A stretch of DNA of 43,346 nt from a virus. Shown here piece after piece: positions 1 to 43,346 of the stretch; positions within the stretch are counted from its first letter, which is position 1; each line of letters begins with the position of its first letter. The stretch lies in the IMG/VR virus record IMGVR_UViG_3300032304_000476, positions 1 to 43,346 of that record. The stretch is one strand, 5' to 3'. Below the pieces are notes generated by a model, which was not told the DNA's origin, ran no database searches, and saw only the letters and a list, made by a program, of their open reading frames with translations. The position numbers and the translations under genes are program-made.

Positions 1-159
1 CGGTAACGTGCGGGCGTTGGGTACTGCTTCTAACAACTGCTCTCGGGTCCAATCTTTACTCACATTACGTTCTTCAAATTCAATACCACGTGCTTCCAAC
101 AGGGCTTTGGCCTGCACACAAAACGGACAGGCATCTTTACTCCATACAACTGCTTTCAT
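1..159 (-). CDS. grx: Glutaredoxin (3' part cut off by the window edge)
   Basis: A small thiol-disulfide oxidoreductase that would reduce ribonucleotide reductase using glutathione. The 53 visible residues start MKAVVWSKDACPFC and hold the CPFC active site at residues 11-14, followed by an alpha helix and the stretch FEERNVSKDW, as in glutaredoxins. The ATG at 159 is preceded by GGAA. The gene lies just downstream of nrdB in the same direction, and a possible promoter sits inside the end of nrdB. The C-terminal half, including the usual cis-Pro and GG motif, is outside the window. The family call is safe; the exact substrate is inferred from the operon. Confidence 0.9.
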   Translation of the reverse strand, partial: MKAVVWSKDACPFCVQAKALLEARGIEFEERNVSKDWTREQLLEAVPNARTLP

Positions 160-176
160 AATTTTTCCTTTTTATT

Positions 177-206
177 ATTATAAACTAGGCAACTGGTCGT
201 AGTCAA
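177..206 (-). promoter_or_regulatory. Putative sigma70-type promoter for glutaredoxin
   Basis: On the minus strand TTGACT (206-201) is followed after 18 bases by TATAAT (182-177), which ends 17 bases before the glutaredoxin ATG. It overlaps the last codons and stop of nrdB, so it would be an internal promoter giving extra glutaredoxin transcript. Predicted by consensus only. Confidence 0.5.
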
Positions 207-1278
207 GTATATCACTCATTACACCAATAACATAGTTAGTTGATTCTGACTCCTGTAGTGCTGTTTGTTTGTTGCTGGTATTTACGTGTTTATTAAACCA
301 CGGAATAGGTGTGGTTTTAGGAGCAGGAGTTTGATACTTGATACCTACTTCTTTGAGTGCGCCTACTGCGGTATAGTCTACAAAGTCTTTTAGAATGTTG
401 GCGTTAAGTCCAATAACAGGTCCTTTGTTAAACAAGTAGTCAGCCCATTGTTTTTCTTCACGTATAACATCCAGATACAATGCATATACTTCAGCTTCAC
501 ATTCGGTCCGGGCCTCGGCAAAACGTGGATCCTCTTTGCACACCTGATTGATCATCCAAGCTGTCCAATCTTTGTGTAGAATTTCGTCTTGTAAGATCAA
601 ACTGATAATGTTGCCATTGCCAATAAAGATACGATTCTCTACCATGGCCAGGCTGGTAGCAAAGGACACCATAAAACGGAACGCTTCTAAAGCGTAACTA
701 GCATGTAGTGCCATCCAGATAGCTCGGACGTGTTCTTTTTCAGTAACTGTTTCACCCAGCTCTTTACGGCAGTTGACCAAGTGTAATGCATCATAGTAGT
801 TGCCTACACTTGACGCCATGTCTACAATTTCTTTGGTGTCATGAATTGTGTTGAACGCATCTTTAGGCACGTTGTAAATGTTACGAATGATGTGACTGTA
901 ACTGCGACTGTGAATGTTGGTTTCAAAGAATCCCCAGTTGAACATCAATGATTCAAGTTCAGGAATTGAGCACACAGGTGTAAACACTTGTGTTGGGCCG
1001 CGACCTTGTAAACTATCCAATGCTGTTTGACGCAATAGGTTGCTGGTAAAGATATGACGCACTGTGTCACTGGCTTCTTTAAAGTCGTTAGCATCTTTGG
1101 TTAGACTGATTTCCTCAGGAACCCAAAAGAATCCACGTGCCTCGGCTTCAAACTTGGTCAGCTTGTTGTACTTTACTTCTTCAAAGCGTTGGATAGTAAC
1201 TGGACCTGCTGGGTCAAGAAACATCTTACGATGAAGGTAATCTGTTCGTGTTTTTAAATTGTATTGTGCTTGGCTCAT
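178..1278 (-). CDS. nrdB: Ribonucleotide reductase class Ia, small subunit NrdB (R2)
   Basis: Holds the diiron-tyrosyl radical cofactor that starts ribonucleotide reduction in NrdA. The length of 366 residues is close to the 376 of E. coli NrdB. Visible ligands: D88 (in TALDSLQGR), E119 and H123, radical tyrosine Y127 (in HSRSYSHI), E198 (in ALEAFRF), and E232 and H235 (in DEILH). The C-terminus DILDYDQLPSL is the acidic-hydrophobic tail expected to dock on NrdA. One oddity: the first helix reads E-T-N-I-H instead of the E-x-x-H of E. coli, one extra residue between two iron ligands. The ATG at 1278 follows AGGAAAA. It is in the operon nrdA-aceA-YHYH-aldolase-nrdB-grx. Confidence 0.97.
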   Translation of the reverse strand: MSQAQYNLKTRTDYLHRKMFLDPAGPVTIQRFEEVKYNKLTKFEAEARGFFWVPEEISLTKDANDFKEASDTVRHIFTSNLLRQTALDSLQGRGPTQVFTPVCSIPELESLMFNWGFFETNIHSRSYSHIIRNIYNVPKDAFNTIHDTKEIVDMASSVGNYYDALHLVNCRKELGETVTEKEHVRAIWMALHASYALEAFRFMVSFATSLAMVENRIFIGNGNIISLILQDEILHKDWTAWMINQVCKEDPRFAEARTECEAEVYALYLDVIREEKQWADYLFNKGPVIGLNANILKDFVDYTAVGALKEVGIKYQTPAPKTTPIPWFNKHVNTSNKQTALQESESTNYVIGVMSDILDYDQLPSL

Positions 1279-1296
1279 ATTTTTCCTTTTATTTTT

Positions 1297-1968
1297 TTAT
1301 GTGTTGTGTTTACCAGATGCCAGTACGATCTTGCAAATATGTTCTAGTCGTTCTATATGTTCGTAAGCACGCCATGGTGAAGTATCAATAGCTACGACAC
1401 CGTGTCCCTTGATGCCCACAATGTCGTAGGCAATGTTACCTAGTTCATCTAGTTGTAAATTTTTATGGCACTGGTCGGCAAGTTCTTGACTGATTGGAGG
1501 TACGTCGGGCACATTGGGTGCCACTCGAGTATATCTACTGAGTTCTGGAAAGTCGTTGACAATAGTGCTGAGATCAATTCCCGCATGCATGGCCGCCACA
1601 CAGTAGGTCGGATGCACATGCACAACTACACGCACTTCTCCAATGTGCTGACCCAGCTGTCGCTGGAGCCCAAAGTGCAAGGGTATTTCCCCGCTGGGTC
1701 GTAGGTTGGCACTGATAGCAGTATACTCTAATTCTTTCCAACCCCACCGCTCGGCCTGTAGTCCTGTGCCAGGTTCATTCCATGTGTGCGGAGGTTTGAT
1801 CAGGATCTTCTTAAACTGGTCCGGCTGTAGAGTCTGCTTACGCACGCCCGACGGTGTGATGTAAAAGTGATCACGGTCGTGGTGACGAATACTTACGTTA
1901 CCATCACGGCTGGTAATCCAATTACGCTTGTAAGCATCAGTCATTACTTCGCAAATAGTTTCTAACAT
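1297..1968 (-). CDS. Class II aldolase/adducin-family protein
   Basis: A 223-residue, single-domain member of the zinc-dependent class II aldolase family (L-fuculose-phosphate aldolase, ribulose-5-phosphate epimerase and MtnB dehydratase are members). The order of motifs fits: GNVSIR at 23-28, ITPSGV at 37-42, catalytic-type E94 in PSGEIPLH, zinc ligands H117 and H119 in VHVHPTY, and H189 in KGHGVV, matching E73, H92, H94 and H155 of E. coli FucA. It would act in the cytoplasm on a phosphorylated sugar or methylthioribulose-type substrate; which one cannot be told. Its ATG overlaps the stop of the YHYH gene (TAATG), so translation is probably coupled. As a phage gene it is a candidate auxiliary metabolic gene. 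Confidence 0.85.
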   Translation of the reverse strand: MLETICEVMTDAYKRNWITSRDGNVSIRHHDRDHFYITPSGVRKQTLQPDQFKKILIKPPHTWNEPGTGLQAERWGWKELEYTAISANLRPSGEIPLHFGLQRQLGQHIGEVRVVVHVHPTYCVAAMHAGIDLSTIVNDFPELSRYTRVAPNVPDVPPISQELADQCHKNLQLDELGNIAYDIVGIKGHGVVAIDTSPWRAYEHIERLEHICKIVLASGKHNT

Positions 1969-3053
1969 TACTGGAAGGCTCCGATTGGAATTGCAATAAT
2001 ACCTTTTGGCCCGTGACTCCTATGGTCATGTGCCTTGCCTTTGCCTGGTACCCCATGAGGTTTGTTGTGTGCTCGCATATCAGCTGACCCTAGGGCTTGG
2101 TCATAGTTGACTTCGCCTCTAAAACAACCAACGGCATAGGGAAATTCACGATTCAAGTGATAGTGATAGATATTCTGCATCTTTCCGTCCCACATTACTG
2201 GATGGGTATGTCCATGACATTCATCCAGTTGGTCGTTGGTGACCATTTTACCATCATCGCCTCTGGGACCGTAGATACCAAATCCATCTAGGGCATAACC
2301 AAACAAGGGTGAATGTCCTTCTGTTCCTTGATTAGGAAAACACTTCCAGCTGTAGCCATGCAGGTGATATTGTTGAGCATAAGGATGCCCCCAGCATTGG
2401 TCAACGGGCAAGATCGAAGCTGGCGGATACCATGCTGTGGCACTGGCGTTTGCGATCTCAGCATGCCATACTGTACCTGTGAGTGTGACACCAATTGGCA
2501 ATGCCGCAATTGGATTTGGCTTGGCACTTAGCTTTGGCTTTTTAGGTAGTTGAATATTCAACTCATAAGGACTGACGCCAATGGCCGCGGCACTGGAATA
2601 GTCATGACCGGGAAAGCCTGTTCTAAAATCGTGGCCGCCTGGCGCAGCCTGGTAATATTTGTAAGCAGGAGTGCCGGGTTGCACAGGAAAGTCGCCCATG
2701 GCAGTGTTTGGTAATCCATTGCCTACGAAATAACGATACTTGTCATCTTCGGTTATAGCAAACACACTGCCTTCCTTGGCATAGTCTTTGGCATATTTGG
2801 TGCCACTCACATATGGCATCTTTGCGATGACCACGGTGTTGTTTGTGGTATCCATCCAGGGCTGTGTGCTTATTTCAAATCGTGTGTTGCCAGGAACTGC
2901 CGCAAGAAAATCTGCAGCCATGAACAGTCCATTGCGTTGAGCTACATAAGGGCTTATGGTTCCTGAACTTAGTAATGTTGTTGGTGCATCTTCTGCTACA
3001 GCACTGCCGGCCAATACAATGCCGAGCATTGTTGTTAATAATATTTTTTTCAT
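1968..3053 (-). CDS. Secreted YHYH-domain protein
   Basis: A 361-residue protein with a clear Sec signal peptide: KK, then a hydrophobic stretch to about residue 18, and AVA|ED as likely cleavage site at 20/21. The YHYH motif that names the family stands at about 296-299, preceded by CHGHTHP at 279-285 and followed by GCFRG. The C-terminus is rich in His, Gly and Lys (about residues 328-352), which suggests metal binding. The function of the family is not established. The mature protein should lie in the periplasm or outside, which is unusual for a gene inside a phage nucleotide-metabolism operon. Its ATG overlaps the stop of the upstream mini-ORF (ATGA), with AAGGAT as ribosome site. Confidence 0.85.
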   Translation of the reverse strand: MKKILLTTMLGIVLAGSAVAEDAPTTLLSSGTISPYVAQRNGLFMAADFLAAVPGNTRFEISTQPWMDTTNNTVVIAKMPYVSGTKYAKDYAKEGSVFAITEDDKYRYFVGNGLPNTAMGDFPVQPGTPAYKYYQAAPGGHDFRTGFPGHDYSSAAAIGVSPYELNIQLPKKPKLSAKPNPIAALPIGVTLTGTVWHAEIANASATAWYPPASILPVDQCWGHPYAQQYHLHGYSWKCFPNQGTEGHSPLFGYALDGFGIYGPRGDDGKMVTNDQLDECHGHTHPVMWDGKMQNIYHYHLNREFPYAVGCFRGEVNYDQALGSADMRAHNKPHGVPGKGKAHDHRSHGPKGIIAIPIGAFQ

Positions 3054-3130
3054 TGTTCACCATCCTTGTGGGTGGGCGGGCACTTATTACCTAGGTGTTT
3101 AACGCCGCATTTTGGACAGACGGGTACCAT
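3050..3130 (-). CDS. 26-residue zinc-knuckle-like mini-protein
   Basis: A short ORF that fills the gap between aceA and the YHYH gene exactly. Its ATG shares bases with the aceA stop (TAATG at 3132-3128) and its TGA shares bases with the YHYH start (ATGA at 3053-3050). The product starts MVPVCPKCGVKHLGNKCPPT and has C5-x2-C8-x8-C17-x3-H21, a spacing able to hold one zinc ion. The double overlap and the ordered Cys/His pattern argue that it is translated. It could also serve only to couple translation of the two neighbours. No family is recognised. Confidence 0.6.
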   Translation of the reverse strand: MVPVCPKCGVKHLGNKCPPTHKDGEQ

Positions 3131-4341
3131 TAGAACTGATCCGCTTCTGTAGAGTGTTCAAGTGCTGTGGTGCTTGTTGCGCCCACCGCTGTGGCAATGG
3201 CATCAAAGTATGGAACACCTGCTTCACGCTGATGTTTAACTGTAGTAAAGCCACGTTCTTGTGCGGCAAATTCACGCTGTTGCATTTCACTGTAACCACG
3301 CATGCCTGTTTTCTGATAGGCTTCGGCCATTTCAAAGGTGGCCAGGTTGTTGCAATGGAAACCAGCCAGTGTGATAAACTGATAAGCATAGCCCATACGG
3401 CCAATATCTGCTTGGAAACTTTCGCACTGTTCCTCAGTCAAATACTTGCGCCAGTTGAAGCTGGGTGAGCAGTTGTAGGCCAACTGCTGATTGGGAAACT
3501 TCTCGTGGATAGCATCAGCAAATGCCTGTGCTTGTGCCAGGTCTGGTGTTGATGTTTCAAACCATAACAGGTCTGCGTACTCAGCATAAGCAAGTCCGCG
3601 AGCAATACAGGCACCCAATCCGTTTTTAAAGTGATAGAATCCTTCTTCTGTGCGCTCTTTTGTGTAGTCAATAAATGGTCGGTCTAATGGATCAATGTCT
3701 GTAGTAATCAATGTACCCGATTCTGCGTCAGTGCGAGCTAGAATAACAGTATCTACTTCGCAAACATCAGCAGCTAGACGAGCGGCATTTAAGTTACGAA
3801 CTGCTTGGCGAATAGGAATTAAGACCTTACCGCCCAAGTGTCCACATTTCTTTTCACTTGATAATTGATCTTCAAAGTGAACCGCGGCTGCTCCTGCTTC
3901 AATACAACTAAGAGTCAATTCGTATGCGTTGAGTGCTCCGCCAAAGCCGGCTTCACAGTCTGCAATAACAGGCAAGTAAAAGTCTTGGTTGCCTTCGCCC
4001 TCCAAGGTCTGTAGTTGGTCAGCACGACGTAGGGCATTGTTGATTTCTTTAACTACTTCAGGAACACTGTTTACTGGATATAAACTTTGATCAGGATAAA
4101 CACGACCACTGGTATTAGCAGCGGCAGCTACTTGCCAACCTGACAGGTAAATTGCTTTCAATCCTGCCTTGGCATGTTGAACTGCTTGCTGTCCATTATA
4201 TGCACCAAGTGTTGGCACAAATGGTTCTGTAGCCAACAACTCACGCAACTTGTTTGCGCCACGCTTGGCTAGTGTATATTCAATTTTTAAACTTCCTTGT
4301 AACTTTGTTACATCTTCTTTAGTATAATTACGCTTCTTCAT
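3130..4341 (-). CDS. aceA: Isocitrate lyase
   Basis: Splits isocitrate into glyoxylate and succinate, the first step of the glyoxylate shunt, in the cytoplasm. At 403 residues it is about 30 shorter than E. coli AceA (434), all at the N-terminus. The signature KKCGH is present with catalytic C166, as are DCEAGFGG (128-135, metal binding), HFEDQL, WFETSTPDL, YNCSPSFNW and the C-terminal STEADQF. KKCGH (not KRCGH) and the overall match to AceA favour isocitrate lyase over methylisocitrate lyase. All active-site pieces are intact, so it should be active. It starts at ATG 4341 after AAAGAGATG. It lies between nrdA and nrdB, firmly inside phage sequence. Malate synthase is not in the window. Confidence 0.95.
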   Translation of the reverse strand: MKKRNYTKEDVTKLQGSLKIEYTLAKRGANKLRELLATEPFVPTLGAYNGQQAVQHAKAGLKAIYLSGWQVAAAANTSGRVYPDQSLYPVNSVPEVVKEINNALRRADQLQTLEGEGNQDFYLPVIADCEAGFGGALNAYELTLSCIEAGAAAVHFEDQLSSEKKCGHLGGKVLIPIRQAVRNLNAARLAADVCEVDTVILARTDAESGTLITTDIDPLDRPFIDYTKERTEEGFYHFKNGLGACIARGLAYAEYADLLWFETSTPDLAQAQAFADAIHEKFPNQQLAYNCSPSFNWRKYLTEEQCESFQADIGRMGYAYQFITLAGFHCNNLATFEMAEAYQKTGMRGYSEMQQREFAAQERGFTTVKHQREAGVPYFDAIATAVGATSTTALEHSTEADQF

Positions 4342-4462
4342 TTTTCATCTCTTTCCATTCAAAATCGTCTGTAGGAACCCATCCGTTCCTAAAATACTTT
4401 ACTAAGTTCATAAACGGTCCTGCTTCTTTACCGTCATTTTTCCAGTTATAATTCTTATTCAT
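4328..4462 (-). CDS. 44-residue hypothetical protein
   Basis: An ORF in the gap between nrdA and aceA, starting MNKNYNWKNDGKEAGPF and ending EWKEMKNEEA, with three tryptophans and a mixed charge pattern. It begins 27 bases after the nrdA stop, with GGATTAAGT before the ATG, and overlaps the aceA start by 14 bases, the same close packing as other pairs here. No domain is recognised. Its amino-acid make-up looks like a real small phage protein, but coding is not proven. Confidence 0.5.
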   Translation of the reverse strand: MNKNYNWKNDGKEAGPFMNLVKYFRNGWVPTDDFEWKEMKNEEA

Positions 4463-4488
4463 ACTTAATCCATATAACTTACAGCTTT

Positions 4489-6810
4489 CTATAATTTACA
4501 GGCGATGCAGTCCTCCTCACTCTCATCAAAGTCCACAGCTTCTAGTTTTGCTTCTGGTTCGTCTTGTCCTTTGCTACCTTGTTTGTTAATCAAGCTGTAG
4601 TAGAATGTTTTTAATCCCCAACGATGTGCCTGCATCAAGTTCTTAGCAATCAATGTAGTAGGAACTTTACGATCGGCAAAGTGCGCTGGGTTGTAGAATG
4701 TGTTAGTCGAGATTGACTGATCCACATAGGCCGCAATTACACTGGCTGTCTTAATGTAGCCAACACAATCTTTTTGATCCCACATGAGTTGATATTTGTT
4801 TTTCAACTTGTTGTACTCGGGTGCTACTTGAATTAAACTTCCTGCTTTTGATTCTTTAACAGTGATCAAACTCATTGGCATTTCAATACCGTTAGTGCTG
4901 TTGATTACAACACTACTAGATTCTACTGGCGCCACAGCCATTAAGGTAGCATTACGCACGCCGTGAACCTTCATCATCTCGCGAAGTTTTTCCCAATCAA
5001 GTTCGGGTTTGAAGTTGGCTAGTTCATCCACTGCCTTGGCACGAAGTTCCCAAGGAAATACTCCTTGACCATAACGTGTGAGTCCTGAATGACTGCATGG
5101 TCCACGTTCCTTGGCTAGTTCCACTGTGGCTTCTGTCAAATAGTAGGCCTGATGTTCCATCCATGATTTAACTTCTTGTAGTGAATCCTTCTCGCCATAT
5201 AACAAACCACGCTTGGCGTGCCAGTAAGCTAGGTTAGTGATGCCAATACCCAAAGGCTGGATTTCTTGATTGCTTAACTGACTTTGGATGCTTAAGAAAT
5301 CTTGGTAGTCCAAAATATTACACAAGCTACGCTGAAGTATGCGGCAAGCACGGCGCATGTCTTCAGGATTGCGGAACGCACCCCAATTGATGGAACCCAA
5401 CGTACAAAGAGCAATACGGCCATCGCTGTCATCCAGACGTTTAAACGACTTGGTTGGCAATAGGATTTCACAACAAAGGTTACTCTGGTAAATGGTATGG
5501 AATTCAGGATCAAATGGCCCTTGACTCTGAACATTGTCAATAAACACAAGATAGATACGGCCTGTGTCAGTGCGCTCTTTTAAAATGCCGCCTTTGAATA
5601 CGTCCTCGGCGTTCATTGTTTTCTTACGTAGGTCCTTACGACGTTCATATTTTACATACAGTTCTTCAAATTGTGCTGTGTTCTTGTAAAAAGCTTCATA
5701 CAAGTCAGGCACTTCGTTAGGGTCAAAGAATGTAATGTCTTCTTTGTTTTTAAATCTGCGCCAGAAGAAACTGTTAAGAACTACACCGTAGTCCATAAAC
5801 CTTACTCGTGTTTCTTCTGTGCCTTGATTATTCTTAAGCACAATAAGATCATCAAACTGATAGTGCCAAATAGGATAAAATACAGTGGCACTGGCATTAC
5901 GAATGCCTCCTTGACTGCAACTGCGTAAGTCACCAAACCATTTTTTAAGGAATGGAATCATACCTGTATGCATGACTTCACCGCCGCGAATGGCTGACCC
6001 TAGTGGGCGTAAGCGGCCAATCTCTAAGCCAATACCGGCTCGCTTGGCCGCATACTTGGCCATCATCTCCCCACTAGCAAATATGCTATCCAGATTGTCG
6101 TCACTGCGGATAAGCACACAACTAGAAAACTGTTTAGTTGGAGTGCCAAGCCCAGCCAACACAGGTGTAGCAAGAGTAAACAGACCATCTGACGCCGCGT
6201 TGTAATACTCTTTGATGTAACGCATACGGGCTGCATTAGGTTCTTCTTTATGGAATACAGTAGCGGCCGCAATAATATACCTAATTTGTGGCGTCTCATA
6301 GATCTCTTTTGTTGCGCGATTGCGAACAAGATACTTCTCAATAAGTTGTTCAATTGCTGCATAGCTATATCCCTCATCTTTGTCATGGTCAAGCATATCA
6401 TTCATGCGGTTCCAGTCATCTTTGCTGTACCATGTTAATAGTTCATCGGTGTAAAGACCAGTTGCTACATTCTTTTTTACAATTTCATAAAGATGTGGAG
6501 GTTCATAACTGCCATAAACATCTTTACGCAACATACTTAGGCGTTGTTTACCTGCCACGTATTGATAGTTAGTGTGCCCAATATCTGGATTACTTTCAAT
6601 GTCAATTAAGTCCACAATGGCTCGTAATGTAATACCATCAATTTCTGTTGTGGTAATACCATCGTAGAAATGCAATTGTGCTTTAATTTCAATCATGCTC
6701 TGACTTACGTCGGCAATACCTTGACAAACTTTGGCAACCTGTGCCTGCCACTTTTCAATATGCAGTGGCTCTTTTTGTCCGCTTCTTTTAACTACTGTAA
6801 TCTGCGTCAT
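4489..6810 (-). CDS. nrdA: Ribonucleotide reductase class Ia, large subunit NrdA (R1)
   Basis: Catalytic subunit that reduces ribonucleoside diphosphates. The 773 residues compare with 761 in E. coli. An ATP-cone-like region fills about 1-95. Key residues are all visible: C231 (FSSCVLI) and C469 (ALCTLGSIN) as the reducible pair, N444, C446 and E448 in SNLCCEILLP as the active-site triad, the radical-transfer tyrosine pair in TFYYSLIN near residue 735, and a C-terminal CIAC that would pass electrons from glutaredoxin (CxxC rather than the wider spacing of E. coli). It starts at ATG 6810 after GAGAG, with a lone TATAAT-like -10 about 16 bases upstream. It heads the operon that ends with nrdB and grx. 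Confidence 0.97.
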   Translation of the reverse strand: MTQITVVKRSGQKEPLHIEKWQAQVAKVCQGIADVSQSMIEIKAQLHFYDGITTTEIDGITLRAIVDLIDIESNPDIGHTNYQYVAGKQRLSMLRKDVYGSYEPPHLYEIVKKNVATGLYTDELLTWYSKDDWNRMNDMLDHDKDEGYSYAAIEQLIEKYLVRNRATKEIYETPQIRYIIAAATVFHKEEPNAARMRYIKEYYNAASDGLFTLATPVLAGLGTPTKQFSSCVLIRSDDNLDSIFASGEMMAKYAAKRAGIGLEIGRLRPLGSAIRGGEVMHTGMIPFLKKWFGDLRSCSQGGIRNASATVFYPIWHYQFDDLIVLKNNQGTEETRVRFMDYGVVLNSFFWRRFKNKEDITFFDPNEVPDLYEAFYKNTAQFEELYVKYERRKDLRKKTMNAEDVFKGGILKERTDTGRIYLVFIDNVQSQGPFDPEFHTIYQSNLCCEILLPTKSFKRLDDSDGRIALCTLGSINWGAFRNPEDMRRACRILQRSLCNILDYQDFLSIQSQLSNQEIQPLGIGITNLAYWHAKRGLLYGEKDSLQEVKSWMEHQAYYLTEATVELAKERGPCSHSGLTRYGQGVFPWELRAKAVDELANFKPELDWEKLREMMKVHGVRNATLMAVAPVESSSVVINSTNGIEMPMSLITVKESKAGSLIQVAPEYNKLKNKYQLMWDQKDCVGYIKTASVIAAYVDQSISTNTFYNPAHFADRKVPTTLIAKNLMQAHRWGLKTFYYSLINKQGSKGQDEPEAKLEAVDFDESEEDCIACKL

Positions 6811-6844
6811 TAATACTCTCTATTCTTAATTATATTGGTTACTG

Positions 6845-7261
6845 CTAGATAATTTGGTCCTGCTGGTACTGCCTTTTGATTTTTACTTTAGTGAAGGTAT
6901 TTACGATTTGATCAGCTTCCCAATTAAGTATATATTTTTCTTTTGCAACCTGGACTAAATTACTGCCATTTTCAGTCAAAACCAAGGTTGTAGGAGCCAT
7001 ATCCACACGATCAAGCATACTGATAGTATACACTATTCCAAGTCCTCTTGCAAGATCACAATAGACATCATCGCTCAAAAGTTGCCAAGGATCGGGCCAA
7101 GAAGGTTGATCATCCCAGTGTAGGTAATATGGTCGCCAGGGAGTGTTAAACCACCAACGATTGATTTCAGCTAACGCAGATTCTAAAGGGAGATTTTGAC
7201 AATGGTTCCGTAACTGGGCCCAGCTAGCCAGCCTAGCGTCAAAAGTTGTAGGCCAGATCAA
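6845..7261 (-). CDS. Hypothetical protein downstream of the tail spike
   Basis: A 138-residue protein rich in Trp (WWFNTPWRPYYLHWDD near 36-51, WPDPWQLLSDD near 55-65), with no signal peptide or membrane segment. The start is TTG at 7261, which overlaps the TGA of the spike gene (TTGA), so it is probably translated by coupling. Its position right after a virion protein suggests a role as a spike chaperone, an assembly factor or another tail component; this is inferred from context only. The family is not recognised with certainty. Confidence 0.75.
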   Translation of the reverse strand: MIWPTTFDARLASWAQLRNHCQNLPLESALAEINRWWFNTPWRPYYLHWDDQPSWPDPWQLLSDDVYCDLARGLGIVYTISMLDRVDMAPTTLVLTENGSNLVQVAKEKYILNWEADQIVNTFTKVKIKRQYQQDQII

Positions 7262-8847
7262 ACTAGATATGTAATAGAATAACGGATGGTACTGTTGATA
7301 CCAAGATTGGTCGTGGCATAGTCTAAAGTAACATTGTTGCCCGCCTGGGTTACTGACAAAGAAACTCCAGTATCGGTATTTTCTGTGTAATCATCACTCC
7401 AAGTCAAGTCAGTTGAGTCACCAGGATCAGTAGCAACCATTATGGTTCCAGTGCGGTATCTAGTAGCTCTTATCACGGTATAGTTGACCATAAAGGCTTT
7501 AGTTAGGGTAGTACTGATTGTGAACACCGATCCACTATCATCGTCGATTAAGATGTCCTGTTGTCCGCTTTCTCTAGTGTATGTTCCCATGGCCAACTGG
7601 CTGCCGTTGGTAGTGGCTATACTTACTGTATTGTTAAGATCAATTCTAGGATGGGTTGTGGAAAATGTGTCTGTTCGTTGGAACAGATCGCTAATGCTAA
7701 TGTTGTTGTTACTTTGTATACTGATAATACTAGTAAACGGAGTACCTGTGCTGCCTGTAAAGTGATTGCCTACATCATAAAAAATATTGTGTCCGCTGGC
7801 ATTGATTGCTAACACAAGATTACTACCAAATATAATGCCTTCAGCATAGATGTTGTCAAACATGTTGCCTACAATTCGTGTGCCAGTTGGCCCGCCATTA
7901 GTTACTGCCGCGGTGCCTAGCACAATGCCTCTGTACAAAGTATCAAACTGACTAGTAGAAATTGTGATTGCTTTTGTTTGCTGGTTAGTGTTGATACCCC
8001 AAACTAGACCAGAAAACACGCAACCATCAAAGGTAATTTGTTCACAAACAAGACTGCTAGTGCTGGCAAAACTTACACCAATACTTCCATTGGCATCAGA
8101 TATTAAATTAGCTGTAGTAGAGGTTCCTCGGAATCCTACATTTTGAAAACGACAGTTAGTAGCATCTTGCACTAGGAACACATCTTGTTCTGGATCAGAA
8201 TGTGTAAATCCCATGTTAGTAATGGTAATATATTGAGGGGTGGTTGCACCGGCGTTGCCAATGTTAACTCCAATATTTTGTAAACTATCCGCAGTACGAG
8301 CCACATAATCAGCTACACCGTCATCCATAACAATTAAAGAATTGTCTCCACCCTCACCTACTAATGTAGCATAAGGAGGAATCTTAATAGCACTGGTTAC
8401 ACGATATACACCTGCTGGAAAAAACAAACTGCGGCGTATTTGTGGATTTACTTCTCTGCAATAGAGTTGATACAAGGCACGATTGATGGCCGCAGTATCA
8501 TCTGTAAGACCATCGCCCGCTGCACCAAAGTCTAGCACGCTGGCAAATTGATCTAACCATGATTGTAAACTTAAAGTTATTGGATCGCCAGCAGTGGCAC
8601 CTGTTTGCACAGTGTATCCAGCGGCTTGGCCTTTGTAGGTGTAGGTGTTGGTAAAGTTTAAAATGTCACTAAATTCTGTTAAGATTTCGGTGTTGCCAAT
8701 AACAGGTGCGCCATCTTCAAGTGTACCGTTACCAATGTACAACTGGCGGGTGTCTGTTGACCAGCCTAATTCAGCACCAGCTAATTGTGGTAAATTTTCA
8801 TTTAACCCTTTACGGTTAGTGATCTGGGATATTTGTACAATGGCCAA
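7258..8847 (-). CDS. Tail spike or fibre with pectate-lyase-like beta-helix
   Basis: A 529-residue virion protein. Residues 1-50 match the short N-terminal modules of phage fibre proteins (AELGWSTDTRQLYIGNG at 25-41). From about 104 comes VLDFGAAGDGLTDDTAAI, the classic start of pectate-lyase-superfamily beta-helix spikes (a conserved DFGAxGDGxTDDTxAI), followed by many short Asn/Gly/Thr-rich beta repeats to about 400 and a small C-terminal beta domain. It would bind and perhaps cleave a host surface polysaccharide. The start is TTG at 8847 with AAGGAAG seven bases upstream; a late-promoter-like TAAATACT lies at 8879-8872. No obvious catalytic residues can be assigned. Confidence 0.85.
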   Translation of the reverse strand: MAIVQISQITNRKGLNENLPQLAGAELGWSTDTRQLYIGNGTLEDGAPVIGNTEILTEFSDILNFTNTYTYKGQAAGYTVQTGATAGDPITLSLQSWLDQFASVLDFGAAGDGLTDDTAAINRALYQLYCREVNPQIRRSLFFPAGVYRVTSAIKIPPYATLVGEGGDNSLIVMDDGVADYVARTADSLQNIGVNIGNAGATTPQYITITNMGFTHSDPEQDVFLVQDATNCRFQNVGFRGTSTTANLISDANGSIGVSFASTSSLVCEQITFDGCVFSGLVWGINTNQQTKAITISTSQFDTLYRGIVLGTAAVTNGGPTGTRIVGNMFDNIYAEGIIFGSNLVLAINASGHNIFYDVGNHFTGSTGTPFTSIISIQSNNNISISDLFQRTDTFSTTHPRIDLNNTVSIATTNGSQLAMGTYTRESGQQDILIDDDSGSVFTISTTLTKAFMVNYTVIRATRYRTGTIMVATDPGDSTDLTWSDDYTENTDTGVSLSVTQAGNNVTLDYATTNLGINSTIRYSITYLV

Positions 8848-8871
8848 TTTAGTCTTCCTTGAATTCTATTC

Positions 8872-8879
8872 AGTATTTA
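8872..8879 (-). promoter_or_regulatory. Late-promoter-like TAAATACT before the spike gene
   Basis: Minus-strand TAAATACT resembles the -10-only late promoters of T4 (TATAAATA). A transcript would begin near 8868 and leave a leader of about 20 bases that carries the AAGGAAG ribosome site of the spike gene. It sits in the short gap between the exonuclease stop and the spike start. Confidence 0.5.
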
Positions 8880-8884
8880 GCTGG

Positions 8885-9598
8885 TTAGGCTTGTAGGTAG
8901 TACTGCTCTAATCTGCGCCACCATGCGTCTTCCCAGTAGCTAAAATCTTCAGGTTTTAGTATGAATTCTTGGTAGATCGGACGAGCTAATGGGTTGCCCA
9001 TGTCGTCCACTGGTGGTTTTACACACATTAATACTACACCTTTGCGTATGTTTGTACCATACACTTCATTGTGTGCTAGAGCATAGGCGGTAAGCTGTAA
9101 GTAATAATCCTCAATCCACTCTTGTTTTTTAGGTTTGTTGGTTTGTTTAAAGTCCAGGATGCTTTCAGCTTGTTGGTGTATACCCACACAGTCTGTTGTT
9201 CCTGCATACAACTTGGGAAAATATAAAGGAATTTCCACACCCCAGAACTCATCAACATTTATTAGTCCGTCTTCAATCACAGTCTGTGCCATGGCATGAC
9301 TGGCCCAGCCAAACGGATTACTACCTTTGTCTTTTAATTCATTATTTTTTACATAGTGTTCCAAATAGGTGTGCATTCTAGTTCCGCGATTGGCAGCTTC
9401 TGTTGTGATCTGTTGTGCCTTTGCATGCCCTACGTTCTTGCGCCATTGCTCTAGTGCAGCTTTTGACTCTGCCGGCTTTGTTTTATCTAAGATAGTTGTT
9501 ACACTAGGAACTTTACTACCATCTGGAGTAGAATATAAACGCTTACCTTCTTCTGTGGTACGTGACAGTTCATGATAGGGAAATTTTGGATTATACAT
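8885..9598 (-). CDS. PD-(D/E)XK exonuclease (RecB/Cas4-like)
   Basis: A 237-residue nuclease of the RecB-like family often found in T4-like cyanophages. Motifs in order: RGTRMHTYLE at 71-80 (motif with H76), E122 (GVEIPL), D136 in GTTDCVG, D149 and K151 in ILDFKQT, and Q168 followed by a Tyr. These form the metal-binding active site. Unlike Cas4 it lacks the four cysteines of an Fe-S cluster (only two Cys are present). It probably trims or recombines phage DNA or degrades host DNA. It begins two bases after the radical SAM gene ends and has no strong ribosome site, so it likely relies on coupling. Confidence 0.85.
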   Translation of the reverse strand: MYNPKFPYHELSRTTEEGKRLYSTPDGSKVPSVTTILDKTKPAESKAALEQWRKNVGHAKAQQITTEAANRGTRMHTYLEHYVKNNELKDKGSNPFGWASHAMAQTVIEDGLINVDEFWGVEIPLYFPKLYAGTTDCVGIHQQAESILDFKQTNKPKKQEWIEDYYLQLTAYALAHNEVYGTNIRKGVVLMCVKPPVDDMGNPLARPIYQEFILKPEDFSYWEDAWWRRLEQYYLQA

Positions 9599-9600
9599 AG

Positions 9601-10977
9601 TTATAATGGAAGTTTGCGATACGCTTGTTGTTGGTCAACTGATAGACTTGTTTCATCAAGCGTGATCTGAAAATTGTGCAACAGTTGTTGATGATCCGCT
9701 GATAATATATCATAAAATTTTTTATTTCCTACCTGCATCTGAGTTTGATTAGCCCGATCATGTTTGGCAGTATCAAACAAATATAATTCAAATTGATTGT
9801 ATATTTCATTGTTGCTAGATAAAAAATCAATCATGCCATCTAAAAAATAACTTAACGAATCGTGTTGTTGATTATTAAATATAGCATGATTTCTTGCTTG
9901 TTGCAATAGATTTTTTAATTGACTTCTATATTCTATTGGCAAATTTTGTATGGTCATATGAAATGGCCGAAACATTATTACATTCTTGATAGGAATTTGG
10001 ACAAGTTGAGTTGATTTAAACCATAAATGCCACCAATCTAAATAATCAATAATATAAAAAATATTGTTAAGGTTCCATAATGGTTGAATAGTAAGTAGCA
10101 GTTGGTTATTTTGTAACTGCGGTAATATTTGTTGTAAATTTGTTGTTATTTGAGTCCACCGTCCTGGAGACCGAACATAATCATAATTTTCTTCTATACT
10201 GTCGATGCTAGCAAAAAGATTTACCTGTTTAAATTGATCAAACTGTTTAACTACACGAGTTTGTAAATTTGTAAAATTGGTTGTAACATTTAATATAATT
10301 TGGCTACTGAATGATTTTTCATTTAGCCAATCAATCAATCGCAGAGCACCTGGTTGAATCAATGACTCGCCGCCAAACAAACTTAAATTTATAGTGTGGT
10401 GTTTTTTTAATTTTTGTGTTATGTTTTCAGTAATGTCTGTCCAAACTACAGGATTGTCGGCAATATCGTGAACTAAGTCTTTTGGTATTTGCAGTTGATG
10501 TACTTGTGCATACTTACTACTAAAAGTTGGCGAGCAGGATCTACAAGCAAGATTACATAAATTAGAAAACTTAATACCAATTACGCTGTCTGTAATATTA
10601 GCTGTGGTTAAAAATTCATTGAATTGCGTACTTGAATTGTCCAACAATGCCATTGTTCGTTCACTACTGCCGGTTTGTTGTTCTGAATTATAGCATCTTT
10701 GACAATTAGAATTTAATTGTCCTTGAGACACTGATTTTTTTACTTGGTCAATAGCAGTTGGGTCTGCATCAGTGAGTAAATTACAACAACAACTGTTTCT
10801 TAAGTATGTTTTTTGTTTATTAATATCACGCTGGCCATCAAATTCTATATTAATTATGCGATTAATAAACGGAAGAACACACACATGTGGATTTTGTTTG
10901 GCCCAGTTTAATTTTTGATCTGCTTGCCAATTATTGTCCCACAGGCCAGTGCATGCAATTTTAGTTTCTTGATTCAA
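9601..10977 (-). CDS. Radical SAM enzyme, copy 1
   Basis: A 458-residue radical S-adenosylmethionine protein. The [4Fe-4S] motif is CNLACRSC with C141, C145 and C148, followed by a GGES motif near 207 that binds SAM. Before the core there is a Cys-rich part (CCC at 63-65, CQRC at 92-95) with a downstream S-x-R motif that the two other radical SAM proteins in this window share. No C-terminal SPASM cysteine cluster is seen, so it is a twitch-like or minimal type; the substrate is unknown. It starts at TTG 10977, overlapping the iscA stop (TTGA), so it is co-translated with Fe-S assembly genes. The gene is rich in A/T and in Asn and Gln compared with core genes. Confidence 0.85.
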   Translation of the reverse strand: MNQETKIACTGLWDNNWQADQKLNWAKQNPHVCVLPFINRIINIEFDGQRDINKQKTYLRNSCCCNLLTDADPTAIDQVKKSVSQGQLNSNCQRCYNSEQQTGSSERTMALLDNSSTQFNEFLTTANITDSVIGIKFSNLCNLACRSCSPTFSSKYAQVHQLQIPKDLVHDIADNPVVWTDITENITQKLKKHHTINLSLFGGESLIQPGALRLIDWLNEKSFSSQIILNVTTNFTNLQTRVVKQFDQFKQVNLFASIDSIEENYDYVRSPGRWTQITTNLQQILPQLQNNQLLLTIQPLWNLNNIFYIIDYLDWWHLWFKSTQLVQIPIKNVIMFRPFHMTIQNLPIEYRSQLKNLLQQARNHAIFNNQQHDSLSYFLDGMIDFLSSNNEIYNQFELYLFDTAKHDRANQTQMQVGNKKFYDILSADHQQLLHNFQITLDETSLSVDQQQAYRKLPL

Positions 10978-11291
10978 ATTCTAAAACTTTCGCCGCACCC
11001 ACAGCGATCCTTTTCGTTTGGGTTAATAAATTCAAAGCCTTCGTTGAGACCTTGGCGTACATAGTCTACTGTGATGCCATCTATGATGGGTAAACTTTTT
11101 TTGTCTACAATAACATTGGTGTGATTGTCAGCCATGGCAATATCACCGGGTTGTAGTGCATCTACATATTCTAACACATAAGCTAGTCCACTGCACCCTG
11201 TAGTTCTTACACCTATGCGAATACCTATTCCACCACGTTTGTCTAAATTAGATTTAATTTTACTGGCGGCGGCTTCAGTTACTTGTATCAT
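10974..11291 (-). CDS. iscA: A-type Fe-S carrier protein IscA/ErpA-like
   Basis: A 105-residue HesB/IscA-family protein that carries Fe-S clusters or iron to target proteins. All three cluster ligands are present: C33 in TTGCSG, and C97 and C99 in CGCGESF at the C-terminus. The NPNEKDRCGCGESF ending is typical of bacterial IscA, and GLNEGFEF precedes it. It overlaps iscU by 17 bases and is followed directly, through a TTGA overlap, by a radical SAM gene that needs a [4Fe-4S] cluster. The exact subfamily (IscA or ErpA) is uncertain. Confidence 0.9.
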   Translation of the reverse strand: MIQVTEAAASKIKSNLDKRGGIGIRIGVRTTGCSGLAYVLEYVDALQPGDIAMADNHTNVIVDKKSLPIIDGITVDYVRQGLNEGFEFINPNEKDRCGCGESFRI

Positions 11292-11661
11292 GTTTTGCCC
11301 TGTAGTCTGCTACTGCCGCCTTAATAGCGTCTTCCGCAAGGATCGAACAATGAATCTTAACCGGCGGGAGTGCGAGTTCCTCTGCAATTTCAGCATTCTT
11401 AATTGCGCCAGCCTCGTCCAGCGTTTTACCCTTGACCCATTCGGTGACAAGTGACGACGAAGCGATCGCCGACCCACAACCATAAGTTTTAAATTTTGCA
11501 TCTGTTATGATTCCATCTTCTACTTTGATTTGCAGGCGCATCACGTCCCCGCATGCCGGAGCCCCCACTACTCCAGTTCCTACTGAACTATCAATGGTGT
11601 CCATTTTGCCCACATTGCGAGGATTTTCATAGTGATCGATTACTTTTTCTGAATAGGCCAT
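11275..11661 (-). CDS. iscU: Fe-S cluster scaffold protein IscU
   Basis: The scaffold on which Fe-S clusters are built from sulfide delivered by IscS. At 128 residues it is complete: C37 and D39 (GAPACGDVM), C62 (TYGCGSA), C105, and LPPVK at 98-102, the HscA chaperone site. The likeness to beta/gammaproteobacterial IscU is very high along the whole length, far above that of the other genes here to bacterial proteins, which suggests a recent acquisition from the host. The ATG at 11661 has a near-perfect AAGGAG site and a sigma70-like promoter. No iscS, hscA or hscB is in the window, so the host must supply them. Confidence 0.96.
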   Translation of the reverse strand: MAYSEKVIDHYENPRNVGKMDTIDSSVGTGVVGAPACGDVMRLQIKVEDGIITDAKFKTYGCGSAIASSSLVTEWVKGKTLDEAGAIKNAEIAEELALPPVKIHCSILAEDAIKAAVADYRAKHDTSN

Positions 11662-11678
11662 TGTACACTCCTTTGTAT

Positions 11679-11707
11679 ATTATAACACACTGCTTGATTA
11701 TTTACAA
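11679..11707 (-). promoter_or_regulatory. Sigma70-type promoter of the iscU-iscA-radical SAM operon
   Basis: Minus strand TTGTAA (11707-11702), 17-base spacer, TATAAT (11684-11679), then AAGGAG and ATG 17 bases further on. The same TTGTAA-N17-TATAAT arrangement stands before uvsW. A TAAATAAT late-like string overlaps the -35 and may be chance. Confidence 0.65.
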
Positions 11708-11716
11708 CGATTTTGA

Positions 11717-12052
11717 TTAAGAGCGGCGCTTCATTGCCGCTTTGGCATTAGAATCAACTACTGCTCTGGCTTGATCTACACTCATTCCGGTTATGGCTTC
11801 GGTATTGCCTTTGAATCGAACTACTCCAGAATTTGGTTCGAGTGGCTCTAGTATGTTGCTAAGGGGCTCTTTGCTAATCAAGTCGCCTAGGTTGTCTGTG
11901 GTAACATTAACTCCAAGGCTTTTAGCCAAATCAATAAACGCTGTTTGGCTAATTTGTTTCTTAGCCGTTTCATCTTGGCTACGGCCAAGCAAAAACTGGC
12001 TTAATGCAGCCAGTCGTTGTGTGTTAGGATCTGCAACTTCGCGGATTAACAT
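11717..12052 (-). CDS. Hypothetical virion-region protein with M-x-I-x-E start
   Basis: A 111-residue soluble protein with predicted helices, for example ALSQFLLGRSQDETA and QARAVVDSNAKAAMKRR, and a basic C-terminus. It starts MLIREVADP, so residues 3-5 read I-R-E, a signature shared with three neighbours and similar to the (I/L)-x-E sites cut by the T4 prohead protease. The ATG overlaps the upstream stop (TAATG), so it is coupled to the coiled-coil protein before it. Function unknown; a capsid-internal protein is a reasonable guess from context. Confidence 0.75.
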   Translation of the reverse strand: MLIREVADPNTQRLAALSQFLLGRSQDETAKKQISQTAFIDLAKSLGVNVTTDNLGDLISKEPLSNILEPLEPNSGVVRFKGNTEAITGMSVDQARAVVDSNAKAAMKRRS

Positions 12053-12900
12053 TATCTACGTTCACGTCCTAGCCCAGCGGGCTCAATATTGGCATCCATT
12101 TCTGCATCAATGTCTTCTTCACCACCTGCAACCGGAACTTCGGCATCAATAGCAACTTCTTCTTGGCCTGGCACGGGTGGTGCAAGTTCTTCACCTGGCA
12201 CTTGTGGAGCTTGTCCAGTCACTACACCCAAGGCCTGCTCTAATTGAGTTTTGGCGCCTTGCAAGTTTTGTAACAGGCCAGCCAAGGCGGCTGTAGCATC
12301 TGTGTTGAACTGCATGGCTTGATCTACACCAACTTCGTTTTTAATCTGATCAACCAAGGCCGGTAAATCTTTGAATTGCATAGCACTGATCTGCTCGCTC
12401 ATTTTTTGTACTTGGTCAACCATGTCTTGACTGGCCAACACAACTTGAGCTTGTTGTACTTCACTTTCTTTCAGACGCTGACGTAGACTCGGACGACTTT
12501 CCATTGTGCTCATTACAGGATTGTTCATTTGCTTTTGCAAGTCCTGAATTTCTTTTTGCTTGGATTTGATAGCGTCTTGAATTTGACGTTTCTTTTGTTG
12601 TTGCTGTGCAGCCATTAGGGCTTGTTGTTGCTGAGGATTAGCAGTGGGTTGACCAGTCATTGCTTGAGTGGCTAGGGCCTGCTCTAGCATTACCAATTTA
12701 AGATATGCTGGGTCTTGTTCACTCTGGTGGAATGCTGGAGTGCGACGGTGTTCGCTAATTAGCGAACGCACACGATTTAATAGGCCCTGGGCTTGGCGGC
12801 GAGAAATAGTATCAAATTTGATACTAGTTCCAAAATAGCTTTCAAAGACCTTAGCGGCCTGTTTTGTTGGGTTGGCTACGGCCAGTTCTTGCAGTTTCAT
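12052..12900 (-). CDS. Coiled-coil virion/core-like protein
   Basis: The best start is ATG 12900 (MKLQELAVANPTKQA, 282 residues) with GAGG nine bases upstream and a late-like TAAATATA at 12929-12922; a longer frame to 12942 exists but lacks these. The protein is Gln- and Met-rich with long helical coiled-coil parts (about residues 80-145, QQQQALMAAQQQQKKRQIQ near 90-110) and an acidic, Pro/Glu-rich C-terminal tail. Such proteins are typical of prohead core or scaffold components. The N-terminus L-Q-E at 3-5 matches the signature of its neighbours. It overlaps the upstream gene by 50 bases. Confidence 0.75.
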   Translation of the reverse strand: MKLQELAVANPTKQAAKVFESYFGTSIKFDTISRRQAQGLLNRVRSLISEHRRTPAFHQSEQDPAYLKLVMLEQALATQAMTGQPTANPQQQQALMAAQQQQKKRQIQDAIKSKQKEIQDLQKQMNNPVMSTMESRPSLRQRLKESEVQQAQVVLASQDMVDQVQKMSEQISAMQFKDLPALVDQIKNEVGVDQAMQFNTDATAALAGLLQNLQGAKTQLEQALGVVTGQAPQVPGEELAPPVPGQEEVAIDAEVPVAGGEEDIDAEMDANIEPAGLGRERR

Positions 12901-13348
12901 TATCGAATCCTCGTTGTTGAATATATTTAGCCCAGTCCACACATTTGGTTAGTTGATTTTCTAGCTGTTTTTTGTGTATGATCTTACTTTCTAACTTGGT
13001 TAAAATAGTTTCACGCAGAACTGGATTTTGACTACGATCGCCAATAGCGGCTCTAATATTAATATCTTGTGTCAATGCATTTAATTTGTTGTCTACTGTT
13101 AACAATTCACGTGCTGTGTTGTAAGCACAGTTTTTGTCGGCTATACACCAACTGAGTGCGGTTCTGGTACTGTGGAATGTGCCTACTTCTGTAGCTGAGC
13201 AAAATACTTGATATCCCGGGCGTAATGGAATAATACGATATTGTCCAAATGCTTCGTATTCGCCCGAGTCGTTTTGCCAGATTAAATTAGGAGTAATATT
13301 TTTAAATTCCTGGCGGAACAAGCGTTCAAATTTTTGGTCTGGTTTCAT
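12851..13348 (-). CDS. Hypothetical protein, DUF-like phage family
   Basis: A 165-residue protein starting MKPDQKFERLFRQEFKNI. The first 75 residues look like a small alpha/beta domain (YRIIPLRPGYQVF, FHSTRTALSWCIADK) and the rest is helical (about residues 85-145). It starts with an ATGA overlap to the membrane-anchored protein upstream and overlaps the coiled-coil gene downstream by 50 bases. Function is not recognised; position places it in a late, virion-type gene block. Confidence 0.75.
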   Translation of the reverse strand: MKPDQKFERLFRQEFKNITPNLIWQNDSGEYEAFGQYRIIPLRPGYQVFCSATEVGTFHSTRTALSWCIADKNCAYNTARELLTVDNKLNALTQDINIRAAIGDRSQNPVLRETILTKLESKIIHKKQLENQLTKCVDWAKYIQQRGFDNETARTGRSQPNKTGR

Positions 13349-13608
13349 TTAAGAACGTAATGTGATATAAGATAAATTACCGAAGCTGATAAAAATCCAA
13401 TGATTCCAACCCCCCACCCGATTAATCTATCTGTGCTTTTTTCACTCAGTTTGCTTACACTAGCTTTAACTTCTTGGACCATAGTGCAAAGATGTGAGAT
13501 ATTTTCACTCATGGCAGACATTTTGTCTTCTAACGCATTGTAGCGTTCAGCACAGAGTTCTACATGCGCTTCTAGGCTTTTCTTTTCAATATCAGTAGCT
13601 TCGACCAT
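13345..13608 (-). CDS. Small coiled-coil protein with C-terminal membrane anchor
   Basis: An 87-residue protein: residues 1-58 form a likely coiled coil (heptad-like pattern in LCAERYNALEDKMSAMSENI), and residues 63-84 (IGWGVGIIGFLSASVIYLIS) form one membrane span, followed by HYVLK. This layout is that of XhlA-type haemolysin/holin accessory proteins and some phage spanin- or holin-like proteins. It may take part in lysis or be a membrane-bound assembly factor. It has a T4-like late promoter TATAAATA at 13665-13658 and overlaps the next gene by ATGA. Confidence 0.75.
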   Translation of the reverse strand: MVEATDIEKKSLEAHVELCAERYNALEDKMSAMSENISHLCTMVQEVKASVSKLSEKSTDRLIGWGVGIIGFLSASVIYLISHYVLK

Positions 13609-13652
13609 AATGTTCTCTTTATTTTAGCGGATTAGCTCTTGGGCAAATCCTA

Positions 13653-14081
13653 TCAATTATTTATAGAAATAGGAGCAAACCAAATGTTTTGCTTGGGGCC
13701 GGCAGTAATCAAAACTGATTCAATGTCTGGCGTGTTATTGAGTTCGCGCAACATAGGAACTCCCGTGGCATCCGCTCTTAACACCCGAGTAGGATCGTCC
13801 TCTGGGCCATAAACTCCGTCAGTTTCTGTTTCAAATTCAAACATCCATCGAGTACCGGTCTGATCTTGTATTGGTGTAGTAAGCGCAAACAATTGTGTGC
13901 GGAGTCCTAGAATTTGTGTAATAGTTTCCCAATTACGTTGTTGATTGCGACTGCGATTCCAAGATTCAGTATCCTGTATCACTTGTCCAGCACGATCTCG
14001 GAATGGCATTTGAGCTGGTTTACAATGACCAGTTATGCCAGTCACAGTGATGTCAAATCGAGTTTGGCAAGCAAATTTCAT
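13653..14081 (-). CDS. Hypothetical protein of the late block
   Basis: A 142-residue soluble protein starting MKFACQTRFDITVTGITGHC. It is mostly beta with a charged middle (SWNRSRNQQRNWETITQILG near 40-59), a Trp-containing strand TRWMFEFETETDGVYG near 78-93, and ends WFAPISINN. Its start overlaps the stop of the upstream gene (TAATG). No family is recognised. A structural or regulatory role in virion assembly is possible from context alone. Confidence 0.7.
   Translation of the reverse strand: MKFACQTRFDITVTGITGHCKPAQMPFRDRAGQVIQDTESWNRSRNQQRNWETITQILGLRTQLFALTTPIQDQTGTRWMFEFETETDGVYGPEDDPTRVLRADATGVPMLRELNNTPDIESVLITAGPKQNIWFAPISINN
13658..13665 (-). promoter_or_regulatory. T4-like late promoter TATAAATA
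   Basis: Minus-strand TATAAATA, the exact T4 late consensus, lies over the last codons of the 142-residue gene and 50 bases before the start of the membrane-anchored coiled-coil gene, giving a leader of about 44 bases. Confidence 0.55.
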
Positions 14082-14332
14082 TATGATTTTTTACCAAGTT
14101 CATATAGAATTTCAACCTGTTCACACAAGCGATCAAGTTCTGGATTGTTATGGCGAGCTTGAAATATGTCTACCCAGCGTTTTTGACTTTCTAGTTCTTT
14201 GAGCTCTTGTTGTAGAGCAGGATCTTGACTGTGTAGTTCTCTATGGGTGCTTCCGGGTTGCCGAGCATACACTGTGCGGCCACCATCAGGACTTTCAAAT
14301 ATTGTCACTTCAGTGATTTTGTTAACCATCAT
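14081..14332 (-). CDS. Hypothetical protein, 83 residues
   Basis: Starts at ATG 14332 or, equally possible, ATG 14329 (MMVNKITEVTIFESPDGG). The N-terminal third is beta, the rest helical and charged (LQQELKELESQKRWVDIFQ near 41-59; LDRLCEQVEILYELGKKS to the end). It overlaps the next gene by TAATG. A late-like TAAATACT ends only three bases before the first ATG, so the mRNA should have no leader. No known domain is seen; the sequence pattern is that of a small phage structural or assembly protein. Confidence 0.75.
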   Translation of the reverse strand: MMVNKITEVTIFESPDGGRTVYARQPGSTHRELHSQDPALQQELKELESQKRWVDIFQARHNNPELDRLCEQVEILYELGKKS

Positions 14333-14335
14333 GCT

Positions 14336-14343
14336 AGTATTTA
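14336..14343 (-). promoter_or_regulatory. Late-promoter-like TAAATACT giving a leaderless transcript
   Basis: Minus-strand TAAATACT is followed by AGC and then the ATG at 14332. With T4 late-promoter geometry (five bases between TAAATA and +1) the transcript would begin at the A of the start codon. Confidence 0.5.
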
Positions 14344-14375
14344 CGTTATTAAAATGTCAGCAATATATAAGTCAA

Positions 14376-14403
14376 CAAAAAACCCACCGTAGTGGGTTTT
14401 TTA
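14376..14403 (-). terminator. Intrinsic terminator after the 127-residue protein gene
   Basis: Stem CCCAC/GTGGG with loop CGTA, flanked by A6 and T6, so AAAACCCAC...GTGGGTTTT extends the stem. It lies 20 bases after the stop of the 14424-14807 gene. The symmetric A and T runs could stop transcription from either side. Confidence 0.85.
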
Positions 14404-14423
14404 TTCAATCAACCTAAGGTTGA

Positions 14424-14807
14424 TTATGCTGCCAACTTGAAACCAGCGTTTGTAGCTGAGTCTAATTGGAAACCAGTAGCTGTGATGTTTGCAGCAGCCA
14501 AGAATGTTGCGGCGTTGGCAAATGCACCTGTTGGGAAAACACCAAAACTCAATACTGTGCCATCAACTTGATACATAGCAACTGTACTTGTTTGCTGAAT
14601 TGCTTGAAGAACGTTAGACACGTACTCGTTTACACCTTGTTGTCCTACAACTGTGGTGTTGGCAACTGCACGGAAAAAGTCCAATTTTGGACCAGCAAAG
14701 TTAACAGGTTGTCCTGCTGTGGATGCTGATGGGCTAACTGGGCCATTCAATACGTCTGTTGCAAATACTGGTTGGGCGTCGCCCGAAACAATAGTAATAT
14801 AAGCCAT
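14424..14807 (-). CDS. Small, probably abundant virion-type protein
   Basis: A 127-residue protein starting MAYITIVSGDAQPVFATD, low in charge and rich in Ala, Thr, Val, Gly and Asn, which resembles phage decoration or head/tail surface proteins. It stands alone: late-like TAAATATT at 14854-14847, a perfect AAGGAG ribosome site seven bases before ATG 14807, and a strong terminator just after the stop. This monocistronic layout is unusual in a window where most genes overlap, and suggests very high late expression. The virion role is inferred, no family is recognised. Confidence 0.75.
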   Translation of the reverse strand: MAYITIVSGDAQPVFATDVLNGPVSPSASTAGQPVNFAGPKLDFFRAVANTTVVGQQGVNEYVSNVLQAIQQTSTVAMYQVDGTVLSFGVFPTGAFANAATFLAAANITATGFQLDSATNAGFKLAA

Positions 14808-14846
14808 TTTTAAATCTCCTTAGTATATGGACACAGAGGTCCTGCT

Positions 14847-14854
14847 AATATTTA
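14847..14854 (-). promoter_or_regulatory. Late-promoter-like TAAATATT before the 127-residue protein
   Basis: Minus-strand TAAATATT in the 70-base gap between genes. It would give a leader of about 36 bases with the AAGGAG site. Confidence 0.5.
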
Positions 14855-14877
14855 CCTTTTGGAACAAAAAAGGAGAG

Positions 14878-16791
14878 TTAGGCGGGTTGTTTTGGATTGT
14901 TTATTTGACGATTTGCAACAGTAAATCCGCCGGCCAAACGATTTACAGCCTTGGCCATGCCGGCTCCAGTGGCCATCACCCAGCCCTCTTGACCTGGATG
15001 TTGTAGATCTAATTGATTTAAAATATCCATTTTGATATCATGTAACAAGACCCAGGCTGTGAATGCCGCGGCCATGCCATCCAAGTTGCTACGTGGACTT
15101 TGAATGTATTCTACAATATTGTTGAATTTTTTAGGAGTAACATGTTGCTGGAGCCATGGTCCAAACTGCGCCAACAAATTGTCAAATCCAGTACCAACTC
15201 TGCTGTTGATATAGTCTATACATAATCGAGGTAAATCAGTGATTTGTAATGCACGAAGATCTGCAGGATCAAACAGTTGATCAATTGCGGCACCTTGACT
15301 GGTATACACATCTTTGACTTGCTGTACTAGTTGACGATTTGGTCGTACATTTTCTTTGGCGTACACAGGTTCTAATAACAACAACCCAGGCACCTTTTTA
15401 AAATCAACACGGCCGATAGGCTCTTTAGGAGCACCGGGTTCTGCATATCTTGTATGCATAGCGATACCAACTTCGCTATTAGCAATACGTTGGCCTACGT
15501 CACTGGCCGCTGGAATCTTATATTCTACTGTATTAGGAGTAAAAACAAAATTACCAGCTTGTTCGGGCGGACGTTGTGTGTATAGTAAATCGCCTTGCAC
15601 GTATCCTTTAAAATCTTTGGATACAGCGGCCTCTAACATGGGCCATAGATTCACATACAAAGGCAACAGTGTTTCAACCCGAGTGGCCGGACGGCCTTGT
15701 GCTTCGGCATCAGCATCACGCTGTTCTAAATGTCTTGCCACTTGACGTGGACTTGTAAACAGTCCGTTATAACCGCGAGCTGTAAATCCAGACACATCGG
15801 TTAAAACAAATGTTCCTTCAGGATCGCGCCCAAATACCAAGGCAGGTTTTCCGTCCCACTTGACTGTGGTAGTTTTACCTGTGTTGTCTGCGGTATATTT
15901 TACAATGTCTAGGGCCTTTTTAATGCCCGCACTGCCATTACGAAATACAAGATCTTCTAGGTGTTCAATGCCTTTGGCGCGACCACCTTGCACTTCTGCT
16001 TCAACAATGACCTGCATGCCTTGATTTATAATACGATCACGCAAGCGAGCTAGGAAGTTTACGTCGCTAACAGGCTGATATAATTCTGCACTTTCTAAAA
16101 ATGGCAGGCCTTCACGTTCCATGTGCTGTTTAAAGTCTGCTAATTTAGCGTCACGTTGAGGATCTGTGCTTAATGCTTGTAATATTGATTCCACGCTGGC
16201 AAGATCTTGACGTGTGGCTGTTCGGTTTAATAATAGTTTAGCTACCTGGTCAGGATTATCGGTGATAATTTTGTCTGTGGTACGATCAGCAATGCCGCCA
16301 ACCTGATTTAATTTATATCCCATGCTTTTAGCAATACTGTTCATCAACACATTGCGTTCGCGGCCTTTATACTTTGAGTCTAACGGCATGGCGCCAAGCA
16401 CAAATTTGCTCCAAGGAACATTTTTAAGAAACATAAAATCTGTTTGCACATACCCTAGATCTGGACGACCGTTGATGGGAGTTTTAAAATGCACACCAGC
16501 ACCGGTTTGTTTAACCCAGTCTTCGGGTTTTTGTTTTTGACTAATGGCCCAACGGGTCAATTGTGCTATTAATTGTTCTTTGGTTAATTGTTTGGCGTCA
16601 ACTGCAATGTCTAAATCGCCCGAAGTATCTTTGATGCCAGTTGAGCCTAGGGTGTTGTTTTGTAGATCAAGGCCAGGTAACATTTCTTCCAACCAGGCCA
16701 AGGTTGATTTAACATCCGTTTGATTGATTCGTTGTGTAACCGCGCGACCGTTACCGTCTTTAAATACGTTGCCGCCTTCGAGTAAGTTCAT
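14878..16791 (-). CDS. Nucleotidyltransferase plus KxDG ligase-like fusion protein
   Basis: A 637-residue protein of a type found in T4-like aquatic phages. Residues about 40-120 look like a polymerase-beta-type nucleotidyltransferase: G49-S50, then S-G-D59-L-D61, and a third acidic residue D118 in VQTDFMFL. Near 275-290 is IEHLEDLVFRNGSAGI. At 310-318 VKWDGKPAL has the form of motif I (KxDG) of ATP-dependent DNA/RNA ligases and capping enzymes, with K311 as possible AMP-accepting lysine; YVQGDLLYT near 397 and EYKIP and GRVDFKK further on could be later ligase motifs. It starts MNLLEGG, with L-L-E at 3-5. It is probably packaged or virion-associated (inferred). Both activities are predicted from motifs only. 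Confidence 0.7.
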   Translation of the reverse strand: MNLLEGGNVFKDGNGRAVTQRINQTDVKSTLAWLEEMLPGLDLQNNTLGSTGIKDTSGDLDIAVDAKQLTKEQLIAQLTRWAISQKQKPEDWVKQTGAGVHFKTPINGRPDLGYVQTDFMFLKNVPWSKFVLGAMPLDSKYKGRERNVLMNSIAKSMGYKLNQVGGIADRTTDKIITDNPDQVAKLLLNRTATRQDLASVESILQALSTDPQRDAKLADFKQHMEREGLPFLESAELYQPVSDVNFLARLRDRIINQGMQVIVEAEVQGGRAKGIEHLEDLVFRNGSAGIKKALDIVKYTADNTGKTTTVKWDGKPALVFGRDPEGTFVLTDVSGFTARGYNGLFTSPRQVARHLEQRDADAEAQGRPATRVETLLPLYVNLWPMLEAAVSKDFKGYVQGDLLYTQRPPEQAGNFVFTPNTVEYKIPAASDVGQRIANSEVGIAMHTRYAEPGAPKEPIGRVDFKKVPGLLLLEPVYAKENVRPNRQLVQQVKDVYTSQGAAIDQLFDPADLRALQITDLPRLCIDYINSRVGTGFDNLLAQFGPWLQQHVTPKKFNNIVEYIQSPRSNLDGMAAAFTAWVLLHDIKMDILNQLDLQHPGQEGWVMATGAGMAKAVNRLAGGFTVANRQINNPKQPA

Positions 16792-17903
16792 CGTAGGTCA
16801 AACCCTGCTAATTTTAGCAAAGTATCGGCAGTTGTATCGCCGGTCCTTCTTGTTGTCATTGGGCTTCCGGCCTCCTTGGCTTGAGCACCAAATTGTGCCA
16901 ACCTACTAGGATCAATGCCGGCATCACGCAAAGATTGTTTCACTGATCCTGAGGAGGTAGCAAACTGAGTATTTTGTTGTTGTGCCGAAGCTGATACTCC
17001 ATTTTTTGAACTTTGTGCTAGGGCCTGCACGCCAGCTACAGCTAACTTGATGTATTCTTCTACAGCCCGAGTTTGTTGAGCGGTACCTTGTGTTTGTATA
17101 ACTTGATTCAATGCCGCCGACAATTTGGTAGACAGGTCTGGAATTTTATCGCGTACTTGGGCCATGGTAATAGTAGTACCGGTTTCAGGAACACGGGTGG
17201 CCAACTGATCATCAGACCAGTTAACAAAAGCTGTTCGATATTGATCTGCGGCCGGACCTACTATGGCCGCCTCGTTTAAATCGGACTGCATACCCTGGAT
17301 ACCGCCCTTGGGTTGACCAAAAACTTTTTGCATGGTTTGTCCAGCCTTACTTGCAGCAACAGTTGAACTCATTTGTCCAGGTTTACCATAAGAATATTTT
17401 GTTGCTGATTTTGTAGGTGCGGCTGTGGTAGATGCTCCGTCAACTGTGACTCCTTGTTTGTCCAGTTCATTTTTTAGTTGTGCAATAGCAGCAGACTTAT
17501 CTGCGGTGTTAGACCAAACAGTAGGTGCTGACTTGGCTAAAATCTGACCAATCTGTGTTGATGTTAAATTGTTATTGGTTTTTTTGGCGGCAGAGACCAA
17601 GGTTGGAATTGTTTTTTGCAAGGTTGTAGCAGAAGTTAATCCTTGTGTAGGCTTTACTAAAGTGCCGGCAGTTTTTGCCCAGCCGTCGGCTAGATTTTTA
17701 GCATAGGTGGCTACCGCTGCATCTTTTTGTAAGGCCGCATATCTGTCTTCCCACTTGTCAGACGTGTTTTGTTTTACTCCAGCTTTTGGAGTTTTGTCCA
17801 TTAATCGATCGGTTAAGCCGCCGGTTAATCCAGAAAAGAAAGACCCTGCAGGTCCTAATGCTTCATCAATACGACGAGGTTGCGTTATTTCATGAATTTG
17901 CAT
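16788..17903 (-). CDS. Virion-associated protein with M-x-I-x-E start
   Basis: A 371-residue, Ala/Thr/Gln/Lys-rich, low-complexity helical protein starting MQIHEITQPRRIDEALG. Residues 22-35 are Gly-rich (SFFSGLTGGLTDRL), the middle (about 60-260) has many Lys-Ala-Thr stretches, and the end carries GSVKQSLRDAGIDPSRLAQF. Residues 3-5 (I-H-E) match the signature of three neighbours. Composition is like capsid-internal proteins. It overlaps the ligase-like gene by ATGA and the upstream 82-residue gene by 14 bases, so the three are probably made together. Confidence 0.75.
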   Translation of the reverse strand: MQIHEITQPRRIDEALGPAGSFFSGLTGGLTDRLMDKTPKAGVKQNTSDKWEDRYAALQKDAAVATYAKNLADGWAKTAGTLVKPTQGLTSATTLQKTIPTLVSAAKKTNNNLTSTQIGQILAKSAPTVWSNTADKSAAIAQLKNELDKQGVTVDGASTTAAPTKSATKYSYGKPGQMSSTVAASKAGQTMQKVFGQPKGGIQGMQSDLNEAAIVGPAADQYRTAFVNWSDDQLATRVPETGTTITMAQVRDKIPDLSTKLSAALNQVIQTQGTAQQTRAVEEYIKLAVAGVQALAQSSKNGVSASAQQQNTQFATSSGSVKQSLRDAGIDPSRLAQFGAQAKEAGSPMTTRRTGDTTADTLLKLAGFDLR

Positions 17904-18138
17904 CTGTGCGTCTCACTGTTCGGGTAAACTTACCTGGGTCGCGCTGATTAATAGCGTTGAGCAATTTTCGCTGTAGATTTTGAGCATCCTCTACACTATA
18001 ACTAGAGTCAATCTGCTCCAGCAAGCGTATAGCACTAGCTATGACGTTAGCAGCACGGTTTTCAATAACATGGCGCTGATCACGCTCAACATACATTGAG
18101 TCTAATTCTTCCAATAAACTGCGTGTCTTTTTTTGCAT
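17890..18138 (-). CDS. Small helical protein of the late block
   Basis: An 82-residue, highly charged helical protein starting MQKKTRSLLEELDSMY and ending KFTRTVRRTDANS. L-L-E occurs at 8-10. The C-terminus is basic. A late-like TAAATAAT lies at 18165-18158, about 20 bases upstream, and the gene opens a run of virion-type genes that overlap. No family is recognised. Confidence 0.75.
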   Translation of the reverse strand: MQKKTRSLLEELDSMYVERDQRHVIENRAANVIASAIRLLEQIDSSYSVEDAQNLQRKLLNAINQRDPGKFTRTVRRTDANS

Positions 18139-18157
18139 AGTAGTACAGGACCTTTTT

Positions 18158-18165
18158 ATTATTTA
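18158..18165 (-). promoter_or_regulatory. Late-promoter-like TAAATAAT
   Basis: Minus-strand TAAATAAT in the gap after the radical SAM gene and before the 82-residue gene; the leader would be about 16 bases. This would head the transcript of the three genes down to 14878. Confidence 0.45.
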
Positions 18166-18190
18166 TTAAGAATACAAAGGTTTATTATTG

Positions 18191-19327
18191 TTAGGTAGAC
18201 TGTGTTGGATACCATTTTAGGAATTCTGGATATACAGATTTCCAGCTTTGATTTCTCAGCTGATCGTGGCGATTTAAATCAGCAAATGCATTGCTAATAT
18301 GCATTAAAGAATCAGTTTTTAAGTTCTCAAAAGTTTTATAAACCCAGTGGGTTGAGTCAAATTTATCTAATACTGCTTGTTTATATTGTTCGCTTACTGC
18401 ATCTAAAGAATATGTTCCAATACAACCATGATAATTCATTGAGATAGCATCACCGTATTTGCTTTTGAAAAAATATTGTTTGTGCCATTGTTCTAGCTCA
18501 TCAGCCCAATACGCCGATAATATTCCAATAGTACGTTCTATTCTTAACAGTGCATTATGAGGTAAATTTTCTTTCCACCACAACATATTTTCGTGTATTT
18601 CGTTCCACACCATTGGCCAGCGTTGGTATTCCATTCGGGGTCCCATGTCGTCAAGGCTAAAATAAATTTCTAGCATTTTAAACTTTTCCCAAAATTTTAA
18701 AACCGAATCCGATACTTGTTGTGTTCCATTGGAATGATACCATAAAGATATTTGAGATAGGTCCACGTGATCTTGCAATTGTTCAAGAACTTGAATGTGT
18801 GTGTTTGATAATAGTGGTTCGCCGCCTTGAAAATGTATTTGCTTAATGTTGTGCGCCGGCATTGTTTTAATCAATTCTGTTACATCAATATTTTTTGCTC
18901 TAACTTTAAACTTTTTTTCATTTTTTTTATACAGCGGATCAACTTGACGCCATAGGGTGCTAAAAATTGGGCTGCAAATTCTGCAGGCCAAATTACAAGA
19001 AAAATCACACTGTATATCTAATTCAACAATCGAACTAGGCATATTCCAATCTGTACCGAGTCGTTCGTTCCAGGATTGTCGGCGGCTATAATTACCAGAA
19101 GATTCTGTATTTTTACAAGTTTTGCAATTGTTAGGCAGATCTTCACCTAGTATATTTGCCTGTCGTTCGGCTACAATCTTGGGATGTTGCCATAATTCTA
19201 AATTGATATTCTCATTAATTGGAAATTGTTCGTCATACAAACAACATGGTTTCCCATACCAGGTTGCTTTTTCAGTATTATACCGAAGCCAAAGTCCACC
19301 TTGAAGGTCTGCACAATAATTTTTCAT
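18191..19327 (-). CDS. Radical SAM enzyme, copy 2
   Basis: A 378-residue radical SAM protein with CNLACRIC (C111, C115, C118) for the [4Fe-4S] cluster, and QGGEPLL near 168 for SAM binding. The N-terminal part has CC at 28-29 and C68-x2-C71 followed by E and S-R-R, the arrangement shared with the other two copies. The core ends near 260; the rest is rich in Trp and Tyr and lacks a SPASM cluster. Substrate unknown. It is coupled to the helicase gene upstream by ATGA, so it is transcribed with primase and helicase. Confidence 0.85.
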   Translation of the reverse strand: MKNYCADLQGGLWLRYNTEKATWYGKPCCLYDEQFPINENINLELWQHPKIVAERQANILGEDLPNNCKTCKNTESSGNYSRRQSWNERLGTDWNMPSSIVELDIQCDFSCNLACRICSPIFSTLWRQVDPLYKKNEKKFKVRAKNIDVTELIKTMPAHNIKQIHFQGGEPLLSNTHIQVLEQLQDHVDLSQISLWYHSNGTQQVSDSVLKFWEKFKMLEIYFSLDDMGPRMEYQRWPMVWNEIHENMLWWKENLPHNALLRIERTIGILSAYWADELEQWHKQYFFKSKYGDAISMNYHGCIGTYSLDAVSEQYKQAVLDKFDSTHWVYKTFENLKTDSLMHISNAFADLNRHDQLRNQSWKSVYPEFLKWYPTQST

Positions 19328-20727
19328 GTTGTTTTAATCTGTCCCAGTAATTGTTTTAGTTTAGCACTTTGTACGTCGGCAGTGATTTTACCAATTTCAC
19401 TAGTGTCGGCGTCTACATTTTCTTTACTAAGCATTGTGCTTTTTGCTTTGATGCTGTCAAGTAAATTGCCCTTGGCAAATGAATTCACTGGGCCAGCTTC
19501 TTCGCCCGGATCAGTAATACGCATTGTTTCGATGTTATAGTCTAAGTCAATTTTTTGTCCAACACCTGTAGAGCTACGCGATTTCATACATTGTATTTGA
19601 TATTTGCCACGCTCACGCATAGCGCGACTTGTAAAGATACCAAATACATTATCTGCGGTATTAATCTTTGAAATACCACCTGAAATATGACTATGGTCAA
19701 ATTCAATTTCTTCTACCGCACTACGATTCAACTGCGACGCTGTTACAAACAACACATTAAGTTCTTTAGCCAAGTTACGCAACTCTTCGGAAACATATTT
19801 GTCCTTAACAAACAGGTCGTTTGGGCTAACCTTGGCGCTTACAGGCATCAACAAGTCCAAATAGTCACACATGATAAAGTCTACCTTAATACCTGTTTGC
19901 ACTTGTACTTCTTTAATATAACTACGAATGTCATTAATGTTACTCTGTGCTGGCAGTGCTTTGATTCTATACTGTCCGGCTTTCTTGCTTACAAGTTTAA
20001 CCTTAAGTTCCGTCTGATCAATGTCTTTGCGAATCTCTTTGGTGCTCATTCCGGCCAACATAGCATCTGTTCTTAGGGCACATAGTTCTTCACTCAGTTC
20101 TAAACTAACGTACACACCACTTAATCCTGCTTGTAACCAACTCAATGCTATATTCATCATAACAAGACTTTTTCCTGACCCAGACCCACCAGCAAAAATA
20201 TTAAGCTCTCCACGACTGAATCCGCCATACAAAATTTTGTCCATCTGTGGCCAACCTGTGCTGACTTGACCGCCTGAATTAAAATACTTGTTGATACGAG
20301 CATTAGGATCTGCAAAGTAATCCGTACCCATGTCTTTGGTCAAACTAATTTGTACCGCATCTTTGATCAGTTTTTCTACAGGATCATACTCGCCTTTTTC
20401 CAACAAGTCTGCTGATTTTAAAATTGCACGTTCTAGTTCTTGTCTACGAGTAAACTGCTCAAACTCGTTCATAAACCATTCAAAGTGGCCTTCGGTCAGA
20501 TCCGGAATATGTTTAAGTTCTATTCCTGTAGCTGCTCGAATTTGATCTGTACCTGGAAGTGTTTTGTATTCGTTGCTATGTGTAGCAATAAACTCAGCCA
20601 CAGGACGCAAGCTTCGATCAAAGTTTTCTGGATTGTAAATGTTTTGTACCCGCACATACGACTCTGCGTCTTGCAACATCATTTCTAAGAATAGTTTTTG
20701 GACATCAAGCCCGTAGTCTTTTAACAA
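19324..20727 (-). CDS. 41: Replicative DNA helicase gp41 (DnaB-like)
   Basis: A 467-residue RecA-fold helicase that unwinds the replication fork 5'-3' and works with gp61 primase. Residues 1-130 are the helical N-terminal domain; Walker A is GGSGSGKS at 180-187, Walker B near MCDYLDLL, and the DnaB-type end SRSSTGVGQKIDLDYN follows. Length and order fit T4 gp41 (475). The start is TTG 20727, inside the end of the primase gene, with AAGGAAG five bases upstream. The C-terminal tail from about 400 is charged and probably unstructured. Confidence 0.93.
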   Translation of the reverse strand: MLKDYGLDVQKLFLEMMLQDAESYVRVQNIYNPENFDRSLRPVAEFIATHSNEYKTLPGTDQIRAATGIELKHIPDLTEGHFEWFMNEFEQFTRRQELERAILKSADLLEKGEYDPVEKLIKDAVQISLTKDMGTDYFADPNARINKYFNSGGQVSTGWPQMDKILYGGFSRGELNIFAGGSGSGKSLVMMNIALSWLQAGLSGVYVSLELSEELCALRTDAMLAGMSTKEIRKDIDQTELKVKLVSKKAGQYRIKALPAQSNINDIRSYIKEVQVQTGIKVDFIMCDYLDLLMPVSAKVSPNDLFVKDKYVSEELRNLAKELNVLFVTASQLNRSAVEEIEFDHSHISGGISKINTADNVFGIFTSRAMRERGKYQIQCMKSRSSTGVGQKIDLDYNIETMRITDPGEEAGPVNSFAKGNLLDSIKAKSTMLSKENVDADTSEIGKITADVQSAKLKQLLGQIKTT

Positions 20728-21667
20728 GTTGTTTCTTCCTTAATTCTATTTTAATTTTACTAGTGTCTTTGGCCTGCATTATAGTTAGCAAAGTTCCAAG
20801 TCTACCCAACTGAATCACAGCATCATTTACATCCTTGACACCTTCGGGCCAGTCGGGCATGCTTACTGCCCATCCTAGTTCTACTGCACGGTCTACCAAC
20901 TTCATTCCAGCTTCGTCTTGATCCGGTACTACAATAACTTCACGTCCCAAACTGCGTATTAGTCTAACTTGTGCATCGTTAACTTCTGCATGTAGCACTG
21001 CTAGACCATTGATGCTCAATGCATCAAACACACCTTCTACTACAATTGCTGTTTGCCAGTTGGGCTTTTGTAAATCTGTTCCAAATACATATCCAGGTTG
21101 TATGTCTTGAATATACCTTGGTGTACGGTCGTCAAGGAATCGTGTAGTGTGTCCTACTACTTGATTATTGTGTGTAAACGGAATCACTACACCGCGTCTT
21201 GGCATTGTTTTATATAAAAACGGGTAATCCAACGGAACACATCTCTTTTGCAAATACTCTTTGGCAAAATCATTTAACTCTTGTGTTTCTGCCGGTAGGT
21301 CCTTGTCTTCAAATTCAATTGACTGTAATTTTTGTATTACTTCTTGCCGATCGCCCAGTAACCCTTCTATACTCTTGTGTTTTAAACTTTCAAGGTTTAT
21401 GCGCTCTATTTCTTCTTGTGGCACAAGCATCCACTCTAGCAACTTACGAGCCTTGAATGTTAGATTACGGCCCAGAATAAAACTAGCAGTATATCCACAG
21501 TTAAAACAATGATATGACCATGATCCGTCTGTGCCAGGTTTGATTCCACCACGTTGTCGTTTGTCCTGTGTGTCGCCACGATGTATGCAACAGGGTGCGT
21601 TGAAACTTATCCAGCCACTTGCTGTTTGTTTTCGCTTGCCAGGTAAAAAAGAAACCACATCAATCAT
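20705..21667 (-). CDS. 61: DNA primase gp61
   Basis: A 320-residue primase that lays down RNA primers at the fork. A zinc-binding domain holds C26/C27-x-H29 and C54-x2-C57 (HCFNCGY). A TOPRIM domain follows, with EGVFDAL near 211-217 and VPDQDEAG near 246-253 carrying the metal-binding acidic residues. The layout matches T4 gp61. It overlaps the helicase start by 23 bases. The ATG at 21667 comes only five bases after a TATAAT box, so the mRNA is probably leaderless. Confidence 0.93.
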   Translation of the reverse strand: MIDVVSFLPGKRKQTASGWISFNAPCCIHRGDTQDKRQRGGIKPGTDGSWSYHCFNCGYTASFILGRNLTFKARKLLEWMLVPQEEIERINLESLKHKSIEGLLGDRQEVIQKLQSIEFEDKDLPAETQELNDFAKEYLQKRCVPLDYPFLYKTMPRRGVVIPFTHNNQVVGHTTRFLDDRTPRYIQDIQPGYVFGTDLQKPNWQTAIVVEGVFDALSINGLAVLHAEVNDAQVRLIRSLGREVIVVPDQDEAGMKLVDRAVELGWAVSMPDWPEGVKDVNDAVIQLGRLGTLLTIMQAKDTSKIKIELRKKQLVKRLRA

Positions 21668-21672
21668 ACTAC

Positions 21673-21701
21673 ATTATAGCAGATTGTCTGGGCAAAATCA
21701 A
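21673..21701 (-). promoter_or_regulatory. Sigma70-type promoter before primase
   Basis: Minus strand TTGATT (21701-21696), 17-base spacer, TATAAT (21678-21673), GTAGT, then ATG at 21667. The start of transcription should fall at or next to the A of the start codon. Confidence 0.65.
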
Positions 21702-21713
21702 GAACGTTTGGTA

Positions 21714-22862
21714 TTATCGGTAAAGTAGATCAACCACATATCCTGTGCTGATCACTACCGCGGCGCCAGTTTCAGCAGGATTGGTTGGATACAACCCTAT
21801 ACCAAATCCTGCATTGGGCAAATACCAATAACCCGATCCACCATTGGTCACGTTGATGCCAACAACCGATCCACCCGATATCACCGCTTCGGCTGTAGCA
21901 CCTGCACCGTCACCAATGATGTTAATCTTTGGTGGCGCTAGATAACCTGCACCGCCATTAGTTACAGTAATACTAGTAACCACTCCATTTTCTGTAGTAG
22001 CATAGGCTATGGCAGGAATACCGGGTTGGTCTGGCACGGCAAAGATACTGTTGTTAAAACACATACGAATTAGTGGGTACCACCCCACAATGTTCATGTA
22101 AATGGTACCAGTTTTGTTGTAATAGGTAGTTGAGTCAGTTACATTGTACCAAATACTTTCGTAGTTTTCTGCAGCCTGTGCTTTGATTGTTCCGGTATAT
22201 CCATCCAGGGTCATTTGTACTGTTGTTACTGCATTTGCTGGTTCAATAAAACTGCTGAAATATTCTGGGTTTGTAAAACTGCTCCAGTAGTTGCCACCGT
22301 TGGGATTACCGGCCCAGTAAGGATTGCTAGGATATTGACTCCAAGCAGTGCCATCAACACTTGCCTGTGCTGATATTTTAAGAGTAGGTATTGTGAGTGG
22401 AGCACTAGGCACATATTGTGGTAACACGCTATCTACAATGTTCACAGGAGCACGGGCTCCAGCTTGAGCATTGGTAAACACTGCTTCAACTAGGCCGCCC
22501 GGTTGTGTACGTTGTATACTGTAGGTGGCTGGTTGTGCTAATACTTCCAACATTTCTGCTGTAGTCAATGTAACCTTAGCCCGTCCAGTGGTAGCACTCA
22601 AGGTAACCAGCTCCTTTTCAACCAGTATACGGTCGCCAGCAGTGTTGATTGCACGGAATAGGAACGTACTACCTGTAATATTAACAGGCTTTTCTTGTTG
22701 ATTAATGAATTCAAACAAAAGCACGTTGTCCACGCCTTTGTTTATAGTTAGTTGTTTTGCGTACACAGGATCGTACCTATAAGTAAAAGTTTCCCCCGCG
22801 CCTGTATCCATGAGTAACACTCGCGTGAGTTGTTGATAGATATAGACCTGGGTGGAGTACAT
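21714..22862 (-). CDS. Virion structural protein (baseplate or fibre type)
   Basis: A 382-residue, Cys-poor, beta-rich protein. Residues about 35-130 resemble an immunoglobulin-like or BppU-type N-terminal domain (NITGSTFLFRAINTAGD). Near the C-terminus two repeats occur, VTNGGAGYLAPPKINIIGDG and VTNGGSGYWYLP, the GGxGY modules common in structural proteins of aquatic T4-like phages. It starts at ATG 22862, four bases after a TAAATACT element; the ATG at 22811 (MDTGAGETF) is an alternative. It is divergent from the plus-strand gene at 22923. Confidence 0.75.
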   Translation of the reverse strand: MYSTQVYIYQQLTRVLLMDTGAGETFTYRYDPVYAKQLTINKGVDNVLLFEFINQQEKPVNITGSTFLFRAINTAGDRILVEKELVTLSATTGRAKVTLTTAEMLEVLAQPATYSIQRTQPGGLVEAVFTNAQAGARAPVNIVDSVLPQYVPSAPLTIPTLKISAQASVDGTAWSQYPSNPYWAGNPNGGNYWSSFTNPEYFSSFIEPANAVTTVQMTLDGYTGTIKAQAAENYESIWYNVTDSTTYYNKTGTIYMNIVGWYPLIRMCFNNSIFAVPDQPGIPAIAYATTENGVVTSITVTNGGAGYLAPPKINIIGDGAGATAEAVISGGSVVGINVTNGGSGYWYLPNAGFGIGLYPTNPAETGAAVVISTGYVVDLLYR

Positions 22863-22866
22863 ACAG

Positions 22867-22874
22867 AGTATTTA
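22867..22874 (-). promoter_or_regulatory. Late-promoter-like TAAATACT, minus direction
   Basis: Minus-strand TAAATACT followed by CTGT and ATG 22862. It faces away from a second copy on the other strand 34 bases off. If the first ATG is used the transcript is leaderless. Confidence 0.5.
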
Positions 22875-22907
22875 GCCGGTTTAGAATAGGGTGGCAGAAT
22901 GGTCTGG

Positions 22908-22915
22908 TAAATATC
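22908..22915 (+). promoter_or_regulatory. Late-promoter-like TAAATATC, plus direction
   Basis: Plus-strand TAAATATC ends seven bases before the ATG at 22923, one of only two plus-strand genes in the window. The predicted leader is about four bases and holds no ribosome site. Confidence 0.5.
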
Positions 22916-22922
22916 CGTAGAT

Positions 22923-23300
22923 ATGAATAATGATTTCTTTGAAAAACTAGCGGAAAAATACCCATTTATAACCTTGTGTGTATATGCCACAACGGAATAC
23001 GTAGGCATTATACAAAATCAGGATGAGGCTATTACCACCATATATGATTTTGGCGCTATTCAAGACCTAGAAATCAAACGTCAATTCCTAGAGTTAGCCA
23101 ATGTTTGGTGGTGGGAATCAAACCGTAGTGTGCCTATTAACATATTTCTCAAGAATGATTGGGACGTATTTAAACCTTACCTGCGTACTTTTATCAACAA
23201 AGATCTAGAAGTATTACATGGACCTATTTGTAGTTTAAGTGACATGGGTCGCAAAAAAAGTAAAAGAAAATCAATTACGCTGGTTCGACGGGTTGACTAA
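22923..23300 (+). CDS. Conserved T4-like phage protein, unknown function
   Basis: A 125-residue protein on the plus strand, starting MNNDFFEKLAEKYPFITLCV. Key stretches are EYVGIIQNQDEAITTIYDFG near 26-45 and VWWWESNRSVPINIFLKNDW near 61-80, then a basic tail KKSKRKS. Proteins with this WWWESNR pattern are widespread in T4-like cyanophages, without a known function. Its 3' end overlaps the convergent DnaE-like gene by 26 bases. The plus orientation breaks an otherwise minus-strand block. Confidence 0.8.
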   Translation: MNNDFFEKLAEKYPFITLCVYATTEYVGIIQNQDEAITTIYDFGAIQDLEIKRQFLELANVWWWESNRSVPINIFLKNDWDVFKPYLRTFINKDLEVLHGPICSLSDMGRKKSKRKSITLVRRVD

Positions 23301-23853
23301 GCAAATTCATATGCAGTGCTACTAGAGCTGCATAGCCGATAGCGTGAGCATGTTTGAACACAAAACCTCGACTGTCATCACCATCCCATACCGAGTCAAA
23401 CACTTCGCTCCAGGGCTTGTTTTGTAAGTGAGCTTTACCTGGACGAATAATACTAATAAATGCTGCCATTCTTGGAATAGAATCTGGCTTCATTGTCTGC
23501 AATAAATCAGTATAATTTCCCACGTGAATTAATTGTTTGGCCCATTCAGTATCCGTCCATAGGCGTGACCAAGTAGGTTCCTGGTCTAGTAGTTCTTGAT
23601 AATGTTCTGGACTTTTTATCAGTTGGTACACACTCATGTTCAGCAAATCAATTTTAAAATAGCCAAGTTTTTCTGCTTGTTCATAATCTATAGATGCACA
23701 GGCATTAACAGGATCATATGGAATATCTGTAACATACACACCACTATTGTGTCTACGAACTTGACCTTGATAATGTTGCATAGCAGGTGTAGATTGAATC
23801 AACTTTAACAATTGGTCTCTATCTGCTAAGTCTAAATCAATATCTGCGCTCAT
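23275..23853 (-). CDS. Miniature DnaE-like protein (DNA polymerase III alpha palm/fingers)
   Basis: A 192-residue protein that strings together the conserved pieces of the bacterial replicative polymerase DnaE. ADIDLDLADRDQLL at 3-16 matches DnaE PDFDVDF...RDQVI; HNSGVYV near 35 matches HAGGVVI; EKLGYFKIDLLNMSVYQL at 61-78 matches YAGLVKFDFLGLRTLT; MKPDSIPRMAAFISIIRPG matches LQPDCFEDMIALVALFRPG; and HAHAIGYAALVALHM matches SHSAAYALVSYQTLW. The three catalytic-type aspartates (D6, D8, D69) are kept. The whole is about one sixth of DnaE, so polymerase activity is doubtful. The start is ATG 23853 (TGATG overlap with the zinc-finger gene). Confidence 0.75.
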   Translation of the reverse strand: MSADIDLDLADRDQLLKLIQSTPAMQHYQGQVRRHNSGVYVTDIPYDPVNACASIDYEQAEKLGYFKIDLLNMSVYQLIKSPEHYQELLDQEPTWSRLWTDTEWAKQLIHVGNYTDLLQTMKPDSIPRMAAFISIIRPGKAHLQNKPWSEVFDSVWDGDDSRGFVFKHAHAIGYAALVALHMNLLSQPVEPA

Positions 23854-24527
23854 CACCAACCTGCCTTTGTTAATATATCGCGGGCATACTCTTGATCTGC
23901 GGGATGATCTTTAAATTTACGCATCCAAAAATCTGCATCAATGTAAGGCCACACCATAGCTATTTGGGTGGCATCTAGTTCTGCTAGAAATTTTTGTCCT
24001 GCTGCACTATTATAAATGATCCAGGGACTGATCCTGCCTGCGGTCACAGCATAGACCATAGCATTGGTGTTGCCATAACGTAGGCAATCTTCAGCCGGAT
24101 GGCCATTTTTTTCTGCCCAATCTATACCAAACTCCATGGCACGGGCTAGTGCATCGTTGACATTTTCTACCCGCAAATAGTCTGTTAGGTATTCTGTGTA
24201 CACACTGTCCTTACACCAGTGATCAATTTTTTTATTCTGTTTTAGCACCCACTCAGTGAAACGTGCTGGATTAATTGCCCGAACGTCTACACAATAACGT
24301 CCAAACTTTACAAAAGCACGATAGTAGGGACTTTCGCAAAAGTCATCATAGGTCTTTAACTTGGCACTGCCTTGTGTAAGCTCGTAAAATTTTATATAAG
24401 CATGAAATCCTAAGCGTACTCCTGCTTCGTCTTTTTGCTGGCGGCGACGTCGCGGTTCACATGAATGCACTGCAAGACTTGACTCCTTTACAAAGTCTTT
24501 CCGACAATACTGACAAGTATATTTCAT
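23853..24527 (-). CDS. Zinc-finger protein of the replication block
   Basis: A 224-residue protein with an N-terminal C2HC zinc finger (C5-x2-C8-x12-H21-x-C23), then a basic linker RRRRQQK near 26-32, then a helical domain to the end (LGFHAYIKFYEL, WLRW-like aromatic residues). The finger and basic patch suggest nucleic-acid binding. It lies between the gp62-like and DnaE-like genes with ATGA and TGATG overlaps. Homologous proteins occur in T4-like cyanophages next to replication genes; no exact role is known. Confidence 0.75.
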   Translation of the reverse strand: MKYTCQYCRKDFVKESSLAVHSCEPRRRRQQKDEAGVRLGFHAYIKFYELTQGSAKLKTYDDFCESPYYRAFVKFGRYCVDVRAINPARFTEWVLKQNKKIDHWCKDSVYTEYLTDYLRVENVNDALARAMEFGIDWAEKNGHPAEDCLRYGNTNAMVYAVTAGRISPWIIYNSAAGQKFLAELDATQIAMVWPYIDADFWMRKFKDHPADQEYARDILTKAGW

Positions 24528-24970
24528 TTCTTAGCTTCTTGTCCCATTTGCTTGAGGTAGGCGTCAATGTCTTTTTTAGTATTAATTGTAGACATAAGCT
24601 CAACTTCGTCATCTTTTAAATGTGGAAATAATTCAGCAATTTGTTTTCGAATACCGCTAGCACCAGCTTCTTTTTTCTTAAGAGCAATCCATTGATGACG
24701 TTGTGTGCCTAGTCCGGGACTCACTGCTGTGGCACACAACCATTGTAGTTTGGGGTGACGATTGATAGCAAAGAAATGTTTGTTAACATAGTGATTACTA
24801 CTTTGCAAATAGTAATGTTGTAATTCTGCACTACCTTGGACACTTGAGCCCCAGCGTATCATTAGAAAGTTGCTAAACTTCTTGCGTTCTTCGTCTGTGA
24901 GACTAGAATAAAAATCTCGATCCTTGCGATCAAAACACATCATTTCATTTTGTATTGACAGTTTGTCCAC
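24524..24970 (-). CDS. Clamp-loader small subunit gp62-like protein
   Basis: A 148-residue helical protein. DRKDRDFYSSLTDEERKKFS at 14-33, FLMIRWGSSVQG near 35-46, HYYLQSSNHYVNKHFF near 52-67 and ELFPHLKDDEVELMSTINTK resemble the protein annotated as gp62, the small clamp-loader subunit, in aquatic T4-like phages. In T4 gp62 forms a complex with gp44 that loads the sliding clamp gp45; neither gp44 nor gp45 is in the window, so this assignment is from remembered family patterns. The start is GTG 24970, overlapping the upstream stop (TAGTG). Confidence 0.55.
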   Translation of the reverse strand: MDKLSIQNEMMCFDRKDRDFYSSLTDEERKKFSNFLMIRWGSSVQGSAELQHYYLQSSNHYVNKHFFAINRHPKLQWLCATAVSPGLGTQRHQWIALKKKEAGASGIRKQIAELFPHLKDDEVELMSTINTKKDIDAYLKQMGQEAKK

Positions 24971-25470
24971 TACCAGGCCTGATTATAATTTACCACTTCA
25001 CAGTTGCGACTAATGTCTTTGACAAAATAAACACAGTCGGGCTTTTCACCAATGCCTAATGGCACACATAGCATTTGACCATTTTTTAACTTGGGCGCAT
25101 ACCATGTGACTTCTTGATACACATCCATAATCTCTATGTCTAAAAAACTAGGACGGAAACTACTGAGTGGATTAAATTGAAATGCCTTAAATCCGCGATC
25201 GTTAATACTAGTAAGTGGCAATACTTCTAGGTCGCCTAGGTCAGGTTCTCCAATTAAAATTTGCCAATCTACCGGCATGCGTACTCTGTGTTCGCCAACC
25301 CGTAAAACTAGTGCAGGTGCTGTGAAACTTTCTAAAAAGATCAAGGGAATGTAGTGGTAATCTGGATCTTTAGGATCACTGTTATCAAATATAGCAAACC
25401 GCATGTCATCTACTTCTTCTGGAAGATGATCTAAATCAAATGGGTGATTATCAAGTGTTAATATTCTCAT
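24970..25470 (-). CDS. Conserved T4-like phage protein, unknown function
   Basis: A 166-residue protein starting MRILTLDNHPFDLDHLPEEV. The stretch DPDYHYIPLIFLESFTAPAL near 35-54, LEVLPLTSINDRGFKAFQFN near 81-100 and the C-terminal CVYFVKDIS are strongly patterned and belong to a group conserved in T4-like cyanophages, with no known function. It is a compact beta-rich domain without a signal peptide. It heads a four-gene overlapping unit that includes the gp62-like, zinc-finger and DnaE-like genes. TATAAT stands six bases before its ATG. Confidence 0.75.
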   Translation of the reverse strand: MRILTLDNHPFDLDHLPEEVDDMRFAIFDNSDPKDPDYHYIPLIFLESFTAPALVLRVGEHRVRMPVDWQILIGEPDLGDLEVLPLTSINDRGFKAFQFNPLSSFRPSFLDIEIMDVYQEVTWYAPKLKNGQMLCVPLGIGEKPDCVYFVKDISRNCEVVNYNQAW

Positions 25471-25476
25471 AAGTTT

Positions 25477-25504
25477 ATTATAACATATTTCTTAATGTAT
25501 GCAA
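25477..25504 (-). promoter_or_regulatory. Possible promoter with TATAAT six bases before the start codon
   Basis: Minus strand TTGCAT (25504-25499), 16-base spacer, TATAAT (25482-25477), AAACTT, ATG 25470. The -35 is weak; the -10 is perfect. It predicts a leaderless mRNA. Confidence 0.4.
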
Positions 25505-25507
25505 CCT

Positions 25508-26968
25508 TTATTTCCATTCTAGTTTCTCTTGTGTAAACGGATAATTGGCTTCTTTATAAAACTGCTTACGCTTGGTTAAATGGCGTTTGGCAAACTTACA
25601 GGTACTAGTTACGTCCCAGATTTGCACATGGTCTTTATCCTCAGCTTTCCTGATGCCACGACCAATACTTTGTATGACACGGACGAAACTTTTGCCTGGC
25701 TCCACAAGCACCAGATTAAAGATCCTAGGAATATTGATACCCACAGCGGCCACACCATAAGTTGCCACAATAATTTTGCCTGTTGCTTCAGCCACTTCAT
25801 CATATTCATCTTGTCTTGCCTTTGCTTTTGTTGCACCGCTTACCATAACAGCATTATCGCCCAGCCGTTCAATTAATCCTTGTCCGGCTGCAATACGATC
25901 AACTAGAACTAATGTATTGCCTGTGGCATTTACTTGTTTGATTAGGTCAGCAATGGTATCTAATCTATCGGGTTCTTCCAACAAGAACTTTAGTTCACTT
26001 TGATAGTTTGAGAATTCGGCATGGTCAACCAACTGCACAATGTTCACATGGCACTGTGCCAGCACACCTTGACTTTGCAGTTCACTGGCACTGAGTCGGC
26101 CAATCACTGGACCTAGACTACACTTCAATGCTTGAAACTCAAACGGTTCTTTGGGTATAGTTCCTGTGAGCCCCCAACGCAGGGGAATACGACTCATTAC
26201 GCCTGTGAGCAAGCTCTTGAGTGCGTCGGCTTTGGCCATATGCACTTCGTCAACGATAACACACACCACGTCTTCAAGAAACTCACCAATAGTAACATCA
26301 CCTACCGAGTTCTTTGTATTTTTTAATAAAATATTTAAACTTTGCCAAGTACAAATAGTATGTTGACGTCCCCACTCCTTGCGATCGCCAAAGTAAACAC
26401 CCACATCCTGTTGCATGTTGATGTAGTCTTTTTCTGTTTGCGTTACTAAACTCTTGTTGGGCACAATCACAATGGTCCTGCCATAGGGCGCCACAGCATT
26501 TGATAATGCGGCTGTGATAACAGTCTTGCCTGCGCCTGTAGCAATTTCCTGAATACATTGTGGGTTCTCAAGGAAGTTGTTGATAATGTCAACTTGATAA
26601 TCACGCAACTCCATTGGCTGTCCCTCCATTGGATGTGCCTTAGGCCATTTAATGTGACTGAATGTAGATTCTGTTACTTTCTCAAAAGTAAAATTAACGC
26701 TATAGTCTCGTTGATCATCTAGTTCAATATCGTAGTTGAACTTTTCTAAGATAGGAATAATATCCGGTAATAGGTTTACATAAGTACTACCACCTAGTTG
26801 GAAATAGCTTACCTTGCCATCCCAGCGGCCTAGTCTAACCGCAGGCAAGTAACGAGCGCCAGGAACATCATACTTGAACGCATTAACCAAAGCACGACGA
26901 GCATCAAGTTCGAGTCCCTCAATTTTAATGTTTACTTCATCTTTGATTATGATTGTGGCGGTTCTCAT
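25508..26968 (-). CDS. uvsW: UvsW DNA helicase
   Basis: A 486-residue superfamily 2 helicase that remodels recombination and replication intermediates (branched DNA, R-loops) in T4. An N-terminal domain (1-115) holds ARYLPAVRLGRWDGKVSYF; motif I is ATGAGKT near 143-149; DEVH near 238 is motif II; GLTGT follows as motif III; and motif VI QSIGRGIRKA lies near 435. Length and order agree with T4 UvsW (503). It starts at ATG 26968, only seven bases after TATAAT. Confidence 0.93.
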   Translation of the reverse strand: MRTATIIIKDEVNIKIEGLELDARRALVNAFKYDVPGARYLPAVRLGRWDGKVSYFQLGGSTYVNLLPDIIPILEKFNYDIELDDQRDYSVNFTFEKVTESTFSHIKWPKAHPMEGQPMELRDYQVDIINNFLENPQCIQEIATGAGKTVITAALSNAVAPYGRTIVIVPNKSLVTQTEKDYINMQQDVGVYFGDRKEWGRQHTICTWQSLNILLKNTKNSVGDVTIGEFLEDVVCVIVDEVHMAKADALKSLLTGVMSRIPLRWGLTGTIPKEPFEFQALKCSLGPVIGRLSASELQSQGVLAQCHVNIVQLVDHAEFSNYQSELKFLLEEPDRLDTIADLIKQVNATGNTLVLVDRIAAGQGLIERLGDNAVMVSGATKAKARQDEYDEVAEATGKIIVATYGVAAVGINIPRIFNLVLVEPGKSFVRVIQSIGRGIRKAEDKDHVQIWDVTSTCKFAKRHLTKRKQFYKEANYPFTQEKLEWK

Positions 26969-27662
26969 TGTAATTATTATACATGATATTGTAGGATTTT
27001 ACAACCTCTTCTTGAAATTTTTGATTTTTAACATTTTGGTGAACAATAATATGCCAACGATTTTGATTGCTATTGTTAAAAACTGTGTGATTATTGGAAA
27101 TATCCACCCAAAAAGCCGTACCAGGAACAAACGGAACTGTTCCTTTCTTCTCCATAATAAAATTACAATCAACAGGTTGAGTTATAGCAATATTAATTGC
27201 AGTTAGCCCAGGAGTTGTGTGGTCACGATGAATACTCACATAGCCGCCTGGCTCTAGTAACATAACTCTAACTCGTTGATACTGATCTCCTGGCCATTGT
27301 GTTTTGAAATAGTCAACTGTTGCAGGCATAAGTGTTTGTGCTTCTGTTGTCCAATTATATGGACGATCGTCTTTGTAGTATTCAAGTTCTCTAGTGGCGT
27401 TATATGCTTTACCATGAATGCAAAAACTTTTCCATCCAAAGTGTTCACCATATTCGTCGCGATGCACTGACAGTAATTTTTCTATATTTTTAATTTCTGT
27501 TAAAATAGATTCATGCGGAATTAGCAAAGACAAAGGTAACCATGGTAACCCAGACTGGGATTGTATCCAATCAAAGTCCGCCAATGGATTGTACTTAGGC
27601 AATTGGTATTGATAATCAATATATTTTTTAGCCATTAGCTGGCTTATTTTTTGCTTTTGCAT
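26937..27662 (-). CDS. 2OG-Fe(II) oxygenase, aspartyl/asparaginyl hydroxylase-like
   Basis: A 241-residue protein with the metal facial triad H145-x-D147 (SIHRDH) and H192 (SNNHTVFN), and R202 (NRWHIIVH) for 2-oxoglutarate, the pattern of the aspartyl/asparaginyl beta-hydroxylase family. It would hydroxylate a protein, peptide or other molecule with O2 and 2-oxoglutarate. Start is ATG 27662, overlapping the upstream gene, or ATG 27635 (MAKKYIDYQ). Its C-terminus runs 32 bases into uvsW and carries the uvsW promoter. The gene is AT-rich and belongs to an island with the two genes before it. Confidence 0.75.
   Translation of the reverse strand: MQKQKISQLMAKKYIDYQYQLPKYNPLADFDWIQSQSGLPWLPLSLLIPHESILTEIKNIEKLLSVHRDEYGEHFGWKSFCIHGKAYNATRELEYYKDDRPYNWTTEAQTLMPATVDYFKTQWPGDQYQRVRVMLLEPGGYVSIHRDHTTPGLTAINIAITQPVDCNFIMEKKGTVPFVPGTAFWVDISNNHTVFNNSNQNRWHIIVHQNVKNQKFQEEVVKSYNIMYNNYNENRHNHNQR
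26976..27004 (-). promoter_or_regulatory. Sigma70-type promoter before uvsW
   Basis: Minus strand TTGTAA (27004-26999), 17-base spacer, TATAAT (26981-26976), AATTACA, ATG 26968. It lies inside the end of the oxygenase gene. The predicted start of transcription is at the start codon. Confidence 0.65.
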
Positions 27663-28798
27663 AGTTTTTCTTGAAATTTTTTATACTGGGCGGCCGTGGT
27701 ATGCAAGAGTGTCCATTTATATTCTAATATGTTTGAACACCATATATTATCATACTTATCTATGTCATTGGTTAATACCCAGTTGATTAAATTATCATTA
27801 CAAAAATTAACTTGTTTTGTTTGTTTTACTATCAACCATTGGGCTTCAAAATTTTTATTAACAATAGAGTTAAATCTATTATTAACATATTCAATAAATT
27901 TTGTTTTTCCTTTTAATCGTAGTCTTTCTATTGGAGTTAAATTGGTATTGTCTAACTCGTAATGCACCAGTTTATTTTCTTCAATAAAATTCCAAACGAA
28001 ATTCCCGTAGTCGATACCTGTCCAAGTATTCCACAATGTCTGGCAAAATTTAATCTGTGTGTTGCTTATATCAACTATTTGTATTTCAGTTGTTGCAGGG
28101 TCTAGTATGTTTAGTATCCACGACAACCCAGATCCAGGCGAAACTAATTTAGATTTTTTAACTATTACAATAGGTTCATTATTAAAAATCCATAATTGAT
28201 TTTCAGCTATATCTTTGTAGCTTTGAAATTTAGACAAGTCTATTGGAGTATTGTAAAGGTATGACTTTATATCTCTAGCGGCATTATTCCAATTTACAAT
28301 AGGTCGATTATTTTGTAGTTGACGAGCTATTAGCCCTTGTCCAAAATTAGTAACAGAATATTCAGTTTGATTACTACTTGGCTTAACCCATAACGGTGTG
28401 TAATCATCGTGTAAATTCTGATCACTTCTTATTGGCAAAGGATGACTAACTTTTGTAACTGTAAAATCATCAACTTCAAATTTGTTAATATTCATAAACC
28501 AACATTGATCGTCAAGATATAATTGTTGTTCTGGGTGCCAAATCAAGTGAGCAATCAAATCATTATGCGGGTACTGATCAACAAGTTGTTTCCATTGTGC
28601 CCAGTCGGAAATCATTGTTCCGCTTTTAACAAAAAGTGCCCGAGTGTAACCTTGTTGTTTGGCCCATGACAATCCTTCAGACCACTCTTTGCAAATAAAA
28701 ATATGCTGGTTAGTGTTGTTACCAAGTGTGTCAAACTTTATGGTTGCTAAAGTTTGATTCCTAAAGGGCCCATCTTTAATAATTACTGGCCAGGTCAT
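27644..28798 (-). CDS. Unknown protein, transferase-like
   Basis: A 384-residue protein. Residues 1-15 (MTWPVIIKDGPFRNQ) closely resemble the start of the AAA+ ATPase encoded just upstream (VIIKNGTYRNQ). Residues 40-110 (GYTRALFVKSGTMISDWAQW, then QCWFMNINKF) look like a nucleotide-sugar-transferase fold. From about 217 (LVSPGSGLSWILNIL, then IVDISNTQIKFCQTLW) the text resembles a Rossmann-type methyltransferase. Either reading is tentative. It starts by ATGA overlap with the preceding gene and is AT-rich. It is adjacent to a 2OG oxygenase, so a joint modification pathway is possible. Confidence 0.6.
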   Translation of the reverse strand: MTWPVIIKDGPFRNQTLATIKFDTLGNNTNQHIFICKEWSEGLSWAKQQGYTRALFVKSGTMISDWAQWKQLVDQYPHNDLIAHLIWHPEQQLYLDDQCWFMNINKFEVDDFTVTKVSHPLPIRSDQNLHDDYTPLWVKPSSNQTEYSVTNFGQGLIARQLQNNRPIVNWNNAARDIKSYLYNTPIDLSKFQSYKDIAENQLWIFNNEPIVIVKKSKLVSPGSGLSWILNILDPATTEIQIVDISNTQIKFCQTLWNTWTGIDYGNFVWNFIEENKLVHYELDNTNLTPIERLRLKGKTKFIEYVNNRFNSIVNKNFEAQWLIVKQTKQVNFCNDNLINWVLTNDIDKYDNIWCSNILEYKWTLLHTTAAQYKKFQEKLCKSKK

Positions 28799-29598
28799 GA
28801 CATTAAAATTTTAATTGGGGTTATATTATTTTTTAAGTAGTTGATAATTGTTGATACATTATCTACCTTTCCAAATACAGTAGACGAAAAAATATTGTAA
28901 ATGGTCCACGAAGGAATGTTCCAATGTTGACACCAAACTTCTCTATATTGTTGCCACCAGGATTCAAATTCTAATATTTTTTTATTTTTTAATAAATCAA
29001 TATCTTCTAAAGCAATATTGATCTTTGGTCTGAGTATTAACCAAGGCTTAGCAAGCTCGCAGATTCGATCTATATTATCCTCTTCATTATTTTGCCAATA
29101 GGTGTACGGCGTCTTGCCTAGTTCTGCCCACGATACAAACACCTCACCAGCTTTAATATTATTAGTGGCATTGTCTAACCATTTTAAATCAAATGGTTTT
29201 TCTAATAGTCCTGATTTTTCTCTATAGTCAATGTGTAAAAATTTAGGATGATCTTTAAAGTAAAGCTCGCACATGTGAATATGCTCATGAAAATCTAACC
29301 ATGCACGAGTACCATTATAATTCTTTTCGTAAATATTATGTATCTTATTAAAATAATTTTGATCTTGTAATAAACACAGCTTTTGATCAATTTGAATTGA
29401 TACTTTTTCTGCGTAATGCGTTAATTGAGCAATCAAGTCTTGATATGTAATACTATGTATATAGTATGGATTATCCCACTTATTAAACGTAAAATTTACT
29501 TGTGATAAATTTTTATAAATTTTTTGATAAATTGTACCAACCGGGGTGTTGTTTATGGATAAATCTATAGTTTCATTATTTGAAAATAGTATCTTCAT
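28795..29598 (-). CDS. Unknown AT-rich protein, 267 residues
   Basis: The start is taken as ATG 29598 (MKILFSNNETIDL), two bases after a TAAATACA element; a longer frame reaches 29643 but has nothing to support it and runs into the terminator. The protein is rich in Asn, Ile, Lys and Trp. The middle has HIHMCELYFKDHPKFLHIDY near 108-127 and VFVSWAELGKTPYTYW near 155-170. It resembles, at low similarity, the protein at 41210-42118 in its start, in the H..E..F..H block and in the final third. Function unknown. Confidence 0.7.
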   Translation of the reverse strand: MKILFSNNETIDLSINNTPVGTIYQKIYKNLSQVNFTFNKWDNPYYIHSITYQDLIAQLTHYAEKVSIQIDQKLCLLQDQNYFNKIHNIYEKNYNGTRAWLDFHEHIHMCELYFKDHPKFLHIDYREKSGLLEKPFDLKWLDNATNNIKAGEVFVSWAELGKTPYTYWQNNEEDNIDRICELAKPWLILRPKINIALEDIDLLKNKKILEFESWWQQYREVWCQHWNIPSWTIYNIFSSTVFGKVDNVSTIINYLKNNITPIKILMS

Positions 29599-29600
29599 TT

Positions 29601-29608
29601 TGTATTTA
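29601..29608 (-). promoter_or_regulatory. Late-promoter-like TAAATACA directly before a start codon
   Basis: Minus-strand TAAATACA is followed by AA and ATG 29598. It comes right after a strong terminator, so a new transcript must begin here. Predicted leader length is zero. Confidence 0.55.
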
Positions 29609-29627
29609 ATAGTTGATCTACATAAAG

Positions 29628-29655
29628 TCAAAAAAACAGGCACCTAAGTGCCTGT
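29628..29655 (-). terminator. Intrinsic terminator after the AAA+ ATPase gene
   Basis: On the minus strand ACAGGCAC, loop TTAG, GTGCCTGT, followed by seven or more T. The eight-base stem is perfect. It lies about 40 bases after the ATPase stop codon. Confidence 0.92.
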
Positions 29656-29695
29656 TGTGAAATGGGCAGTTAAAAACTACCCAGGAGCTACCGTA

Positions 29696-30745
29696 TTAAC
29701 TATTCTTCATACAAGTGCTGGCGGCCAAGGCCTTCCAGTTATCACCTGATACTTTGGTTAAGTCTGCAATCTTCAGTGCCATACGCAGGCTCATTTCACG
29801 CAACCGACTTTGGTTTGCATCCATAAACCCAATGATCTCGTCGCCTTGCTCTTGGCTAAAATCGTAATCTGCAAACAACTCACCCTTTAGATAAATCTGC
29901 TTGATACGCAAGAAACGATCACGCATGGTGTTAAGGGTCAAGTCCAAGAAGTGACAGCGACTCTGCAATGCCTCTAAGTGATCTTGCAACTTCTTGCTCT
30001 TAAGGTTTTGAAACTGTAGATTGGTAATAAAGATGCACGAACCTTTGAAATCAAACATGTCTGGAACGCCTTCACGACGCAACATGGCACTATCACTATT
30101 CCAGTAAATTCTACGCTTCTTGCCCGAATCCAAGGCGGCCTTAAGAATGTTCAAGCTCAAGTCATCTTGGAATACTGAGTCGCAGTCGTCAAACACCAGG
30201 ACGTTGTTTTTGTCTGAATGTTTATACAGTGTGCAATACAGACCAATCGGAGTCATTGCACCTTTGATAACTTCATACTTGACACGACGACCTGACAACT
30301 TGTCAAACAAGCCAGAATGTTCTAGCTGTTTTTCCACACCATAGCTTTTACCTACACCAGGGGGGCCAACCACAATCATTGCACGGACATCACCGGCAAT
30401 GGTAGCCTTGGTCATTTGATCAAGAATATCAAAGCGTTCGCCAATACGGGCAATAACTTCTTCGTCAGTTTCAACCGGTGCCTTGTTATGCACATGAACC
30501 TGCGGATGAGCAATAGGTGCCACAAACTCACCTGCTGACACTGATTCCGCCGTAAATTCAATATCTTCAATTGTGTTTACATTGACACGAACTACTTCTG
30601 GTAAGTCTGGGCCAAAAAAGCCATCTGATTTTACAGTCACATAGCCTCCTTTGGCTCCTGTTTGGTAACCTTTAACTAAGTTAAAGGTCACATTGTTTAC
30701 GGGTTGGTTACGGTATGTTCCGTTTTTAATAATTACTGTACTCAA
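29696..30745 (-). CDS. AAA+ ATPase (MoxR/CobS-like)
   Basis: A 349-residue ATPase. Residues 1-60 form a small N-terminal domain starting MSTVIIKNGTYRNQ; Walker A is GPPGVGKS at 127-134; Walker B is VLVFDDCD near 183-190; a sensor-like FITNLQ stretch follows near 233 and a helical lid to the end. It fits the remodelling ATPases found in T4-like cyanophages; the partner is unknown. Start is TTG 30745 with GGAG six bases upstream. It is a one-gene unit with its own sigma70 promoter and terminator. Confidence 0.85.
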   Translation of the reverse strand: MSTVIIKNGTYRNQPVNNVTFNLVKGYQTGAKGGYVTVKSDGFFGPDLPEVVRVNVNTIEDIEFTAESVSAGEFVAPIAHPQVHVHNKAPVETDEEVIARIGERFDILDQMTKATIAGDVRAMIVVGPPGVGKSYGVEKQLEHSGLFDKLSGRRVKYEVIKGAMTPIGLYCTLYKHSDKNNVLVFDDCDSVFQDDLSLNILKAALDSGKKRRIYWNSDSAMLRREGVPDMFDFKGSCIFITNLQFQNLKSKKLQDHLEALQSRCHFLDLTLNTMRDRFLRIKQIYLKGELFADYDFSQEQGDEIIGFMDANQSRLREMSLRMALKIADLTKVSGDNWKALAASTCMKNS

Positions 30746-30775
30746 GGTTAGCTCCTTTTTATTAACTATACAACT

Positions 30776-30804
30776 ATTATACTATATTGGGTATTTCTGG
30801 TCAA
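30776..30804 (-). promoter_or_regulatory. Strong sigma70-type promoter before the AAA+ ATPase
   Basis: Minus strand TTGACC (30804-30799), 17-base spacer, TATAAT (30781-30776). This is a near-consensus promoter. It has the same -35, spacer length and -10 as the one 190 bases upstream. Confidence 0.8.
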
Positions 30805-30809
30805 CCGGC

Positions 30810-30938
30810 TTATCTACGGTAAAATTCACGCACCATATCAGCACCTTTGTTATAGCCATGATAACGACCTAAACAGTAGCCCAAAAAAGCACCGTATGCT
30901 AGGGCTATTAAAACGATTGCAATTGTGTTTGATTCCAT
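30810..30938 (-). CDS. 42-residue membrane protein
   Basis: A small ORF with its own strong promoter and a good ribosome site (AAGGAG). The product starts MESNTIAIVLIALAYGAFLG: a hydrophobic span at about 5-24, then the basic part RYHGYN...REFYRR. It is a single-pass inner-membrane protein with a positively charged C-terminus, probably cytoplasmic. Early-expressed small membrane proteins of phages often act in superinfection exclusion or host takeover; this is an inference. Confidence 0.8.
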   Translation of the reverse strand: MESNTIAIVLIALAYGAFLGYCLGRYHGYNKGADMVREFYRR

Positions 30939-30968
30939 TTAAAACTCCTTATTAATTATTATACTAAT

Positions 30969-30997
30969 ATTATAGCAAAATGGGAATTAACGGTCAA
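30969..30997 (-). promoter_or_regulatory. Strong sigma70-type promoter before the 42-residue membrane protein
   Basis: Minus strand TTGACC (30997-30992), 17-base spacer, TATAAT (30974-30969), followed by AAGGAG and ATG 30938. Near-consensus. Confidence 0.8.
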
Positions 30998-31001
30998 CCA
31001 T

Positions 31002-31030
31002 AAAAAAACCCGTTAATTTGGCGGATTTTT
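31002..31030 (-). terminator. Putative intrinsic terminator after the glycosyltransferase gene
   Basis: Minus strand AAATCCG, nine-base loop, CGGGTTT (one T-G pair), then a T run. It lies just after the stop at 31044 and just before the -35 of the next promoter, separating the glycan block from the early units. Confidence 0.7.
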
Positions 31031-31043
31031 GGTACTAGCTTTA

Positions 31044-31772
31044 TCATCGCCAATGGGTTACTACCGTTTGATCTGTAATTTGTTCGGGTTTAGGATTGCC
31101 GTGAAATACCATAATGCTGGTGCTGTCTGAGACGTGTGTACCAGTACCAGGCAATTGATGACGACGTTTACGGAAATTGTAGCCGCCATCTAAACACTGC
31201 CAGCGCCAACTTTGCACACGATTTGTATCAAAAAATCTACGTTGATTTTCAGGAATTACGGCTGAAATATAGTCTTGATCACCGGGGTATTTTCGCATGG
31301 TTGTAGGTAGGTCTTGCTGAGCGAATGTGTTCCATATGTTTTGGTAATGTTGAGTGTTCCACCACATGACACTAGAATTTATCCCTGTGTGATTTGGGCG
31401 CCATAGGTATTTAAAATCTCGTATAGCCCAAAAATATGTAATGGGCAGTTGCCAAATCCAGTCTATGTTGTCCACTATCACAGTATCTAAATCAAAGTAC
31501 AACAACGGTCCTGCATGATGGGCAGGATTGAATAGTTGCATTTTGTACCACCAAGATTTTTTTGCGCTGGCAATAGACCACGGTTCAAGCACATGTTTGA
31601 TCATAGGCTCAGGAACTAGCCTGGCGGCTTCAGTGTAGACATGTAATCTAATGCCCAGAGTAATGTGTCGACTTAACATATTATGCAGTCGTTCTACATA
31701 GTCCCATGAATAGGCTGTGCCGTGTATAACACAGGCGCAGTCTATAGGGCCGCGGATAATCTCTTGAGCCAT
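31044..31772 (-). CDS. Glycosyltransferase (GT-A fold, DxD type)
   Basis: A 242-residue glycosyltransferase-like protein. The start is taken as ATG 31772 (MAQEIIRGPIDCACV) with AGAAG and AAGGCG upstream; the frame stays open to 31829. YFDLDTVIVDNIDWIW near 90-105 carries the DxD metal and nucleotide-sugar motif. The C-terminal VFHGNPKPEQI is typical of GT8/GT32-like proteins. It overlaps the preceding gene by 31 bases. It would act on a sugar or sugar-modified target in the cytoplasm. Confidence 0.75.
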   Translation of the reverse strand: MAQEIIRGPIDCACVIHGTAYSWDYVERLHNMLSRHITLGIRLHVYTEAARLVPEPMIKHVLEPWSIASAKKSWWYKMQLFNPAHHAGPLLYFDLDTVIVDNIDWIWQLPITYFWAIRDFKYLWRPNHTGINSSVMWWNTQHYQNIWNTFAQQDLPTTMRKYPGDQDYISAVIPENQRRFFDTNRVQSWRWQCLDGGYNFRKRRHQLPGTGTHVSDSTSIMVFHGNPKPEQITDQTVVTHWR

Positions 31773-32578
31773 ACGCCTTGGGTAATTTCTTCTAGGGTAT
31801 ATTCTGTGTGACAAATTTCCACTAACCATTGATCTCTATCATGATTGTATGGCTTTTCTATATCTGCTATTTGTATGCCAACTGAATGCGCCAAACTACT
31901 TGAATCAACTATGGGTCTGGTACCGGCCAGCGCGGCCTGTATTCCAGGACCTGAATTGTAGTTAACCATAGCATGACAATCAAATGCTAAATTATAACTG
32001 TCATAGGTGCTGACTATTTTTTTAGGTTGCTCTATTGTTACATTTTGAAATCGTGTATGATCCAATGGGCTTCTAGGATGTGGACGAATTACAATTGGTC
32101 TATCTGTTACGGCTCGAATGTTATCTACTTGTGTCAAAATCCAATCTTCCATACTACCTAGTTCTGCAACTTGTAGACTTTTTTTATGTTGTGCAGCAAT
32201 TACAATTTGTGGATTGCAACTAAAATTTAAGGCCAGGCTTATACCTAACTTTCTGGGACGATTCCAATCTAAGTTTTCAGTATGCCCATAGTACCCATCG
32301 GCAGTAATAGAGTTTACTGCTATCTTCCAGGTTTCACCGCGGTACAAGGCACCTATATCTATAACAATAACTGGGTTGCCTTTGGCTCGATAATGCTTGT
32401 AAATTTGTTTATTTTCAGCCATGCGTCCTGACCACAATACCGACCAAATAATAGCCGCATCTGCATCCATGCTGTTTTGTTCAATGATGTGGCCTGCAGA
32501 TCGTAGGCTATCCAACATGGCCTGCATGACAGGACTGCTATTTTGAGCACATTGATTTGGAAAGTAGGCCACACGCAT
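31742..32578 (-). CDS. GT-B-like glycosyltransferase, paralog A
   Basis: A 278-residue protein starting MRVAYFPNQCAQN. VIRPHPRSP near 174-182 and YNSGPGIQAALAGTRPIV near 214-231 are the donor-binding features of capsule-type GT-B transferases. The last 50 residues (DREQWLVEICHTEYTLEEI...GVWL) are a shared ending with the proteins at 34063-35013 and 34985-36034. The acceptor is unknown. It starts close to a palindromic promoter element shared with the divergent plus-strand gene. Confidence 0.7.
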   Translation of the reverse strand: MRVAYFPNQCAQNSSPVMQAMLDSLRSAGHIIEQNSMDADAAIIWSVLWSGRMAENKQIYKHYRAKGNPVIVIDIGALYRGETWKIAVNSITADGYYGHTENLDWNRPRKLGISLALNFSCNPQIVIAAQHKKSLQVAELGSMEDWILTQVDNIRAVTDRPIVIRPHPRSPLDHTRFQNVTIEQPKKIVSTYDSYNLAFDCHAMVNYNSGPGIQAALAGTRPIVDSSSLAHSVGIQIADIEKPYNHDRDQWLVEICHTEYTLEEITQGVWLKRLSAAL

Positions 32579-32580
32579 AA

Positions 32581-32596
32581 GGTTAAATATTTAACC
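32581..32596. promoter_or_regulatory. Palindromic bidirectional late-promoter element
   Basis: A perfect 16-base palindrome GGTTAAATATTTAACC fills nearly the whole 18-base gap between two divergent glycosyltransferase genes. TAAATATT reads on both strands and ends five bases (plus) or seven bases (minus) before the start codons. One element could serve both genes, giving leaders of zero to four bases. It may also be an operator for a dimeric protein. Confidence 0.55.
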
Positions 32597-33385
32597 ATGA
32601 AGCTACCACCACTGCTAGGAAATCTAGACCAATCAAAGTTTTTTATATATGCTGCCGCTGATACTGTGTATTTTGACCTGCATGCAAGACCCTTAATTAA
32701 CAGCATTATTACAAATACTCCTGACTACGGAGTGCATATACATATCTATGATCCCAGACCAGACCAAATTGAGTTTTGTCGCAATCTATCAACAGTCACT
32801 TGCACATATGAAACATTAGATGATCTAGGATTTCAGCAGGCTGCTGATTATTGGGTGGCTAGGTCTACATTTTCAAATGATCGCCAACGGCAGATGCATA
32901 AAAAAGGACAACGATCAGGCAGAGATGAGTTGTTAAAATTGATACGTCAAACCTACTATGCTTGTGGTCGATTTACTAGACTAGCAGAATTGATACGTCC
33001 CGGACAACGGTGTTTAAGCATAGACGTAGATGGACTAGTACGTAGGCCGTTTACAGATCAAATAGGAGGTGAAGATTTTTACCTATACGAAAAACCCAAG
33101 GATGGCACACATCTTGCCGGTGCTATCTTGTTTAATGGCACCGCTGGCTCGCATGAATTTTTACAAGAATATGCCCAACGGTTGCGGGTTAGTATGGACC
33201 AGGATGACTTGTACTGGTTTTTAGATCAATTTATTTTGGATCAACTAGTGCCTAACTATCGTAAAGGATTGTTGCCCATGAGCTACATTGACTGGGCTAT
33301 GCGTGACGAAAGTGCTATATGGTCTGCCAAGGGTAAACGCAAAGAGTTAGAGATATTCAAAAAAGAACAACAAAAATATCTATAA
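32597..33385 (+). CDS. Glycosyltransferase, plus strand
   Basis: A 262-residue GT-A-type protein starting MKLPPLLGNLDQSKFFIYAA at ATG 32597; the frame is open further upstream to 32543 but would run through the palindrome and into the divergent gene. LSIDVDGLVRRPF near 143-155 has the DxD motif; HLAGAILFNGTAGSHEFL near 173-190 and LYWFLDQFILDQL near 210-222 are typical of GT8-like enzymes. Its stop codon (TAA 33383-33385) sits back to back with the stop of the convergent gene (TAG on the minus strand at 33382-33380). Confidence 0.8.
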   Translation: MKLPPLLGNLDQSKFFIYAAADTVYFDLHARPLINSIITNTPDYGVHIHIYDPRPDQIEFCRNLSTVTCTYETLDDLGFQQAADYWVARSTFSNDRQRQMHKKGQRSGRDELLKLIRQTYYACGRFTRLAELIRPGQRCLSIDVDGLVRRPFTDQIGGEDFYLYEKPKDGTHLAGAILFNGTAGSHEFLQEYAQRLRVSMDQDDLYWFLDQFILDQLVPNYRKGLLPMSYIDWAMRDESAIWSAKGKRKELEIFKKEQQKYL

Positions 33386-34063
33386 TTGTTTGCGATATTC
33401 AATAAGTCGTTGTGCCCACTCATGTCGAAGTTGACGCATGGGTTCTGATTTGTAAAGTTTCTTTTGATTGGTTCTATTTAAATATGTTTGGTCTAGATTA
33501 TTTCCTGTGAGATCTGCTCGATCATGGAATACTACCGCATCAATAAGTTTAATAGCACTGGCTTCCAAACAAATATGATGTATCCAGGAATCGTTGGAGT
33601 TTGACAAACTTACTGATCCAAAAATATCAATCCACTTGCGTGGAATCAACGGAAACAATGCAAATTTTGGTCGATAGTTTTCTGTGATCATATGCAACAT
33701 GCCCATGTAATCTTGTTCTTGTTCGATCATGATATCCCATCCGGCACTTTTCATCAAAGCATCATCGTTCCAAATTAGTAGCCATTTTCCTTGGGCATGT
33801 TCTGCTAGTAAATTATAATATTTGTGTAGTTCTTGATATCCCCAGGCTGGAGTTTTGTGTACTTGTAGTGCGGCTCCATACCCGGTGACAAGGTTTGTCC
33901 ATGCTGTAGAGGTAAAATAACTGTGACTTTCTACATCATCTTCATCGTAGGCCACGGCTATTTCAATTTGTGTGGGTGTGTTGGCAAGGTCTAACAGTGA
34001 GCGAACTGTGCGTTCAACCAAGGATGTTCTATAGCGTGTAGGTAATAGTACTGTTACTAACAT
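33380..34063 (-). CDS. Glycosyltransferase family 2-like protein
   Basis: A 227-residue GT-A protein: VTVLLPTRYRTSLVERTVRS at 3-22 is the nucleotide-binding start, IAVAYDEDD near 34-42, and LLIWNDDALM near 94-103 carries the DxD-like acidic pair. It would transfer a sugar to a glycan or protein. It is coupled to the preceding gene by TAATG. Confidence 0.8.
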   Translation of the reverse strand: MLVTVLLPTRYRTSLVERTVRSLLDLANTPTQIEIAVAYDEDDVESHSYFTSTAWTNLVTGYGAALQVHKTPAWGYQELHKYYNLLAEHAQGKWLLIWNDDALMKSAGWDIMIEQEQDYMGMLHMITENYRPKFALFPLIPRKWIDIFGSVSLSNSNDSWIHHICLEASAIKLIDAVVFHDRADLTGNNLDQTYLNRTNQKKLYKSEPMRQLRHEWAQRLIEYRKQL

Positions 34064-35013
34064 TATCTAACCCACTGCCTCATGTGTGACCAGCAACGTC
34101 CTGATCTAAGATCGTTAAAACTCCAGTGACATTGTGCTAATTTTCTAATCCATTGCTCACGGTCGGGCATCAGCGGTGTTTCTATTTGACTAAGGTCTGT
34201 GTTGGCAATATCTCCTGCCTGGCTGTATGCAGGATTATCTGTGATAAAACTTGGAATACCTTCAATTGGTGCTACTGCACTCGGCGTTGAATTATGGCAC
34301 ACTAGAGCCCAGCAGTTAATTAAATCTTCAGTTATATGCTTACCTTGCGGACTGACTGTTGTATTATATTTTTTTAATAATTCTGCGTATCTAGGGTAGG
34401 CTTTCCAATCACCTGGGTGCCAGCGTATAACAATTGGCCTATTGCTATGTTGTCTAATTTTTGAGAAGGTAGTCTCTAGCCAGGTCATTAACTCAAATCC
34501 ACGCATTGACCACCCCAACGGACGTTGTAGTGTTATAAGAATATGATTACCGGTAGTACGCCATGGTTTTAAATCCATGTTGTAATCGCGGCGCATGTTT
34601 GTCCAATTTTCATCACCAGGGTTTTCATTACAGTAAATTCCAGTCTTAGGAAATACTCCATTAAAACTATAGCGTAGATACCTATGCGGATTTGTGGCAT
34701 CTTTGTAAATAAACACATTGCTGTCAATACTTAACCAGTAACGATCAAGCCGTTGTTGTGTGTCCATTACCATCTTGCGAACTTGATAGTGAGCCAGTTT
34801 AGTTTTGCTCGGGTTAGCATCAAAAGCGTTGCCAATAATGGCACCAACATCACAGGTTTCATAAATTTGAGAATTTGTAGTTGATGCTGAATCGCCACAC
34901 TTGGCCGCACCCTCAGCAAAATATGTTAGGGCATTAATCTTTTCAGTGCCATTGATATGCTTGGGCAAACTGCTAAGATAGCTTTTAATAATTAAAGGTC
35001 GGCCGACTGTCAT
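34063..35013 (-). CDS. GT-B-like glycosyltransferase, paralog B
   Basis: A 316-residue protein. RPIVIRWHPGDWKAYPRYAE near 192-211 corresponds to VIRPHPRSP of paralog A; WALVCHNSTPSAVAPIEGIPS near 234-254 corresponds to its NSGPGIQAALAGTRP; and the end DREQWIRKLAQCHWSFNDL...GRCWSHM matches the shared C-terminus. The acceptor and donor are unknown. It begins 29 bases inside the upstream paralog. Confidence 0.7.
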   Translation of the reverse strand: MTVGRPLIIKSYLSSLPKHINGTEKINALTYFAEGAAKCGDSASTTNSQIYETCDVGAIIGNAFDANPSKTKLAHYQVRKMVMDTQQRLDRYWLSIDSNVFIYKDATNPHRYLRYSFNGVFPKTGIYCNENPGDENWTNMRRDYNMDLKPWRTTGNHILITLQRPLGWSMRGFELMTWLETTFSKIRQHSNRPIVIRWHPGDWKAYPRYAELLKKYNTTVSPQGKHITEDLINCWALVCHNSTPSAVAPIEGIPSFITDNPAYSQAGDIANTDLSQIETPLMPDREQWIRKLAQCHWSFNDLRSGRCWSHMRQWVR

Positions 35014-36034
35014 TTTCCTGTACCAATCTCCAGGCTTTACCTGTTAGTAATTCATTTACGTCAAATTGCCCGTAGGCCACGCTGGACAACCATTTGTAAA
35101 CAACTTCTTCATCAACTTTAGGTGGGTAATCAATTAAACTAAGATCAGTAGTGCTAATCATGCTGGCCGCTGTAGGGGCCATACTAAATGCAGGAATGCC
35201 AGATTGTATGGCCTCCACTGCCGCCACACTATTATATGTAACTACTGCCCAGATATCATCATTTAACGCATCGTAGATTGTGTCATTGGTACGTTCCCCA
35301 CGGCCTGCTTTTTCTCTAATAACAATTTCTCTATCTGAATTAGCCTTCAATGTTGCTATAGTTTTGGCTACCCAAGTGTCTTTGTCATCGCCATAGTATT
35401 CAAATGGCTTTTCTGTGCTCATTATTAACAGAATTTTACTGCCAGGATTTTTGCGCCAGCCACGATAGGTTAGTAAGGGATTAAATTTACACAACTCCGC
35501 CCATCGATCATCGGGCACATCCATGATGCGATTTTGTTGCATATTGTTTTTTTCTATTCTATGATAGATTTTTCTACCAGTGGTATTGTTCTCACTGCGA
35601 TAATTACCCAGGTAACCAGTTTCCATAAAATAATAATCACGGCCGTGTTCTCTAGCGTGTTTGGCATAATTGCCTGTACTAATGCCACGTATTAAGATAG
35701 GATCTGTAACAGTGTCTTTTGCCCGTTTGTAGTCATAACTAGACATAAACTTTGCTTCGGGATAGGCGGCCATGGTCATAGCAGGATAATCGCTAAATTT
35801 CATTAACCTAAACAAGCGTTCTTCTTTTTCTCTAATTAATACGTCTAATTTTTTGTTTAGTGACTTAGATTCTTTAGTGTCTTGTTTTGATGCCAAGGCG
35901 GTGATTAACTCTAATTCATTATATAATTTAAGTGCATCAGAAACGTTGTGTTTAAGAGCATCTACAATATTAGAGTGTTGTAGTGTGTACTCCTCCATAG
36001 GGCTACGTTCAACAATGGCTAAAGGTAGTATCAC
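34985..36034 (-). CDS. GT-B-like glycosyltransferase, paralog C
   Basis: A 349-residue protein of the same family as paralogs A and B. The N-terminal 80 residues are helical (EYTLQHSNIVDALKHNVSD, then KKLDVLIREKEERLFRLMKF) and unique. REIVIREKAGRGE near 236, VVTYNSVAAVEAIQSGIPAF near 261-280, and the end VYKWLSSVAYGQFDVNELL...GKAWRLV correspond to the conserved blocks. It starts by ATGA overlap with the upstream glycosyltransferase. Confidence 0.7.
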   Translation of the reverse strand: MILPLAIVERSPMEEYTLQHSNIVDALKHNVSDALKLYNELELITALASKQDTKESKSLNKKLDVLIREKEERLFRLMKFSDYPAMTMAAYPEAKFMSSYDYKRAKDTVTDPILIRGISTGNYAKHAREHGRDYYFMETGYLGNYRSENNTTGRKIYHRIEKNNMQQNRIMDVPDDRWAELCKFNPLLTYRGWRKNPGSKILLIMSTEKPFEYYGDDKDTWVAKTIATLKANSDREIVIREKAGRGERTNDTIYDALNDDIWAVVTYNSVAAVEAIQSGIPAFSMAPTAASMISTTDLSLIDYPPKVDEEVVYKWLSSVAYGQFDVNELLTGKAWRLVQENDSRPTFNY

Positions 36035-36717
36035 AACATATTCCTTTGTAGACAGTATTCAGTATACATACGTTCCTTGTGCCACTCATCGGCTTGTGGA
36101 GTGTCGGCAAATTCATGAAAGCAAGGTGTGCCTAATGTATAATGCAATAATTTTGCATCAGGATTAGGCCCATACTCGTCGGGTAACCAATTCCACTCTT
36201 TAGGTAGATTACCAATGCGCTCATCGTCTAGCCAACTGAAGCGATGTAGGTATGCACCAGTCGAGCTTTGAATAAATTCAGGAGTTAATTTTCTGTTAGG
36301 ATGATTTCCACAATTCCAAAGTATTACACTGCTCCAGTTCTTGCGGGGGTAATCTTCGTTCTTTGAACCAAGATATTTTTCCGTCATACGTGTTTTGTAA
36401 TCATGTTTGACCACCATGACATCAACGTGGCTTTCCTGCAGATTCCACAATTTAACAATATCATCACGAACAATCATATCACCATCAATAAAAATTGCCC
36501 AACCTGTATAGCTCATCAAGTGTGGAACTAAGAATCTGGTATATATAAAATGATTTGATCCGTCGGTGTGAGTTTCTTCGTAGTCTTGAAATAAATTTAA
36601 TGCAATCGGCATAATTGCCACAGGCTGACTGGCATGTCTAATAATTGAATTTACGCAGGTATGAAATGCTATAGCTTCTCTAGGATCGTAACCTACAAAT
36701 ACCGGAATTGGAGTCAT
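36031..36717 (-). CDS. Glycosyltransferase (GT8-like)
   Basis: A 228-residue protein starting MTPIPVFVGYDPREAIAFHT at ATG 36717, which overlaps the upstream stop (ATGA) and follows GAGGA; the longer frame to 36744 is less likely. GYDPREAIAF is typical of GT8-like transferases, FIDGDMIVRDDI near 85-96 has the DxD motif, and KLLHYTLGTPCF near 194-205 the C-terminal metal-binding HxxxG(x)P-like motif. Probably uses a UDP- or GDP-sugar. Confidence 0.82.
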   Translation of the reverse strand: MTPIPVFVGYDPREAIAFHTCVNSIIRHASQPVAIMPIALNLFQDYEETHTDGSNHFIYTRFLVPHLMSYTGWAIFIDGDMIVRDDIVKLWNLQESHVDVMVVKHDYKTRMTEKYLGSKNEDYPRKNWSSVILWNCGNHPNRKLTPEFIQSSTGAYLHRFSWLDDERIGNLPKEWNWLPDEYGPNPDAKLLHYTLGTPCFHEFADTPQADEWHKERMYTEYCLQRNML

Positions 36718-37472
36718 GCTCGTTCTATGTCCTCTTCGACGCAATTAGGTCCATATTGTATTTCTACCACACGCAGAGGTTGATCGGTTTCGTTACACAG
36801 TTGGTGCCATTCGTAGCGATTAATGTGTATGTGCTGATGTGTTGTAAACTCTCCTAATAATTCTCGGTCACTCTTGCGATTGATAGTGTAGACTGCAGCG
36901 GTTCCTTCAACTACAAACCAGTGTTCGGCACGATCCAGATGTCGTTGCATGCTGAGTCTTTGTCCGGGTTCCACAGTAAGTTCTTTAACTTTGACCTGCG
37001 ATCCTTGTTCATGTAATACACAATAGTATCCCCAAGGACGTTTCGTTTTAGGTGCTTTCCACTCTTGCAAAATCCAACTGCTACTATTAGCTTTGTCTTC
37101 GCCACCTACACCAAACACAAACTCAATTCCGGCGACTGCCATTTCTGGAATATTATCTTGGGTACGATCGCCACCGTTGGCAAATATGATGCGATTTTCA
37201 GGATAGTGTGCGCGAACCTGTTGCAACAAATGACAAGCTGTACCATCATCATCATCAAATGTATAAACTTCATCTACACTGCTTAGATTATTTAACACAC
37301 ACAGGCGTTCTTGCCAAGGCATAAATGCTCGACCTTTTTTACGGGCCAACCATTCGTCGCTATTAATTCCCACTATCAGCATGTCGCCCAGCAACCGTGC
37401 TTGTTTGATTAATTTGATATGTCCAGAATGTATTGGATCAAATCCGCCGCTGACTACCACTATAGTTTTCAT
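36714..37472 (-). CDS. Cytidylyltransferase plus mannose-6-phosphate isomerase-type cupin fusion
   Basis: A 252-residue two-domain protein. Residues 1-135 are a TagD/RfaE-like nucleotidylyltransferase: GGFDPIHSGHIKL at 9-21 with the HxGH motif, and a second motif near 96-104 (FANGGDRTQ). Residues 143-245 are a type II phosphomannose isomerase cupin as at the C-terminus of ManC: KRPWGYYCVL, then SMQRHLDRAEHWFVVEG at 174-190 with metal-binding His and Glu. It would activate a phospho-sugar or glycerol phosphate with CTP and isomerise a sugar. This domain pair is not a usual one. TATAAATATC ends three bases before the ATG. Confidence 0.85.
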   Translation of the reverse strand: MKTIVVVSGGFDPIHSGHIKLIKQARLLGDMLIVGINSDEWLARKKGRAFMPWQERLCVLNNLSSVDEVYTFDDDDGTACHLLQQVRAHYPENRIIFANGGDRTQDNIPEMAVAGIEFVFGVGGEDKANSSSWILQEWKAPKTKRPWGYYCVLHEQGSQVKVKELTVEPGQRLSMQRHLDRAEHWFVVEGTAAVYTINRKSDRELLGEFTTHQHIHINRYEWHQLCNETDQPLRVVEIQYGPNCVEEDIERA

Positions 37473-37475
37473 ACG

Positions 37476-37485
37476 GATATTTATA
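37476..37485 (-). promoter_or_regulatory. T4-like late promoter TATAAATATC directly before a start codon
   Basis: Minus-strand TATAAATATC contains the exact T4 late consensus. It is followed by CGT and ATG 37472; five bases separate TAAATA from the A of ATG, so the transcript should start at the start codon. It would drive the glycan operon down to 33380. Confidence 0.6.
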
Positions 37486-37514
37486 CGCCGTTAATGACCA
37501 CTCTACTAGATTGA

Positions 37515-38270
37515 TTATTTCACAGCCATGCTCATTAGGCTGTGATCAATCCAAGGAATAACAAGATCTTGTTGGCGTAGATAATTATGAGCAAATATGC
37601 TTTTCATAGCTGATTCAGGTAATAGGCCAAGTTCTGATAATGCATGCCAAGTGGTAGTAGTTGGATCTTGCGGAACTTGAGTACTTTTGTAAACTACAGC
37701 ATGAATCCACGTATCTGTGGGTACTTGTTTAAAAAATCCCGAACCACAATCCCATCCTGCGGTGGCCAACTGGTAGATTAAACTGACCATAGTGTGATGA
37801 TAGTAGCAACCCGAGGGTAGATGATAGTCTAACTGTCCGCGATGTATTCGCTGGGTTACCGGCACGGCCAGATACAACATGGCTCCTGGGCTGGCCAAAT
37901 GCCACCAATTACTTAATGTCTTTACAGGTGCGTGTACATGCTGAAAGCTATCATGGCACCATAACACATCAAATCCTCCGGGGGGTGCCAATATTGTGTC
38001 TTCAAAATTACCAGATTGATAAAATACATTGGTGTACTTGTTGGTTAAAGTTAGGGCGGGTGCTTGATCTACTCCAGTACACTGTATGTTTAACGGCTGA
38101 GGAACTTCATCTCGAGTGTTTCTTGTAGCCCACCACTCAAGATCATCTCCTGTGCCACACCCAATATCTAGAACAGTTTTGATACTGGCCATAAAATCAT
38201 CATACTCGTATAACCGATTTAGAGTTTCAAGACTGTGACGGTGGCTATCTCCAGGATGTATAAATGTCAT
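37515..38270 (-). CDS. SAM-dependent methyltransferase
   Basis: A 251-residue class I methyltransferase. TVLDIGCGTGDDLEWW at 32-47 is motif I, binding SAM; CTGVDQAP near 73-80 is the acidic motif II; and FDVLWCHDSFQHV near 104-116 is motif IV. The substrate is unknown; next to the glycan genes it may methylate a sugar, but protein or small-molecule substrates are possible. Its ATG overlaps the uvsY-like stop (ATGA). Confidence 0.85.
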   Translation of the reverse strand: MTFIHPGDSHRHSLETLNRLYEYDDFMASIKTVLDIGCGTGDDLEWWATRNTRDEVPQPLNIQCTGVDQAPALTLTNKYTNVFYQSGNFEDTILAPPGGFDVLWCHDSFQHVHAPVKTLSNWWHLASPGAMLYLAVPVTQRIHRGQLDYHLPSGCYYHHTMVSLIYQLATAGWDCGSGFFKQVPTDTWIHAVVYKSTQVPQDPTTTTWHALSELGLLPESAMKSIFAHNYLRQQDLVIPWIDHSLMSMAVK

Positions 38271-38719
38271 ACCTGTATATCTTCCATGCCGGCGGCTCTA
38301 AGTCTAACTATGTGCCCTAGCATAAAATTCTTTGATTCCATAGCTTTTAGTATTCCTAAATATCTATTACGCAACAGGGCTACTTCATTTATGATGGTTT
38401 CAAAATCAATAACTTCATCCTCTCCATCTACATATTTTTCTGCATCTCTGCTGGTCAAGGCTCTAGCGTAACCTTCTAGATACTTTTGAAAGTGTTTTCT
38501 ACGTATTTTTCGTAATTGTATGTTGAGATGATTTAACACCGCTTCAATTTCTTGTAGCTGATTGAAGCGATGCTCAGTAATCCCAGGCAATGCCGTGATA
38601 TTTTTTTCAACAAGGCCGCCAATACGCACATCACGTTTGGCATCCTCTAGTTCCGTTTCGTAATAAGCTATAAAATCAGGAATGTTGCTTAAACTAGCAA
38701 CGACTTTGCTATACCACAT
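38267..38719 (-). CDS. uvsY: Recombination mediator UvsY-like
   Basis: In T4, UvsY loads the recombinase UvsX onto gp32-coated single-stranded DNA. This 150-residue helical protein has the same shape: a basic central helix (LRKIRRKHFQKYLEGYARAL near 66-85) and a C-terminal block LLRNRYLGILKAMESKNFML near 115-134, like the T4 ending WGILLDFCSGALDAIKSRGFAIKHIQDMRA. Start is ATG 38719 (MWYSKVV), overlapping the radical SAM gene by 11 bases. It lies near uvsX and gp32, as expected for a functional set. Confidence 0.72.
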   Translation of the reverse strand: MWYSKVVASLSNIPDFIAYYETELEDAKRDVRIGGLVEKNITALPGITEHRFNQLQEIEAVLNHLNIQLRKIRRKHFQKYLEGYARALTSRDAEKYVDGEDEVIDFETIINEVALLRNRYLGILKAMESKNFMLGHIVRLRAAGMEDIQV

Positions 38720-39908
38720 GATCAATTCCGGTCCATGTTAAAAATTCTTTTGGAAATATGCTTAACGATAAATCTGGTCTACGTTTTGTAAACTCTTGTA
38801 AAAATTTGCCAATGTTTATTCGTTGCAAATCTGTAGGTTCCGGTGCTAGAGACTTTGCAAATTTATCTCGTAGGTTTTCAGGAAGGATGGAAATTTCATC
38901 AAGCACTCGTTGTTTTGTTACAGAATCTAAAACATATGGACTCATCATCGATGGTGTACAACAGTAAGTTACAGTTAATTCATGATCTTGGTGATAACGC
39001 TTATAGAAGCTGACAAAATCTAACACTGTTAAATTGCTAATAACAACACTAAACACTATTTCTATACCATGATCTTTTATTATTTGTATTTTTTTTAAAA
39101 AGTCAGACCAAGTATTTCCATATCGATTAAATTCATAAAATTTTTCTGTGGTTTCTGCACTGACCCATATACGCAAATTTTGAGTGCCTTTGAGTTTTTT
39201 AATTATCGACTCAAATCTTGACACGCTAACTCCCAATCCAGAATACAAATTGATAATAGCATCTTTAGGCAGTTCAAGTTCTTTAAGTAGATCGATTAAC
39301 CCGTTGTCTAAAAATGGCTCACCGCCGGTAATATCTATACGTTTAGCTGTTGGTGCTGCCAGACGTATTTCATTCAACATCATTTGATAATGCGTAGTTG
39401 TTTTTAGTTCAGGTTGGCTAATTTTTAATAATATACGATCTTTGTCTGATAACTTATATCTAGGGTCGTCATCATCGATAGCATAATCACCGTTGTTGGC
39501 AATATCTCTTTTCCAACTACTGCTATATTCTTTACAGCAGTATGAACAGGTCATGTTGCAGTTATCGCCCACTGTGATGTCAATAATTTCAGGACGGTTC
39601 ATCAAGCTGGTATGAGTGCGCAATAACGACCCATCTACATGTTGTTGTAATCGAGGACTAATTGCTCCGAGATCTTCAGCGGCCCAACAATTTACATCAC
39701 AGCTAGAATCTCGTTGGTTATCCAACATCATTTGCCGCTCGTTTAACAACACAGGAGTATTAAACGACTGCCCAGGGTTGTCTTCTAACCATTTGAAATC
39801 TATGTTGTGTGGGCGTGCTGCATGACAAACATAAGTGGTTTTACTTGTTAAATCAATTTTTTGAAATCTAAATTTTAAAGAACAATAATAGTCCTTAATA
39901 GTCATCAT
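38709..39908 (-). CDS. Radical SAM enzyme, copy 3
   Basis: A 399-residue radical SAM protein with CNMTCSYC (C117, C121, C124) and TGGEPFL near 196-202. The N-terminal motif C70-x3-C74 followed by E and S-x-R (SPRLQQH) matches the pre-core motif of the two other copies. No SPASM cluster is seen at the C-terminus. Substrate unknown. It sits between the acidic protein after uvsX and uvsY, overlapping both, and so interrupts the recombination gene set. Start at 39908 or the next ATG at 39905, which has better spacing to GAGG. Confidence 0.85.
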   Translation of the reverse strand: MMTIKDYYCSLKFRFQKIDLTSKTTYVCHAARPHNIDFKWLEDNPGQSFNTPVLLNERQMMLDNQRDSSCDVNCWAAEDLGAISPRLQQHVDGSLLRTHTSLMNRPEIIDITVGDNCNMTCSYCCKEYSSSWKRDIANNGDYAIDDDDPRYKLSDKDRILLKISQPELKTTTHYQMMLNEIRLAAPTAKRIDITGGEPFLDNGLIDLLKELELPKDAIINLYSGLGVSVSRFESIIKKLKGTQNLRIWVSAETTEKFYEFNRYGNTWSDFLKKIQIIKDHGIEIVFSVVISNLTVLDFVSFYKRYHQDHELTVTYCCTPSMMSPYVLDSVTKQRVLDEISILPENLRDKFAKSLAPEPTDLQRINIGKFLQEFTKRRPDLSLSIFPKEFLTWTGIDHVV

Positions 39909-40140
39909 CCTCGTCCTCGTCCTCGTCGTCCTCTTCGTCCTCTTCGGCGTGATCTTTAAGATAACTGGTCAATGCTCGTTTTATTTCACTATCACTTTTA
40001 AACACATCTTTGATGTCATCTGCTGCTATGTCATTGTCAATCAACACTGATACTAGTGTTTCTGCGGCCTCAGCTCTATCTTGTGGGTTAACATACCGCT
40101 TGATTTCGTCCCAAATTTCTTTGCTTAATTCTGCTGACAT
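39895..40140 (-). CDS. Small acidic protein downstream of uvsX
   Basis: An 81-residue protein: helical and moderately charged to about residue 62 (EIWDEIKRYVNPQDRAEAAE near 7-26), then an almost purely Asp/Glu tail to the end. The tail is encoded by a GAC/GAG-type short repeat. Proteins of this kind follow uvsX in T4-like cyanophages. The acidic tail could mimic DNA or bind a basic protein such as UvsX or UvsY; this is an inference. It starts three bases after the uvsX stop. Confidence 0.75.
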   Translation of the reverse strand: MSAELSKEIWDEIKRYVNPQDRAEAAETLVSVLIDNDIAADDIKDVFKSDSEIKRALTSYLKDHAEEDEEDDEDEDEDDDY

Positions 40141-40143
40141 CTA

Positions 40144-41199
40144 TTATTCCTCCGTTGCTGTGTCTTCAGTACTTACCGTTTTTTGATTATTAAAGTCCAA
40201 CATGAGTTTATCTAAACACCCACCTTCGTTGGCTTCCCACTTTTTGCGGAACTGTTTGATAATCTCGCCATCACTGGTAACAAACGCTAGACTGTTGCCT
40301 TCTTTTTTAAGTAGGCCACGCTTTTCTGCCATGTCTACCATGCCTGAATACGGGTTCATGCCTGTTTCATAAGGAATCTTGACCTGCACACCTTCAAACG
40401 GTTTGGCATAACGTGTTTTCATTACTTTACAACCAGCACGGATGCCCATGACGTCAGTGATCTTGTTGCCATCCTCGTCTTCTTTGAGTTTCATCTTTTT
40501 CATAGCAACAACAATACTTGACGCATAGATAAAGCCTTGACCACCTGAGATTTTATCATCTGGATCAAACATGTCCTGACTTGCATATGTGTGGTTTGTA
40601 CATACCAAGCCCACATTGTAACTACCAAACATGTTGACACAGTTACGAACAAGTGCTGTAAGTGCTTTGGGTTTACGACCCAAGTCACCTTTCATTTCAC
40701 CTGCATCAAACTGATTAACGTCTGTAGGAGTCAGCAACATACCTAGCGAATCAATTACAAACAGGACCTTAGGGCGTTCGCCATCTGGAAGTGCCTTGTA
40801 ATCGCTCATAAATGTTGAAATTGTTTTGGCCACATCATCAATCATGGCCATGCTCAATTTAAGCAATTTGCTATCGCTGGTGTCAACCCCAAGTGCTTTG
40901 AGCCAGTCTTCATCAAGAGCATTTTCACTATCAATTAAGATAACAAAGATGCCTTGCTCTTGTGCGTTTTTAATAATATTGCCAGAGCAGAAATAACTTT
41001 TACCTGCACCAGATTCGCCGGCAAACACTGTTACCTTGCCCAACGGAATACCTTTATTAAAGTCTCCTGAGATCAAATAGTTCAAGGCAAAGTTGCCTGT
41101 GCTGATCCAGTCAGTAGGATCGTTAAATCCAATGCTGAGTCCGTCGATGCTCTTGGTAATATCCTTACGGAATTTTGATACGTCAAATGGTTTTGCCAT
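40144..41199 (-). CDS. uvsX: Recombinase UvsX (RecA-like)
   Basis: Strand-exchange recombinase, the T4 counterpart of RecA. 351 residues (T4: 391). Walker A is GESGAGKS at 61-68, Walker B near VLFVIDSLG at 146-154, and NHTYASQDMFDPDDKISGGQG near 203-223 contains the L2-type DNA-binding loop. It works with UvsY and gp32, all within 5 kb here. Start is ATG 41199 with AGAGG upstream. Strong hit to the T4-like UvsX family by motif. Confidence 0.95.
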   Translation of the reverse strand: MAKPFDVSKFRKDITKSIDGLSIGFNDPTDWISTGNFALNYLISGDFNKGIPLGKVTVFAGESGAGKSYFCSGNIIKNAQEQGIFVILIDSENALDEDWLKALGVDTSDSKLLKLSMAMIDDVAKTISTFMSDYKALPDGERPKVLFVIDSLGMLLTPTDVNQFDAGEMKGDLGRKPKALTALVRNCVNMFGSYNVGLVCTNHTYASQDMFDPDDKISGGQGFIYASSIVVAMKKMKLKEDEDGNKITDVMGIRAGCKVMKTRYAKPFEGVQVKIPYETGMNPYSGMVDMAEKRGLLKKEGNSLAFVTSDGEIIKQFRKKWEANEGGCLDKLMLDFNNQKTVSTEDTATEE

Positions 41200-41209
41200 G
41201 ATTGCCTCT

Positions 41210-42118
41210 TTAGTGTAAAATTATTGATACTTGATTGTTCAGTTTAGAATTTCTGTACAATATTTTTCTATATTCAAATAAATTTTTGTCAATATCAACA
41301 CAGTTAGCAATAGGAACTTGTGTAGTAATCGGATTTACTCCACGAACAGTTGCCCACTCTAAAAATTCTTTACTATACGGTATAGTCTGCGGTTTGCTCA
41401 TGTTTAGTTGAAATGAATATTCTAATGTTTCATAATTATAATGGTCTTTGAACTCTAAGTCAAGATCAAAATATTCAAATTTATTATAATACTGTCGACC
41501 AACATAGGTATACCCAAACGAAAAATTTACTACATCATTATTACTAATCATTGATTCTAAAAAAGGATTGTCGAATACTTGCCATTTTTTGTCAGCACTA
41601 AATTCAAGATTGTGTTTTACAAAAGAATTCTCAAGGCGATGAACCCCCATATTTACTTCTTCATACGGGTGAATATATCCTAGAAGTGCCATGGCATGAG
41701 CCAATTTAATTTTTAGTTGATCATCTGGTAATTTTTCATGCAGCGCATACCCTAACTGACTTTTTTTAGAATCCAAACTTATTATTAACTCATTTACGTC
41801 AACAATTATATCTTGTGAAAAAACCCATTCTGCGTGAGTTTGATTCAAAAAAGTTTGATTTAAGTACTGTAATAAATCCGTATTTTCAACAAAATTTTTA
41901 TTTGATAAAGTATATAAAACTTCATTCGTTTTTGAAATTGCCCAATGAATATCTCTTAATCGTTGGTCAACTATATTAGATAGTTGTTTATTATTTGAAA
42001 ATTTATTCAAAGCATGCTGTTGAGACATTTGAACAAAATATTCAAATAACTCGTGATTCATTATTACTTCAAAAGGAATAACATCACCGGAGTTTTCAAA
42101 AACTAAATTAAATTTCAT
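41210..42118 (-). CDS. Unknown AT-rich protein, 302 residues
   Basis: The start is taken as ATG 42118 (MKFNLVFENSGDVIPFEVIM), parallel to the start of the 267-residue protein at 28795-29598. A GTG at 42139 extends the frame but falls inside a hairpin. It is rich in Asn, Lys, Phe and Tyr, with HRLENSFVKHNLEF near 163-176 and VNFSFGYTYVGRQYYNKFEY near 200-219. It shows weak but ordered similarity to that 267-residue protein. It stands between gp32 and uvsX. Function unknown. Confidence 0.7.
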   Translation of the reverse strand: MKFNLVFENSGDVIPFEVIMNHELFEYFVQMSQQHALNKFSNNKQLSNIVDQRLRDIHWAISKTNEVLYTLSNKNFVENTDLLQYLNQTFLNQTHAEWVFSQDIIVDVNELIISLDSKKSQLGYALHEKLPDDQLKIKLAHAMALLGYIHPYEEVNMGVHRLENSFVKHNLEFSADKKWQVFDNPFLESMISNNDVVNFSFGYTYVGRQYYNKFEYFDLDLEFKDHYNYETLEYSFQLNMSKPQTIPYSKEFLEWATVRGVNPITTQVPIANCVDIDKNLFEYRKILYRNSKLNNQVSIILH

Positions 42119-42130
42119 AAATTTTATTAG

Positions 42131-42167
42131 ATAGTACACAGGGAATTTCTTCCCTGTGTGATACTAT
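42131..42167 (-). promoter_or_regulatory. RNA hairpin between gp32 and the next gene
   Basis: CACAGGGAA/TTCCCTGTG forms a perfect nine-base stem with a four-base loop, extended by ATAGTA/TACTAT across a three-base bulge. No T run follows, so it is not a normal terminator. It could stabilise the gp32 mRNA end, reduce read-through, or control the next gene. Confidence 0.65.
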
Positions 42168-42170
42168 GTA

Positions 42171-43154
42171 TTACGCCTTTTGACGAGCGCGAATCATTGC
42201 TAAAATGTCTTGTGCTTTGTCTGTAGAAGGTTTAGCTTCCACCGGAGCCGTTGCTACTGCTGGCTCTTCGTCATCAAACTCACTCGATGCCGCCGGTGTT
42301 GGAGCACTTGCTACCTGTGGTGCTGGTGCACTTTCTGCGGCCGGAACACTAGATCCTGCTGGTGCTGACACACCTGCTGGGCGGAAATATTGTCCCCAAC
42401 GTTCTGTGTCATAGCTTTGACCATCAACACTTGCTTCAAACATTTCTTTAATTACCTTGACTTCTGCTTCCGAAGGTTTCTTAGGCAAGAATGTTGAAAG
42501 ATCAAACAGGCCGTGTTCAGCAATGGCCGCTTGTTCAGCTTCGGTTAATGCTGTTTCTTTACGTGACCATTTACTTCCTGAATAGTCAGCGAAACCACCT
42601 TTGGCGCCTTTGGTGATACGGAAGTCCAACCCGCGCATCAAGTCTGTTGGTAATTCTTCCAATTCTGGATCCATTAATGCCGACTTAATAGTAGTAAAGA
42701 TTTGAGGACCAATAATGAATCTACGGATTGGGTTTGCTGGAGCTTTGTCGTCGCCAATTGGGTTCTCACGAACAAAGCCTTGGAAAATATAACTGCGTTT
42801 TTTCCAATACTTACGACCCATTTCTTCTAATGATTTGTCTTTGAACCAGGTGCGAACTTCTGTCAGCACTGGACAAGTTTCTTGCCACATTTCCATACAC
42901 GGAACTTGTACATAAACTTGTTTTGATTCCATTTCGCCTTTGACGCCATTAAATGGTAAACGGATCATGGCACGTTCTTGCCAAAAGAATGTGTTTTTTG
43001 AGTTACCGTCTGGGAGGAATCTAAGTGTTGCGGCTTGACCTTCTTCCATATTCCAGTGTGGATAAATTGCATTATCACCACCTGTGGAGTTGCCGCCTTG
43101 TTTGTTGCCTTCTGATTGTGCCAATCGGGCACGGATTTCTGCTAATGATGCCAT
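42171..43154 (-). CDS. 32: Single-stranded DNA-binding protein gp32
   Basis: Covers single-stranded DNA at forks and during recombination. 327 residues (T4: 301). The N-terminus is the basic self-association part (MASLAEIRARLAQSEGNKQG). The OB-fold core holds a Cys pair (C87 and C95, in VPCMEMWQETCPV) of the zinc site. From about 265 the tail is Ala/Pro/Ser-rich, then acidic (EFDDEEPAVA), and ends with DKAQDILAMIRARQKA. T4 gp32 also ends in an acidic tail that binds partners. It starts at ATG 43154 with AAGGCAAC upstream. A hairpin follows the gene. Confidence 0.92.
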   Translation of the reverse strand: MASLAEIRARLAQSEGNKQGGNSTGGDNAIYPHWNMEEGQAATLRFLPDGNSKNTFFWQERAMIRLPFNGVKGEMESKQVYVQVPCMEMWQETCPVLTEVRTWFKDKSLEEMGRKYWKKRSYIFQGFVRENPIGDDKAPANPIRRFIIGPQIFTTIKSALMDPELEELPTDLMRGLDFRITKGAKGGFADYSGSKWSRKETALTEAEQAAIAEHGLFDLSTFLPKKPSEAEVKVIKEMFEASVDGQSYDTERWGQYFRPAGVSAPAGSSVPAAESAPAPQVASAPTPAASSEFDDEEPAVATAPVEAKPSTDKAQDILAMIRARQKA

Positions 43155-43230
43155 TTTATGTTGCCTTTCTAAGTTTTAAAATGTGTTGCCTATCTATTGT
43201 ATAGATGTTACGTTGCCTGTGATACAAAAG

Positions 43231-43265
43231 AAAAAAGCGTATTCACTTGTGTAGTGTACACGCTT
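43231..43265 (-). terminator. Intrinsic terminator upstream of gp32
   Basis: Minus strand AGCGTGTACACT, short loop, AGTGAATACGCT with one A-A mismatch and one G-T pair, followed by six T. It would end transcription of the gene beyond the right edge, so gp32 needs a promoter between about 43230 and 43155. That stretch holds TACAAT near 43200 without a clear -35. Confidence 0.75.
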
Positions 43266-43284
43266 AATTCCTTAGCGTCAAGTA

Positions 43285-43346
43285 CTATTTATGACGCGGT
43301 TGTTCAGATTGTAGAATTACCGCTTCAATCCAGACAATTCTTTGAG
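43285..43346 (-). CDS. 3' end of an unidentified gene
   Basis: An open frame comes in from the right edge and ends at TAG (43287-43285), with visible product end RIVWIEAVILQSEQPRHK. It stops just before the terminator that precedes gp32, as a real gene would. Another frame (ending ELSGLKR at 43317) is also open over fewer codons, so the frame choice is uncertain. Too short to identify. Confidence 0.4.
   Translation of the reverse strand, partial: QRIVWIEAVILQSEQPRHK

Follow-up and report, generated by a model that had tools for sequence, protein, structure and literature searches.

What does a viral protein do that carries, in a single chain, the active-site pattern of a nucleotide-adding enzyme and that of an ATP-dependent ligase? 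The question is raised by a gene at positions 14,878–16,791 (minus strand) of the window, by which we mean the whole stretch of DNA analysed, the 43,346 nucleotides of IMG/VR record IMGVR_UViG_3300032304_000476. An earlier note, made from the letters alone, had read the product as a possibly new nucleotidyltransferase-ligase fusion with a capsid-targeting start, which might repair nucleic acid ends or protect tRNA. The features it described are confirmed, and the interpretation placed on them is partly supported. The answer developed here, to which we give about an even chance, makes the protein a strand-repair enzyme that works in two steps, filling a gap and then sealing it; it would be carried in the head and injected, with phage DNA as its likeliest substrate. 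Both components of the protein come from known superfamilies. What is new, within the literature searched, is the function assigned to DUF6267, the way the domains are combined and the likely packaging in the head; we found no mention of DUF6267 there.

Architecture of the protein

The open reading frame encodes 637 residues, which we assign to a PolX-like nucleotidyltransferase fused to a DUF6267 predicted ligase. Its ATG overlaps the stop codon of the upstream gene (ATGA), and all of the features located below within the protein lie, like the gene itself, on the minus strand. The GS...D-x-D pattern (G49-D61), D118, the IEHLED block (276-281) and KWDG (311-314), from which the fusion was first proposed, are all found at these positions. 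In the full-length AlphaFold model (mean pLDDT 83), two confident domains are separated by a disordered linker, residues 234-272 (15,976–16,092), with pLDDT of 30-45 over most of its length. The pTM of this model, 0.52, is what one would expect when two domains have no fixed orientation to each other. Searches of NCBIfam and PADLOC returned nothing for the window protein.

Residue conservation was counted over distinct family members aligned to separate profiles of the N- and C-terminal domains. The aligned members include stand-alone nucleotidyltransferases (~25-32% identity) and cyanophage homologues; the latter are only ~22-28% identical to the window protein, and thus the invariance of the motifs reflects functional constraint rather than recent ancestry.

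The N-terminal domain resembles family X polymerases

Residues 6-233 (16,093–16,776) are modeled as a palm and a thumb. In the VIA comparison, residues 11-201 match residues 139-335 of Pol beta, the palm and thumb of that enzyme, with a Z-score of 10.8 and an rmsd of 3.1 over ~163 residues, and the top Foldseek matches are Pol lambda, mu and beta (probability ~1.00, E 1e-3). The stretch at residues 49-61, GSTGIKDTSGDLD (16,609–16,647), holds the nucleotide-binding GS and the first two metal-binding aspartates, D59 and D61, with the spacing of the PolX GS...D-x-D motif. The third catalytic aspartate, D118 (16,438–16,440), lies on a VQxD strand that aligns with LQVDLR of bacterial PolX. These residues are conserved throughout the family (G49 157/157, S50 153/157, D59 156/157, D61 157/157, D118 156/156); the invariant positions of the domain are G49, G58, D61, Q116, D118, G143 and R146.

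Sequence comparisons agree with this placement at a lower level. No Pfam, PHROG or NCBIfam match to the N-terminal half was above cut-off; the most frequent Pfam match, to PF14791 (DNA_pol_B_thumb), was returned for 6 of 21 family members, with a best E of 0.047 that is likewise below cut-off. A profile of nine bacterial and archaeal PolX sequences (the genes were fetched with a Bacillus-type query used as bait only) was run against 2,797 sequences, and members of the nucleotidyltransferase family headed the non-PolX matches (best E 0.044). With hhalign, the V-Q-T-D118 strand falls on the L-Q-V-D strand of the bacterial PolX profile and the helix NSIAKSMGYKLN on the PolX thumb helix; at a probability of 1.7% and P 0.029, this alignment is used for register only. 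Searches of the PDB by sequence alone, whether the query was the single protein or either domain profile, gave no related enzyme, no ligase and no PolX. The sequence signals are weak even though they agree, and we therefore call the domain PolX-like, short of proven PolX. On the model and motifs, it is predicted to be a minimal family X-like nucleotidyltransferase with palm, thumb and three metal-binding aspartates, and no lyase domain. With Pol beta and lambda, bacterial PolX and ASFV PolX it shares the palm and thumb, the GS...SGD-x-D motif and the third aspartate in VQ-x-D; it differs from them in having no 8-kDa/HhH domain and no significant overall sequence similarity, and in being fused to a ligase.

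The idea of a CCA-adding or tRNA-protecting enzyme fared less well. Among 21 family members, the RlaP model PF10127 gave no match at E<=10 and the CCA-enzyme Pfam models gave none. No CCA enzyme is among the structural matches listed, the rows shown for this half all being Pol beta or Pol lambda. Both the CCA-enzyme and the RlaP identities were dropped.

DUF6267 as a predicted polynucleotide ligase

The C-terminal half is less new than had been suggested, since it belongs to a named family, DUF6267 in Pfam (PF19782, E 1.2e-29) and 455 in PHROGs, listed in both as of unknown function. The domain, a predicted covalent nucleotidyltransferase of the polynucleotide-ligase kind, spans residues 273-630 (14,902–15,975). 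When it is folded alone (pLDDT 89.1, pTM 0.83), each of the 50 best VIA matches is to an ATP-dependent RNA or DNA ligase, with Z-scores of 6.3-8.1 and an aligned range that spans the whole domain. The best match is the nick-sealing RNA ligase of Naegleria (Z 8.1); human LIG1 (7.0), TbREL1 (6.8), T4 Rnl2 (6.8), T4 Rnl1 (6.6) and a fungal tRNA ligase are also listed. The Foldseek E of 0.019 is not significant and the Z-scores are modest, so that the weight rests on the uniformity of the match list and on invariant motifs in the expected strands.

Ligase motif I is K311-W-D-G314 (15,850–15,861), conserved in 245/245 sequences, and K311 is the predicted AMP-accepting lysine. The earlier note had named loss of K311 or of D59/D61 within the family as grounds for refuting the fusion; all three residues prove to be conserved. 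Just before it stands the family-specific IEHLEDLV block, residues 276-283 (15,943–15,966), whose conservation had been noted before and is borne out by H277, E279 and D280 in 243/243. Three further elements had been missed and are likewise invariant: a motif III-like strand, G400-D401-L-L-Y (15,580–15,594; 245/245), with Asp in place of the ligase Glu; motif IV, E602-G-W-V605 (14,977–14,988; E602 and G603 231/231, V605 230/230); and the motif V region, K614-x-V616-x-R618 (14,938–14,952; 230/230). The spacing from motif IV to the motif V lysine, K614, is 12, and the second motif V lysine is absent, with R618 invariant instead. A family-specific helical insert, residues 486-597 (15,001–15,336), separates the motif III region from motif IV. 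Over 230-246 sequences, the invariant residues of the domain are H277, E279, D280, K311, W312, D313, G314, P316, G400, D401, H446, E602, G603, V605, K614, V616 and R618. Sequence and structure prediction together show residues 273-630 as an ATP-dependent polynucleotide-ligase domain whose motif I contains K311 and whose motifs IV and V are intact, and ligase activity is predicted for it.

With ATP-dependent RNA ligases (Naegleria Rnl, T4 Rnl2, TbREL1) the domain shares the fold (Z 6.8-8.1), K-x-D-G, E-G-x-V and the downstream lysine; it departs from them in its motif III Asp, in the long helical insert before motif IV and in having no recognised accessory OB or C-terminal domain. Compared with DNA ligases of the gp30/LIG1 type, it has Asp rather than Glu in motif III, no OB domain and no motif VI. 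The predicted fold stops just after motif V, in contrast to a ligase of one relative (L290) with a DNA_ligase_OB_2 domain.

Distribution and gene neighborhood

A search of the phage collection with the whole protein matched 235 records, most of them from cyanophages, with the C-terminal half usually the part aligned; for the N-terminal half alone, matches were confined to two Rhizobiales jumbo phages (three records) and four Flavobacterium records. In metagenomic viral contigs the fusion is abundant: at least 590 related stretches were found there, and loci taken from them contain 154 fused open reading frames. In this analysis the exact fusion came only from such contigs. No close relative was found in bacterial and archaeal genomes, and the stand-alone nucleotidyltransferase of Sinorhizobium phage Phosso had no relatives in IMG/VR.

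The transcription order in the window is DNA primase (20,705–21,667, minus strand), DnaB-type helicase (19,324–20,727, minus strand; 50% identical to that of Phosso), a radical-SAM gene, an 82-residue PHROG 11854 virion structural protein (17,890–18,138, minus strand), a leader-bearing protein and the fusion gene. With primase and helicase as syntenic anchors, Phosso and Agrobacterium phage Atu_ph07 show the order primase, helicase, small genes, a ~240-residue protein, a ligase-like gene with K-L-D-G and the nucleotidyltransferase. Their small genes include the 82-residue protein, 46% (Phosso gene 444) and 29% identical to the window copy; in Atu_ph07, the gene that precedes the helicase carries the annotation 'hypothetical'. 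The nearest Pfam family of the two K-L-D-G proteins is RNA_ligase (0.002 and 0.085, both below cut-off). The DUF6267 profile did not detect these genes, which may therefore encode another kind of ligase at the corresponding position; in these two Rhizobiales jumbo phages they lie beside the nucleotidyltransferase, at 3,806–5,041 of locus L084 and 4,031–5,005 of L085. That nucleotidyltransferase and ligase are neighbors in one operon and a single polypeptide in another lineage speaks strongly for their acting together. The proposed fusion is backed by its folds, by the conservation of its motifs and by synteny.

Elsewhere, the window encodes an isocitrate lyase (3,130–4,341, minus strand; PF00463, E 1.8e-100), a phage-carried enzyme of the glyoxylate shunt, and an IscU scaffold (TIGR01999, E 8.4e-66) adjoining an A-type Fe-S carrier (PF01521) at 10,974–11,661 (minus strand). 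Three radical-SAM genes are present (9,601–10,977, 18,191–19,327 and 38,709–39,908), together with a YHYH-domain protein (1,968–3,053, minus strand) and a class II aldolase-like protein (1,297–1,968, minus strand).

DNA or RNA as the substrate

Dedicated polymerases and ligases, paired or fused, carry out gap filling and sealing in ASFV (PolX and its ligase) and in bacteria (LigD). The two ASFV enzymes, unlike the halves of the window protein, are separate proteins. LigD has a primase-type polymerase and works with Ku; no Ku (PF02735) was found in 11 phage records of relatives, several of them fragments, and end joining with Ku is thus unsupported. For ASFV PolX, gap filling is documented (PMC5330486). 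Replacement of the replicative ligase by the C-terminal half in the window lineage was also considered and dropped: the large relatives encode a DNA ligase of T4 type, OB domain included, so the half described here is not their only ligase.

The most serious rival is repair of RNA ends, in which nucleotides lost when a tRNA or another RNA is cleaved would be restored by the nucleotidyltransferase and the ligase would then rejoin the strand, as proposed for RlaP and Rnl ligases. RlaP-ligase cooperation is established thinking (PMC7824862). These pairs likewise place a Pol-beta-superfamily nucleotidyltransferase beside a ligase in large phages. The window fusion differs from them in its nucleotidyltransferase family (no PF10127), its covalent linkage, its replication operon and its head-packaging leader. 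The case for RNA draws on the ligase half, whose nearest structures are RNA ligases, nick-sealing Rnl at the top, and which has Asp in motif III and no OB domain; on the separate DNA ligase of the relatives; and on the partner ligase of the Rhizobiales phages, with its sub-threshold leaning toward RNA_ligase. Against it stand the PolX-like N-terminal domain, without RlaP or CCA model match, the primase-helicase operon and the absence of tRNA genes from the window and from eight related loci. The RlaP of Atu_ph07 is a separate gene elsewhere in its genome, and none was found in the fusion-bearing relatives tested. The same evidence tells against the tRNA-protecting role suggested earlier. We regard RNA-end repair as rather doubtful, and DNA repair is favored over it, roughly twofold. 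Phage DNA is the likeliest substrate because the gene lies in a primase-helicase operon and the N-terminal domain resembles gap-filling DNA polymerases.

The leader and probable packaging into the head

Residues 1-5, MNLLE (16,777–16,791), form a putative propeptide that ends in L-x-E before GGNVF, a predicted prohead-protease site. The 46 distinct leaders of the family are 4-7 residues long and always followed by GG; position -1 is Glu in 46/46, position -2 is free, and position -3 is L in 29, I in 14 (hence L or I in 43/46) and V in 3. Stand-alone homologues start with MGG (MGGNVF), and so folding does not depend on the leader Glu. In T4, gp21 cleaves after L/I-x-E (PMC9026906). The window is only a 43-kb record; two of its relatives, of ~340 kb, encode an S77 T4-type prohead protease (E 1.6e-26 and 5.9e-24) and also the gp23 capsid protein. 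The internal head proteins of T4 (Alt, IPI-III) likewise have an N-terminal propeptide ending in L/I-x-E; their targeting sequences are 10-19 residues long, in contrast to the 4-7 seen here, and the cargo in the window would be a repair enzyme.

The gene immediately upstream (16,788–17,903, minus strand) has a long targeting-type leader, MQIHEITQPRRIDE followed by A, and a body that is highly variable among phages. Nearly all of the 117 upstream neighbors examined start with MQIHE and then I, L or V, ahead of a very variable body; the leader has the form MQIHE[IL]T...xE followed by G or A, usually with an [L/I/V]-x-E site within ~20 residues. A conserved leader with a fast-changing body resembles a cassette for head-packaged cargo. 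Each genome has a single leader of the MQIHE type, and so an exact MQIHE tag common to many head proteins was rejected.

The leader pattern and the protease of the relatives make packaging and injection of the fusion protein likely, and they lend support to the capsid-targeting start proposed in the earlier note. The domains could also be right and the setting different: the enzyme would serve ordinary DNA replication or recombination in the cell, would be no virion protein, and its [L/I]-x-E-G start would be fortuitous or otherwise used. This reading accords with the primase-helicase operon, with a leader shorter than the known T4 targeting sequences and with the leaderless DUF6267 proteins of cyanophages. 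It is unlikely given a hydrophobic-x-E before GG in every one of the 46 leaders with the middle position free, the MGG start of the stand-alone homologues and a leader of the same type, also conserved, on the upstream gene.

For a head-carried gap-filling and sealing enzyme, the following course may be pictured. The short leader would take the protein into the prohead during head assembly, where a gp21-like protease would cut after [L/I]-x-E and leave GGNVF at the N-terminus. The enzyme would be ejected together with the phage DNA. Its N-terminal domain would add the missing nucleotide or nucleotides at a gap or end, and its C-terminal domain would adenylylate itself on K311, pass the AMP to a 5'-phosphate and seal the nick. 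The substrate would most likely be phage DNA with damage or gaps, either on entry or while it is being replicated.

DUF6267 in cyanophages

DUF6267 was found in 468 phage records, 453 of them named Synechococcus, Prochlorococcus or 'Cyanophage'. The cyanophage proteins (T4-GC 71) have the same motifs and the same place after the gp41 helicase; they are without the nucleotidyltransferase half and without the leader. The gene follows gp41 and mazG and adjoins a HIGH-type 'cytidyltransferase', and some members carry a HIGH nucleotidyltransferase instead of the PolX-like half, as in S-PM2, where S-PM2d138 (591 residues, annotated as hypothetical; 3,995–5,770 of locus L393) joins DUF6267 to a HIGH cytidylyltransferase-like domain. 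The neighbor of DUF6267 (T4-GC 190 in P-HM1) was detected in virions of S-SM1 (PMC3037559). Flavobacterium immuto phages have a stand-alone nucleotidyltransferase, then a second one fused to a HIGH domain; immuto gene 182 (5,908–8,631 of locus L086) encodes 907 residues, with a PolX-like nucleotidyltransferase, a HIGH nucleotidyltransferase and a C-terminal HEMIH stretch with a weak Peptidase_M91 match.

Cofactor or small-molecule chemistry, with both domains activating a small molecule in partnership with the HIGH-type enzyme of the cyanophages and Flavobacterium phages (for example in NAD recycling or nucleotide modification), would fit these adjacencies and fusions and the invariant, unexplained IEHLED block before motif I, and is nonetheless very unlikely, given that the HIGH partner is not beside the gene in the window lineage, that the PolX thumb and the nick-sealing ligase fold point to polynucleotides and that the operon is replicative.

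Strand sealing leads to a different question in the cyanophages. According to Iyer et al., most large phages of this group are without a known DNA ligase (PMC7824862). In the complete genomes of S-WAM1, P-TIM40 and P-HM1, we found no match to PF01068, PF01653 or PF09414 (ATP- and NAD-type DNA ligase and RNA_ligase), and S-PM2, searched for PF09414 alone, gave none. DUF6267 is present in 453 cyanophage records and the complete genomes tested have no recognizable ligase; it is therefore a candidate for the missing one. The NAD ligase of the host could serve the cyanophages instead. We propose tentatively, as something possible and short of probable, that DUF6267 is the unrecognized DNA ligase of marine T4-like cyanophages and that, in a freshwater lineage, it has been fused to a minimal PolX as a virion-delivered gap-fill-and-seal enzyme that would repair the incoming genome before phage genes are expressed. 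The fusion would be unusual in that a phage apparently packs, along with its genome, one enzyme that both fills gaps and seals them. Should DUF6267 prove to seal nicks, it would fill the place of a core replication activity that has been missing from some of the commonest viruses of the ocean.
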